Shown here: piece by piece, positions 1 to 64,000 of the stretch
How the letters are laid out: every line of letters begins with the position of its first letter
Position numbering within the stretch: the stretch's first letter is position 1
Source of the DNA: Isoetes taiwanensis
Lineage: Eukaryota; Streptophyta; Lycopodiopsida; Isoetales; Isoetaceae
Assembly: GCA_021234155.1 (NCBI GenBank)
Contig: JAJEKV010000027.1
Span: forward strand, 4,586,623 to 4,650,622
Direction of reading: 5' to 3'
DNA length: 64,000 nt
The notes under the pieces: generated by a model
The model's input: only the letters and a program-made list of their open reading frames with translations
Databases searched by the model: none
Told to the model about the DNA's origin: nothing
Made by a program: the position numbers and the translations under genes

Positions 1-203
1 TCTAGTTGTTACTGGTTTGATTTTTCCTTTCGCCAATCCCTTCAGTACTTAGAAATATGTTTTGTATCCCCACATAAAAAAACAAATAAAATCGCAAGGT
101 CATTTGAAATAAAAAAAATTTGTAAGGTCATTGAAAATGCCAAAAACTCGAAAAACCTGGAAAATTGCAAGGTCACTGTTGACTCTCAGAAACTTGTACA
201 ACA

Positions 204-352
204 AAAGTGTATTCCGGAATACACTTTGGATTTCGAAAGCACAACCAAACGTGTATTCGAATACACTTCGACTTTAAGAAAAAGCAAAAGTGTATTCCTG
301 AATACACTTCTGTTATCCTCGGATAGCAAAAATGTATTCCAAAATACAATTT
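204..352. repeat. Four spaced GTATTC/GAATAC palindromes
   Basis: Four short inverted repeats with the same core (GTGTATTC..GAATACAC) lie at about 204-227, 249-268, 286-311 and 329-352, roughly 40 bp apart. The first two are essentially perfect palindromes, the third has a 2-nt centre, the fourth is degenerate. A further small hairpin (TTATCC/GGATAG) sits between the third and fourth. No protein family is recognisable in any frame here. It may be a MITE end or a cluster of protein-binding sites. Confidence 0.6.
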
Positions 353-700
353 TGGTACTTTCAAATATTATATCATTAAAAAATAACTCATTGTACCCTA
401 AAAGTACCTTTTCTGGAATACAATCCAAGCTAACAATATGTTGTGTAGGACGTACACTTAAATTAGTGGTTTTCTCTAAAAACACACTTCAGATAAATTC
501 TAACTGCTAGAAAAAGTGTCACTTTGACACATTCAGTTTTCTCTTTGCACAAAAAAATGAGTGATTTTGGGGGGGTCAAAATGTAATTTTATGACCAAAA
601 TAAAATTTTTACCTCATTTTAGCTCATTTTTTGGGGAAAAAAGGGAATCTTTGCGGAATATTCCTTTTGCTCCCGTTTCAATGATTTGCTCCCGTTTAAT
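353..700. other. AT-rich stretch without a gene
   Basis: Low-complexity AT-rich DNA with short G and A runs. I see no coding similarity, RNA gene or clear repeat boundary. Confidence 0.5.
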
Positions 701-708
701 ATGCAATC

Positions 709-1290
709 TTGTTTTCCTCCTTCTTGAAGGGACTGCTTGATTCTTGGGAGACAGTTCGTGTGCTATTTAAGATTAATCCAGGTGTATGTCCACAGGAAGG
801 TTCTCTGTGTTGGTGGAGTCCTCTGGATAATCACATGCCTCTGTGTGCTACTGTACATCCATTGACTCAGCGGCGTTGGAGGTGTGCCGGTATTCTCACG
901 GTTGGTGCTTGGTATGAGGCAGGACACTTGTTGGCTTGGGATGCTTTTCAGACTACGTTTATGCTATCTCGATGGGACAGAGCTCTGTGGCAAAAGCTGG
1001 CTGGCATTCTGCCAGACGCTCCTTCACAATCAGTTGATGTGCCTATTTGGACTGGTCCCCAAATTGTTAATGCACAACGTCTTGTGCATTCATTATATCA
1101 AAAGCTGGTTGATGTTGACATTGTCCCCCCTCGGACTGGTTGGCAGCTCCGCATTCCCCCTCCTCAGTGGAAGCATATGTGGTCCTGGGTCTGGAATAAA
1201 TTGCTGCATCCCAAAGTTTCTAGCTTATGGTGGCAACTCCTTCACAGATGTCTGCGGGTTAATGTGTTGGTTCATAAGTTTTATCCCCGC
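709..1290 (+). pseudogene. LINE reverse-transcriptase C-terminal fragment (zf-RVT region)
   Basis: The open frame encodes the region that follows the reverse transcriptase core in plant L1-type LINEs. The stretch W-S-W-V-W-N-K-L-L-H-P-K followed by L-W-W-Q-L-L-H-R-C-L-R-V is typical of the zf-RVT zinc-binding-like domain. No reverse transcriptase core, endonuclease or ATG is present, so this is a 5'-truncated relic. Similarity to LINE protein stops near the sequence encoding VHKF (about 1280); the last part of the open frame is read through the complement of the neighbouring minus-strand ORF. It is related in kind to the LINE tail at 12454-12698. Confidence 0.7.
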
Positions 1291-1913
1291 ATTATATATC
1301 CAGTTGTTTCTGGCATGTCAACATCCATTGCGGCAGCTGCATTTTTAACACGCTCTGACATATCTAAAGCGTAGCTTTTATCGCTATCCAACAATTCGTC
1401 CTGCAATGCCAAAGAATATTCAGTAGAGGGAACCAACTTCTGTCTTTTTGGTGAATGGTCGGCAGAGGTTCTCTCACTTCCGGAGCCGCCCTCAGACATG
1501 CCCACGTACTCAAAATTAGAAATCGGCTTGTCCAGGTGCTTGGTTATTATTGGCAGTAAGGAGTCCATGTTCTTGTTCAGTGCTTCAAGCTTTTTGAACG
1601 TAGGATCTAGTTTTGCTAATGCCTTCTCAGTCTTCTCTATCAGTGCCCGGGTTTCCTTCAGCCTCTCTTCGAAACTTTTCTGATCCAGGCCGTCTAGTAG
1701 CTGATCCATGTGGCTGAGATCCGTTCCCTGTGTTATATTAATATCCGGCATGTCGGAACTGATAGGCCTATCATCTACAGGTGTTTCAAGCCCATCACCT
1801 TGCTCTTCTGTGTCAGGCCTTGCCATTTTCTCAAGAATCTCGAAGAAAGATCTAAGGAACCGGCAAACCTTGTCGTCATACTCAAAAGCAATACTCTGTT
1901 TTCCTTGCATCAT
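1281..1913 (-). CDS. Unidentified acidic, helix-rich protein, 210 aa
   Basis: An uninterrupted minus-strand ORF that I do not recognise. It is rich in Asp, Glu, Lys and Leu. Residues around 75-125 look like a coiled coil (repeated L-E-K-x-x-K spacing), followed by a Ser-rich stretch and a basic SPKRQK motif that could be a nuclear localisation signal. The copia 5' LTR begins 3 bp beyond its first Met codon (1911-1913), so the original 5' part was probably separated by that insertion. The continuation expected beyond 7015 shows a pyrimidine tract ending in AG directly before the target site, which could be an intron acceptor. Its 3' end abuts the LINE relic. It may be a gene fragment or part of another transposon. 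Confidence 0.4.
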   Translation of the reverse strand: MMQGKQSIAFEYDDKVCRFLRSFFEILEKMARPDTEEQGDGLETPVDDRPISSDMPDINITQGTDLSHMDQLLDGLDQKSFEERLKETRALIEKTEKALAKLDPTFKKLEALNKNMDSLLPIITKHLDKPISNFEYVGMSEGGSGSERTSADHSPKRQKLVPSTEYSLALQDELLDSDKSYALDMSERVKNAAAAMDVDMPETTGYIMRG

Positions 1914-1915
1914 AT

Positions 1916-2227
1916 TGTGATAAACGGTGAGCTAGTTTGGTGCCGATTCTTGATGAATCGGTGCTCTATAACGAAAATATAAAGAAGTAATGTGGTACTT
2001 AGTTGATTAAGCAGATTGGATTCACAGAAAGGTGAATGCCTGGGCTGTCGGAATGATCCGAAAATGTGATTCTTGGTAAAGGAACTTTTTGCTACAGTGA
2101 TTCGTCTGGTATTATATTGAGACTTTTGTAAACCATTGAAATTATAAGGAAACAAGTTCAAAGGTTCTCAATATAAGTTGCATTGTCTAGTTATTTGTGT
2201 GAATTGCAAATTCTAATAACTCTAACA
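1916..2227 (+). repeat. Copia 5' LTR (312 bp)
   Basis: Starts TGTGATAAAC and ends TCTAACA, giving the usual TG..CA ends. It matches the copy at 6704-7015 apart from two transitions. It also holds the inverted pair CCGATTC/GAATCGG near 1943-1961. Confidence 0.93.
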
Positions 2228-2228
2228 G

Positions 2229-2240
2229 TGGTATCAGAGC
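2229..2240 (+). promoter_or_regulatory. Primer binding site (initiator tRNA-Met)
   Basis: TGGTATCAGAGC lies one base after the 5' LTR. It is the standard plant copia site complementary to the 3' end of initiator methionine tRNA and primes minus-strand synthesis. Confidence 0.9.
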
Positions 2241-2252
2241 ATCCAGGTTAGC

Positions 2253-2960
2253 ATGGCCAGCAGGTTTGGAGCATCCCTATTGAATGGGATCAAAGTATAT
2301 GAAGGAGGTCCAGGTTTTCAAATCTGGAAGGAGCAAATGAAGAATGTTCTAGAAAATGAAAATTTGTGGGAATTAGTAGTTGGATCTAATGAATCAACTA
2401 GTGTAGTTGCAGGATCCACAAGTAGAGCAGGAGATAGAAGAGAAAGCAGCTCTTCTGATACAAGTGAAGCAGCCACTGTACCTGCAAGAACAACCAGTGA
2501 TGCAGCAAAAATCAAGGAGGCATATGCTATTTTAACTAGCAAGGTTGGAGCTTCTATCCTACTCAAAGTCAGAGGGAAAACACCAGCTGAAATTTGGAGG
2601 TATTTACTGAAACATTTTGAAGAAAAATCGTCATCACAGATTGATATTCTAGATAAGGAACTTACGAAGTTAAGACTGAAAGAAGAGGATGATCTTACCA
2701 AGTTCTTTTCTAGATTTGATAATATAGTGGCAGACCTTGAAGGTGCTGGTGTAATAATGACAGAACAGCAGAAATTATTGCATGTAGCTAGGGCAGTAGA
2801 AGGAAATAAACAACTAGCTACATTAATCAGGAATGTTGCAAGGAATAGAGAAACAGCTGAGGAGATGATTAGAACAGAATTTGAGCAGACAAAAGACTCA
2901 CAGAATGAACAAGATGATGTAGAAATTCTTTATGCTGGCAGAAGTAAGTTCAAAGGCTAG
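2253..2960 (+). CDS. gag: Copia Gag (capsid part), 235 aa
   Basis: The ATG lies 12 nt after the primer binding site and is the first in frame. Residues about 20-40 (IWKEQMKNVLENENLWELV) are the conserved N-terminal Gag segment, and residues about 90-200 are the UBN2-type capsid helices (AEIWRYLLKHFEEKS, LHVARAVEG). The protein is unusual because the zinc knuckles are not in this frame: it stops at 2958-2960 and the knuckles follow in the pol frame. The pol frame has a TAG at 2920-2922, so any productive shift (+1 or -2) must occur in the 38 nt between 2923 and 2960. A single-base deletion is the simple alternative. Gag forms the cytoplasmic virus-like particle. Confidence 0.9.
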   Translation: MASRFGASLLNGIKVYEGGPGFQIWKEQMKNVLENENLWELVVGSNESTSVVAGSTSRAGDRRESSSSDTSEAATVPARTTSDAAKIKEAYAILTSKVGASILLKVRGKTPAEIWRYLLKHFEEKSSSQIDILDKELTKLRLKEEDDLTKFFSRFDNIVADLEGAGVIMTEQQKLLHVARAVEGNKQLATLIRNVARNRETAEEMIRTEFEQTKDSQNEQDDVEILYAGRSKFKG

Positions 2961-5900
2961 CTCATATAGCACTAAAGAAAAAAGACAAATAGGTCCATGC
3001 TATCATTGCAAAGTACTTGGTCATCTCAAAATTGATTGTCCCAAACTCAAGGAAGTAGAATGCTACAACTGTGGAGGGAAAGGCCATCTTGCAAATAAAT
3101 GTTCCAGCAGTAAAAGAGGTGGATCTAGCAGAAACAGGGGATCTTATAGAGGGAGAGGTCGAGGCAGACCAAGTGCTGCTGTAAACTTGACTCAGGAAAG
3201 TGAAGAAAGTATAAGTGAGGAAGACGAGGACGCTGAGGTAAGGGAAATTAATACTTTGGATATTTCTACTGACAATGATGCTAATGTTGGAAATGACATC
3301 ATGATCCTAGATAGTGGAGCAGAAAAAACAGTAACAAAAACAGCAAAATGCTTGCATGAAGAAAAGGAGGGACGAACAGGTTATGTTAAGCTTGGCAATG
3401 GAGATCTTCAAAGGGTTCAGTGCTCAGGGACATTAGAATTATTTGATTTAAAAGGGAAACCAGTTATTTTGAGAGATGTGCTATGTGTACCTTCATTAGT
3501 CAGGAATCTTATTTCAGTCAGTCAGTTAGTAGATATGGGATACACAGTTGTATTCAATAGATTGCAATGTACTGTTTTATTGAATGATGAAATCAAGTTT
3601 TTTGGAAAACGTGTTGGTAATCTATTTGGGCTGGAGAATAATTTGCCTGCTGTTAATGTTATTATTGCACCTTCCATAGACACGTGGCATGAAAGGCTGT
3701 GTCATACCAGTAACAAAAATGTAGAAATTATGATTAAACAAGGACTAATAAAGGCCAATGAGACCAGTGCAGAAAAGAAAGTTTGTTATGGTTGTATGTT
3801 AGGAAAACATGCAAGATTACCATTCAAAAAATCTCATAAGAGAGCTAAAGGGGTTCTAGATCTCATACATACAGATCTCTGTGGGCCTTTAAATGTCAGA
3901 GGCATTACTGGGAAGAAGTACTTTGTCACCTTTATTGATGACTATAGCAGAAAGACCAAATGTGCTTGCTTAAAAAGCAAAGATGAAGCCTTTGAGGCAT
4001 TTAAAGCATTTGCTGCAGAAACAGAGCTTGAGACTGGAAGGATAATTAGAAGTGTGCGCTCAGATAGGGGAGGAGAATATTTATCAACTAAATTCAAGAA
4101 GTATTGCAGACTGAGAGGAATAAAAAGACAACTTACCTGTAGCTTTTCTCCACAGCAGAATGGCGTGGCTGAGAGAAAAAATAGAACAATACTTAATGCT
4201 GTCAGAGCAATGATAAAACATGCAGGGTTACCTAATTTCTTGTGGGAAGAAGCAGTTAAAACTGCTGTAGAGGTTCAGAACTCATTGCCTTCAGCAAGCA
4301 TTAATGGTAATACACCTGACAGGCTATGGTCAGATAAACCATCAAACTATGACAAATTAAAGGTTTATGGTTGTTTGGGATTTGTACATATCCCAAAAGA
4401 AAAAAGACAAAAGCTTGATGATCGAGCTAGAGTTGCCTATTTAGTAGGCTATGATGAACATTCAAAGGCATATAGAATGTATGATCCGGAAAAAAGAAAG
4501 ATTCTAGTAAGCAGGGACGTGACATTTGATGAAAGTCAATGCTACAAAGAAAATAAGCATAATTTGAAAATGGTCAGCAAACAAGAAGAAGGACAAGCTA
4601 ACAAATCTGAAGATATTGAAATTATTAATGATGATGATGATAATCACATTGATTCTGATGTGCAGGAACAGCAAGAGCTTTCAACTCATAGTGATGCAGG
4701 GAATGTTGAGGCAGAAGAACAAGCTGCTGCAGAGAATGTCAATGCTGAAGAACAAATTTCAGAAGCTAACAAGACAAATGTTGGTCCAAAAGCTGAAAGG
4801 AAAACACGTGTACAAACTCTACAAGAAGAAGCAAAGGTTAGTCTTGAATTATTTGGTAGAGATGCTCAAGGGAGAAGTAGGAGACTAAGACACCCAAAAA
4901 CCTATCAGCAAGCTATCAGAGATGTAAACAAATCAAGGTGGAAAGATGCCATGAGTGAAGAGCTCAATGCTTTCATTAAAACAGAAACCTTTGAAATGGT
5001 TAACTTACCAAAGGATAAAAATGTGATTGGCTGCAAATGGATCTATAAGATCAAGCAAGGTGCAGATGAGAAATCTCCTAAATACAAAGCTAGATTAGTC
5101 GCTCAAGGGTTCACTCAGAAATATGGGATTGACTATGAAGACACGTTTTCTCCCATTGTAAAAATGGCAAGCATCAGGATGCTTCTAGCTATGGCAAATG
5201 CTAAAGATTTAGAAATACATCATATGGATGTGACAACAGCTTTTTTGAATGCTAAGCTAGATGAGGAGATTTACATGAAACAACCTCCTGGTTTTGAGCA
5301 AGGGAGAGATAAAGTTTGGAAACTTAAACGAGCAGTCTATGGTCTGAAGCAGTCACCAAGGCAATGGTACCTGTGCATGGATGGTTATCTAAAGGAACAA
5401 GGGTTTACCAAGTTAAGAAATGATGGAAATATCTATATGTTCAAACAAGGATCAGAATTTTGTTATATAGCCCTCTATGTAGATGATAATATCATGGTGA
5501 GCAGCAATATTGCAATATTACAGAAATGCAAAGATATTTTGAAAGACAGGTTTGAAATGGTAGATCTAGGGGAATTAAAAAAATTCCTTGGAATAGAAGT
5601 ACATAGGAACAGAGGCAATAAGACTCTGACATTGTCACAGGGCCTAAATATTGCAAACGTGCTAAAAAGATTCAATATGGAGGAATGTAAACCAGTCAAA
5701 ACTCCAATGGTTCCTGGTAACAAACTGTCCAGTGAATTATGTCCTAAATCAGAGGAAGAAAGAAATGAAATGAGGAATGTGCCATATCGTGAACTTATTG
5801 GTTGTTTGCTGTACTTGGCCAATAGTACCAGACCAGATATAGCATATGGAGTGAATATCTTGAGCAGATATAACAATGATCCAGGAATGTCACATTGGCA

Positions 5901-6459
5901 GGCAGCTAAAAGGATACTTCGATATCTCAAAGGAACAAGTGATTATGGAATTATATTTAATAGTGATTGCTTAGATCTTAAATCTTACTCTGACTCTGAC
6001 TGGAGTGGAGATCTTGATGAAAGGAAATCAACTTCTGGATTTATTTTAATGTTAGGTGGTGGACCAATAGCCTGGAAATGCAAAAAACAATGCTCAATAG
6101 CTTTATCTTCTGCTGAAGCAGAATATTCTGCTACAACCTTGGCAGCAAAAGAGATGGTCTGGTGTAGAAGATTGCTTCAGGAACTTGGAATGCAACAAAC
6201 TGATCCATTAATATTGTTCTCAGACAGTACCAGCTGCATTGCAATGACAAAAAATCCAGTTTTACATGAAAGGACAAAGCATATTGAACTTGAGATGCAT
6301 TTTATCAGAGAGCTTGTTGGGAAAAACATCATTCAGGTGCAGTATGTGCATACAGGAGAGCAATTGGCGGATATACTAACAAAACCTCTGCCAGAGAGTA
6401 AATTCTGCCAATTAAGGAATATGATAAGCTGCATGAGTTATGATATGAAGGGAGAGTGA
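2932..6459 (+). CDS. pol: Copia NC-PR-IN-RT-RNaseH polyprotein, 1175 aa, uninterrupted
   Basis: Domains in order: two CCHC knuckles near residues 23-58 (CYHCKVLGHLKIDC and CYNCGGKGHLANKC) and an RG-rich linker; aspartic protease at DSGAEKT; integrase zinc site WHERLCH..CYGC and the DDE core HTDLCGP, RSDRGGEY, NGVAERKN; reverse transcriptase with GCKWIYKIK and the catalytic YVDD; RNase H with SYSDSDWSGD, SSAEAEY and the C-terminal HIELEMHFIRE..ADILTKPL. No stop or frameshift lies within the 3.5 kb, which fits the young LTR age. The Met at 2932 is only a nominal start, since translation presumably reaches this frame from gag. The protein matures Gag-Pol, reverse transcribes the RNA and integrates the cDNA. 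Confidence 0.95.
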   Translation: MLAEVSSKASSYSTKEKRQIGPCYHCKVLGHLKIDCPKLKEVECYNCGGKGHLANKCSSSKRGGSSRNRGSYRGRGRGRPSAAVNLTQESEESISEEDEDAEVREINTLDISTDNDANVGNDIMILDSGAEKTVTKTAKCLHEEKEGRTGYVKLGNGDLQRVQCSGTLELFDLKGKPVILRDVLCVPSLVRNLISVSQLVDMGYTVVFNRLQCTVLLNDEIKFFGKRVGNLFGLENNLPAVNVIIAPSIDTWHERLCHTSNKNVEIMIKQGLIKANETSAEKKVCYGCMLGKHARLPFKKSHKRAKGVLDLIHTDLCGPLNVRGITGKKYFVTFIDDYSRKTKCACLKSKDEAFEAFKAFAAETELETGRIIRSVRSDRGGEYLSTKFKKYCRLRGIKRQLTCSFSPQQNGVAERKNRTILNAVRAMIKHAGLPNFLWEEAVKTAVEVQNSLPSASINGNTPDRLWSDKPSNYDKLKVYGCLGFVHIPKEKRQKLDDRARVAYLVGYDEHSKAYRMYDPEKRKILVSRDVTFDESQCYKENKHNLKMVSKQEEGQANKSEDIEIINDDDDNHIDSDVQEQQELSTHSDAGNVEAEEQAAAENVNAEEQISEANKTNVGPKAERKTRVQTLQEEAKVSLELFGRDAQGRSRRLRHPKTYQQAIRDVNKSRWKDAMSEELNAFIKTETFEMVNLPKDKNVIGCKWIYKIKQGADEKSPKYKARLVAQGFTQKYGIDYEDTFSPIVKMASIRMLLAMANAKDLEIHHMDVTTAFLNAKLDEEIYMKQPPGFEQGRDKVWKLKRAVYGLKQSPRQWYLCMDGYLKEQGFTKLRNDGNIYMFKQGSEFCYIALYVDDNIMVSSNIAILQKCKDILKDRFEMVDLGELKKFLGIEVHRNRGNKTLTLSQGLNIANVLKRFNMEECKPVKTPMVPGNKLSSELCPKSEEERNEMRNVPYRELIGCLLYLANSTRPDIAYGVNILSRYNNDPGMSHWQAAKRILRYLKGTSDYGIIFNSDCLDLKSYSDSDWSGDLDERKSTSGFILMLGGGPIAWKCKKQCSIALSSAEAEYSATTLAAKEMVWCRRLLQELGMQQTDPLILFSDSTSCIAMTKNPVLHERTKHIELEMHFIRELVGKNIIQVQYVHTGEQLADILTKPLPESKFCQLRNMISCMSYDMKGE

Positions 6460-6703
6460 TGGAAATATTGTCATATTATAACTCATTGGGATGGATCTTG
6501 GGATGATACAAGATGAACTAGAGCGAGCAAAAAGCATGCATATAGTATCTGGTGGCCTTGGTGAACTTGGTATATGGTTAACCTAGGTAAAAAGATATGC
6601 AGTTAAAATTATGTTAATGGTCAATGGTGTTAATACCAGCTTATTATTAGGCCGAATTCGGAAACGGCCCAATGGCATTGTGGCATCAAAGAAGACTTTC
6701 TAT
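6448..6703 (+). promoter_or_regulatory. Polypurine-like tract and 3' internal leader
   Basis: AAGGGAGAG at 6448-6456 resembles a copia polypurine tract, and the next bases (TGATGGAAATATTG) resemble a typical copia LTR start. Yet the repeated LTR begins only at 6704. No other purine tract directly precedes 6704. Either this element has an unusual leader between tract and LTR, or the left LTR lacks about 247 bp. Confidence 0.5.
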
Positions 6704-7015
6704 TGTGATAAACGGTGAGCTAGTTTGGCGCCGATTCTTGATGAATCGGTGCTCTGTAACGAAAATATAAAGAAGTAATGTGGTACTTAGTTGATTAAGC
6801 AGATTGGATTCACAGAAAGGTGAATGCCTGGGCTGTCGGAATGATCCGAAAATGTGATTCTTGGTAAAGGAACTTTTTGCTACAGTGATTCGTCTGGTAT
6901 TATATTGAGACTTTTGTAAACCATTGAAATTATAAGGAAACAAGTTCAAAGGTTCTCAATATAAGTTGCATTGTCTAGTTATTTGTGTGAATTGCAAATT
7001 CTAATAACTCTAACA
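6704..7015 (+). repeat. Copia 3' LTR (312 bp)
   Basis: Same length and ends as the 5' LTR, with two substitutions. The internal side is preceded by TAT, also present beside the 5' LTR. Confidence 0.93.
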
Positions 7016-7139
7016 CATCTAAGAGGGCAAGAGACACGATCTCGTGAATGAGAATGATGGGATTGCTTTTGAGTGTAGGACATCTTTTGACTTGTACATC
7101 GTAAGTCTATACCATCTCACTAAGTGACCTTTATGTAGA

Positions 7140-7310
7140 CTTCCACCCTTGTCATATGAATAGAATTGTAATGTAGATAACATTAACGAAAGAGAGGGTA
7201 GTATTACCAATGAGAATATGTAAAGCACGCGTGCTTGTCATATGAATAGCAACATAATGTAGATAACATCAACAAAAGGGAGGATAATATTACCAATGAG
7301 AACGCGTAAG
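7140..7310 (+). repeat. Two-copy tandem repeat, period about 86 bp
   Basis: The segment beginning CTTGTCATATGAATAG and containing ATGTAGATAACAT and ATTACCAATGAGAA occurs at about 7148 and again at about 7234 with point differences. No gene is seen between the copia element and 8.2 kb. Confidence 0.75.
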
Positions 7311-8220
7311 GATGCAGTTTGATGCGACGTGCTGAATAAACTAAGGAAATGTCGTCTACTTCATATGGCCACCAACACACAAACACTTTGACTAAAGCTA
7401 GTGAATGCAAGCCATTTATGTCATATGCTATTGGCATGCTTAAGCTAGTTATGAGTAGTGCCCTTGTAGCAATGTTTGAAATATAGAGCCATCCTTTAAA
7501 TAATAATAAAGGGCGGCCAAGAGAAAATATAGTGAGAAAAGTTATTTTAGGCTTCACGATTGAATTAAACAGAATTAACTTTTATTGTCCAAGAAGATCA
7601 ACTCACCTTGGGGACCCAATACATGAAGAGCACAATATGCCTACAAAGAAACAAAGAGTCCTTGGGTGTTTTTAAAAGTGCGGGTCCATTATTAAGAAAA
7701 TAGGAAAACATAATCTAAACTATATAATTGTGATAGGCATGATTCGTTTGGAATATACTGTACAGATTCTCATTTGATTTGTTGACACGTAAGCTTATAT
7801 GTTTGTAACACATTTAAGCCAAATTTTCAACTCGTGTCCTAAAAATTTCAACTCGTGTCCTAAAAAACTTGTGGTGCAAATACAAAGCAAAATCGGATTA
7901 AGCCCAATTTTTTACATGTGTCCTAAAAAACGTGGTACGAATACAAAACAAAATTGGATTTAGATCCGTGATCTATTGAATGCGGCCAGCAAGCTCTGTG
8001 ATGTGAAATGTATTACAGATACAGGTGTCAACTGTGATATGTAATGGTCGAGTTAGCTCCGGCGTCGTGCAGCTGTTCAAACCTTTGGTAACGCAAATTT
8101 CCAGGATTTGAAAGCCCTGTTTCGTGGCAATATAGCTGTATCTAGCAGTGGTAGAGGATCTAGCTCAGATTTATCAAAGATTCTGTTGAATCCAGTCTAC
8201 GTGTAAGCTTTTGTTGGGAT
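7311..8220. other. Intergenic DNA with a degenerate tandem repeat
   Basis: No convincing coding region. Around 7825-7960 the phrases CAACTCGTGTCCTAAAAA and TACAAAACAAAATTGGATT recur with a period of roughly 20-70 bp, indicating a decayed tandem repeat. Confidence 0.5.
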
Positions 8221-8229
8221 TCCTCTGGG

Positions 8230-8238
8230 TATAAATAG
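8230..8238 (+). promoter_or_regulatory. TATA box-like TATAAATAG
   Basis: A good plant TATA consensus followed by a leader-like sequence and a possible GT splice donor near 8306. No ORF of recognisable function follows, so this could be the promoter of a relic or of a non-coding transcript. Confidence 0.35.
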
Positions 8239-8454
8239 AGATAGATGGCCGAGGTTCCTCGTTACATTTCGAGTGTATGCCGCTCCATATTCCTCTTGGT
8301 ATAAGGTATGCATTCTGTTTCTTTGGTGTCTAATTGCTTCATCTGTTTTGTGCTTCATGTGTTCATCGCTGCTTAGACCTTAGCTCACGGCAGACTGCTC
8401 CAGAGGCAATCTGTGACTACCCACAAGGTGTCTTGTCCTGGATTCGCTGACACC

Positions 8455-8580
8455 AAACAAAATTTGGTGATAGATTATCGAAATAAAACCTCTATGGGAA
8501 GCCTGAGATAGATTCACCTCTATGGAAAGCCTGGGATAGGTTATCGAAATAGAACGTGTATGGGAAGCCTTAGGCAACAA
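8455..8580 (+). repeat. About three-copy tandem repeat, period about 38 bp
   Basis: Units share TCTATGGGAAGCCTGAGATAG and TTATCGAAATA with substitutions. Non-coding in appearance. Confidence 0.65.
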
Positions 8581-8670
8581 ACGAATTTGATTAGGCTCTT
8601 AAGATGCCCTGTAGGTGTTAGTTAGTAGTACACAAAGCCGATCATGAACTCTGATGAACTCTGATGATGT

Positions 8671-8740
8671 TATAGCCAGCCATGGCAGAGCCGAAAACCC
8701 TGCACAAGAACCTCCAGGTGGGTCTCACAACCGGCCATTC
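8671..8740 (+). repeat. Dispersed repeat, inverted copy at 37872-37938
   Basis: The sequence with CCATGGCAGAGCC and AGAACCTCCAGGT matches the reverse complement of 37872-37938 over about 65 bp with a few differences. The two copies are 29 kb apart in opposite orientation. Confidence 0.7.
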
Positions 8741-9252
8741 ACCAAATCAAATCCTGTAATAGAAAGCACTAGAGAAAAATGAAAGAGAGAAAAAAAAAAT
8801 CTCCCAAAGTGCTCGAGCTCTATTTCTTGCACGCATCGAGCATAGCTCCCCTTGCTTCTGTAGATTTGGCTTCATCATGCAAAAAGATCAAACAAGCCAT
8901 TCGAAGCAGGAAAACTTTCATCCTTTTTTCCACCCACAATTTAAATCTAATTAATTGTGAAGGGATGATGTAGCTTATACCAGAGAAGAAAGAATCGCAA
9001 TGCTTCAGACCGGAACGAAGCTCTATGCTGGAATGTCAGTCGAGCGAGAAGTGGTAATTTAATGAACCGGATTGGGCTGCATATTTCGCGTCCGGCCGAA
9101 TTTATCAAAATGAAAAGAACGAATGTCACTATTGCTAGTTATACGAGTGTTTGAGCCTCATCGCTCTCCTTCCTTAATTGCACTATTTTTCTGTTGAGCT
9201 AGACTCCCTTGCTAGTCATTGCAGTTATTTCTAGAGCTCCTTCTTATTGTAC

Positions 9253-9369
9253 TAGGGTAAGCTGTCTGGGACAGCATTCCCTGCTTGTCCGGTGGATGCT
9301 GCGACCGGCGGCAGCCGGGAGCAGCTCACCGGAACAAGCAGGGAATGCTGGACCAGACAGCTTACCCTA
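9253..9369. mobile_element. 117-bp foldback/MITE hairpin
   Basis: The arms are near-perfect inverted repeats of about 40 bp: TAGGGTAAGCTGTCT... on the left and ...AGACAGCTTACCCTA on the right, with GCATTCCCTGCTTGT/ACAAGCAGGGAATGC further in. The loop is GC-rich. It would fold into one long stem. TA at each outer end could be either arm or a 2-bp target duplication. Confidence 0.85.
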
Positions 9370-10137
9370 ACAATATCATAACTGGGGAGCGAATTCTTGA
9401 CCTGCTGTGATGGTGATGGAGAAGGATTCTTAACCTGCTGCTCCGGTGATGCAGAACAATCCAAGGATTTACCATTCCCTCAGATCGGCATGGGCGACGT
9501 GGTCGTAGGAAATTACACCACCGGAAATAATAGCGACCCAGTTATGATATTGTGTGGCATTGAAGATTCTCTGTTACTAATAGCATGAAAAAAGTTGGAT
9601 TACTTTGAGTTTTAAAGAGTGCTTTGTCTCCTTTCTTTCAAGTCATGCTATGGAGTGGAATATCATAGACATGTCTTTCTATTTAAGTGCCACCCCATAG
9701 TGTAACATTTTCAACAAGATCATATTGTTATACTTAAGCCCTACATGGTAAGAGCTTAAGTTGCGGGCGGAGACCACCTAGGGGCAGATTCACATATTTT
9801 GATCAATTTGTTGAAATAGACATTCATTATGCTGCAGAATATGTGCTTATTGCAAGTATTTGTCTCACTAAACCTGATAACTTTTGCACCGAGTATCTTA
9901 TAGATCGCTAAGTTGTAATGAAATAACTAGCAAGTGGTACCTTTGCAGAAGGTGATAAGAAATTGTGGTGATGAGAAAAAACTTATGGGTGAGAAAATCT
10001 TTAAGTTGTTGAAGAGAGAATTTCGATTTTGAACCTCTGTAAAGTTGCTGAGAGAAATGTTCACAACGACATTCTATTAGATTCTTTTCCAAACTCAAAA
10101 ACCCTGGAAAACCCTCATGATGATTTTGGAAAAGAGA
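9370..10137. other. Intergenic region, no gene recognised
   Basis: Short open frames only, none with family similarity or codon-like structure. Confidence 0.5.
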
Positions 10138-10174
10138 AATGTTCGCGGCGGCCTTGGCCGCCGCGAACTTCTTG
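10138..10174. repeat. GC-rich 28-bp palindrome
   Basis: GTTCGCGGCGGCC and GGCCGCCGCGAAC are perfect arms separated by 2 nt in AT-rich surroundings. A related but degenerate sequence (GGCCGCCGCGATAAATTT) occurs at about 36270. This looks like the fused ends or excision relic of a small transposon, upstream of the acyltransferase gene. Confidence 0.75.
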
Positions 10175-10779
10175 TAAAAGATAAGTCGTCTAACATATTT
10201 CACCTTTACAAAGATACTACACAGGTAATAATATAATATTTTTATTGCGAATGTTTGTTGAGGCACAACGTCTAGTTGTTTAATAAGATGTACACTTTAA
10301 GGAAGTGGAAAGAAATGGGTGGCCATATGGGTGATGATTAGTTTAAAACTTTGGAATGAGAAAACATAATAAAATACAAGTAGTTTAACATATTTCACCT
10401 TTACAGAAACAGAAACAGTATAGTATAAGTTTACACGACGGCTTGAAATTGGAGGGGTGGGTTTCCTCACCAGAATTTTTGATCGGAGTTGGAAAAAACG
10501 GGTATCTTAAAGTAGATTCCGATAAAAAATTTCTAAGAGGACAAGTAAAATTGGGCAAATGAAAGGGATTTTTCTTAAAAATCTGGCCATGATGAGTAAG
10601 GAATGGTATATGGTTTGGTGGCTAAGAAAAAATCCAAGTTTAAACGTTTGTTGAGTGACATGTGAAGAGGTACACACTTTGAAGAAAGTGGGGCGGCCCT
10701 ATGATGGTTGATGGATACTTTAAAAGCTCTAGTGCTGGTGGAACCAAACTCCACAAAAGGAACACGCGAACCTAAATTT

Positions 10780-10795
10780 TCTACATATAAACCTG
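10780..10795 (+). promoter_or_regulatory. Possible TATA box of the BAHD gene
   Basis: TATATAA-like sequence (ACATATAAAC) about 60 bp before the ATG at 10848. Upstream, the segment with ACACTTT-AAGAAAGTGG and GGCCATATGG near 10290-10340 is partly repeated at 10670-10720, so the proximal promoter seems to include an old duplication. Confidence 0.4.
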
Positions 10796-10847
10796 ATGTC
10801 ATGTTTACTTTTTCGACCTATCCAGATTATCATAGGAAGCGGATGAA

Positions 10848-12442
10848 ATGAACGGGCATGTGGATGGAGAGCGTGTGGACGGCTCTTTCAAGGATCCAGT
10901 TCTCAAAATAAGAATTGCAAATGAGGAACTGGTCGTCCCTGCTGAAGCGCAAGAGCACGCAGATTTTCCTCTGTCAAATCTGGACCACTACGTGCCGATA
11001 ATGGTGAAAACCTTGTATGTGTATGAAGTTCCAAATTTTGCAGGGAGCAAGGACGTATCAGTAGCACAGGTTTTAAGAGATTCGCTGGCCAGGGCTCTGG
11101 TGGTGTACCATCCAGTAGCAGGCAAAATCAGGGAAAATGAAGACTCTGGGAAGCTGCAGGTCTGCTACGATCAGCCAGGAGTGCCTTTTGTGGAAGCATT
11201 TGCAGATAATGATATATCCGATCTGGGCAGATTTACTGTTGCTGGAGGAACTAGCTGGGATGGGCTGATTCCGGATTCCAGCACCTATCCAGGATCAAAA
11301 CATGGAGGCATAATCGGGGGTCCCATATTCCACGTCCAGGTAAAGGTTGAATACATCTCAAGTAGGATCAAAGATTGAAATTCTTTCTGAATCTTAGCCA
11401 TAGCCATACATAGGCTGAGTACATCTCAAGTAAAGTTAAAGTTTGAAGTTGTTTCTGAATCTTAGCAGCCATATGTTGGAATTTTTGCCACAGAAGTATG
11501 ATTTGAATTTTGGGTTATGATTTTCCAAAACAGATCACGCAGTTCAGAACTGGAGGGTTCACTCTAGGCACCAGCATCAGCCACATGATAGTGGACGGGA
11601 TCTCAGCAGGAGAGTTTTTTAGCTGCTGGTCAAGCATAGCCAGGGGAATTACAGTACTACAAACTCCAAATTTCAGCAGGAGTTTCTTGAGCCCAAGACC
11701 ACACCCCCATGTTGAATTCGGGCACCTGGAGTGCTTCCCACTTAAAGACATTTCCAACGTGCACGATCTGCTGCACCAGGGCACCTTTGAATACGACAGC
11801 TTCTCGTTTAATCTAGCAGGTATCAAAAAACTACAAAACACCATAACAAATGAGGCTGAATCAGAGCCTTTGCTTCATAAATGCACAGGATTTGAGGCTG
11901 TGGCAGCGCTGGCCTGGCAAGCAAGAACAAAATCTCTGCAACTAAAACCTGCCCAGATGGTGAAATTGGTCTTCTCCATGAGTGCAAGACCCAAACTTCC
12001 TAAGGAATATATCAAGAATTACTTAGGAAATTTGGTCCTGTACCCTTCATTAGTACTCAAGGCTGGTGATGTAGTCCAGATGTCACTTTCTGGCATAGTG
12101 AGGTCCATCCAAGAGGCTAAAAAGAGCATTACTTTAGAGTATGTGCAATCTGCTGTAGACCATTATGAGATCACAAGGGCACCCCCCACCCATGATGACC
12201 TTACATTTTGTATTGCCCCCTGGAGTTGGTTGGGGTTGAATGATGGTGGCAACTTTGGTTGGGGTAACCCCCTCTATGTTGGGCCTTCTAAACCCTCCCC
12301 TCATAGTCGAGAGCTCGGCGCTATTCTTCTTACCTCTGGCTCCAAAGAAAAGGGTGACCTCGCTCATCATCTCCTCCTCGGCCTCCCTTCATTTGCTATG
12401 GAATCCTTTTCTTCTTTCGTTTCAGAATACGTATCTGCTTGA
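10848..12442 (+). CDS. BAHD acyl-CoA acyltransferase (hydroxycinnamoyl/fatty-alcohol type), 466 aa
   Basis: Two exons, 10848-11339 and 11534-12442, joined at a phase-0 GT-AG intron (CCAG|GTAAAG ... AACAG|ATCACG), give a 466-aa protein, normal for the family. It transfers an acyl group from CoA to an alcohol or amine in the cytosol. The catalytic HxxxD is present as HMIVDG in exon 2. The second signature reads NFGWG instead of DFGWG, an Asp-to-Asn change at a structural residue. The N-terminal PLSNLDHYVPIMV and VYHPVAGKIRENEDSGKL fit the clade containing omega-hydroxyacid and fatty-alcohol hydroxycinnamoyltransferases, but substrates cannot be assigned from sequence. The intron lies at the usual plant BAHD position shortly before HxxxD. 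The frame is intact. The stop codon lies within the 18-bp duplication caused by the LINE insertion just downstream, which displaces the original 3' UTR. Confidence 0.9.
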
Positions 12443-12453
12443 CCTCATATGTA

Positions 12454-12698
12454 TTTTTTTTTTTTTAAGGAAGCTATATTAAAAGTAAAATATGATTACA
12501 TAAGAATGCTAAGGGAAGTGGAGATAACCCCAAATCTCGTCCTTAACACTAAGGTGTAATTTAGAAGTCAAATACTGGTTTTGGAGTCGAGATTTAATCT
12601 CATAATGAATCATAATAAAGACATGTAGCAAAAGTGCACTTACCTCTTGTGTGTCCAAATCACCCAACAGACTAAAGCCCTGAAGATATTAAAAGCCA
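12454..12698 (-). mobile_element. 5'-truncated LINE tail, poly(A) on the minus strand
   Basis: A 245-bp insert begins with a T-run on the plus strand (a poly(A) tail on minus) and is flanked by perfect 18-bp duplications at 12436-12453 and 12699-12716 (TGCTTGACCTCATATGTA). Read on minus, its first codons give AFNIFRALVCWVIWTHKR, the typical C-terminal motif of plant LINE ORF2. This is target-primed reverse transcription of a severely truncated LINE, recent enough that the duplications are identical. Confidence 0.88.
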
Positions 12699-12770
12699 TG
12701 CTTGACCTCATATGTACATGCATATGTACATGTTTGACCTCATATACTTATGAAAAATGGCGATGCTCAC

Positions 12771-12956
12771 TCGAACGTCTTATTTAACAACCACGGTCAT
12801 GTTTGAACCAGCATGAAATAAAAAAAACTCCGTGTATTTTTTCTCTCAATGTGGCTTTAACATGACACTCATTAAAAAAATCGTTAAGTCCACAAAAACC
12901 TCCGTGTATTTTTTTTTTGTTCAAACATGACAGTGGTTGTTAAATACCACGATCGC
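12771..12956. mobile_element. Small TIR element (MITE), about 190 bp
   Basis: The left arm contains ATTTAACAACCACGGTCATG and the right arm its near-complement, as inverted repeats of about 35-40 bp. The spacer is AT-rich with a repeated CTCCGTGTATTTTTT. The target duplication is unclear. Confidence 0.7.
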
Positions 12957-13339
12957 TGTAGCCCTGAAACTTTTCCCAGCAGCTTATTCAGCCACGCGTG
13001 GGCTATCCCGCGTGGGCTGATGCCAAAATTTTCCCCCAGCGCTGAATCAGTTCAAAAATATGCCAAATTTTCCTTTCGATGAAAAGGGCCACGATTCTCC
13101 TCTCAAGAAGACTTCACCTTGCCGGATTCAAGCATTCGATTCTTCTCCACATCATTCCGATCTTTCTTTTTGCTGCCAAAATCGTCCTTCATCTCTTGAT
13201 CTGTTGAGCCATAATCAGATCTGATCGAATTGCCAAGAAGCCCGTTCAAAATCGTCCTTCATCTATTAAAATTTTCTCTGAATCCTTTGTTTTCTTCCTT
13301 CCTCTGTTCGAATTCATTCTTCTCGTGGACCTGAACTCT

Positions 13340-14444
13340 TTTCCGGAAGATGGGTTTGCTGAATTTGATGAGGAGATTCCATCCACTCAGATTGCACCTG
13401 AGCATTCCAGCCCTGCTGTGAATCCAGCAGCTACTTCTGCCAAAGGGAAGGTTCTTTGATCTAATCATGTCATTGATCATCTCTTAATGGAGTTCGCAGA
13501 TGTTAAATTCAATGTGGTTAAGAAGGGGAATCTAGGATGCAAGCATCACGATTTGATCGCAACCCGCCTGAACAGGGAGTTTAATATGAAGTATGAGGGA
13601 AAGCAAGTGAAGAATCGTCTTGAGTTTATGATCAGGCGGTATAAGAAGGAAAGAGATCAAGAGAAAGAGATCAAGAGAATGGAACAGGGGGCACTCCAAG
13701 CACATGGCAGTACTTTGATTAGATAGATGCCATCCTGGGTAGCTCGGCCAAGTGCGGTGGATTGCCAGGAGGCACAACAGACATTGGGTTTAGATCCCAA
13801 ACAAATTCTGACTCCAATGCAAGTGGCAGTAGTAGGAAGCGTCCTTCATGTGATCGGCAAGAAATACAGGAGGTTCTTGGGAAGAGGCACAAGGGATCAT
13901 GCCAAATTGAGCAACCAGGCAGCCCTCCAGCAATCAATCTAGAGGCCCAAGACTCGCGAGTGACAGTGATTGATGATGAGAGCGAGGAAATTCCTGATGA
14001 TTGTCAACACACACCCAAGAAGGATGGGAAGGAGAAGCAAACTGTTGCTAAGAAAGGCAGCTCCAGTCTTCGGGGAATACTAAATCAAAACGCAATGACG
14101 AAGCAGTTCGAGGTGCAGCATCTATTCTGGCTTATGCTCTTACGAGCATCACTGTCATACAAAAAGACTTGAAGGTCATGGAGTTGCAACAAAAGAGAGA
14201 AGCAGCTGAGCGTGCTGAGCAATTGCAACTGCAAATTGCAGATAGGAAGGAGCATTTGCAACTGCGTCTTGCTGAGATGCAAATGAGACTTCAACTTGAT
14301 ATGCATTCACGCACATCTGCTCCCCAAACTAGCAACATTGCGAGCCCATTTTATCCCACTAGTTTTGCTGGAGGCGAATTGCCAACTGAGAAGGAGCCAT
14401 TCCATCCGTCTGCATCAAGTTCACATAATTATTACCAGCATTAA
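13340..14444 (+). pseudogene. Harbinger ORF1, Myb/SANT-like DNA-binding protein, broken
   Basis: The sequence encoding FADVKFNVVKKGNLGCKHH, DLIATRLNREFN and VKNRLEFMIRRYKKE matches the Myb/SANT-like domain of PIF/Harbinger ORF1 proteins, which bind transposon ends and recruit transposase. A TGA at 13457-13459 stands where the first conserved Trp (TGG) of the domain is expected. A second stop follows at about 13723, and the downstream part lies in other frames (13762-14172, then 14169-14444, a Gln/Glu/Arg-rich coiled coil). At least two frameshifts and two stops make it non-functional. Confidence 0.75.
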
Positions 14445-14550
14445 AGTATTGAAAGATGTTGTGGTCTGAAAAATTTCAGTAACTCAGGTATGTTAAACTT
14501 ATTCTTGTTATAAAAATCATTTGTTCTTGGACATGGCATATGCTAAGGTG

Positions 14551-14900
14551 TAATGCAAGTCACGTTTTAATGCCCTCATGGTGTAATGCAAGTCACGTTT
14601 TAATGCCCTCATGGGATTATGTATTTATGCAACAAGTAGAAATGGTTTAAGCAACTGCTGTGCAAGGTGGGCCAATGCAAAATTCAGATTTTCTGTTGTA
14701 CAGAAAACAGAGCACTTTAAACAACTAAGGTGGGCCAATGCAAAATTTAGATTTTATGTTGTACAGAAAACAGAGCATTTTAAACAACTAAGGTGGGCCA
14801 ATGCAAGTCACGTCTGAATTCATTTTGGACTTATGTATTTATGCAACAAGTGTGGGTTTGTATGCAAGGTGGGCCAATGCAAAGTAAAGCTTTCCTGCTG
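14551..14900 (+). repeat. Internal tandem repeats of the Harbinger element
   Basis: A 31-bp unit with GTAATGCAAGTCACG occurs twice (from about 14551). A 62-bp unit (GGTGGGCCAATGCAAAATT... to ...ACTA) occurs about 2.5 times from 14665. The core AGGTGGGCCAATG recurs near 14867, 17482, 17681 and 17738. Such clusters resemble subterminal transposase-binding arrays. Confidence 0.75.
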
Positions 14901-14997
14901 TACAAAAAACAGAGGTCATTTTCAATGCAAGAGTAACAGACTATGTTGGATTACAGAATAGTTGACTTTGGAATTATACAATGTAGATCATTACATA

Positions 14998-15007
14998 GCA
15001 CAGGTGG
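14998..15007 (+). repeat. 10-bp target duplication, left copy
   Basis: GCACAGGTGG here and again at 17479-17488, exactly flanking the 2.47-kb element. The insertion hit one of the AGGTGGGCCAATG repeats. Confidence 0.85.
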
Positions 15008-17478
15008 CGTGAAAATATTTTTACCCCGGTTATTGTGATTCCATCGCAAAAAATTCCATCCCGCAGAATCACAGACCCTTCGGGAACGGGATCCGTTCCG
15101 GAGGCCCCGTTATCCGTACCTGACAGTGTCAGGTGTACCTTCTGATTGATCCCAGCCATCCATCTAAATGGTGCATCCTGACCGTCCATTTTATACCTTC
15201 CGGCGGAATCACCTCCGCAAAATACCGCGGGACGGAATCACCGCACTTTTATTCCATGCCGCAGAATCACCATCTGGAATATCTCACTAAAAATTCAAAA
15301 TTTTCACCTACTGTTCTTGTGGGAGGTTTTTCGGCTATGGCGGCTTGCTCCGGCTGGGGTTTCCTTCTTTTCTTGTTCTTGTTTTACTTTTGCTTCTACA
15401 GATCAGGCAGCATCTACAGGTTTTCAATCTTAGTTAAATCTACAGGTTTTCAATCTTAGTTAAATGCTTGCGATCCTACCGTGGAAGGAAATAGGTCGCC
15501 CATGCTTGCGATCCTGGTCCGGACCAAGAAGTGTGTTTCTCGGCCATCTTTGCTCCGGATCTTGACGCGCGAATCTAAGCAGAGGGGTGTAGAGGAATCC
15601 GCGGCATGCGGTAACGATCGAATTAATGGAGGCATTTGAGGCCGAGAGGCGCCATATCTTGATGTGGTTACTCCCAAGAAGCGAGTAAAGGGTGGATCCG
15701 CGAGGGCAAAGGGCAAGGGCGATATGGCGTCGTTGTGGGAGATCCGTTGGGTTGGATTCATGGCGCCACTTGGACGTAAGTTCCCCGGGAGGCGGGGGAC
15801 ATAGTTCCCGTAAAGCCCGCAAAAAATTTATGAACCGCATCCAAAACACATCACTTTTTATGATTGATCCCCATTTCGCCATATGCCCAAATCTTTGCGA
15901 GTCATAACCGGGCCGAAATTGTGATTTCAAGATTTGGGTTCCCGTGATTTCTTCCCACTTCTTCATAAGGATGATTCTATACTTATGTTTTGGATCAGAA
16001 ATGTGGATTTTAAAGCGATTGGGCGGAAGCGTAAAATGAACGATGAGGCGTAGCTATGGCGCCCGTAAATTTGCTGATGGTTGAATCGAATATTACCAGC
16101 CCGGGGCCTTTTTTTCCTCCTCCTTCTATGCATCTTTCCCACAAAATTCATCAAATGATCATCAAAGTCGCTTGGATTTTGCCATAGCCGGGAATAACAT
16201 TGATTCTTCCCTTTGCCGAAAAAAGTAACCTAGGAGATTGGAATTCCATCTTGCAAGCATTGGAAGTCAAGGCTCGGAAGGGCATTGGGCGTTAAGCTCA
16301 TAGGTTTTAATCCTTTTTGCCATTGCCTTTTACTCCAACCGGGCTATTTAGTTTTATCTTGATTAAGAAGAGCTACTGGATTGAGGCAAACGAAAAGATG
16401 AAACGAGGAGAGATGGAATCGAAAATACCTCAAACCTAGCACACACACACACACGCCCCTTGCTTCTTTGCACCTAATAACCTTTATTATGAGTATGAGA
16501 GGCATGCCCAAGAGTATGGAAATTTTCGGGATTAAACAGATTTTGCAAAGATAAAACCGGTTTTCGGTCCCGTGGTTCTCGTGAGGGGCCGATCCGCCTC
16601 GGAGGTTCAATCCTCCATCCCAAAGAGAACATCCTTCATTTCTTATTGCCTTAACAGGGTTATGTATGCTTAGCTAAACCATCCCGAACCGGTTTCTATG
16701 GAATCAAAGGAAATTCATCTCGAACCATTTTCTATGGAATCAAATGAAAATTTTGGATTGAACCATGGTAATTTTTCCTCCCCGTGGCCCCGCCTTTTGT
16801 AGACGATAGGTCCCGAGCGATTTGAAATTCCATGGTGATTCCACCTGAAGGAATATTAGGGTATGTGATTCTACCAAGAATATCTAAGCCACGGTGATTC
16901 CACGGGTTAGAATATCACAAGAAATGTGATTCCATCCGCGTAATTACAAGTTGTTGGTGATTCCACTTTATTTTTCACGAGGGTGATTCCACCGCGGAAT
17001 TTTACGGACGTGATTCCGCCAGGGGTTTTTCACCATGGTGATTCCACCCGGCGGATATCAAGGTGATTCCGCCCCGTGGAATAGGGAGGTTGTGATTCCG
17101 CCCAAGAATAACACGATGGTGATTCCATCTCACGAATCGACGCTTGATTCCATCCGGCTAATAGCAAGGTGGTGATTCCGCCCGCGTAATAACATGAGAT
17201 TGTGATTCCGCCTCGCGGAATAAATAATACCGGCCAGATTCCGCCCGTGGAATACATGAGCGGTGATTCCATCTCGAAGAATCATAAATTGGTGATTCTA
17301 TCTGGTGGAATAGCAAAGTTGTGATTCCGCCGGAAGGTATAAATGACCTGAAAGCGACCCTGTCAGGTACGGATAACGGGGGCTCTGGTACGGATAACGG
17401 GGTCTCGGCCTGGTGATTCCGCGGGATGGAATTTTTTGCGATGGAATCACAATAACCGGGGTAAAAATATTTTGTTCC
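15008..17478. mobile_element. 2.47-kb TIR element, MULE-like, with GTGATTCC-rich interior
   Basis: The ends are inverted repeats: both contain AAAATATTTTTACCCCGG followed inward by TTATTGTGATTCCATCGC and, further in, CCGTTATCCGTACCTGACAG and TTTATACCTTCCGGCGG, so homology extends about 200 bp with indels. The 10-bp target duplication and long TIRs fit a Mutator-like element (usually 9-11 bp). No transposase is visible; it is non-autonomous. The interior 15450-16700 has a 168-codon open frame on minus and short plus-strand coding-like pieces (for example around 15660-15720) that may be captured gene fragments, but I recognise none. Confidence 0.8.
16834..17340. repeat. Array of about 18 GTGATTCC(A/G)CC units
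   Basis: GTGATTCCGCC or a close variant recurs about every 28-30 bp, usually followed by a GGAATA-type half-site (for example CGCGGAATA, GGTGGAATA), so each unit can form a small hairpin. The same motif is part of the element's terminal repeats. Units are degenerate, spacing is irregular and there are no unique spacers, so this is not a CRISPR array. Confidence 0.8.
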
Positions 17479-18356
17479 GCACAGGTGGGCCAATGTAAAT
17501 GCCTTTGTTGCACAGTAAAGAAAAATTAGAATGTACACTTTATTTTTATATTGAAGAGGTCACTTTCATCTTGCATTTACACTTTATTTTTATATTGAAG
17601 AGGTCACTTTCATCTTTCATTACAGGATATATTGCACAACAGAATAATGAATTTTCTGAATAGTATAGCTTAACACATTTCAGGTGGGCCAATGTAAAGT
17701 TGCTGTACGTTCCAAAAGAGGGAATTTTGAATTACAGGTGGGCCAATACAACAACAAACAAATTAAATCACATTGCAACTAAAGAACACATGACAGAATT
17801 TTTCTCATTACACACATGCTTTGAAGATCACATCTAATTTTGGATTGAAAAAAGCAAACTGAAAATGCTTCAAGAGCATTCATGCAATAAAATTAAAACA
17901 CACATTAGGGCGGATTTGGGGTCTGAAAATGGCCCTTATCTTGGGCTAAAGATTTCCACGTCAGATTCGCCAGGACCAATCAGGTTTGCGCCTTTTTTAC
18001 GAAAGTCAGTATTACTTGGCATGTAGAAGGATGAGCAGGCTTACTTGGCATCCACATGGCGTATTTTCATAGGGGATGCCTGCGCTTTTATTGCAACCAT
18101 TTTAATGGCCCGTATTTTTCGAGTCGCCACCGCCCAAAATAATGGTGACTTTGACCCTCCACCGCCGTCACCAACTCCCTTTGTCAAATTTTGGCGCCAA
18201 ACTTCACATCTTGTCACTCCTCCCACCTCTACGTGCATCCTCTCCGCCCTCACTCCTCATCCGCAATCCATGTCTCCTGTAATTTCGTGTGTTCTTGCCC
18301 CATTTACGTAACTCCCAAGGTCAAGAAGTGGGAGGTTTTGTCTCAATAGGTTCGGG

Positions 18357-18593
18357 GTGAGTATGCCGCCATCAACGAGGGCGCATATAGAGTTAAGCGA
18401 CAAAGGCGATCGACGCGTATGGACACATTGGATAGGTAGGATAAAAGAGTTCAAGTTGAATTCTAGCGCCTGGAAAGTGGAAAGTATAACAATACGACAT
18501 GCATATACCCCTTCCGATATGGCCAAAGAGCTAATCTCCACCAAAAAACAAATTTTCCCAAAATTGCCCGCAAATGGTAACCACCTTAAAACG
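18357..18593 (+). CDS. Unidentified ORF fragment in the 13.6-kb element
   Basis: An 80-codon open frame ending just before the first GATCACACGACGC hairpin, with no family similarity that I recognise. Its position directly before a hairpin is the same as for the other gene units of this element. Likely a relic; no intact start context is evident. Confidence 0.25.
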
Positions 18594-18662
18594 GATCACA
18601 CGACGCCGGGCTAGTCAAGCCGACTACTTAATCTGCGTGAGATAGTTTCGCGTCGTGTGATC
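18594..18662. repeat. Hairpin element, arms GATCACACGACGC (copy 1)
   Basis: Perfect 13-bp inverted arms at 18594-18606 and 18650-18662 enclose 43 bp. This is the best copy of a short hairpin family that recurs between ORFs throughout 18.6-31 kb. Confidence 0.85.
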
Positions 18663-19580
18663 TTCTTTATCTTTTCATTTCTTTTCGTTGACACGTGTTT
18701 ACAAACAAATTTATTGTGCGGGTTTATGTTTATCGACGTCGTGGATGTCATTCCGCCGAAAATTATTAGTAGTGTACTTGTCGTGGTATCACATAGACAT
18801 CGGAATTGTCCTTTTCAAAGGTATGGATGCCGCGGACCTTGCGGGTATAGGCATCCGGTTTTACTGACATGATTATAACGTAAAGGTCGGAAACCGAGCT
18901 TGAGGCCTGGTTGAATTGCCCCTTTAAGTGAACTTTGTAAGCCACGGACTAATGAGAACAATGTAATTGCAATGAAGAAATGCATGGTCGACGAGGTGCA
19001 AGCTGGAATGTCCAAAACGGAGGCGCGAGGATGAGTTTCAAAATCTTCACACCGCTTGAGGTATTTGCTAACATATTCCGGATATGGCGCAGAAGTTCAA
19101 AAGTCTCAAGACATATATACGCTTTCTCCCCCCATTTTGTGGATGGCTTATTTTTGGTTCCGACTGGATGTTCGATTCCACGAATCATCCGGGTCAACTA
19201 ACAGAGGTCCGCGTAGTTAAGTCCTCCTTTAAGTTCGGATACTTTTATAATCGCTTAATTGTCAACTAGAACGAAGGAAACAAAAAAGAGAGGTTGCACA
19301 ACTTTTTGGGAGCCGCTTTGAGGACCATAACGCACACTCCGGCGCGGTGGATATTCGAGTATGGAGAGGGGAGGAAGTCATTTATACACGCCACCATGGA
19401 AAGCGAATGGCCATTATCGAGCTAAGAGTGCTAATGGAGACAGGAGATTGTCGACTTCCATTATTTTATTGATGGCATTAGGGTTGGTTACGTGCAAGAG
19501 GGAAATGTAAAGTTTAGTGAGTTCGCGATCAACAAGAAATTGTCTATCGGCTAGCGCTTTGAATCTCGGTTTTTTATTTG
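18663..19580 (+). pseudogene. Unidentified coding relic in several frames
   Basis: Open stretches in shifting frames, such as 18980-19201 and 19084-19269, plus a later one encoding FHYFIDGIRVGYVQEGNV near 19460-19510, suggest one gene broken by frameshifts. It lies between hairpin copy 1 and the H3-like gene. I cannot assign a family. Confidence 0.3.
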
Positions 19581-19739
19581 TGTTTTTGTCCGATGTTTTT
19601 TTTTAGGGTTCCGTATTTTGTCCGATATTTTTTAGGGTTCCGCATAATTATTTAAAAACGTTACCATCATATTTTACTTTAACTTCGCTTTTTACTATTT
19701 ATCTCTTGCCGGTTGTCTATTTTTGTCGGTGTTTCGTAG

Positions 19740-19746
19740 TATAAAG
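19740..19746 (+). promoter_or_regulatory. TATA box of the H3-like gene
   Basis: TATAAAG 27 bp before the ATG at 19767. The spacing leaves almost no 5' leader, unlike ordinary plant histone genes. Confidence 0.5.
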
Positions 19747-19766
19747 CGCCATCCGGCCGAGAAGCC

Positions 19767-20628
19767 ATGGCAAGAACTAAGCAAACCGCAAGGATCCATC
19801 CGTGTGGTGTAAGGCCGGTGATTACATTAGTCCGCCTTCTTCATCCGACTCAAGTCTTTGATAGAGATTCTCCTCCTCCCACCATGCCTAACGTAAGACC
19901 CGGAAAAGAAATCCGCATGACGCATCTGGGCGGAGAAGCGCCTCCGGAGTAAGTAGGGAGGTGCACTCCGGTTGAGACGAGGATGAAAATGTGAGAGACC
20001 GGCGAGCGTAATATGACGCGGATTAATTATTGGGCAGCCGCCTCTTCTTGCTCTTCCCTGCCCTCCCTGCTCCTCCCGTGGAGGTGCCGGACCTTCAAAT
20101 CAAAGGAGGAGGCCCAACGCCGTAAAGGGAAGGCGACTCAGAATGTGAGGAGACGGCCGGAAGAGTCGGCCGAGGAACACCGCAGATGCTTTGGTGAGGA
20201 GGCGGCCGAAGAGTCGGCCGAGCAAATGTGCTCCAAATGCCGGGTGGGTGAGGGTAGTGGCCTAGCGGAAGACGGCCCCAGCATTAAAGCTCGCGAGATT
20301 AAGAAGTATCGTAAGAGCACTAAGATGGTCATTCCGCCTCCCATTTGCCGTGCTCGTGAGAGAGATTCTCAAGAGTGTGGTGCGATACATCATACCGCAT
20401 CATAATTCAAGCAACCGCCTTAAATGCTCTTCAAATGGTTTCGAAGCGGTTGGTGTCGGGCCTGTTCGAGGACTCGCAGCCTTTGCAAAGAATACATGCC
20501 AAGCGGGTGGATCATGTCATGCCCAAGGACATGCGCCTCGCCTTACGATAAGGGATCCCGAGTACTATGGTCAAAATTTTATGGCTGAATACAACAAGAA
20601 GAAAGACCCCCCAGAAAAAAGGCCGTGA
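19767..20628 (+). pseudogene. Histone H3-like gene, frameshifted, with C-terminal extension
   Basis: The ORF at 19767 begins M-A-R-T-K-Q-T-A-R, identical to the canonical H3 N-terminal tail, and then diverges. Downstream, at 20289 onward, AREIKKYRKST corresponds to the H3 alpha-N helix motif REIRKYQKST; from 20351 LVREI matches the start of alpha-1; from 20426 ALQMVSKRLVSGLFED, IHAKRV and MPKDMRLALR match alpha-2 and alpha-3. These pieces lie in three frames, so at least two frameshifts occurred, and about 300 bp of Glu/Arg-rich unrelated coding lies between tail and fold. After the H3 end (RIRDPE) the frame continues for about 20 residues to a stop at 20628. The divergence, inserted segment and tail extension are unlike a host replication-type H3. 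It could be a captured, fast-evolving host H3 variant or a virus-type histone. Confidence 0.75.
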
Positions 20629-20763
20629 AGTGCCTTTGTATTTTTTTCATATGTATAATATTTCTTAATGTAATGGCTTTATAAGCTTAATCTCTTAGTC
20701 CATTTCTTTCTTAGAAGCCTAGCTTCGCACTTTGTATTTTTTTTTTTTAATGTTATACGTGAG

Positions 20764-20830
20764 GATCACACGACGCGCAGCAAGCATTGTGCTTTTTTGT
20801 TGCACATAGTAGTCTTCGCGTCGTGTGATC
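20764..20830. repeat. Hairpin element, arms GATCACACGACGC (copy 2)
   Basis: Perfect arms at 20764-20776 and 20818-20830, located about 135 bp after the H3-like stop codon and directly before the telomere-like repeat. Its loop (TTTTTTGTTGCACATAGTAGT) resembles that of the copy at 29636. Confidence 0.85.
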
Positions 20831-20833
20831 CAA

Positions 20834-20858
20834 CCCTAACCCTAACCCTAACCCTAAA
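20834..20858. repeat. Short (CCCTAA)n telomere-like repeat
   Basis: Four tandem CCCTAA units (TTAGGG on the other strand). Land plants typically have TTTAGGG; the hexamer is the animal/fungal and some-algal type. It immediately follows hairpin copy 2. Confidence 0.8.
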
Positions 20859-20984
20859 ATGTACGGACAAATCTCCCCACAACGGCTGTGTCCCCTTTCA
20901 TAATCGACAACGGCTACTTGAGTTCAAAAGTGACAGCGCCTTACCGCTCCTAAACATCTTCTTGTTTTCGTCGTTTGCTTCGCC

Positions 20985-21420
20985 ATGGATTGTTATGTGA
21001 AGTTCCTGGAATGGTATGCATCCGCCCCTCATGACAACGAGGAAGTTAAGGCCGACCGCGATTTATCCGTTCTATTGCAAGGAGTTGGACATCATGGCAA
21101 ACGAAAGAGCGAGCTTGGATGCTATCGCGAGGTTGCCTTAGCTTTCACCCGACCGCTTGGTCTCAAATAAGACGCCCTTTGCGTGATGTCCCCTCGCTCG
21201 TGGATTCCAAAACCAGCTCTAGAGGAGGCGGCTTCCCATTTGCAAACAGGGAAGATGTTTTTCAAGAATGCTGCGCAACGGGCTCCTCCTGGCTGCGTCC
21301 CTTGTGCTTAAGAAGGTATCTTATTTCTCTTTGCCGCTTGCATTTGCTAGTTATTGCATTCTCGCCGCTACCAAACCGAAGATACACCGAAACAATGAAA
21401 TCTTTAAGCCAAGGGGGGGT
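20985..21420 (+). pseudogene. Unidentified ORF remnants after the telomere-like repeat
   Basis: An ATG at 20985 opens a 61-codon frame followed by overlapping open stretches in other frames up to 21433. No family is recognised. The context (a hairpin upstream, acidic ORFs downstream) suggests one decayed gene. Confidence 0.3.
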
Positions 21421-21425
21421 CGGTT

Positions 21426-21644
21426 ATGTGTGATGATGCCGACTATGACATAGAAATGGAGATAGATCTACAAGAAGAAGAGCAAGAATGTAGGAGTTTT
21501 AGCTTCGACGACCGGCCTTGGGTGAACCCGGAGGAGGGAGATGATTCTCAAGGTGATGAGGATGGGGATGAGGATGAAAAGAAGTTGTCCGACATAACGC
21601 CAATTTTAGTGGAAGGCAAAGAATACTTATTGCTAAGGATATAA
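21426..21644 (+). CDS. Acidic ORF, 72 aa
   Basis: Very Asp/Glu-rich (QEEEQE, PEEGDDSQGDEDGDEDE) and ending VEGKEYLLLRI. The next ORF (21670) begins shortly after in another frame, so the two could be halves of one acidic, chaperone-like or chromatin-binding protein. Function unknown. Confidence 0.35.
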   Translation: MCDDADYDIEMEIDLQEEEQECRSFSFDDRPWVNPEEGDDSQGDEDGDEDEKKLSDITPILVEGKEYLLLRI

Positions 21645-21669
21645 TTGAGGAACCCGCCTTTGTTACTTA

Positions 21670-21933
21670 ATGTGTGCTAGGGAAGACGAGCTTATCAAGA
21701 CCTTGGCCGAATGGGTAAACTTAGGCCTAGATTTTGAAGAGGATTTGGACAAAGAGATGTTTGAAGTGTCTAATTATACCGGCAATGCTATAAAGCTTAA
21801 AGAAGCCTATGAGAGGCTGGAGTCTCGATTTGCTCAAGATGAGGCTAATCTACCAACGGAAGAAGAATTCCAAATACTCGGTGCAAAGCTGCCAACAGAT
21901 CTGCAGTTTGGCGTGCCCTTCACCAATCAATAA
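21670..21933 (+). CDS. Acidic helical ORF, 87 aa
   Basis: Helix-rich sequence (EDELIKTLAEWVNLG, LKEAYERLESRFAQDE) with no family match from memory. It follows the acidic ORF by 25 bp in a different frame. Possibly the C-terminal half of the same ancestral protein. Confidence 0.35.
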   Translation: MCAREDELIKTLAEWVNLGLDFEEDLDKEMFEVSNYTGNAIKLKEAYERLESRFAQDEANLPTEEEFQILGAKLPTDLQFGVPFTNQ

Positions 21934-22002
21934 AGATAAGCCCGGTAGATGAGGATAAATGTGAAGAAGATAATCTTGAGGGTTCTTATTTGTGGGAAGT
22001 AG

Positions 22003-22384
22003 ATGATTTTTCTTGCCGACATGCACGCTGGGGACAGGGAAAGATTGAAGGACTCTACATTGTTACGATATATCTCAAGATTCGCTAATGGGGAGATAAT
22101 CATCTTCAGCCAAACTTTCAAATCCAAAAGGTGCGAGTTTGTCTATTACATCCGTGCATTATGCATGTTCGGGAACCATTCCCAATTGGCATCAAACACC
22201 GAAAAGGGTGATAGCAATTCGGTATATGCCAGATGTTGTGTTACAATATTTTGACGACCAAGCCGCGGCCTCATGGGGCGAGCAATATGTTAAATTTTTA
22301 GTCACCGGCTTGACTCACCCAAGGTTGGAAGTCAGGTCGATAACATGGAAGTCATTGCCTTGTTGGATCGGTCGCAGGGATTGA
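22003..22384 (+). pseudogene. Unidentified two-frame coding remnant
   Basis: Overlapping open frames at 22003-22254 and 22139-22384. The second ends with a well-formed stretch (RYMPDVVLQYFDDQ, GLTHPRLEVRSITW). Probably one gene with a frameshift near 22200. Not recognised. Confidence 0.3.
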
Positions 22385-22628
22385 AAGAGCATGAAATTGA
22401 CGACGAAGCTTGAGAAATTGGAAGTTATATGTTTTCCAACTTGTATCGGTAAAATTATTTATGTACGATTGTCCTTCCAAATTCCTAATAAAAATTATTT
22501 TATTTGTATTTATTCACATCAAGCCAAATACATCACCGATTTTCTCATCATATCTAGGTTTTCGCCGTCGGTGATATCTATCTCAAGAAATGAAATATTA
22601 TTGGAAAAAGACAATTAATTTATTTATT

Positions 22629-23260
22629 CCTCACACGACGCCGAGAAGCAACTCGTGACTCATGTTATAAATAGAAGACCGATGTCCACGCCGACCTCCG
22701 ACGCCTTCCGCCTTACGCTCATCTTCTACTTCCCGGCTTCCACCTTCCACCTTCGCCCGATGGCATCATCATCTTCCTCTAGCAAGCGACCACGCCAAGA
22801 TAGCACTCCCCAGCCCCCGTAGCTTGCCGGGACATCACCCTTGCGCAGGTGATGAAGAGATTCAAGGAGATCCATGATGAAAACAACCGCCTCGTCCGCC
22901 GAGAACAATGAGGTGGTCGTCGCAGATTAGCCTTCACGAGGGAGGCTGGCCGCCAGACGAAGGACGCTTGAGCTTGTGGAAACATTCGCCATGTACCAAG
23001 AGGCTTAATGAGCCAGCAGGGGCGAGGTGTAGCTTGAAACCGCCACATGATTTCGCGAGCCTTAGAAGATATGGAGAAGAAGCCCGAAGTCATGAGGGAT
23101 GAGAACGCTGCCTTTACGGGCCAAATGGGCAGACATGAAAATCAGCTAGAGGATCATGAAGATCCCTAGCCGTTGTATCTATCTATTTTTGCTTCAAAGA
23201 AAAAGTTTTCTATTTTTTGCTTCTATCTATCCCGTTGTTCCAATGTATGTTCTTTTATTA
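22629..23260 (+). pseudogene. Cassette 1: TATA box plus Ser-rich/coiled-coil gene, broken
   Basis: The unit begins with a TCACACGACGCC half-hairpin (22629) and has TATAAATAG at 22664-22672, then a CT-rich leader and ATG at 22760 encoding MASSSSSSKRPRQ. A later frame encodes MKRFKEIHDENNRLVRREQ (about 22853-22910), a coiled-coil segment. Stops and frameshifts interrupt the rest. The 3' region has GTTGTAT and a T-rich CAAAGAAAAAGTTTT stretch shared with cassette 2. This is one of four tandem paralogues. Confidence 0.55.
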
Positions 23261-23275
23261 AAATATCACACGACG

Positions 23276-23340
23276 CCAAATGCCTTGCTTGCAATTAGGT
23301 AGCAATCAATGGATTTCGGCGTCGGTGATCTCCATGCCAA
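23276..23340. repeat. Hairpin family copy 3 (degenerate)
   Basis: TCACACGACGCC at 23276-23287 pairs with GGCGTCGGTGATC at 23328-23340. The interior GCAATTAGGTAGCAATCAAT is shared with the copy starting at 24172. Further partial copies lie around 23437-23447, 23491-23503 and 23541-23552. Confidence 0.7.
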
Positions 23341-23540
23341 ATCCTATTTTGCTTCAATGAGAAGTTCTATCTTTAGTTATGTATCAAGAAAATTACTTAT
23401 GTATAGATTGTATCACCGAAATTATCAATAAAAATTATCACACGAGCTTTCTCGAAGAAAAGACGTTAGAAGAAGTAACGGTCCTTTTTTCTCACACGAT
23501 CACGGTAACGGTCGATTTTCCCCGACCCACGGTATCCTTT

Positions 23541-24171
23541 TCGTCGTGTGACTCAAGCTACTACGAAATCCCATTATAAATAGAAGACCTTCTATCTTGC
23601 CTTTCCGACCTCCGATCCTCTTCCGCCTTCCTCCTACGCTCATCTTCTCCGCCTTCGCCTTCGCCTTCCGCCTTCTCCTCAGATCCTCTTAAAGCCTTCC
23701 GCCCTTCTCATCTTCTCCCCCTTCCGCCTTAAGTCTTCTCCTCCGGTGGCATCTTCATCCTCCTCCGGCCAGCGGCCGGCCCAGGTGCCCAGCGGACATC
23801 ACCCTTCTTTGTGGTGATGAAGAGATTCAAGGAGGTTCACGACGAAAACGGCGTCTCGTGTGCCGAAGATGGAGGCGGTGGGCTGATTAGAATTCACGAG
23901 GGGTCTCCTTGATGACCGAGACCTTGAGCTTCCTTGCGGTTAACCGGTGCAGAGGCCAATAGTCGTAGGGGTCGAGGCGATTTTAGCGCACACAATATTT
24001 TGGCTTAGAAGATATGGAGAAGAAGCTTCGAGCCATGAGGATGAGAACGCAGTTTTTGGCCAGCCTACAGTGATCATGAAGATCCGTAGCCATTGTATAT
24101 ATATTTTTGTTTCAAAGAAAAATTTGCTCTGCTTTTGCTTCTATCCGCTCTCTTGTTTTGTTTTATTAAAA
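23541..24171 (+). pseudogene. Cassette 2: paralogue of cassette 1, start codon lost
   Basis: TATAAATAG at 23575-23583 is followed by a CT-rich leader, then GTGGCATCTTCATCC where cassettes 1 and 3 have ATG (ATG to GTG). The coiled-coil segment MKRFKEVHDENG follows near 23817, and ARRYGEEA-like and CAAAGAAAAA 3' sequences match cassette 1. It is clearly a duplicate with several frameshifts. Confidence 0.55.
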
Positions 24172-24252
24172 GATCACACGACGCCGAAATGCCATTCTTG
24201 CAATTAGGTAGCAATCAATGGATTTCGCGGTCAGATGATCTCCACAACGTAC
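24172..24252. repeat. Hairpin family copy 4 (left arm intact)
   Basis: GATCACACGACGCC at 24172-24185 is intact; the right arm is degenerate. The interior matches copy 3. It follows the T-rich 3' end of cassette 2. Confidence 0.7.
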
Positions 24253-24559
24253 ACCTCGCTGTATGTATAAATTCATAATTTATTAATGGAAAAGTATATG
24301 TAACACAAATATCTAGCTAGATTATGTGATAACTTGCGGGTAAATGCTAATTTACATGTGGATGACAACGCCTATTCACATACGTGGCTTGTGGATGACA
24401 ACGCCATGCCAAGGACGTGGCATCTTGCCGCCACAATAACATCACCGTTTTTTACGGCCCGCATACAAGATGCGGCTGGGATATGACGGATCCCATGATG
24501 CGAACATAGGCTACCGCTGCCCAATTGCATGCTATAATTTCGCCTCGTGGGATTATTAC

Positions 24560-25180
24560 ACAACTTTATCGGTACTTCATAACCGTAGATTCCAATGTAT
24601 CTCTAGTTTCTATATAAAACGCCGAGGCCTTTGTCTTCTCCTATCCGCCATCTCCTGTTCTACCACATCCGCCTCAGCCATCTCTCCTCCGTTCTCCCAT
24701 CACTTTCAATGGCCTCCAGCTCCAGCCCCATCCCCGCCGAGATCTTGTCTCAAGTTTTGGTCAAGGAAATTCGAAACATTCGTGGCTTTGTTTTTAGAGG
24801 AACGGATCCGCCTTCTAAAAGAAAAAAAAGAATGATGAAGACGCCGCCAAGCTGGTTGGCGGCAGAGGAAAAGGCCGCCTTCTACGTGGAGGTGATTTTA
24901 GTGCCGATAATCACCGGGCTGCCTTAGACCGCCAATTGCGCGCCACGCAGATATAACCTCCAAGAGAGGCTTAGGGCCGCAATCGAAGGGAGAGGCTGCC
25001 CGAGCCCAACTCGATGAGCTGGAAGATAAGGTTGCGGAATATGAGAACGTGGTTGGCGGGCGGGCAATCATGTTGGAGGAGGAGCAAAAAAAATCACCGC
25101 CCTCCGTGAAGAGCTTGCCCCGGCGATCATAGGCATCGGGCTCCTCCTAGAGGGGCCCGCTTTTTTTTAATGTTTGTAAT
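24560..25180 (+). pseudogene. Cassette 3: Ser-rich/coiled-coil paralogue
   Basis: TATAAAA at 24612, ATG at 24709 encoding MASSSSPIPAEILSQVLVKE, then Lys-rich sequence to a stop at 24927. Further coding-like sequence (ERLRAAIEGR, ITALREELAPAI) continues in other frames to about 25160. The arrangement of TATA box, leader and MAS-S start matches cassettes 1, 2 and 4. Confidence 0.5.
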
Positions 25181-25429
25181 TGGTTTTATTTCTCAATGGG
25201 AAAAGTTTTTGACAAATGTGCCAATATTACGTTTCCTATTTTTAATTTTCAATATCCGTGGTAGAGAGAATGACAAGACAGATCACACGGGCAAACCCTT
25301 CATAGGGTTTTAAAGCTCGTGGTGCGATTTCAGCGTCTTTGTGATATACAAGATGTAGTTAGAATAGTTATTAATGTGTTCCAAATGACAAGCATTCATT
25401 AATGTTTCTAGCGGACAACCGACGAATCC

Positions 25430-26047
25430 GGGACACGCGTCGACAATGCAAAATGAAAGTGTGTTTAATATGTTCAAGCGCCATATGTATAAATTGAGGT
25501 CCTTGCATTGTGCTCCTTCCACGGTTAGAGTCTTTGCTCCTCACTTCTATAATCTTAACATCCCTCCCATTTGTCATCTATGGCCTCCACATCCTCAACC
25601 GGCCGATAATGGAAAACGCGAGAGGATAGAACTCCCTTCCGACATAGTGTTGGGTGTTCTAATGAAGAGGTTGAAGGAGCAAGATGATCTTCTAAAGGAA
25701 AACGCCGCTACAATTCAGCGTAAAGAAGAAGACAATGAATTCAACCTTCTCATGCTTCGTAGAGCGTGAGAGGCAAATCAGCGGTTGAATAGAAGGTCGA
25801 CAGATGACATGCCCCAACAACCGTGACCGAGGTGGTTATGACGGCAACGAGGATGCTAATTCAGCGTAAGAACACGCTGTGCTATTGGGACAGAGCGGAC
25901 ATGTACAAAGAGATGGTGGACAGATTGGAGGAACGTTTGGATAGGGTGATTGCTCGCTTGAGGGGAAGAGATGAAGACGGCGACGAGGACCGAGCTGATG
26001 ATGATGATGAAGATAATGAAGAAGAGCTCGCGACCGAGCAACAATGA
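25430..26047 (+). pseudogene. Cassette 4: Ser-rich/coiled-coil paralogue with acidic C-terminus
   Basis: TATAAATT at 25488, ATG at 25580 encoding MASTSSTGR and then a stop; a second frame encodes SDIVLGVLMKRLKEQDDLL (compare MKRFKEIHDEN in cassette 1). The ORF 25823-26047 supplies a coiled coil (MVDRLEERLDRVIARL) and a strongly acidic tail. A GTTGTATTTTG 3' sequence follows, then a CTTCACACGACGC half-hairpin at about 26131 and a second at 26199. Confidence 0.5.
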
Positions 26048-26276
26048 GTCGTTGTATTTTGTTTTTCAATGTAACATCTTTCACAACTTTAATCAAAAGT
26101 AACCCTTTTTATTATTATCTTGTAAAGCTTCACACGACGCTGGCCACATAAATGCAAGCAATAGCGAACTCCACTTTCATTACCAGATGATACAAATAAG
26201 ATCACACGACGCCAAGCTACAATGGTAAACAAGGTTGGAGGCAAGTACTTCAAGGTCGTGGTGAACATGCTACACA

Positions 26277-29000
26277 TTACAAGTATACTTTACCGATTCT
26301 TTGTCTCTTAGATCTCCACCGCTGCGATGCTAGTGGGGCCCTAGAATTTTGCCAAGCAACTTTCCGCTTTCTCTTCAAATTATGCCAATGGTGTTTACGA
26401 CTTGGGTTGCTCCTTAAAGTGACCTTCTTGTCGATGTTTAGCCATCGCCCTTCTATAAAACCACTCATTATCCTGTCTTAGAGGGTTGGTTCCCACATTT
26501 CCACCCCTCTTTGAGTGTTACGATGAAAGGCTATTTTAGCTTGTTTATGCGACTTCTCCATGCCTTGTGCACTCCACAATCGCTAGGCTTCCATACTTCC
26601 TAAAAAACAAGGTGCATGAGCCCAAAAGATGTGCAAGTAGTGCGGACTTCACTCTCTCCCCATGCGTCTATGAAAGCTTTAATAAATTTGTTATTCGCTT
26701 GCAACGAACATTTCTGCATCTTCTCTTTGTGAGGTCCATTCTCTCGAATGTATGGGAACAATTCGCACAATGCATCCCATGCTTTTTTTTTCCTCAATGC
26801 CGAACGAACGCATCATCTCAGGCGTCCTGCTTCCGCATCAACCAGCAATTTTCCAAATTCATAGACCGCTTTCTCCCATCCGGTTTCCGCTCGAGCCCTC
26901 TCTATGATTCTTTATGAAGGCCGAGCTTTCACCCCCAATTGACACCTTTACGAGGCACACTTGTTCTTCCCCGCCTGCTTCTCATCGAAGCTCTAATCTT
27001 ACATTGCCACCATGCAAACCTCGCTTCGATAGAACATGTTCAACTCTACCAATTCCTTCCTCTCTTCTCTTCTTGTCTCCAAATGTTCCACACAAATCTG
27101 CAGCTCAAAAATATCATCTTGTCGATGATTCTCACAAAGCCGCAAAGTGCGATATGAACCCTCTCTAATGGAATGGGGAAAATGCCATGGAACTTGGGAT
27201 CTTCTTCTCCTCTATTAGGAGCATTTGCTTGGTTAAGGGACAAGGTTGAAACAGTCTTCCCCAAGTGCTTGACTTCCTTGCATGATTGCAAAGATGCATA
27301 ACTTTTGCATGTTCCTTGTCCTCCTCCACTTATGTTGTACATTGCTTTCTCAGTTTTTAAATCAGACGCCAAGTGAAAATTACTTTGTAAGATCCATAGT
27401 GATCTACTTGCAATTTTTCCCTCCCTCGAATCTAGATATTAGACTGGGATGTCAGTTTGATTGAACACCCATTTCAATACCTGGGGGTTTTTTTCTCGAA
27501 CTTTAAAGAGACCTAACCACCGTGTCATCTTCGATTGACATGAGAACCATTTTTCCGCAAGACGCTTCTTCTCCTCGTCCACACCTCTACATCTTTTTGT
27601 TATTCTTGTTGCTCTTTGATTTAGCATGTGCAATTGCATTCTCAATTGCTCTATTCATGATGACAACGGATACCCTCTCATACTTCTCAAACTTGGTCGG
27701 GTTCCATTTCATCCAATTGTATGCAAACTTCAATCTCACCATTAGTTTCTCGCAATCGTTAAGTCATAATATTTGACAAGGAATTGTAAGAGAGTAACCA
27801 GGTCAACCCAAAGATTATTATGCGCTCATTCATTCCAACTATATCACAACAATCCTTTCCATTCTTATCTTTTATGGCTATGGCGGGACCAAAGACATTC
27901 AACGTGGTGCATCTCTCCTAATATGGCATACACCATCTTTGTCCTAGTAACCCTTGTATTCTCGACAATTTGTGGACGTGGAGCTAATACTTTTTGTGCC
28001 CATTCTTTTCAACGCTTAGTGGAATGGCTTGAATAGAGAACGGTAACCAAGCCCACCGATGCCTACATCATCACAAACAAATCTGTACATCCTTCGCTTC
28101 TAACTTCTTGTAGATCCCCCTAGTACCATTTCCAATACCATCTTCTTGAGAGGAGAGTTGTAGGGTCGACAAATCATGTCCACTATCTCCCTGCTCGTCG
28201 CTAGGTTCTTCACTCACGTAACCAAGATTGCTTCTAGTTTCCCGGATCTTAACCGACCTTTGCTAGTGTTGTAAACGGACCTTGTGACCGTGACCTGCGT
28301 CTGAATGCACCTGATCCAAACTTCAGTTCCTCTATCGGTTAGATAATGCTTCTTCCTTTCTCGCAAACCAAGGGGTGTTTTCTTCAAATTCTTTAACCTA
28401 CATTGAAGCCCAAAGTTTGCTCTTTTCGAGCTCTTGGATCTTTTCTTGCAGCTGCCCTATCACCAATTTGGACTTGTCCACTTCAGATCTCAAAGAAGTT
28501 TCCCTCCCAAGCCGTCATTCCTTTCCTTCATCCAAAGTGGAGTAATGAAGCGAGAGAAAAAAGTCACTTGGTTTAAGTTATAATTCTCTTTGTGACAATC
28601 GGAAGCTCATCTCAAGGAACTCAGATTCGATTCAATGCCTTCATCCTCTCAATCTCTCACAATATCCCAAGAGGCCGAGTTACCGCCACCACAAAATCGG
28701 ACTAAACTTGAAACGTCCCAAATGACGGTTTCTTGCCACTCAACGGATCCAATGGATATAAACCGCCATCCGCCCGGATGTCGACACTTTTTGAGCACGC
28801 AATATGCAACATGTCGAGGTCTAAGTTCTTATTTTTAGACCTCCTTTTTGCGATTGAAGACTGGAGCATATTCTCGAGTCGGGTTGGATCCTTATCCACA
28901 CATCATTTGGAGCTTCCATACCAAGTGGATCGCATCGGCGCCGAAATGAATGTGTACAATTTGTATGTCCCAAAGACAATTAGAACCGCTTTGAGGCTCA
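26277..29000 (-). pseudogene. Large minus-strand coding relic (about 2.7 kb)
   Basis: Open stretches in alternating frames run continuously on minus: 28899-28702, then a coiled-coil piece (SKLVIGQLQEKIQELEKSK, about 28490-28400), TEVWIRCIQTQVTVTR and SPLKKMVLEMVLGG (about 28350-28100), 27645-27439, 27372-27046, 26797-26600 and 26468-26277. Between them I can follow similar amino-acid texture across frame changes, so this looks like one large protein gene with many indels. It is convergent with the cassettes. I do not recognise the family; a replication, transposition or structural role cannot be excluded. Confidence 0.45.
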
Positions 29001-29010
29001 AATCCAGGTA

Positions 29011-29525
29011 CTAACCTCGTTTTTGAAATTTGCAACGTGCATATGGAAATCGAAAAGTCCATTCTCCTACAATCCATGCTTTTATACAAAAAGCAAATTC
29101 AAAATTCGAATTGTAGGGGGGGAAGCCCAGTATTGGGATGAAGTAAAGATCCCGACATTTAACTTTTAAGGCGCTAATCGCAAAAACGAAAAGTCTAATA
29201 CAAAGCTTCAACCTACACATTCAAATTTTGAAATGTAGAAGGAATGGACTCTAAATGAAAATAGGGCAAGACAAGAATCTATGATGCGCATGATTGGTAT
29301 CCGACAAACCAAGAGACACCGCCATGAGTTGCCCGATGCTATAATGCAAGTGGCTTTTTAGAAGCGCCCACGTGTTAAGGCCAATCAATCGACAACAAGA
29401 GAATTAAATACATATGGCCATAGATATCACGATTCCCCTTATTCCGGAGAATATTTCAAGCAAAATCGACCCGGAAAAAAAGGGGCGGAAATATGACGTG
29501 GAATGGCTGATAGGAGGCCATTTTA
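29011..29525 (+). repeat. Direct duplication, left copy (truncated right end of the 13.6-kb element)
   Basis: This segment matches 31000-31490 at high identity, including TTTTGAAATTTGCAACGTGC and GAAATCGAAAAGTCC, and both finish with GACGTGGAATGGCTGATAGG. The left copy stops at GGCCATTTT, exactly inside the 32-bp terminal repeat, and lacks the outer 20 bp. Confidence 0.85.
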
Positions 29526-29635
29526 GTTCATAAAACATAATATAACTTGGAATGATAGATATTTTATATGCAAATGGGAGACTATTGACGAGGGACTTGT
29601 GTTTAATTTTAATTTGACAACAAATAAGAAAGTGG

Positions 29636-29703
29636 ATCACACGATCTTGAATTTAGTGTGTTCCATTTTTGTTGCATATGTACTATTAAGCTTGGTGTGA
29701 TCC
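29636..29703. repeat. Hairpin family copy 5
   Basis: GGATCACAC at the left and GGTGTGATCC at the right, with TTTTTGTTGCATATGTACTATT inside, homologous to the interior of copy 2. A further half-copy (GATCGCACGACG) lies at about 30915. Confidence 0.75.
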
Positions 29704-30217
29704 TTGAAAAATAATATGCTCTTTGAAAAGGGATAATGACTTATGTACTTAAGAGTGGTAACACATGTACAAGAAAAAAAAGTTAGGTATTCAAATGGAA
29801 TTAGAAGCAAAAACTTTTACATTCAAAATTTTTATGGTCAGATGGCTTTACATCATTTTGTAAATTTAAATGCCCTGAGGCTTCAACTATTCACAACAAA
29901 AAGCCCTGAGGCTTGCAAATATATGGTAAGAAGTCGGAGGCAAGCTCGACTAAGAACAAGGAAAAAAAAAAAAGAGGTGCTCGCCTCCTAACAAATTTCA
30001 TTCATCCGCTTCACCATCCGCAAAAAAAAAATAAGAAATAACCGCTAGTTGAATGCTTAAGAAAAGAAAGAAAACATGCATGTACCATGAACTAACGCCA
30101 TGAGCTCCTCAAGTCGCAGATTCGCCTTCAACTTCTTCATCTTCTTCATCATCTTCGGCTTCTTCTCCGCCGGTAGACCACTCATTTTCATTTCAAGAAT
30201 CTCCTATCCAAAATTCT

Positions 30218-30418
30218 TCAAGAACACTGTGATGAACTCCCTCGCCAAATTTCCTCCGATTCCTCATTCTCCGATTCCTCAAAAGGAATCGAGGAATCGA
30301 GGCATTCGTAGCAAGAACCGTGGCGGCGGAGGGAATCGGAGGGAACACCTCTTCCAGCCAGTAATAGGCGCCTCTTGGAGAACACCTCCCATTTTCTCTT
30401 AGTAGCTGATCTCTTCAT
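30218..30418 (-). CDS. Short basic ORF between the duplicated ends
   Basis: A 66-codon minus-strand frame beginning MKRSATKRKWEVFSKRR and ending in an acidic Ser-rich tail. It sits in the 1.4-kb segment between the two duplicated element ends, so it may belong to a later insertion. Not recognised; the overlapping plus-strand ORF (30100-30402) is equally open. Confidence 0.2.
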   Translation of the reverse strand: MKRSATKRKWEVFSKRRLLLAGRGVPSDSLRRHGSCYECLDSSIPFEESENEESEEIWRGSSSQCS

Positions 30419-30594
30419 GGCGATGGACTAGAGAAATTGGGCTGAGGATCTAGCGAAGATTGGGCGAGATTGGGGGAGAATGGGCCAATCTAGGCTGGAA
30501 TAGATATAGGCTGGATTAGACGGAAAAATCGTAGGGAATGATTCAGTATTCCAGTCCTATCAACCATCATTACATGCCATTATGTGCATATCTC

Positions 30595-30715
30595 AAATTT
30601 GAGCCATATCTAATATCTTCCGCTTTTAACCTTATACCTAAATATCCAATATCTTCCTTTTTAACCTTATTCCTAAATATCCAATATCTTCCTTTTTTAA
30701 CCTTATTCCTAAACC
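30595..30715 (+). repeat. Three-copy 36-bp tandem repeat
   Basis: AACCTTATTCCTAAATATCC plus AATATCTTCC repeats three times with few changes. Confidence 0.75.
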
Positions 30716-30999
30716 TATATGATTTGAGTTTAACCTGAAAATGAACACCGATATAATTCAATTTAACATACTATTTAATACCAAGATGCTACGTCACACT
30801 ATGTCGATAATTGGGATTTAAAAACACTCCAAACCCTCCTCGAGAAAACCACGTAAGTGCCGAATTTCACTTGTGTTTAAGTTTAATTTGACAACAAGCA
30901 ACTTCCATATCGTAGATCGCACGACGTAAATCAAGGTGTGGTATTTTTATGCCCCAACACAATTAAACCTTGTGAGAGCCTAACGTCGGTATTTCTAAC

Positions 31000-31490
31000 T
31001 TCGTTTTGAAATTTGCAACGTGCACATGGAAATCGAAAAGTCCATTCTCCTACAATCCATGCTTTTATACATTAAGCAAATTCAAATTTCGAATTGTAGG
31101 GGGCGGAAGCCCATTAGGATGAAGTGAAGATCGGTTAAAAGCGCGCGGCCTTGCAAACCGAAATGAAAGTCCGACCGATACAAAGCTTCAACCTACACAT
31201 TCAAATTTTGAAATGTAGAAGGCGGTGGACGCCAAGACGCTTACCAAGAGACACCGCCATGAGTTGCCGGTATGCTATAATGCAAGTGGCATTTTAGAAG
31301 CGCCACGTGTTGCATCAGTCCGTCTGACAACCAACAGAATTAAATACATATGGTGCCATGAATGTGCAATCCCCCTTATTTCGGAAGAATATTCCAAGCA
31401 AATCTGTAATTATGAGAGTTTGGTATCCTAGGTGGCATGGGAAAAAGGGAGCGGAAATATGACGTGGAATGGCTGATAGGAGGCCATTTT
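31000..31490 (+). repeat. Direct duplication, right copy
   Basis: Matches 29011-29525 and continues into the intact terminal repeat of the 13.6-kb element. Small indels distinguish the copies. Confidence 0.85.
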
Positions 31491-31534
31491 CAGACCCCAA
31501 ATCCGCCCTAATGCAAACTTAAAACTTTGGATTT

Positions 31535-33093
31535 TTAAGGATTCAGAAGGCCCTTGTCCTGCATATATTTGAAAATGGTCCGACGCAAGCAATTACCTTC
31601 TCTTCGTCTCCTGCTCTCCCCTTGATTAATGGCACCACCACCATAGATTGTCACATTACCTTCTACACCTTCTTCCTCGCCATTCAATTGCAGAAAGTTG
31701 TGCAACACACAATATGCAATGACAACTTGTAGAGCAAACGGCATACTAATAGGCATGTCCATGCAAATTTTCCATCTTCCTTTCGGGTAAAAGCATGTTA
31801 GGGTGTACCACTTTTGGAACCTGCAAAAGTACATACACTAGGTACTTCAAAACTGGGTACTTTCTCATTTTTCTTTTCATTAAAACTAATACAAAAATCC
31901 AAAATACAAGTCAAGGACATGGTAATATTCAAAGTTAAGATAAAGATAATGCTATCGGAGACTAACATATATATAAAAAGTTCTAAAACATACCTTATAT
32001 TGAGATATTATACAAGTACCCAGTACCCAGTCCTGGCTACCTTTTTAGGTACTTTTTTGGTCACTAAATAATACTTTTTAAGGGACACCCTAACATGCTT
32101 TTACCCTTTCAATAGAGCGAATGAATTTTCGATGATCACTCTTATCTGTGACAATCTTCTTGAAAAAATAATATCCTCAGCAGTATCATTAGCTTTCCTC
32201 CTCCGAACAACTAACATAAAGGATGATGCAGGATAGCCAGAGCCACCAAGAATATACGGTTTCATTCTAATACCACGAATTCTTCTAATTGGTGAAGCAA
32301 GAATTTGTCTAGTTTGAAGCTTACCGTAAAGAGGAGAAGTGTGGAAGTGGCGAGTGTCATGTGATCCACCTGGTGCATCGCAGCATACGTCCCAGAATAT
32401 CTTACCAGCATCACACACTGCCTGTAACAAAATAGAATGGAAGTGATGACGACACCAATAATCTGCTGGAGTATACCTTGCTGCTGGCTTGTGACGGAAT
32501 GGAATGTGTGAGCCATCTATGACACCAGCCACATGTGGCACTCTAGGTATGGACTCAAATTCTTCCATGATAGACTACAACCTGGCACCGTCAGGAGGTC
32601 TAATGAACTCATTCCTCAAATTTGTGGCCAGTATCTCCACTATAATTCTAGTATATTTATGCACGGTTGAGACACCAAGGGCGAACAATTGGGAACAAAC
32701 AAAAGTTTTTGAGTTATGAGCAAGACGGAAAATCACACAGGCTAGAGCTTGCTCTTTGTAAACAGGTTCCCTTACCCATTCTTGAGGATCTGCTTCTGGA
32801 ATATGTGGAGCCACTAATTTGAGCAAAGCCTCAAAGTTTCGTGCACTGAAATTGTAATTGCCTGCAAGACCGGATTCATGCCACAAGGAAGAGCTCACCT
32901 CTTCCCAGAAGGCGATCTGCCTTGGATAGACCCAATATTCCCTGGTTGTGTTGGAGAGCACAGAGAATAGAATTATGATCCAACTCAACAAAATTTGAAT
33001 CACAACACCTACAAATTGGTCGAACTCATCATGATCAGAAGACTCATCCATCAGATCTAGATCATGGAATAGAGGTAGATGACCCTCTGCCAT
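31535..33093 (-). pseudogene. PIF/Harbinger DDE transposase, inactivated
   Basis: The likely start is the Met at 33093 (MAEGHLPLF), giving an N-terminal part to an amber TAG at 32575-32577, then a second part in the same gene (MEEFESIPRVPHVAGVIDGS...) to 32104. GVIDGSHIPF holds the first catalytic Asp. The second motif, normally GDSGYP, reads GGSGYP: codon 32244-32242 is GGC (Gly) where GAC is expected. The Glu-containing block IENSFALLKG-RWK is split by a 322-bp MITE at 31785-32106 and resumes at 31780 with RWK..LHNFLQLNGEEE, ending at 31535. Stop, catalytic loss and insertion make it dead. The Asp change alone would abolish cut-and-paste activity. Confidence 0.9.
31785..32106. mobile_element. 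322-bp MITE with 22-bp TIRs inside the transposase
   Basis: The ends are perfect inverted repeats starting GGGTAAAAGCATGTTAGGGT. The flanking TTTC at 31781-31784 and 32107-32110 is a 4-bp target duplication. Removing the element plus one TTTC restores the uninterrupted codons for LLKGRWK, which proves the insertion boundaries. The interior is AT-rich and non-coding. Confidence 0.92.
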
Positions 33094-33251
33094 GTGAATT
33101 CGGGCTGTTTCAGATGGCTCCGGCTGTGAAAAAGAAAGGCAGGTGATGAATTGGATGGGTTTTCTCCACAACTGATCGGCCGATTTTATACTGCTGAAAG
33201 ATTTTCAGCAAAACGGCACCTGGCAAAGTACGATTCATGTGAACACGTATT

Positions 33252-33283
33252 GGACATTCTGGGTCAGTGCTGACCCAGCCAGC
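33252..33283. repeat. Palindrome TGGGTCAG-TG-CTGACCCA
   Basis: 8-bp perfect arms around 2 nt, near the presumed outer right end of the Harbinger element. It may be part of the degraded terminal region. Confidence 0.5.
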
Positions 33284-33643
33284 TGGAAAATCCCCTTTCG
33301 ATTTTGGGCCATGTGACCCCAACATAAATTTACTTGTATTCTGAGTCTAAGTCTAGTTGCATTCTTGTCTATTTGCATTCTCAATTTTTTTAATTTGCAT
33401 TCAGTTTTTCTACTTGCATTCTTTATATGTTACTAACATATAAATGAGGATCAATAATGAAAATAAAACTTCATTGATATTTCAGGACGACACCACCAAA
33501 ACAATCAAATTTGCTCATTACAACGTATTACTGCCACATTTACTGAGTTTAAAAAAAGCTTACACTGCATCAACACTATAAACTTTAAAAAGAAGTTTCT
33601 GATTTATGAGTTCTTCCTATTTCTCATCATGCTAACCATTATC

Positions 33644-35471
33644 TCATTCAACTGCTTCTGAGAAACACATGGCATCAGAATGTTGCAGTGTGGAATGATC
33701 CACCTGTAATACTGCCAACACACTAACTTCCATGCCCATAGCGTTTCTGACAACAGGATTAGTCTGAGATAATGCATCTATATCATTGTTCAACTGGATA
33801 TCAGCATCTTCAATCACAGAAGCAACACTAGAAACTAGTTGAATAACAGAAGGATGACTAAAAACTAGCTCACCAAATGAATTAATGTGCACACTGTCTA
33901 CCAGACTAGCAACAGCAGAAGTAAGGCTACCTGGATCTAGTTTCTCCCCAACATCCTTGTTCACTTGCTGAATTGCAGGAGGTAATACAACCTGATCCTT
34001 CACAACACTGCCAACATGGCCCTGCTCGTCTAGCATGCTCAATTCCTCAAAATAAACATCTTCATACATCCTGCGCTGTCCATTCTCATCGAATGGATTG
34101 CTAACAACTGACATTGCACTTGGCGTGTACCTCTTTAGTCTTGTCATATCTAAAATATAAAGATAAATGTCAAAAATTGAATCAACGACAAACACAATCA
34201 AAGACAAGTACAATTGAAATACCTGTTATATGCCTCAGCTGTTCTCTGGCCTGTAATGCGCATGCCTACGCTCTGCAGAACCCCAGCCCTCGCCATTCTA
34301 GAGATAGCAGTAGTGCGACCAGAGTTGCCCGAAAACTTTCTATCAACTCCAACCGTTTTCAACATATATTTCATCCACCCCGCTAACTTCCGTGCACTGA
34401 CCCTGCTCATTGAATTATACCACACATTTCCTCTACGATTGACAGTTGGCTGCATGAAGCAAAACTGAGCAGGAACTACTCCACTATCACTAGGATTTAG
34501 AACATCAAGGTGCCTTGAAAGCTGCCTATAAGTCAGAACAACATCAACCTCATAGCATCGACATGCCAACCTGAACTGTTCTTCTTGATAATGTGACATG
34601 TCTGCATCATAATTTTTACTCGTACGCTCATCATACTCCAGATACTCGACATTGTTTTCTGTCCCAACCTTAAAATCTGACATCACCAACAGATGCAGCT
34701 CCTTCTGACCATGAATTTCAAATCTTGATACACAATAATACAAAAACCTGACATATAAACAGAATTTAATGACTAGAAAGTAAACTACAAATTTAAACAA
34801 GCAAAAGAAGGAAGAAAACTCTGAAATTACCTCCGTTGAAGACCTTTTGGATGTGTAAGCTGGTGATCAATATCAGCGAGCAAAGCAATCTCATCAGCAT
34901 ATCCAATTTCATCAACTTTCTTCTGCTTCTTACAAACTCCAGGAGTTCTTCGAGACCTACGCATTGACGCCACGCAAGCTAAGTGAGCTCTCTCAAAGAT
35001 CAGACTCTTCTTTATATCAAACGGATACTGATGTATACCAGTATTTACAATCATAATTTCTTGATGCCTTCGTATCATACTTCCAAATTTTCTAAACATA
35101 TCCTGCTGACTGAAACGGAAAGGAAAGCATCAAAATAAAAGTTAAAAATGAAAATAAAAATAGAATAACAAAATCTTACGATTCACTTGGATAGAATTGT
35201 CCATCACACTTCGTCACTTGCAGCATAAATTTCTTGAGCTGCCCAGCAAACTCAAGAAATCTAACTCCTCGATTTTCCTATCAGTTGAAATCCCTACATG
35301 ATTTCTCCAGATATCAAATCGTTTCCTAGCCCATTTTTTCTTATTAGCAAACTTCTGCGCACCCCCAGCATTCACTTCCCTCTGAAGTTCTTCATCAATT
35401 TCCACAAAGGGAACTCGAAGTCCATTCTTAAGAACTGTCAGATTTGCAGGAACTGCAACAGTACTAAGCAT
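33644..35471 (-). CDS. Crypton/DUF3504-type tyrosine recombinase-like protein
   Basis: Minus-strand exons: 35471-35180 (Met at 35471), 35109-34831, 34747-34223 or slightly longer, and 34149-33644. The order of conserved pieces (WARKRFDIWRNHVG; LKKFMLQVTK; FGSMIRRHQEIM; RSRRTPGVC; RLACRCYEVDVVL; ARKLAGWMKYMLK; FSGNSGRTTAISRM; ITGQRTAEAYNRY) matches the tyrosine recombinase domain found in Cryptons and in ZMYM2/QRICH1-like proteins. The Arg of the HxxR motif (GNSGR) and the C-terminal Tyr (NRY) are present, but the two usual His positions read Asn and Gln. Exon 1 needs a 1-nt frame change near 35265, and the exon 3/4 joint keeps frame only with a later donor (ACTT|GTCT at about 34207). It may be a dying transposon gene or a domesticated one. 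C-terminal 160 residues are Ser/Asp/Val-rich and unassigned. Confidence 0.75.
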
Positions 35472-35489
35472 TCCAGACTTCACTTCACA

Positions 35490-37320
35490 ATAATCTCTGA
35501 AACTCTGATACCGCCAAATCTGGCCTCAGAACGTTCAGCGCCATCATCCCGCATAGAAATCATCAAAATCTTAGGCGCTCGTACAAAAAGCACTGCAGAA
35601 ACTTTCCTAAAATGCATACAAACCTGAATCTGATCTCAATCTGACTTCAAAAGACACAGCGCCATCATTCCGACTAGGCAACATCGAAATGCCATAGCCA
35701 CGGAGCTCACGCGCGCAGAGAGAAAAAAAGAAAGAAAATAATGGCCGAAAAATTCTTATATTTTGCCACGTCAGAACGGAAAGTTCCTCGAACTTCACGT
35801 AACAATAATGCTATTCTGTTGCAATTCTGTTGCGTATATAGAAACCTATTTTTCTTCTGTATTCTCAATTTCCACCACTTATTATTCTTCTGTATTCTCA
35901 ATTTCCTAAGATATAGTAGATCCATGTGCATAGCACAAACCTAGAACATATAACGTGTCTTCCAATATTGGCAGTATTTTTTTACCATGTGGTTGATTTG
36001 TTTGCCCTATTGCTAAGTTGCAACATGTATAAACAAGGTTGCTAGATACATATCTAAAACAACGATCATAGCAATTCAATGAAAAATATTTTTATGGAAA
36101 GAAGCTAGGATCTTAGATTTAAATCTCACATATTTAGGAACATATTTCGTATTGTTCCAAACGAACACAAATTTTACTACTAATCAAGGAACCATTATCA
36201 AATGGTGGACATTAATAGCAGATCCAACCATATAGATTTTGGACTAACGAAATATTCGCAGTGGTGTTGGCCGCCGCGATAAATTTCTTCTTGCGAACAT
36301 TTGGAATGCATTTTGAGCTGGATGAGGTGGAATGTGACATCATCTAGCTCAATTGTCTTTCCACTGCCAATAATCTAGCTCAATTGTCTTGTCACCGCCA
36401 ACAAGAGAGCCAAAATAAATAATCTAAATTTCCAGAGTCAAGAAAAAGGGAACATGCAAACCAATCCATATGATTCCAATCCACATGCAATGCCCAATTT
36501 ATGTATGCATTATCTCACAGAAGCTTATACGACAAGTTCTAGAACCATTAGAACATTCCATTCTCCCAGAGAAATTGTACTTTATATTATGTATATGTAT
36601 GGCCTAGAACCTCCAGATCCTATAGGTTTCTGACGTGGCCTTCAGCAGCAACATATTATTTCCTCTGATTTTATCTTAGGAACAAAGTAGGAATAGATGA
36701 TCTTGGATTGGAGATCAGAAACAAAGCAAGGATGCAAATTGAAGCATTTCTAACTATTTTTTTCTACGTTGCCCTGTTTTTTGTTAAAATCAGTTGCAAC
36801 AAGAATTGGCAGTCGCATTCTTAAGCTACACAAATTGAAAATAAGAGAATACTGTTTTAAAAGAAGAGCCTTCGTGAGACTAGGCAGCCTACAGACAAGG
36901 GAAAAACCTGATTAACCAGAGATAAGATAATAACAGGACTTCTTTGAATCAACCAACTCTGCGTACCATCGAATCCTAAGACCTAAACAGACCGAAGCTC
37001 TACCCTGCATAAGCTTCCGAGAGTATCCAAACAACCAGAACATGCCATTTCCACCCATGCCGAAAAGAAGGTAATATGGAGGTTGTCACATTTGTGCATT
37101 GGATATCCTTTTTTTTATTATTATTATTACTTTTAGCACGCCAGCCTAACCAAGCGTGCAACCCTTCTTGCAATTCTAGGCTATCCACGTAGCACCTCCA
37201 CCTCATCAAAAACTGATGTGGCATTACTTCTCTCCATTAGATTTATTTTTTTTACGATCTACGGCCAAGAAAATTAAACAAGGCAAGAAATAACACGGAG
37301 ATGTAGAGAGTCTCGAAATA
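35490..37320. other. AT-rich intergenic DNA
   Basis: No gene seen. Contains a tandem CTTCTGTATTCTCAATTTCC duplication at about 35857-35905, a CTAGCTCAATTGTCTT duplication near 36345-36390, and a degenerate relative of the 10.15-kb GC palindrome near 36265-36300. Confidence 0.5.
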
Positions 37321-37329
37321 AACCTCCTC

Positions 37330-38082
37330 TTGAATCGGGCCTATTATGCTTTCTATTTTTTCCTTTCGACCTTTCGGCTATGGCTATGGCTATGGCGACA
37401 TCTTAGCGAATTGTTCTGCACGTGCATGCTCTGCATTTTTTGTTTTTGTATATTTTGCATTTCGGCATATTTTGTATGCCTTGGAATTGTGCATTTCTTT
37501 GAAGCTCTATATCCGTGCAGATCCGGCGATGTGCCATGGCCTAAATCTGGCACTCACCAGCATAACCTTTGTGTTGATTTGGAAAAAGGTTCCTTATTCA
37601 GCAGTCTAGCCCCGTTTATCTCTCTTCTTGGTTCATATAAAGCCCTAGGAGGAGTGAAGGGGGCATGCAGATATGACGAGCCAGTGCTCTTCCCTTTCGC
37701 TCAACAACCAGTGGCCATACCCAAGGTTCTGCAGTCGGATACTTCGGCCTATTGGATCTGTCTCTTCGGCATTAGAATAGATCTATGCAAGAGGTTATTT
37801 TGTTTCCTTCGTTTTTTTCTCTAACGCTTTCTATTACAGGGTTTGATTTGATTGGCCTGCGCTAACTCTAGAATGGCCAGCCATGTGACCGACCTGGAGG
37901 TTCTTTTGCAGGGTTTTGGCTCTGCCATGGCCGGCTATATGATCGGCCTCAATCCTTGCAAGGTCAACCTCAACTTGCCATGGCAATGCGTTTTTGACCG
38001 GCCTGCATTTTCAAATTCGCTGCTTGAATGCGACTTTAAGAACCTCCACCAGAGTTCATGGCCGACCATGTGTTTTTCTTGA
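37330..38082 (+). other. Promoter-like region and dispersed-repeat copy, no convincing gene
   Basis: Open frames at 37330-37824 (hydrophobic, Cys-rich) and 37852-38082 have no recognisable homology. The second overlaps the repeat shared with 8671-8740 in inverse orientation, so its coding appearance is suspect. A (GGCTAT)3 run is at 37376-37393 and a TATAAAG at about 37636. Confidence 0.35.
37872..37938 (-). repeat. Dispersed repeat, inverted partner of 8671-8740
   Basis: Reverse complement contains CCATGGCAGAGCCAAAACCC and AGAACCTCCAGGTCGGTC. Confidence 0.7.
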
Positions 38083-40720
38083 TGTGTAATCTGTTTCTCT
38101 TGTTTTGTTGTAACATTTGATATTTTTAATCGTTTATTTAGTATAATCCTTGTTATTCTTGGGCTCTTCGTAATCTCCTGGCTTGACCCACTTACTTTTA
38201 AAATTGATCTTGATCTTGATTCCCTCCTTGGCAGATCTGACATGACCTATTTAACCTTGAGCAGATTATCTAGGACTCATTCAACCTTTGAGCTGTCATC
38301 GAAATGTAATTTGCTGCCAAATATCCTATTTTCCTGATGGGCTTCCCTTAGCTTGGCAGTAAATTTGCTGCCAATTACCCTATTATCCTGATGGTCCACC
38401 TAGCTTGGTACGACCCTACAAATAGTTTTGTTCTTTGGAGCAGTTTTCTAATAAATGATTTGATGCGAATGGTAGGATAATAATCGAAGCAAATCATGTT
38501 GTCGCGTTCATATATAGCCAGCACTTGATGCTAGCTTGATTGCTGAGCTAGACTTTTAAGGATTATGAGTAGTATTCATGTTTTCTGGCCAACATTTGGC
38601 ACTAAAATTTTAGGAGATTCAAGCCCATGTATTCTGTCTATCATCGTCTGTATCTCCTAACTTTTTGTTAAACTCTGGTTCTAATATATTTTCAATTCCA
38701 AGGCTCTCTGCCATATTCCATACTCTATTGGAAATTTCAATCTTATCTATATCTGTTATTTTTTAAGACCGTATCATGCCATGGCTTCTAGAAAAAGCTG
38801 GTCTGTGAATCTTGGTGAGTTTATACAAAATATCTTGGACTGCCAATTGTTTGTTTGTCCTTATTCCTTGCTCTATGAGCTACATTCTCTTCAAACAAAA
38901 AGGTCGGCCCCTATCAAACCCCATCCGTTTCTTGTCGGTACTTCTTGTGCATTATCTCGAACTATAACAAGCGTCAACTAAACATATTGTTGCACTTACT
39001 TTTTGGATTTGTCCTTGGTACACAGCCAATTAAGTCAATAATCTGCGTGTGAGGAAGTGAAAGGCCGCATTGTTGTCTGTTGCTCCTGTACCTCAACATG
39101 GTGGATTTTTCCTTGTGTTGTCTTTATCGAGCATACATAAACCAGCATACTTTGTGCACAGTTGTATTAGGATTTCATGAGATGAGAATCTGTATATCAC
39201 AGCATTGTTATAGTGGTATGCTGGGAACATTTCTGAGTAGAACAGTAAAGAATTAGATAGGGCCAGAAAGAGAATTTCCTCTCAAATCCATACCATATGA
39301 GACAAGGAAATAAGATTACTAATTTATGAACGAATTGGACCTGATCTTTAACGAGCACTTCATTTAGGTCTATTCTTTGGAGCCCTTTCATCCAACATTG
39401 GTACTGTACATTTCTCATTTTTTGGAATTTATCAATGATACAAATTTCTACTCAATTTTTTTTTAGATCAAGCAAATTTTCGCCCAATGACTAGTAAATA
39501 ACATCAATAATCTTTATCAGAATCTTTAGGCCTTGCAAGCTCGCTATAAAAGGCAGACAACAACGATATAATGTTATGGTAGTACGACTGACTTTTAAGA
39601 GAGGCGGCTTACATGATTGTAAATCCTTATGCTCTATTCTGCAAGAGAAATCCAAGCACGAATTTCTATGTTCTAGATGCCAGCGACAGCTCTTCTGTTA
39701 TTAGAGCTTTTTACTGAGGTAAACTCCCTCAAAGTGTTGTCTTATACTGAGGTTTGCATTTAGATCTTTTATTTGTTTAGATAGCACCTTGTGGTACTAT
39801 AAAGTTATACATCAAGCTTAACTACTGAGCATAATAAAGGTCGCTTCAGAATTTTTGCAGAACATGTTTCCCTCTCTTTTGTTTTCCTTTTGTTTTCTAT
39901 TATATTTGATGTAATTGACCTCCACAGCAATATGTAATTATAGAATCCCTCTTAGAACGGTCAGGTCGAGGTTTGTTTAATTTGAACAAAAGAATGTAGA
40001 CATTAAGAAGCCTCAAGGCGTGATCAATGCAGCTACAATTATCTACAAAAGCAGCTTCTTTTTACATCGTTATTGTACAACAATAGTGAGTCTGACCAAT
40101 GTTACAACTCTTTAGGCACTTTTTTTAACCAATAAATGGGTAAAATTTCAGTTCAATTTTTACTGGGGCATGAAGCCTCCGCAAATATCCTATACCACAA
40201 ATACTTACAACTACAAATCAGATTGCTCCATCCATGGTCTCTAATTGTCCCGGGTGATAACAGGTTATCCCCTACTAAGGACGTGCCTATTTTATCTCCA
40301 AAATTTGATTTACATGTTGCAAGGTTAAAAGTTTTGTGGCATCTCAAGCACCTTTAATTGATCACGGAGGTCAACATGACTTTGTTCAGCCCCAACAAAT
40401 TGTGATAAAACTTCCCTTACTAAGGACATGCCTATTTTATCTGCCATTTAATTCTTACAACATTGTTAATTTGTTTCTATCCTTATTGAAGGGATACGTT
40501 TTAGCATCTAATAGAGACATCCCTTGAGGCCTGAGGAGGCATTCTCATTAGGATAAAACGATGTGCATCCTTTTTCCATGTTTATCCCTCCTCCCATAGA
40601 CCGATTGGTCTCCGTGGACGATAAAAGTAACTTCCTTCCTTCCTTCCATACAATTTATATTTACTTTGCCCTAATTTCCTTGTGCCTTTATTTTCTATAG
40701 CCTCTGGCGTGCCTTTTTGC
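38083..40720. other. Intergenic DNA with small tandem duplications
   Basis: No gene recognised. About 38315-38400 contains a two-copy repeat (GCTGCCAA..TATCCTGATGG..TAGCTTGG). About 40270-40300 and 40418-40445 share TACTAAGGACGTGCCTATTT, a duplication with period about 150 bp. A 20-nt T run is at 40723-40742. Confidence 0.55.
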
Positions 40721-40739
40721 TAGTTTTTTTTTTTTTTTT

Positions 40740-41990
40740 TTGGGTGGGGTTATGTTTCTCAAGCCGCCATTTGAACAATGGGATTAGCAGATCGAGTGGT
40801 TTTGGTGCCCTGTTATATAAAGCCTACTAAACCTGTAGGGTTTAACTTTTCAGAAGGCCAGAGTTACCCTAGGACACACTGTTTGAGGCCACCGTTTGAT
40901 TGCATGGTTGTATTTCGAAGGCCAAAGTTACCTAGGACACATGTTTGAGGACCAAAATATTGATCGACGCCATTGCCGAGTACATGTTGGGTTAAAACTA
41001 GCACTATACAAAGAATGCAAAGAGGCAATTAGTTTCCCTTAGCAACCCGTAGCAAGTGTAGCTTTGATTGGCTAGTCAAGGAAATTGGTCCTTGGGTGAC
41101 TTGGATGCTTTGGAATAATGCATGAAGCCAGATCCATTTTGGAGCTTGCTAGTGTAGCCGCACTGGCCAAATGCATGTTTTTGGATCATGTTCCTACATT
41201 AGAAAGGGGAGAATTTGGGATTAGGTATCCGTGCGATAGATATTTATTTTGTATTTTCAAGATTTCATGGGGCACGAGCTACCATTTGAACCGTGAGATT
41301 AGCAGATGGAGTAGTTTTGGTACCTCAATAAGTAAACCCTACAAAATCTATAGGGTTTAGATTTAGATTAGGTTTAGGCTTTGGTAGCCCTACCATTCTC
41401 TGAAGTGGACGTAAGCTCTTGTGCATAGTTTCCCCAAAGCTCCCACGAGAGACGTCAAGAAAATTCCAAAACCCTCCCAGAGAGCCCGCTGCCTGTTCCA
41501 TAGCACACTAGATAAAAAGTGCATTGAACGAAAGGTCAATTAGTTGGCAATATATCGCGAGTATCTTTGTACGGTTGGTCATGAAAATTGGTCCCTGGGG
41601 TAACTTAGATACCTTGGACTTATGTGAGCGGTCAAAGCCGTGTTTCGAGCTCGCTAGAGTGGCTGAATTGGTCCAACACACCATTGTCCCTCATGTCCCT
41701 ACATTGAAAATTGGGAGTTGGTACATTCATTTTCGCGTTTTCTTTTTGGGGATGCTACGAGCTAGCACCAGATTTGTGTGCCCTTGCACTAGCACGACTT
41801 GCAACTACAAACTGTCCAACACACAATTGACATCAGCATGTTTCATACTCCATATCTTTGTTATGTGTGGAAAAGAAAAATATTTGTCACTTACAAATAT
41901 GTATTTTTATCACGGCTTTTAATTTCTAATCTTGTCATGCATGGCAAAATCTATTCACATTTGTCACCCGTGCAAATATGTGTGCTAATT
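40740..41990 (+). repeat. Degenerate tandem array, period about 510 bp
   Basis: Markers recur in order: CCATTTGAAC..GAGATTAGCAGAT..GTTTTGGT near 40768 and 41280; TATAGGGTTTA-type near 40835 and 41350; GAAATTGGTCC-TTGG near 41079 and 41583; GAGCTTGCTAGTGTAGC near 41141 and 41648; TTCCTACATT near 41189 and 41696. Two to three diverged units are visible. Confidence 0.75.
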
Positions 41991-42044
41991 TAAAAAGTGG
42001 TTTTTTTTTGCGAGTATGTAATGCATTCAACACTTCTTGCCTCC

Positions 42045-42120
42045 TTTTGTCATTTACATCCCTTCAATTTTCCCACTTCTTGCCTCCTTTTGTCAATTAC
42101 ATCCGTTCAATTTTCCCAAG
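42045..42120 (+). repeat. Two-copy 43-bp tandem repeat
   Basis: CTTCTTGCCTCCTTTTGTCA plus TTACATCC-TTCAATTTTCCC occurs twice consecutively. Confidence 0.8.
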
Positions 42121-42796
42121 CGATGCTTCATGTCACACTTTTAATTGTATTATGCTTCATCACTATTGGCTTCACAATGAAATATGTTCAAAGTAACTAT
42201 ATAAATCGAATGGAGTGCCATGAAATGACGAGATGAAAATGAATGTAAGTACTGACAAGAGCGACTTAATGGACCAACACGCTATATAATTGTCATATGT
42301 TACATTCATATTAGCAAACTCACATATAAAAAAGAAAAAATATGACCCCTCCATGCGTTATAACCCATTGAGGCGTTTAAACTCTTTAAAACCAAATGCA
42401 AGATTACCGCACCCCACTTTTGGCTGGGATCCATGTTTTCTTTCTCGCTAAGTGCCATTAATGGATATACATATAGATAAGTGGCTCGTAATAACGTGTA
42501 CAATATGCATGACTACGCATGCACTCATTGAGTCCCACAAAATTTCTGCTTCCGTCCACAAATGACGAGTGTGAAGTCAATCCGATCCTAACATGCATCA
42601 GGTGAAGTCAACATCTTTGATCTTTCTGGTTTATTGTGAAATCTGTCATCTTTGATCTATCTGTGCCCTGAATGCCAGGGAAATGAATTACATCCCAGAA
42701 AAGTAATAATCGTGCTATGAAAAATCTATTCTCGCTGGTGTTTAATCTTTTTTAACTGATTGTATCCCCAGTTAATTGTTGATAATTTGCAATAAT

Positions 42797-45700
42797 TTAG
42801 AAGAGACGAAACCCTGTGGGAAACCGGGCAATGAGATATTTCTTTTCATATTCCACCCAATTTGTCCAATTAAGATCCTCCAGTATCAATCTTCGCAACT
42901 CATACAAGGATTTCGTTTTTGGATCATCCTGAATGAGATCATTTAACACCTGTCCATAACAAATAAGGGTCATGCTTAAAGGATGATGTGCAAAAAATGG
43001 CAAAGAGCCAGAGGGTACCTTCAATGCAGTCCCGTGCCTTCCATGACGCCTTTCCCTTTTCACAGTTAATAAACTATATTTTGATGATGATATGTCCACC
43101 CAATTCCTCAGCTCTGCATAATTCTCGTCAAACTGGTCATTTGATCCATTATGATGATATGTGTTATCCTGTATTCTGCAGGAGACATCCTCTTCCACCG
43201 GCTTTACGGACTCTTCATTGACAAATTCACTTTCAGTTACGGCTTTGGTTTCTGTTCTCTTCTGCATAAGAGATGAGAAAGTTCAATTAGACTGTATAAT
43301 TCAAACGTTATTTCATTGCTAGCATTGGTACTCCTAGTGCATGCTTTAAATTTTGCTATCTTATGATAACAATCTCTTACACGATCTTCTTGCTCGGCTA
43401 ATGCAAGTCCTTTTTGATAAAGAGCATCAGCAAGTGCGTCCCGTTGCATCTCCATATCTTTCCGTATCTGTCGTAAACTAATAATAAGTCTAAAATGTTT
43501 TCCATCAAGAGACAGTCCAATAGAATCTTACTGTAGTATCTGCATCCTCGGGCTCAGACTTCATTGAGAAGAACTTGGCTAGGTTATCTTTGTTGACAAT
43601 GGCAATTGTTGCATTGGCAACCTCAATTACCTGATTGACAACACTTTATTATCACAAATATACCACCATTAGATCCAGCTACTAACCTCATCATACTTTT
43701 CAGGATCCTTTGAAACCTTCTGCATGATGTCTACCAACAGGGGCAAATGTGTGGGGAACTCATCCTGAGAACAAAAAGCAGGTATGACGATGTGAGCTAA
43801 AATATGTAAGATGTCTCGGATTAATTCCCTAATAAACCAGATTTCAGATAGTAAACTGATACAGCATTGAATCAACTTTTACTTCCTCCCAAGCCATACT
43901 GGGCAGAATCAAACCCAGCACACAGTAGAGTAACAATATTAGTTACTTTATTCGTATTTCATAGATATAATTCTTATGTAGAATAATGAAGTGGAAGTCC
44001 ATAATGTCTACATATGATCTTTATAAATTGGTATCACATTCATGCTTCCAGCTCTTTATTGAAAAAAATGGAAGTCTAGTTTTAAAGTGATCTTATAGTT
44101 AAAAACTGAGACATGGCTTACCATTTTGCTCAACTAAAGATTAAATCACAGACATACTACCCAATATTTCTGCATAAACATAAGTCTTACTGAAACATTA
44201 TTCTATGCATGTATCAACTCTTCTGAAAATATAAGTGTAAGAAGAGAGTTTGCTGCAAGGAGTCACACAGCAATAGCATATGAACTGACAACAAATCTTA
44301 AAGCAGAGTGCCTGACCCTCAGTAACTTCGCATGCTTAAACCACTCCTTCCATTCTTCGTTGGAGGATCTCGGTAATATTGACAATATTTTGAGTTTTGC
44401 ATCTCGAACCTGCTTCAGAAAGCTTATCAGTGCCACGTTTCAAACATAAAAGATTCAAACAGAAACTCTGTATGACCTCATCTGCAAGTTTTTCGTGTGG
44501 GCTTCTTCTGTTCTCTGTTGTGTTGTTATCTTTTGGCGCTTCATCATTCTAAAGCAATATCAAAAAGTTTTCTGAGCGCAGTTAGAATCTACACTTCCCT
44601 TTGGGGGGCATTTCAGGGGTAAGTAGTTAGACAACCTTAGGCTGAGGTGGTATAACCAATGAAATGCTTGAATGCAGGGGATATCCCTTTGCATTCTTGT
44701 CCACTGAAACTTTCGCGTATGTTAACCTTCCCAACAACAATGATCCAATAGATGCATCCTGTCAGATAATCATTTCGATGAGCATTTCATTAAGAAAATT
44801 GTTAGCATATTTAAATTGTTAGCATATTTCAGTTGATTCACCTTAGGAAGCTTATCATCAGATGGAGAACAAATATATACAGGTCGGGTTTCTCTGGAAC
44901 ATTGGAAATCAAATATATAAAAAGCAGCAAGTATTTATCATCCAAGTAAAGAAAGACATTACCCAGCAGCAAGAGTAGTTGATTTAAAAACGTTGTTGCC
45001 AGTAACTGAGCCATCAAGTGTGGCATAGCAGCTAAGCTTTATAGTATTCTGTAATCATATTTTTTAAATCATTTAGAGGACATTTTTAACCCAACTTTCA
45101 ATGTCACTAATCTTAGACAGTATGGACTTTCGGAATTTGAAGTGTGAGCCACGTTCTCTTTTTTATTATGCAAAATGGCCTCATTGAATTCTCTTGAGTA
45201 GAAAACCTCCAGACAATATTTTCTACAGTACCCCATAGCATGCCTGTGAAGCCAACTCCTCAAGGACATAATCACCTTTGATGCAGCACTGACCATTACG
45301 CAGTGAGTTCTTCCATAACAGGGGGATACAAAGTCCATCCCCATCTTCACAGGGAAGTAAGGCTTACAATTTGCAGCACATAAACAGGCAATGTCGACTA
45401 AAACTCGTGACTTGCCTATATGCTTGCATCTGGTTTGCTTCCTCCCAGGAGAGCCTGAAATGCTCATGAAGTTGGGTTTGAGGGAACGAATAATGGATGG
45501 CCTATCAACGAATAATGCCAACCATTGTTTCCCTTGCATTATTACATGTCATTGTCTATCTTACACAGCGTACAGCAACTCATATACGCATGCCCCCATC
45601 CAATAACTGGCAAAGCTCGCAAGCATGGTGTACAGGCAAGACCACATTGTTTGAAGATAAATGTGAATGAACCTATCATTATGCTTATTACTTTTTGGAA

Positions 45701-48700
45701 ATCCAAAAGAATAGTCTGGAAAGATAGCTGCACCCCATGCAAGACCAATATTCGTCCAGCACCTTTAGCAACTGTTTGTATTGGACATGTTTAGGCTCAG
45801 CATCACTTGAAATCCATCTCTATGTTATTGTGGTCTTTTATTATTAGAATTCTATGTCTGAAAGGGATTGCTGATTCACTCCAATCCAGCTGGCATTCTG
45901 CTCTCAGCAGCCAAAGTAATTACAGAACACCTGAATTTCTAACAATAATTCCTAAGGACGGGTATCTGATCGCACGGTAACATGTTTGAGGCTACATATG
46001 ATCCTGCTATGGCAATTGAATTTTCTTTTGAATCGACAATGTACCACTAGATGCTTGTAAAAAATGTCCTAGAAATTTGAGAAAATAATGCTATTACCTT
46101 TTCCCCAAGAACTCTGTCAATGAATAAAACTGATTTCTTTAGCTTTTCTAAGTAGCTTATATTCTCATGCCTGCACAAATAAAACAAAATCACTAACCAC
46201 CTCCATAATTTAGATACCATGCACTTTGCAAATGTTTACCTTATAAGCAATCGGACTGTAAAGTCTCCTTTAGGAAGCTTTACTTTCTTCGGGTAAGCAT
46301 CCCCCATTGACAAGACTTGCTGTGGCATTAATTGAAAGACACATTTCGTAAAACAATTCTAAAAACGCTCCATAGGCGGTTTTCCTGGTATTTATTGACA
46401 TTAATATTGCATACCTTATTTGTGTCAATGATCATGTAAAATTGTGATTCAAATTCACTATCGTATATTCTATTGTTGAGGAGAGGAAACCTTGGGGTAA
46501 TATTACTGGCCTCTGATAATGAAAGCTTGTAGCTGCATCAAGCACAAATTATTTGTAAGCTCATAGCGAAGTATTGGGGAAGACTAGTTTAAAATGTATT
46601 GCTTCTGGTTATGACATTTAGAAATAATAGAAGTCAAAATTGGTCTGCTGAACAATCTTATGTTTCTAACTTCCAAGGTAAATTACAGGATTCTTCCTCT
46701 GAGAAGTATAGAGTAATGGTGATCAGGGAATTCACGTTGTGCATGTAAAGGAAAGGTTGGATCATGGTTAGTTGAGAGAATAATGGTATCATACTCAGGA
46801 AGTATAAAATGCAAGAACCAGCCAAAGAATTACATTAGACCATTCCCGTCAGAATTTTTTTACATGTATAATACACAGATAAGGTTCTTACCTTAGGATC
46901 AAACCATAAATCTGTCTCCCATTTGGTAACTTATCCCTTTCAGCAGATAATGGTTCAAGCTTAGATTCAGATGGGCGATAAGGTATCCGTATCTGTGGCA
47001 CGCTTATTATTTCAAATTTGCACAATGACAGACACCGTCTATTGGTGAAAATTTTGTGATATTTACCTTAGTGAACGTTGCTTCTGGACAGAGTGTCTCA
47101 CTTGATAGGGGTGCACTAACATCAATTCGAGTTGCGAAATTACCACCATTAAGGAAAACTTCCTTTTTACCCACAAGTCCATGGAATAAAATCTGGAGCA
47201 TAAAAGAAATTTGAAAACCATTCAACAAGGGTTGGACATGTAAGCAATGGAATTGCCATTATACCTTATTAACCTAGGAGTTTTAGCATACGTGTAATAC
47301 ATTCTGAGTAAGCTGACAGACAACTTATTACCTCTATTCCTGCACTTGCAGATCTTTCACTGCCACTACCACTAGACCAGAATTGTGCAATGGTTATCTC
47401 CATGGTTAAACCAGCTTTAACCCCAAAACTAAAACTTTGCGTTGATGGTGATGTAACCGTCAAAACTTTTCCCCATACATGTGGCCTAGTCATAGGTGAT
47501 AGCTGCAAATTCCATCTAAGTTAGATCCAAAGGTAGATTGCAATATTCATATGAATACTTAAGTACCTGAACAGCATTAATGAAAAACTTGCGAGGTGTG
47601 TCAAATCCCGTAAGTTTAAGCGTCGCTTCTACCCATGTTGCACCATGTGGCACAGCTAAAAATATTCTCTCAATGTGCCCTTTCCAACATGAAAAATAGA
47701 CATGAGAAACGGGGAAAAATTGTTCTTTTGATTATGTGCTAGTTAATCATAAACATCAATCACATATATTACCAGGAACAAACTGTATGTCAGAAAACAA
47801 AGCTAGTGGTGGTCTGTTGATGACTTCAATGGGTTTTGTAACAGTTATGGGTATTCTAAAAAGTGGCCCTCGCCAAGGATGGTTGCAGTCAATGCCAATG
47901 ACCTCTGCAAAATGGAGACCTGGCTTTAGACCTGCGGGGTCCACCACAATGCTGCAAAAAAAATAAGACTGATCATTAGCTGCAAGGATCGTTACACATA
48001 CAAAGAATCAACAACAGAACAAAGACATGAAATGACGGGCAAAGAATACAGTAAAGAACAAGAATAAATGCCAATAAGTGACAAGAACAAGAACAAATGC
48101 CTATAGTTGACACACTACATATTGCTGATGTGTCCATCGATAAAAATGGCAGTTACACATCTTGGAGCCTCTTATGTGAGTAATGTATTTTATCTCAATC
48201 TACCAACTGTTAATTTTGGCATCACAGAGATGGATTTTGCAGATGGGACTTGTGTTCCTGAAACATGCAGCATCAATGGTGGTGATGAACATCAGGTTAT
48301 TACATTGTTCACGATGAAATAATAATTATCGTTTTCATTGATGCCATTGAGCCATTTTGCCATTTCTTGCCTATCCATTTGACTCTTGGGCTGTCCTAGT
48401 GTGTATGCCATGAATTCATGTACACATTGTTGCATGGATCACCAATATTGGAAGTTATACTACCCCTGGGATACCATCATATGATTAACACAATTGTACC
48501 CGGTATTTTGTATCTTTTCCAATGTTAGAGCTACAGAAAACCACATAGTCAGTGAAAATCATTACTTGAAAGTGCGCCCATTTGTTGTGAGGAGAAGATA
48601 TTCTGGACATTTCACCCATGATTTATTTGTAGTCTTTATGCATATACGCTCCTCAAAAGGTATAAGAATGTCCAACTTATTGGTGTCTTCTTGAAATTTT

Positions 48701-51700
48701 GGTTGCACCTTCACATACCACTGCAGCAGGACGAAGAGAAAATACAGTAAAACATAATTTGCCTTGCAACCAGGTCGCTGAAATACATAATGAGCAATTT
48801 CATAATTCTCACTTACTTCACTTGTCTGTTGGCATTCATGTAAATCCCTTAAGTAGACTCCACGAATACTTGGTTCTGTGAAAGCACATTGTGATCTTAT
48901 GAACATTACTGTTTCTCTTGCCTAAGGGAAAAGAGAAGAGGAATCTTAATGACCACTTGATTACAAGGGAGGAGAGGCACAGCGGCAGAAGGGGGCTGGT
49001 AGGGAGGAAGATTACTGCTATTCATTGAACACCATAATTTTGCTCATTCTTTGGCCTTAAACATCAGAAGTGAACAACATCATCCCTCTACAAAGATAGC
49101 AATAGCTGGAAGACTGCTTGGGACGGCAAAAAATGCACTATCATTCTTGATCCTCTGAACCTGTTCTTGGTTCATGTACATAAGTTCTATTTTGACTCCA
49201 ACATAACAGAACACTTTTGCACCATGCTCCATCCTTTCCTTCCAGGCTATACTAAATCATGCTACTTTGTCAGGAAATACACGAATTATTACAAACCTCC
49301 ATTGCCGTTCCTGCTGAGTTGAACTGAATACCAAACTGGTGGCTTGTCTTTAGCCTTCTGAAGGTACTCATAGGCTCTGTCAATACGTGTAGGAAAAAAA
49401 TGTTAAATGCAAAAGAAAATTCTGATCGTCTTTCTTTTCAGGCAATATACTCACTTGTCAACTTGAAGGAGACCACGTCCAGTGGTCAATGCATCCTCAG
49501 GAGATTTATCGATACATAAAGCAGTATTTTCTAATGCTTTACGAACAATATAAGGGTTGACTGATCTTCCTTCTGCCTGCAAGCAGAAAGGTAGGTATCT
49601 CAGAAATTCATATGAGACTCTACCATACACATCCACTCACCTATGGCAATCCTTTCATGGATAAGAAGAAAAAACACTTTATTAATGCAATGATCATCTC
49701 ATGGCAGAGGATGGAAGGTGCGAGTCCGCTTTAGTTGAGGCAAATGCGGTATGCAATGAGATCTCTAAACCAAGTTATTACACACGGAGTGCCATCATCA
49801 CAGCCCATGAGGAAGGAACATGGAATCACAAGCAACCACTTTGACGGCTGCATTTGCAATGTATGGCAGTGTTAAGAGATGTTTTTTCTTCTTCAGATGC
49901 AAGCTGGCAGTTTTCAGACTTATCAATACATAAAGCAGTATTTTCTAATGCTTTGCAAAACCATGTAAGGGTTAACTGATCTTCCTTCTTTCTGCAAGCA
50001 GAAAGGTAGGTATCTCAGAAATTCAGATGAGACTCTACTGTTCACTATGGCAATCCTTTAGAAAAAACACTTTATTAATGCCATGAAAGATGGAAGGTGC
50101 CAGTCCACTTTATATGCCTTTACTAAAATCCAGTCCACTTTCGCATAGTGATAATGGACTTTGGAGCAGTCTCTGACATTTCTACTTTCACTCTATGACT
50201 TTAACAATGAAAGCAAATGGCCTTCAGAAATACGTGTTTGTATGTTTCCTTCAAATATAAAAACCTTCACCTTAAGTGAACTCAACACAAGGGCAATACC
50301 ACCACATGCACAAGGAGATGCCATTGACGTTCCATTCATCAACATTCTCCTCTGCAAGGTCCACTTTGGCACTGGCGCAACAGCTCCACCTGGAGCACTC
50401 AAGCAGACCCCAACATCCCCATCTGCAGCAGGTCCTCGACTAGACCTGTAACATGTCAACGTGCAACTGATTTCTGATGCAAAAGGAGAAGACAAGATTG
50501 TGCATTTAAGAGCATTAAAGATACAAATGTAAAGATTATTTCATAATATCTGAAAGAACCAAAAAGGGGAAAGGAAGGGGAACGGAGATAGAAAGCAAGA
50601 AAGAGTCCAGACCACAAAAGTACATCAATTCTTTATCATGTAAAAGCAATGTCTAGCTTTCAATGTGCGCAAAACTAGCAAGTAAATATAGACAAAAATG
50701 TAATAGAAGAACATGAGGCTTATTTATGCGTCTTCCACTGGGTCTAACAAATGATCTGATACCTTGTTTAAGCCAATGATCCCTGTTCTTCTTTCAAACT
50801 CCCTACAGAACTTAACGTTTTGGTAAAGTCCCTTTGACGAACACTAATTTTCTTTTCCTGTTATTCTGATCTACATTGATGAGGTGCAAAGAAAGAGGTC
50901 AGCAATTTGCTTTCATTCTCCTTTTATAGCTGATAATGACTTTATAGGCATATAAAGCTAGACCTCTCTGGTCACAGCTGCTGCACCATGGTTTAAAGAA
51001 CTGTCGAACCTTTCTCTTCATAATATGCATGCATGGAAAGAAAAATTATTCTTCAGCTTCCCCCATTTCGCATAGCTGGCATAATATTTGCTCCGGCCTT
51101 ATGCATGAACATCTAGATTGGTTGTATAAAGCAACCAACCATAGATAAGTTCAAAATATTTTTCCTTGTTGAACTCATTTAGTGGGTAGCTGCTCCTTGG
51201 CCTTAGGGATGTTCGATTTGTCTGCTACATGCATGTGCTTTAAAACATGTTGAACAAACACATTACCTCATCTCAGCTTAGCTTGGGAGCACGAAGATGG
51301 CATTGGAAGTTCCATCAAGCTGCCCATTCTGTTGAATTGAGATCTGAAAGACCCAGCCATCTTTACCTTTCAGCCAAACTTCAACAGGCTCTAATTGTTT
51401 TAGTTTTCTTTTTCCTCATTGTCTTAATCTCATTGTTTTAGTTTTCTTTTTCCTTTTTTATGCAATATCTCTAGGTGGCTGCAAATGCGCCCCTAGCTGG
51501 ACATGATTGATGTATATTTGGTCTCATAGACCCAAGCGGTCTCTCGTAGACGTTAATATAATCTTTCTTTCTTTCTAAATAGGTCAGGACTTTGAAATCC
51601 CCCATAGGTGAAATGCTAGGCATGTTAGCACCTGTAAGCAGGTTGTTTATTTCCATGTCAAGCAGGACTTTCAAGCTGTCTTAAATCTGCAACCAAGATA

Positions 51701-54700
51701 CTTTTGGATCTGAAAATCTTGGTGGACATGGTGGCATGTTTGTGTTAAAACGCTTTTGTATGCATTGATTCTTTTCTGACCAATTCTTCATTAATGGAAA
51801 ACTCAACTCTTTCATTCGCTGCTCCAGAGAAAGCCCTCCATGGCCTCCTGGAATCTCTTGCAGTGATAACTGTCAATCAAGGCTTTTCAGAAACTTTGAA
51901 GCAGAAACTTCAGCTAGATTTTTTAAAGAGACAAAGCCAGTTACAGCCTTCTTGCACATCACCAAACTAAGTTTACATATTATATCCATAATCCATATAC
52001 AAACTGCTTAAAATGCCACCCCAAGCTGCAACCATTAGGCATCAGATTTTGTTAGCGACATTTGAGGCAAGGATTTTTGCTCCTGATAGATAGAAGAGAT
52101 CTTTAAACAGTTTAAAACATTTCAGGTAAGAGGGTTTGAGAAATGCTAGATGCATGTTTTAGCTTCTGATGTCAAGGAAATTGACAAAATATATGTCAAG
52201 TATGTTACCATGTATATTGCAAACCTTCGGATGGAGGTTCTACCAATGAATGTGCAGCAGTGGCCATCGATGGTGAAACATAAGCTCCGATTCCTAGTAC
52301 ACTAGATGATGTTCCACCTGGGGCCCCAACTGTGCTGAGGGATGGACCCTCATTCCCGGCACTGCTAACAAATATCACGCCATGCTTATTGACTACCTAA
52401 CATGTTCCAATATCAGAATGTCAGCACAATAGTGAGAAACAACTAGAGCTTATATTCTTCTCTCACCTGATCTATCAATTCAACAATTCGGCCATAGTCA
52501 GGTGTCATAGTTGGCTCCCCATAGCTCATGTTGATCATATCACATTTGTTCTGTAACAACACAAAAGAAGTTACAGCCATGCTTTTGACATTTATTTCTA
52601 ATTATATTCTTAAGATGCACCTCAATAACTGCTATGAGTGCACGAATAAGACCAGTGCCTGTCTCCATAGATCCTAAACGTGAATCTCCAATTTTGCAAG
52701 AAATAATTTGTGCTCCAGGAGCAACTCCATTCAGTAGAGGCTCCTACAGAAAAAATTGTCAGAACTCGTGGAAAGTAATCCCCTGAACTCTAAATTTATG
52801 AGGAGTGAAACTAAGGAGTTTATGCACTGTCTGCATAATCCTCTCTTGGTCAATATTCCACCCAAATTGTTTTTGCAAAAAGAAGACAATGCAATGACCA
52901 CTGGGCAGGTTTTGTAGCCAGGTCAGGTTATCTGGATGTACTCAAGCGGAAAGACCTATCCTGTAAAACATGAGATTATCTGGAACAGACGCCGTTAGAG
53001 TTAATGAGTTCCTGTGCCGATGCTATTACCCTAACTTAATATTCACGTTGATTTTTCAAGTAACCTAGGAATTTGTATGATATAATCTGAATTTTGTACA
53101 CAAAAGTGAATGGTACAAATCAGATGTCTGGATCTAAACCTACAACATCAACATTGAACCAGATCCTTTGCATAAGAGTTGACCTCAGGATGGTATGCTG
53201 CAGTTATTCCAGCAACATGTGTTCCATGGGGTGAACAGTCAGTCACAATGCTCAAAACTTCCCCACTGTTATAAACATTGACTGCAAAACTACAGGCATC
53301 CATGTTTGTAAAGACTCCGTACTTATGTTCAGTCCTGAAAGAAGCATATAATTTGTTTATACTATTTAAATGTTACAAATATCAAGATGGTCAAAATTTT
53401 GCATTGTAAAAGCAGACCGCACCTAAAATTTGTCAAAGGTACAAAATCGGCAAGCTTTCCAGCATCATTTCTGTCTTCCATATCTTGAGTATCAAGAGCA
53501 GCACGCCAGACTTCTCCATCATGCCATACCACCGCATCTATCAGTGGACCTTTGTCATCATAGCTCTGGAAAAACACAATGCATGTTTGGCATCCAATGA
53601 GGAGGAAATAAAGTCAATATAAAAATGAATCACTTCATTCAGCTTCTGAAGGATGTTGACACGATTCTGAAGGTCTTCGCGGTGTCTTTTCAAAGAATAC
53701 TCTGTTGGCTTCGGGTTTTCCTGCCAAATGAATCATAATTGTATTTGATGAAAGGTCAAAATGACAGTCTGTAAGAACATTAACACAAAACTCATCTGAG
53801 AATAGGACCTCAACTGCTTACACACCATATCAAATAAATTAAGCTCTCTTAACGCATTGCTTACGAGCTCTCTCTGTTCTTCATCCCATTTTTTCTTCCT
53901 TTCTTTCTGATGACCATAACATTACATCAGAATTGAAGTGTTTATAAGCCTAATGTATTTGAAGATAGTTGAAATACCTTTAGCCGGGATGTAAGGGAAC
54001 CTGGAAAAAGTTCATGAACAAACTTGTATCCAACCCTCCATTCTCCTGTTGGATTTTTCCATTCTTTGTTAACTTGCAAGCAAGTGCCTGAAATTCAAGA
54101 CCCAAATCATGTCAGGCAGCTATTGTCCCGAAGACCACAGATGCTTGTTATGTCGCATCTGACACAGGACCTGATGCTCCAACAATGTTGCCATCTTCAT
54201 CTGCTTTCACCACCTTCGATGTATCAATGTCCCCACTTCCAGTACTGCATGAAAACCAGAAGCAAATGCACTAAAATTTAGAAAATTACAGAGAATTAGT
54301 TTATACTACAGAGGCATCGTTATCCGGTTCAAACGACAGTGGTGTAAATATCATTAACTCACCAGTCTATGATGTCAATTATTTTGGGTTTTCCATCAGT
54401 GGTCACTTGCAAGCCTGCCGCTGCAGGGTCCACGCCTGAATCTGCATTCAAAACGAGCATTATCCATAATCAGCTACAGATATATGGCAGTGCCACAGAT
54501 ACCACATAACATAAAAGCATATTGGCAGGTCCAGTTTCCCACTAATTCCCAATAACAGATTTCTAGCACAATTCTGCGCTGTATTTCTAGCAGATGATCA
54601 ATATACATAGGGAAAATATATGGTCATGAAAAATGGAACAAAACCAAGACATGGAATAAAGCAATCTATATCATATGATATGAAGCACTCTTTGCTACTA

Positions 54701-55672
54701 CCCCACCCCCCCAAACCCCCAAAAGGCAAAAAAAACACCCAATCAGTTCGTATTGATTGGTGTAACGTAGCTTTTTTCAGTTCTCTGATTTATAACATCC
54801 ATCTACCATATGTTGGGTTGGTAAACTGTACGTGCTTCGTGGCCAGGTTGACGTAAACTGTCTTGCCTAGTATATACTATAGGCTTTCAGTGTCTATTTG
54901 AGATTTCATATGGAAGGATTTTCCATTTTAAGAGCGATAACCAGCAGATTCTTTCCTTCTTGTTGACCTGAATAATCTAACTAGATACTTCTCCAGACAC
55001 TTAAAATTCAAGAACTGTCCACAGTATTATAACTCAATAGCACGATAAGAAAGCAATTAGCAGCCAGTCTGACAAAATATTAATATGATCAGATACTGGT
55101 CCTAAGACAAGGAAGTGCTGTCTGTCAGCTTGCTATTTAGCCCTTAGATTGCAGGTCCTTTACACCATGAGGAGAATGTAGTCTTAAAATGTCTCACTGA
55201 TATCCTAACCATGACATTGCTATCCTTGCTCGAAAGAGATAATTTTGGCATAATTAGGATTGTCTAACAAGAAATATGACATTTGAAGTGAAAACGTACC
55301 GAATATGGCAATCACAACACCTCTTCCATCAAATTCTGGATGATCTTCCAAAAATCTATCAGCGCCAATCTCCTTCTTGGGCATTAGAGCAGATAGAAAT
55401 ATATCAGAATCAGCAACAAGGTAGTCCCGTTCGAGGGATGCGTCATTAAACTCTGGCATTGCCCAAGGACTAGAGATTTCTTTGTCAGTACTAATCGGTT
55501 TGGCGCTGCAACGAGGTCTGGCGTCCACCTTATTCTGATTCCAACCCTGCGCATCCAAAACTTCCCTCTTCAATCCGCGGGTATGGAAGAGCAAAGAAGT
55601 TGGATTGCTAGCAGCGGCGGAGAGAATGGAAGAAGAAGAGGCTGAAACAGGATGGCACGCATATGTGGACAT
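42797..55672 (-). CDS. TPP2: Tripeptidyl peptidase II, 34 exons, 1376 aa
   Basis: TPP2 is a giant cytosolic subtilisin-type peptidase that removes tripeptides from free N-termini, acting after the proteasome. I traced 34 exons with GT-AG borders; they sum to 4131 nt, exactly open from Met 55672 to TAA 42797-42799. Exon 1 is Ser/Ala-rich near its start and could be a plastid-targeting extension. Catalytic residues are all present: Asp in DSGVDP (exon 2), His in [10 protein letters not shown] (exon 8), oxyanion Asn in SSAGNEGP (exon 11) and Ser in NGTSMASP (exon 12). The large Asp-His insertion ([20 protein letters not shown]) and the [21 protein letters not shown]-terminus are typical of plant TPP2, as is the length. 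Neighbours are unrelated. Nothing suggests inactivation; exon 13 has a decayed duplicate in intron 12. Confidence 0.95.
42797..55672 (-). other. TPP2 exon map
   Basis: Exons in transcript order: 55672-55300, 54441-54363, 54244-54171, 54087-53978, 53906-53826, 53720-53634, 53565-53423, 53334-53184, 52743-52621, 52550-52467, 52396-52209, 50445-50271, 49576-49455, 49376-49297, 48875-48817, 48720-48566, 47951-47773, 47679-47567, 47502-47332, 47192-47067, 46992-46892, 46532-46415, 46319-46240, 46170-46098, 45048-44963, 44893-44842, 44758-44636, 44548-44477, 44409-44317, 43764-43687, 43630-43532, 43467-43381, 43261-43019, 42949-42797. Phases agree at every joint. The longest introns are 11 (52208-50446, 1.8 kb), 24 (46097-45049, 1.0 kb), 1 (55299-54442) and 12; most others are about 80-150 bp. 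Exon 11 was extended to ACATG|GTAACA so that EGLQYTW-SSRGP reads through. Confidence 0.88.
49495..50130 (-). repeat. Duplication of TPP2 exon 13 and its 5' flank within intron 12
   Basis: The segment 49495-49735 (including ATACATAAAGCAGTATTTTC, AGCAGAAAGGTAGGTATCTC and AACACTTTATTAATGC) recurs at 49910-50130. The upstream copy contains indels in the exon-like part, so it would not encode the same peptide. Confidence 0.85.
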
Positions 55673-55747
55673 ATGGTCCGGCCAAAAAAACTTATACGTA
55701 CTAAGGTATACTTCCAACCTTCTAATATAATATATTGTAGAGGTCAT

Positions 55748-56590
55748 TGCATTATTATCGTGTTCCCTTGTCTAAGTGTGGAGTATACGCCTAAAACTTA
55801 AACATGGCCAATTAAATAAAGAAGAGGAACAAGGTGCTGCGCACATAGGGTTGCCCTCCGGTAGCCCAAGAGTGTGTTTTCATATTTGTTTTGTCATCAT
55901 TCATTATTTTTCATTCCTTATCGGTTTTTTTCTCATCTTTGATGTTTGACCATTGATCTTTGGAATATTTTCCGTTCTGTGCCAAATCAATGGCCATTAA
56001 ATTTTTTGCCAGTAATTCGCCCGCCACTTCCAATGGTACAAACACCACACATAGTTAGAAGATTAAAAAAAAAAGAAGGTGAAGGCGTGCCTTTGCTGGC
56101 ATCGACTGCAGATGGCAACGCATCCGGAACCAGCCGGAACGCATGAAGCCGGACCAAGGCCATGAGATTCGGCCATAAGATTTGAAGCTCCAGGCCTTCG
56201 CCATGCTCCGGCTCCAATCTCTGCCCCAATCCGGCTACTCCGGCAAATCTACACCACATGTTATCTCTATTGTATCTATGGATGTATGGATGTGCTACCC
56301 TTCGAGGTAGTTCGATATATTGTTGCTAGTTCTGACGTTATTTATGCTTCCGTTGTTATAGGATCCCATGGGGGAAGGGCGCACAAGATACCTTCGTGTC
56401 CTCTTCCCGCACTAGGGTTACCCTGGGGTGCGGGATAGATGGAGGGCCCGTGCAGTTGAAGGACCGGATGGGGGATTTCCTACGGAGTGTACGGTCGGGC
56501 GCCATATATTTTGTAGGGAGTGTCAAGGCGTCCAGGCTCTTTTCAGGTTCAATGATCTAGAAACTTAAAACCTATAAAAGAAATAGTAAA
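55748..56590. other. TPP2 upstream region, no gene
   Basis: Contains no recognised gene. The GC-richer block at 56090-56240 has coding-like appearance on both strands but no family match. The TPP2 promoter should lie in the first few hundred bases; I see no strong TATA box, as expected for a housekeeping gene. Confidence 0.5.
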
Positions 56591-56596
56591 CATACA

Positions 56597-56634
56597 AGAA
56601 TAGAATAGAATAGAATAGAATAGAATAGAATAGA
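56597..56634. repeat. (AGAAT)n microsatellite, about 7 units
   Basis: Perfect pentanucleotide repeat. On the minus strand it forms the 3' end of the LINE fragment beside it. Confidence 0.9.
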
Positions 56635-57663
56635 GTTTTTATCGTCAATGGAGACCAATTGGCCTATGGGACCCAACCAGGAGGTGCAGCAAGTGTATTA
56701 CTGTCTGGGTTAAAAAACCCCATCCCCGCCCCGAAGGGTTATTTGGGGGAAAAACCGTGACAGGAATAGGTTTATTGTCAAACTGTACAAATACAAATAC
56801 ACATATATATCATGGGGGGACAAAAATACGTACATGTATCAGGTAAGTGCCCGAGGACCGAGCTAATCTTGGCGATCCATGATCTCTTGAAGGTATGATC
56901 CCAACCTCTGTACCGAGATCATGCTCATCATCTCATGCAGGGGCTGACCAGGAAGGACCAGCTCAGCATAGCGTCTCCGAATGTCATCATATGCCGGACA
57001 ACTCTGAAGGGTGTGGCATTCATTTTCCACAGCTCCAACCTGGCAGTGTTGACAAAGCCTCTCCTGACGCGGCTCCCCAATCCATCTCCCCGCCTCAATC
57101 CCGAGATGGTGTGCACCTGTGCGGATAGAGGCAATGGATTTGCGCTTTTTCATTGGTAGATGAGTGCGCAGGTATCGTTGCGGCTCCCGCTCCAACATGG
57201 GATTTATGTTGCATTGATAATGTGTCGTCTTGACCTGTTCAAGGGTGCTGGCATCCCATAGCTTGTTGAGGAAGCATGTGTCAAGGTACTGTCTGAGACT
57301 GCGGCAATCTCCCTCCATTTGCACTCGGATGCACCTGTGCTCTTGCATATTTTCATCTGGCCAGCCACTGAGCTCTCTTTTCCCCCCAGCAGGCTTTTAG
57401 GCGTTGAGGCCCTATTGCGACAGTATAAGCGAGGTTAGGGAGATGAGTATCAACCATGCTGACCACCTTCTAGAAGTAGTCGATGTGCCTGTCAAGGGGG
57501 CCCCTTTGAAGAGGCATGAAACATGTTTCCTACAACAGTATCTGGTGTGAGACTGTGGACTTCACCCCCAGGGCCCGTGCCAAGAAAGCTTTCTGCACCT
57601 GCTCCAAGTCATTCCAAGTGGCGAGGGAAATCACCGGGCCCCAGACCCTAAGCACTAAGCACG
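56635..57663 (-). mobile_element. 5'-truncated non-LTR retrotransposon (second LINE type)
   Basis: Minus-strand coding from about 57663 to 56863 matches the post-RT region of non-LTR retrotransposons: LEQVQKAFLARALGVKSTVS, then HLGIEAGRW, RLCQHCQVGAVENECH and LQSCPAYDDIRRRY, the Cys/His-containing C-terminal domain. Stops occur near 57535 and 57470, so it is dead. The 3' end carries an (AGAAT)n repeat instead of poly(A), which differs from the L1-like tail at 12.45 kb and indicates a different clade. No reverse transcriptase core is left. Confidence 0.8.
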
Positions 57664-58035
57664 TTCTAAAATATTGCCATCAAGCCTAGACTATACTAAT
57701 AGATGAAATTCCTCTCCTCCTGAAGATGATTGCTCTTAAGCATGTGAAACACCAAGGAATTGGTACGTTCTAAATCCATAATGCTAACCAATACACTAAA
57801 GGACGAATCCTTATGGGCCCTAACCTCTCCAACATTTTATCCCATACCAAGAGACACCTCATATCATTCCTCTCCTCCCCGAGATGCTTGCTCTCAAGCA
57901 TGTAGTGTTTCAAAATGTTGCCACGAGGAATTGAACCACGAGTTACGCTATAAATTCATTATATGCTAACTAATACACTAGAAAGGCACATCCTTATGGG
58001 TAATAACATTTCCAAGATTTTATCCAATACCACAC
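57664..58035 (+). repeat. Two-copy degenerate tandem repeat, period about 185 bp
   Basis: Both units contain AAAATATTGCCA or AAAATGTTGCCA, TTGCTCTTAAGCATGT, CCTTATGGG and ATTTTATCC-ATACCA in the same order. Confidence 0.7.
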
Positions 58036-58800
58036 AGGCACCCCATATTAGAAATGTAAAGTAAACCACACCAACATAAAGAATTGGGAATAACATTTGA
58101 TCCCTTCCCAAGCAGGTTAGTTCAAATCCAATGGTTGTCAGGATACAATAGCTACCATTCCGATCAAGAAATTTAAGATCAAGGACAATCTTTTTGGTTT
58201 GGGTGGTCTGACCTTTGACAAATGAGGCAGATGGCTATTTCTGAATAAACACAAGAAATATTCATGCCACAAGATAAATGCATGTTCTTGCATATGCAAT
58301 AGAAACCCTAGGGCGAGACATACTGCAATCTCAACTAATAAAGAAATCTAAATTTAGAAACAAAGAAAATCTAAAAAATATTCCCTAATCAATTGCAAAA
58401 AAATTATAGGTAGATAATTTCTCTCTGTTTGGTCTCATCAACAATTGATATAGGACTAGATCCAAAGAATAATATCTCTAACATTGGAGGAACCAAATCG
58501 TATTAGAGCCACTAAAGCTATGCTTCTTCTTAACTAACTCTAGTATAAAGGCAAATATCGAATTAAAATTGCTTGAAAGTTTAGCTGGAATCCCCTTTTC
58601 AAACTCGAGTTTGCGCCTTGAAGTTAGGTTATAGTCATGGTAGTTAATCATCTAGGACATATGTGTGTCCTCTCCGTAATAAAGAATCTCAAATTTTAGT
58701 GTAAGAGATTAAAGGAGAGAAATCATCAGATACGATTGCAGTTGAAGCAGCAATGCTAGCGTGATGACCTGACTCAGAGGGTTAAAGCATTTTGCTATAA
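58036..58800. other. Intergenic DNA, no gene recognised
   Basis: AT-rich with no long frame. A run of coding-like sequence with Pro/Val-rich composition begins near 58850 and belongs to the retroelement debris that follows. Confidence 0.45.
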
Positions 58801-59196
58801 GCCTCAAGTGGAGTAAGGCAGGAATAAGAAGAGTCATGACACCATCCAAGAGGAAACATATTCAATTAGTTACCTGTCTATTCCTCATCCTATTGACAAT
58901 TTCACTCAGATTCCAAATCCAGTGCCAGATTTAGATTTAGTTCCAGCTAAAGTTCCTGATGCATGTGTAGTTCATAATCTTGTTATAACTCCAAGGGTGC
59001 CATCCACTTCCACCCTTGCTCAAATGTAATTCAAAATGCACCAATTTTTTACGTGTTCATGCTGCCGTTTACATTCGACTCTTGTTCCTACTCCATTCTT
59101 GCCTCTAGTTTTCATTCTACATTTAGTTATAAATCCAACTCTAGTTTCTACTTCACCTCCATTTTCTACTTCTGACTCTGATCCTTGTATTTCTAC

Positions 59197-60065
59197 ATAT
59201 TCTAAACAAGGTGCACTCTAGACTACTACAATTCGGATTCCTCGATCCTACGACCTAGATCGTATGTTGGGGCCCCTGGGCACCTCTCGTTTTGCTTATA
59301 GTCATTTATGATTAGAGGCGCCTATGATTTTGAAATATGAAATACGATTTCGCCTAAGGTTTTCAGGGAATATCAAACCTCTATACAACTTTGCCTAAGA
59401 CTTTAAAATAGGTAATACGGGAGCTCGAACCTCTACCAAAATAATTCAAATCTTAACTAAGATTACTTTTACCAATATACCCAGTGAGCTAATACGATTA
59501 TTTTTTATCTTGAATCTATGTTTTTTTTTATAACAACTTATTCAATTGTTTTAGGGATATATGGCGTGGTTTTAGAAATTGTTATTTTTTACATCCATAT
59601 CAAATCCCCTTGGAGCCCCCCGTTATTTTGCTACATATTCTAAAGAAGGTGCACCCTGGACTACCACAATCGTCGGATTCGTCGATCCTACGACCCAGAT
59701 CGTATGTTAGGGCCCCTGGGCACCTCTCGTTTCGCTTATAGTCATTTATGATTGGAGGCGCCTTTGATTTTGAAATATAAAATATGATTTCCCCTGATGT
59801 TTTGAGGGAATATCGAACCTCTATTTGCCTAATATTTTAGAATATGAAATACGAGAGCTCAAACCTCTACCAAAATAATTCAATGTCTTAATTAAGATTA
59901 TGTTAACCAATATACCCAGTGAGCTAATGCGATTATTTTTTTATCTTGAATCTATGATTTTTTATAACAACTTATTCGATTGTTTTAGGGATATATGGTC
60001 TATGGTTTCAGGAATTGTTACTTTTTACATCCATATCAAATCCCCCTGGAAGCACCTGTTATTTT
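59197..60065 (+). repeat. Tandem duplication, about 433-bp unit
   Basis: ACATATTCTAAACAAGGTGC, GGGCCCCTGGGCACCTCTCG, CTTATAGTCATTTATGATT and ACCAATATACCCAGTGAGCT each occur once in 59197-59630 and once in 59630-60065, in the same order and at high identity. Confidence 0.88.
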
Positions 60066-60232
60066 GCTACATGTTCTACTATTGGTCTAGCTCCTCTTTC
60101 AACCTATGCCTCAATTCACGCTTCAGTTCCAACTCTAATGCTACCTGCCTCAATAACAACTATGGCCATAGACCCAGTTTTGCCTCTAGGATCTCTTTCC
60201 AAGTCTAGTGCTATTTGTGCTTGTGTTTTAGT

Positions 60233-60735
60233 CCTTGCTCCACTTACCATTGTTTATCCAACTTTTACTCCAGTTCTTTCCTTGTTGCATGCATGTTGCG
60301 CCCAATATTAATACCAAGCTAGCAACAAGGCTATCAAAGCCACAATTGTTTGTCTTTGATCAAAGCGGTCAACAAGTTCTGCCTCATAGGAACTCACCAT
60401 GGAAGAGGGGGAGTACTGTATCCGATGGTCATCGCACATGTGCAATGTAATCAAAAGGTTCGAGCTCTTGACCTTTTAGTTATGTTCCATTGGCCTTCTC
60501 AACTTACCACTATTTATCCAACTTTTACTCCAGTTCCTTCCTTGTTGGATGCATGTTGCACCAATATTAATGCCAAGGTAGCAACAAGGCTAGCAAAGCC
60601 ACAATTATTTATCTTTAATCTAGGAGGTCAACAAGTTCTTAGGAACTCGCCAAGGAAGAGGGTATTCGATGGTCATCGCACATGCGCAATGTAATTAAAA
60701 AGTTCAAGCTCTGGAACTTTTAGTTATGTTCCATT
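60233..60735 (+). repeat. Tandem duplication, about 255-bp unit
   Basis: TATCCAACTTTTACTCCAGT, GCAACAAGGCTA-CAAAGCC, GGTCAACAAGTTCT and CGATGGTCATCGCACATG recur in order. The first copy retains the GAGGGGGAGTACTGTA tract; the second has lost it. Confidence 0.85.
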
Positions 60736-60937
60736 GGTCTTCCTAACTATGCTATTCATGTTCATCAATAGTTATATGATTGATTATCTATTGTATGTGA
60801 GCACATCCTTCTAGGTGTTTTTTCGAGCAGCATCCTAAATAGCTGCCAAGTGGCATCGTGCATGGCAACAGTGACGAGCATGCACCTATGCTAAGTGGCG
60901 ATCTTTTTTAGTCCAAGCTCATGATCGAGTGGAGTAC

Positions 60938-60946
60938 TATAAATAG
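60938..60946 (+). promoter_or_regulatory. TATA box TATAAATAG in LTR-like sequence
   Basis: A consensus TATA box about 530 bp after the purine tract, as in the U3 of an LTR. Confidence 0.5.
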
Positions 60947-61199
60947 AGGAGTTCAAGAAGAGCAAGACCATTCCGGCTCAACGTCAGTTATGAGCTTCAT
61001 TGTCTAGTTCGAGTTCTTGCTCTTTTATTTTTCACTCGAGCAGTCTAGATTGGGTTCTTGCATTCTTGATTGCATATGTAATATGATATATCATATTCAT
61101 TGCACATTTTTCTTATACTCTCGTATTCTTGGCATAGACTCGTGAGAGTCGCCCATTTAAAATTGACTTAACTTAAACTGCGGGTGAGAATGTACCCTA

Positions 61200-62040
61200 A
61201 TGGGTATATATATCCATGTTCAAATTTGATGCAGTTTGTACGTTGCTCATTTTCATTTTTTGGGTTGCCCCTAGGGGGGCAATCCCTTGGTTATGTGGGT
61301 TTTTGGCATGTTCTGGATATATGTTAGTATGTACCTGGAATATGCTGAAAACTGCTCCAAACTCCCTATCGGCTGTAAACTGGCGGTCGCCCCTATTGTT
61401 GGGCGGCCGCTATGCAACCATCTAATCGGGAAATTGAGCTTGCTATATCCGTGCCAGTGCGGATCAGGGCATACCTCTAGTAATCAATCTGCTTGAAATC
61501 GCTGTTTTGCAGATACTCCGGTTTGCTCTGTAACGTTTTTGTTCGCAAATAGACATTGTTGCATTCCTACAGTTCCTGCAAACGAGATAGAGTTCCCAGT
61601 ATGTGCAGTGGTTTTGATCACTGATTTTAATTCATTTGCTTATATGGCATATTCAATAAAACCTGGACTTATTCAGATATAATAGACATGGATATATATC
61701 ATTTTAAGATTATATGCCATGTTTAATTCTTCTTGATTGTTATAAGTTTTACAAGTTTTAATTATATAACTTTATCTTAAAATTTAAAGTATAATTGTTA
61801 TAGAAACATACAATTGCTTTCACGCGAATCTATTAGAATTAGACATTTCGAGAATATAAAATTTTAATTGTTAGTGATTTCTTATTAAATTTAAATTTGG
61901 CAATAAGGATAATTTGTAAATGAAATATGATGGTTTGATAAGTGATTGACTTAAAATTATATGAGAATTTCACAATTTACAAACTCTTAGCACTTTAAAA
62001 ATACTTTAAAAAAGCGATGGTTCTAAGTACTCCCTATTTG
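61200..62040. other. AT-rich intergenic DNA
   Basis: No gene recognised. Short inverted pieces CCCCTAGGGGGG and GGTCGCCCC/GGGCGGCCGC lie around 61267-61410. Confidence 0.45.
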
Positions 62041-62339
62041 GGTTGGGCTCCCATGGAAACCCTTCCTATTTTCCATGGAAACCCTTCCTATTTTCCAAAC
62101 CTGGAAAATAGGAAGGGTTTCCATGGAAACCCTTCCTGGTTTTAATGGAAAATTGGAAGGGTTTCCAATTTGAAAATCAGAAGGGTTTCCTCGGAAAATG
62201 GGAAGGGTTTCCATTTTTTTTTTTATTATTTTTTTTTTTTTTGCAGAATATGCTAATTGGACGTCCACAGATAAGAATAAAATAAAAAATTTTTGTTTTA
62301 CAAGAAGTTCAAGCGAATATCCTGCGGAGTAAGAGATTG

Positions 62340-62470
62340 CATGGAATGCCTGGAGTGGAGAGCGCATGAGGCAGCAGCTCGAGCCGCCCTCTCTGCTAGC
62401 CCCAGCACCACTTTGATGCGCTACCGACCACCTCCTCAGCCTATGGACGAAGAGGAGGAACCTAGTTCCT
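62340..62470 (+). pseudogene. Possible captured exon, acidic C-terminus
   Basis: Frame encoding WRAHEAAARAALSASPS and PPPQPMDEEEEPSS, then a stop at 62469. It lies inside the GGAAACCCTTCC element. Family unknown. Confidence 0.3.
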
Positions 62471-62696
62471 AGATATTTTTCTTGTTACAGTTACGCATCT
62501 TGTATCGCGTATAGTTGTAATTTTTGATTGGCATGTTTTTAGCCATCATACAATATATATGCTATTTTCTTATGCTTTATGATTATAGTGTATCATGAGT
62601 ATGACTAAATTGTGTCCCTATGATACTTGTTATCTCCTTTAGAGTTGGAGTATAAGAAATTGTTCAATGTCGTATATTCATTCTTACCGTCTTGCA

Positions 62697-62983
62697 GACG
62701 GGGAACTCGAAGAATTTGAGGAAAGAATCACCAACGAAATATGAAGGGATGATCAGGGACCTCCCGACCAAGATTATGGCCAACGGTATGGAGAGTATCC
62801 GGATCGGGATGATGATTACGAAGCAGAGGAGCCTCCGGAACAAGGAGAGCCCTATGACTCAACTAAAGGCCTGGAAATAGTCAATATTCTCCGAGAACGT
62901 GCCTTTGAGAATCTACAACAAACTCTTCGACGTACCTGGGATTACTGGGACATGACAAGGCATGAAGCTTTTGCGGACGCCTA
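62697..62983 (+). pseudogene. Possible captured exon, acidic protein with one in-frame TGA
   Basis: Preceded by a good acceptor (TTACCGTCTTGCAG). The frame encodes GELEEFEERITNEI, a TGA, then DDQGPPDQDYGQRYGEYPDR, an acidic stretch and ILRERAFENLQQTLRRTWD before a TAG at 62981-62983. Both sides of the TGA are in the same frame, so a single nonsense change separates them. Not recognised. Confidence 0.4.
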
Positions 62984-63250
62984 GTAGCCCATGGATTTTG
63001 GCGAGTTAAAGTCGGGTGCGACTGCGTGTGCACCGAGGTATCATATATTCTCTAGCACACCCAGGGATCCATCGTGCTCGGGGAGGGGACGCCTCCCTGA
63101 CCTGCCCCATCGGACCGGGGAGATGTAACCTGGAGTAATCTCATAGGGTGATTCCATGAGAATTCAAATGGAAACCCTTCCTATTTTCCAAACCCATGGG
63201 AAAATAGGAAGGGTTTCCACAAATGGGGGAAAATAGGAAGGGTTTCCACG

Positions 63251-64000
63251 TTTCATAAAAAAAATTTAAGGGCGCTTCTCTGTGCATCTACTACAACTTA
63301 TAACATATACAGTACAATGTTAGATCCCACTTGTTATGCCCTGCTCTTAACTGAATACCTAACAATCATACTACAAACTTATCGGACCTTCAATGTTGCG
63401 TTGTTTAATTGCAACTTCTCTAATGCATCCCCTAAACCTTGAAACTTGGAGATCATAATAAAATGATCATTACGTTATAAACTTGAGCGTCAAATTTTGA
63501 GCTACTATTTGAAAGAAAAGAAACCCCATGCATATCAAAAGAAACAAACATTTGACCTTGTTGAAGTGCTCCCAACCTTAACCTTTGCATCAGGAAGTTG
63601 GTGAACATGCCCAGATAAACAGAAGAAATTTGCAAATCAAACATGCCCAGATAAACAAAAGAAATCTGCAAACCATATATAAACCTGGTACGACAAGTCC
63701 AAACTATGGCCATGGTCATTTACAATGTTTACTTACAGAATAAGCTTCAAGACGGTATGTTAGAACAAACATGTAGCAAGTTCAACTAAGCCACACATTT
63801 TGGATCACAATTTGAGGCTTGTGCATATGGAAAAGGCTACTTTTCAACAATACAGAAACTCGTGGAAGAGGTAATCTTAAAATTTAATTTCAAAGGATGA
63901 ACCACTAACTGGCTCCAAGCTAACTCCATTATACTTCTAACTCCATTATACTTTTAACTCCATTTTGCTTTAACTCCATCTTGTGTACCACATAAAACTT
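63251..64000. other. Intergenic DNA with two small tandem repeats
   Basis: ACATGCCCAGATAAACA-AAGAAAT with a unit of about 39 bp occurs twice at 63605-63680. TAACTCCATTATACTT (about 17 bp) occurs four times with drift at 63920-63985. No gene seen; the window ends here. Confidence 0.6.

Follow-up and report, generated by a model that had tools for sequence, protein, structure and literature searches.

Antibody genes are cut by the enzyme RAG1, and transposases of the RAG1 type are known best from animals; the transposon Lanisha is of moss origin. As defined by PMC12730594, the CMCT clade comprises CACTA/EnSpm, Mirage, Chapaev and Transib together with Plavaka, ESTA and Lanisha, with ESTA (from rust fungi) and Lanisha (a Repbase report) both described as having EnSpm/RAG1-like transposases. 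According to the same source, three ESTA families carry an anti-silencing gene, TET/JBP, and both the TET/JBP-carrying fungal transposons and the Vandal elements bear genes that act against methylation-based silencing. A TransibSU example duplicates 5 bp of target sequence, CCAGG (PMC4411706). For land plants, a literature search on RAG1-clade elements that covered few subscription papers yielded only a mention of Lanisha, in PMC12730594.

The 64,000-nucleotide stretch analysed here (the window) contains a 13.6-kb block bounded by a left terminal inverted repeat at 17903–17934 (plus strand, 32 nt, CATTAGGGCGGATTTGGGGTCTGAAAATGGCC) and a right one at 31482–31513 (minus strand, 32 nt), and the two arms are fully complementary, as the earlier note had seen. 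A 27-nt core within each arm, adjoined by CATTA on the left and TAATG on the right, matches the window in two places when as many as 3 mismatches are allowed, both of them the element ends, while shuffled sequence gives none; genome-wide it has 1,761 matches. CATTA/TAATG lies directly beside the core in all 21 copies sampled for comparison of ends and flanks. Interiors were compared among 11 copies, namely the window element and ten fetched ones of the same length class, and the cargo is colinear across nearly the full length in 8 of the ten and across 8.7–10.7 kb in the other 2. As these ten copies carry both the same ends and the same interior, the reading of the block as a one-off composite is answered, and the giant DNA transposon listed among the candidates in the earlier note proves correct. 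That note had missed a right-end stretch of about 600 bp that occurs twice on the plus strand, as an inner copy (28913–29524) that ends within the terminal repeat and an outer copy (30902–31490), with 72% identity and many gaps. We consider it very probable that the block is a young, high-copy transposon that carries a frame-broken gene for a transposase with relatives of predicted RAG1-like fold, and that it likely moves by cut-and-paste between its 32-nt repeats.

The earlier note described a 2.7-kb minus-strand coding relic and found no recognisable transposase; the relic is real, but it can be recognised, since 249 minus-strand tblastn HSPs link it to 119 of the 120 listed family proteins. 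These RAG1-like proteins place the transposase gene at 26283–28285 (minus strand, N-terminal limit approximate), frame-broken in the window copy. All three catalytic pieces are readable there, in different frames: the first D in QLDE (27690–27731), the second D in SDLKT (27319–27381) and the E in QGMEKSHK (26505–26573), all on the minus strand. The proper catalytic-Glu piece reads SAQGMEKSHKQAK; a frame reading VECTRHGEVA was rejected for this role, and the 513-residue query used in the Pfam scan, among other searches, contains pieces around this incorrect frame. The D/D/E assignment uses motifs and the RAG1 alignment of the family protein P0001, with E placed by sequence and not by structure. 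The C(2)C motif that follows the second D has its cysteines in 90 and 89 of 92 family members, with the second C unreadable in the window copy, and the H(3-4)H before E is present as HIFWAH in the window (26598–26648, minus strand) and as HILYAH in P0001.

The predicted fold of the relatives spans RAG1 residues 460–948, and on this prediction the element encodes a transposase with the RAG1-type RNase H fold. The predicted model of P0001 is poor in the E region, and there its catalytic-Glu region aligns with RAG1 by sequence. None of the family records examined holds all three catalytic residues, the two D residues coming from P0017-like proteins and the E from P0001. A Pfam scan of 20 family members returned RAG1 in one (0.0038) and no other Pfam family of the CMCT clade, and two of the six frames of the element, both on the minus strand, had no Pfam match when scanned whole. 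PDB profile searches with family profiles that are nearly empty in the E region did not return RAG1, one profile giving no match and the other a single chance match (0.65).

The element shares with the CMCT clade a RAG1-type transposase, an H(4)H between the second D and the last E, and 5'-CA..TG-3' ends (CATTA..TAATG in 21 of 21 copies), and its transposase family shares the C(2)C motif. It differs in its 13.6-kb length and many cargo genes and in having no consistent 2 to 5 bp target-site duplication, either in the 21 copies or at one empty site. Like RAG1 and Transib (HzTransib, BbRAGL) it has the fold predicted over the RAG1 residues given above and an alignable catalytic-Glu region, whereas its termini start with CATTA and show no 5-bp duplication. 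Unlike ESTA, it carries a histone H3-like gene in place of TET/JBP, and a TA duplication is unsupported; compared with the TET/JBP-carrying transposons and Vandal, the candidate anti-silencing tool of this element would be an altered histone. The element may be Lanisha, which, like ESTA, was compared by description only. CACTA/EnSpm was rejected (CATTA and not CACTA in 21 of 21 copies, a 3-nt match at the ends in none), as was PIF/Harbinger, for which the DDE_Tnp_4 match at 32101–32574 lies outside the repeats, the transposase inside them is RAG1-like and the two frames scanned whole have no Pfam match.

The histone H3-like gene noticed earlier is borne out at 19767–20628 (plus strand), where a MARTKQTAR-Ile tail is followed by a long inserted linker, histone-fold pieces in three frames and a C-terminal extension. 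Similarity to H3 lies in the three frame-broken pieces at 20280–20548 (E 2.6e-8), the MARTKQTAR start at 19767 having an E of 0.45 alone, and the H3 piece gave no result against a protein database and the PDB. An ARTKQ(T/S)AR-Ile tail, with Lys9 replaced by Ile, and an upstream TATAAA are present in 11 of 11 copies, which rejects the Lys9 change as a frame slip in one copy. Downstream is a frame-broken acidic protein gene (20985–22413, plus strand) with a path score of -5.0 over 1.43 kb (9 frame changes, 1 stop), while four flank stretches of 2.7 kb score -88 to -169; the transposase stretch scores -93.6 over 2.7 kb, no better than these controls. The best Pfam match of the acidic gene is 0.16, and the cargo pieces that were scanned gave no Pfam result. 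Four small plus-strand genes follow in tandem: a coiled-coil-type gene 1 (22760–23180) and gene 2 (23745–24100, start codon ambiguous), which form a DNA repeat at 71% over 517 columns, and genes 3 (24709–25160) and 4 (25580–26047), which were assigned by eye, gene 3 from a similar MASSS.. start, and have no BLAST match to the set. The earlier description of TATA-led small genes holds, as 4 of the 7 TATAWAW-type matches in the element precede these four genes (22666, 23575, 24611, 25488).

The recurrent hairpins and the TTAGGG-type repeat of that description were also recovered. Allowing up to 3 mismatches, the GATCACACGACGC hairpin arm matches the window 21 times where 6.6 matches are expected, and 15 of these matches fall within the element. 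Folding gives z below -3 in 6 of 11 stretches, the other five not reaching it; these six inter-gene hairpins lie at 18594–18662 (with GATCACACGACGC arms, z -5.65), 20764–20830 (-6.77), 23264–23331 (-3.74), 24172–24242 (-3.35), 25281–25345 (-3.27) and 29635–29702 (-3.75). The telomere-type repeat is (AACCCT)4.3 at 20832–20857 (plus strand), and a run of at least 3 units recurs at about this position in 10 of 11 copies. Rfam and tRNA scans found no match.

Insertion apparently proceeds without target-site duplication, the target side of this conclusion coming from one clear empty site. With the 32-nt repeat, 11 of the 21 copies have no match between their flanks, 5 match over 1 nt, 5 over 2 nt and none over 3 nt; the 2-nt cases exceed the roughly 1.3 predicted by even base use, which speaks against this conclusion. 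At the empty site, in a reverse-transcriptase gene, joining the flanks with no extra base opens a 216-aa frame whose RVT_1 match (1.4e-25, residues 1–111) spans the junction after residue 108, and joins with CATTAATG, TA or CATTA give no reading with 2 stops or fewer; at a second candidate site none of the versions contained a recognised tRNA. We know of no RAG1-type transposase that inserts without target-site duplication. An alternative reading has 27-nt repeats (GGGCGG..) with a TA duplication as in fungal ESTA and constant insertion into the 8-bp palindrome CATTAATG. The CATTA/TAATG flanks of all 21 copies would suit this, and ESTA elements do combine TA duplications with RAG1-like transposases (PMC12730594). 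However, it needs a CATTAATG target in 21 of 21 cases and the empty site has none, and 5'-CA..TG-3' are the usual termini of the clade (PMC12730594), leaving it quite improbable. The broken frames, called decay in the earlier note, probably arose for the most part through miscalling at CAG/CTG sites and not through age: copies are only about 1% different at A/T-flanked sites, yet have hundreds of gaps; the middle base of CAG/CTG is lost or swapped, which is not deamination (CAA/TAG is 2 of 28 fates in two within-element pairs); and close to the H3 start the copies range from clean to garbled, the garbling taking several different forms. The outer 200 bp have more CAG/CTG and fewer mismatches than the interior, the latter equally explained by constraint on the ends. 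True decay, of an old family or by a process hitting CAG/CTG and CpG that left all sampled copies dead, would fit the failure of all 11 copies to give a clean single match to two transposase queries, the window copy having no intact transposase frame. It would also fit the frequent CpG-type changes between copies (CGG to TGG, CGA to TGA) and the position of 5 of 8 invariant CAG/CTG sites at 2.6–6.7 kb from the nearer end. An adjoining young copia element (LTRs identical at 313 of 315 positions) is not garbled and has no CAG/CTG loss, so under the artefact reading this copia would have to lack CHG methylation or have been polished more thoroughly; on balance we judge true decay unlikely.

Another candidate of the earlier note, a large DNA virus that integrated or decayed here, is very improbable. 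Small genes with their own promoters, inter-gene hairpins and a histone gene do resemble some large DNA viruses, but the block has a transposase between inverted ends with 1,761 genomic matches, and in the scanned pieces, whose genes are frame-broken, this transposase is the only recognised enzyme and no viral gene was recognised. Viral contigs scanned for the hairpin and end patterns and for the transposase family held no relative, nor did a genome-contig database scanned for the family. A more serious alternative, to which we give somewhat less than an even chance, is that the cargo including H3 is captured host sequence, a passenger without function for the element. Plant transposons are well known to capture genes, the H3 fold is broken by frame changes in the window copy, and the remaining cargo proteins lack a named function; against this stand the colinearity of the same cargo between copies and the retention of the H3 start, TATA box and tail in 11 of 11, the latter being weak evidence for selection because the copies are young. 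It is possible, though we hold it tentatively, that the H3-like protein binds and stalls host H3K9 methyltransferases and the element so escapes silencing, and the protein may not enter chromatin because its tail past residue 9 departs from H3. The fuller proposal, a RAG1-family transposon with an inhibitory K9-Ile H3 that breaks the silencing loop of H3K9me2 and CHG methylation and with insertion free of target-site duplication, is slightly more tentative still. A literature search that covered few subscription papers returned no report recognisable by title or abstract of an H3 gene carried by a transposon.

In the mechanism that we propose, the transposase would bind the CATTA..TAATG ends, excise the element in the manner of RAG1/Transib and insert it, apparently without target-site duplication. 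Each cargo gene would form a small transcription unit of its own, led by a TATA box, and the hairpin that the units share near their 3' ends may act as a terminator or boundary. The host would methylate the element at CHG sites, and long-read consensus errors at CAG/CTG would leave its genes looking broken. Least certain, the Lys9-to-Ile protein might trap the H3K9 methyltransferases that feed CHG methylation in plants.

One caution is that elements judged decayed from long reads may be intact ones miscalled at methylated CAG/CTG sites. A multi-gene relative of the RAG1-type transposases, its ends matching 1,761 places in a genome that is probably a plant's, would broaden the context for studying the ancestor of V(D)J recombination. 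Histone mutants with lysine changed to methionine or isoleucine serve to block methyltransferases; if our proposal is true, a transposon H3 with Lys9 replaced in all sampled copies would be a natural counterpart of such mutants, and its anti-silencing role would be directly testable.

The block at 17903..31513 is a real, young and abundant giant DNA transposon, one of the candidates named in the earlier note, and carries a RAG1-type transposase gene together with, as cargo, an H3 gene in which Lys9 is changed; the statement that it had no recognisable transposase was mistaken. The perfect inverted ends are exact over their 32-nt arms, and the 27-nt core that forms the inner part of each arm has no other match in the window. 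The recurring hairpins were also borne out, as a search of the whole window tolerating up to 3 mismatches gave 21 matches to the GATCACACGACGC arm where 6.6 were expected, and 15 of the 21 lie within the element. Folding of 11 stretches against shuffles gave z < -3 in six and not in the other five. The hairpins presumably correspond to gene ends. The right end is doubled over ~600 bp, with the inner copy ending within the terminal repeat. At the left end, upstream of the first cargo gene, lies a palindrome, TTTGGCGCCAAA (18190-18201), which we take to resemble an E2F site.

A genome search with the end core (1.66 Gb, 1,110 contigs, up to 3 mismatches) returned 873 forward and 888 reverse matches, and none in either orientation for the pattern written backwards. 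These matches count unpaired ends, and would amount to ~880 elements if every end had a partner. Twenty adjacent plus/minus end pairs were sampled from the 100 core matches listed, and 15 are spaced 13.2-13.8 kb apart, with the remaining five at 5.4, 15.5, 18.5, 24.3 and 29.7 kb. The 5.4-kb pair (C907:3778091-3783451) is likely a deletion derivative, and the pairs 15.5-29.7 kb apart, among those on contigs C801, C907, C919 and C22, are likely larger or nested copies. CATTA precedes and TAATG follows the core in all 20 pairs and in the window copy, so the repeat is 32 nt long with CA..TG termini. Ten full copies, picked among the 13.4-13.7 kb pairs, differ from the window copy as reference by 4.3-6.5% mismatches and 265-549 gap openings; the interior is indeed shared, aligning over nearly its whole length in eight. 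The other two, C668 and C907b, align over only 10.7 and 8.7 kb, and from these alignments may represent subfamilies. C668 is 69% identical across residues 2-92 to P0001, a family protein related to the element's transposase that carries the region of the catalytic E.

Beyond the 32-nt repeat, the two flanks have no matching base in 11 of 21 copies, while five copies show a 1-nt match, five a 2-nt match and none a 3-nt match. Because the 2-nt matches (5/21) exceed the 1.3 expected under even base use, some copies may carry a short duplication. When the flanks of the copy C920 are joined without an extra base, they form an open 216-aa frame with the junction after residue 108, which matches RVT_1 (1.4e-25, residues 1-111) and RT_RNaseH_2 (2.6e-7). 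Joins via CATTAATG, TA or CATTA gave no reading with two stops or fewer, and therefore this insertion occurred without duplication. We infer that this is the rule, and the element would move by cut and paste. It shares its fold, H(4)H motif and termini with the CMCT clade (CACTA/EnSpm-Mirage-Chapaev-Transib with Plavaka, ESTA and Lanisha) as presented in PMC12730594, but differs in having no clear target-site duplication; for these reasons we file it only as a RAG1/CMCT-like variant, outside any named superfamily. It may be a Lanisha element. Relations among Transib, Chapaev and RAG1 are treated in PMC4411706.

Just beyond the right end, pieces of a PIF/Harbinger-type transposase occupy 31535-33204 on the minus strand (DDE_Tnp_4 9.5e-19 at 32101-32574). 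An extra open frame there, Harbinger-like by eye only, stops ~20 bp from the right end of the giant element, so the giant element apparently inserted next to that gene or within it. Two further minus-strand frames (33644-34866), whose end looks tyrosine-recombinase-like by eye, match Pfam DUF3701 (phage integrase) at only 0.047, and no related PDB chain was found for them. A second inverted-repeat element (15012-17473) is bounded by 61-nt outer arms with 98% complementarity; its CpG o/e is 1.03, and it is CAG/CTG-poor across 15.5-17.0 kb. The window also holds a BAHD-type gene (Pfam Transferase 5.1e-22) and a Ty1/copia element (1913-7015) with an intact 1178-aa frame, whose LTRs are identical at 313/315 positions yet whose CpG o/e is only 0.15, making it young but CpG-poor. 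Together with a fern hit, the copia, BAHD-type and Harbinger genes point to a plant as host.

The broken frames of the giant element probably reflect mostly consensus errors at CAG/CTG sites, presumably CHG-methylated, in a presumed long-read assembly. The window copy has 144 CAG/CTG against 350 expected (0.41; flanks 0.97), and over eight copy-window alignments this is the least conserved trinucleotide (37%), its middle base being prominently lost or changed. Gap openings to mismatches stand at 107:96 in two within-element repeat pairs vs 48:156 in ten flank pairs (p 1.3e-9), a contrast milder under BLAST settings (summed, 62:141 vs 36:199), and transitions to transversions at 47:49 vs 97:59 (p 0.049). 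Columns split between CAG/CTG and CGG/CCG (n=23) peak at 5/9 copies, whereas control CpG columns (n=28) are U-shaped; numbers are small, and the mid-peaked split is what independent per-copy error, rather than inherited change, would give. At A/T-flanked sites with agreeing flanks, 36 pairs of copies differ by 0.99%. Around the start of the H3 gene, part of the copies read cleanly, while in the rest the same sites are disrupted in several different ways. A parallel might be nanopore basecalling, which fails at methylated CCAGG/CCTGG (~70% of consensus errors with default models in one benchmark, PMC6591954).

The outer 200 bp are cleaner, with gaps in 1.0% of columns vs 5.6-6.1% inside and mismatches in 2.5% vs ~6.5% (eight alignments). 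Short reads with an anchor in the unique flanks would extend roughly this far, but part of the difference may stem from constraint on these ends. Over 11 copies, CAG/CTG per kb in successive 50-bp bins is 20.0, 61.8, 34.5 and 21.8 on the left and 38.2, 0, 20.0 and 54.5 on the right, compared with 13.4 in the interior. Against consensus error, the neighbouring copia, young by its LTRs, is not garbled, and five of eight invariant CAG/CTG sites lie deep within the element. Further CAG/CTG-poor patches occur at 7.0-7.5, 15.5-17, 41-42.5 and 60.5-61 kb, and those at 7001-7500, 41001-42500 and 60501-61000 are possibly CHG-methylated repeats miscalled likewise.

The similarity of the cargo gene to histone H3 is real (E 2.6e-8). 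In 11/11 copies it begins MARTKQ(T/S)AR followed by Ile, His and Pro, and the Ile at position 9 in every copy means that the Lys9 change is not a one-copy slip; read by eye, it could stem from the loss of two bases from the Lys9 codon of an H3 gene carried by an ancestor of the family. An open reading of ~50 residues from the Met is common to the copies C35b, C907b and C919b, and histone-fold-like pieces occur in 11/11 (E up to 1), several with internal stops. H3K9me2 and CHG methylation strengthen each other in plants, and an H3 in which Met or Ile takes the place of Lys9 can act as an inhibitor of H3K9 methyltransferases. We hypothesize that the H3-like protein may act as a decoy that counters silencing of the element.
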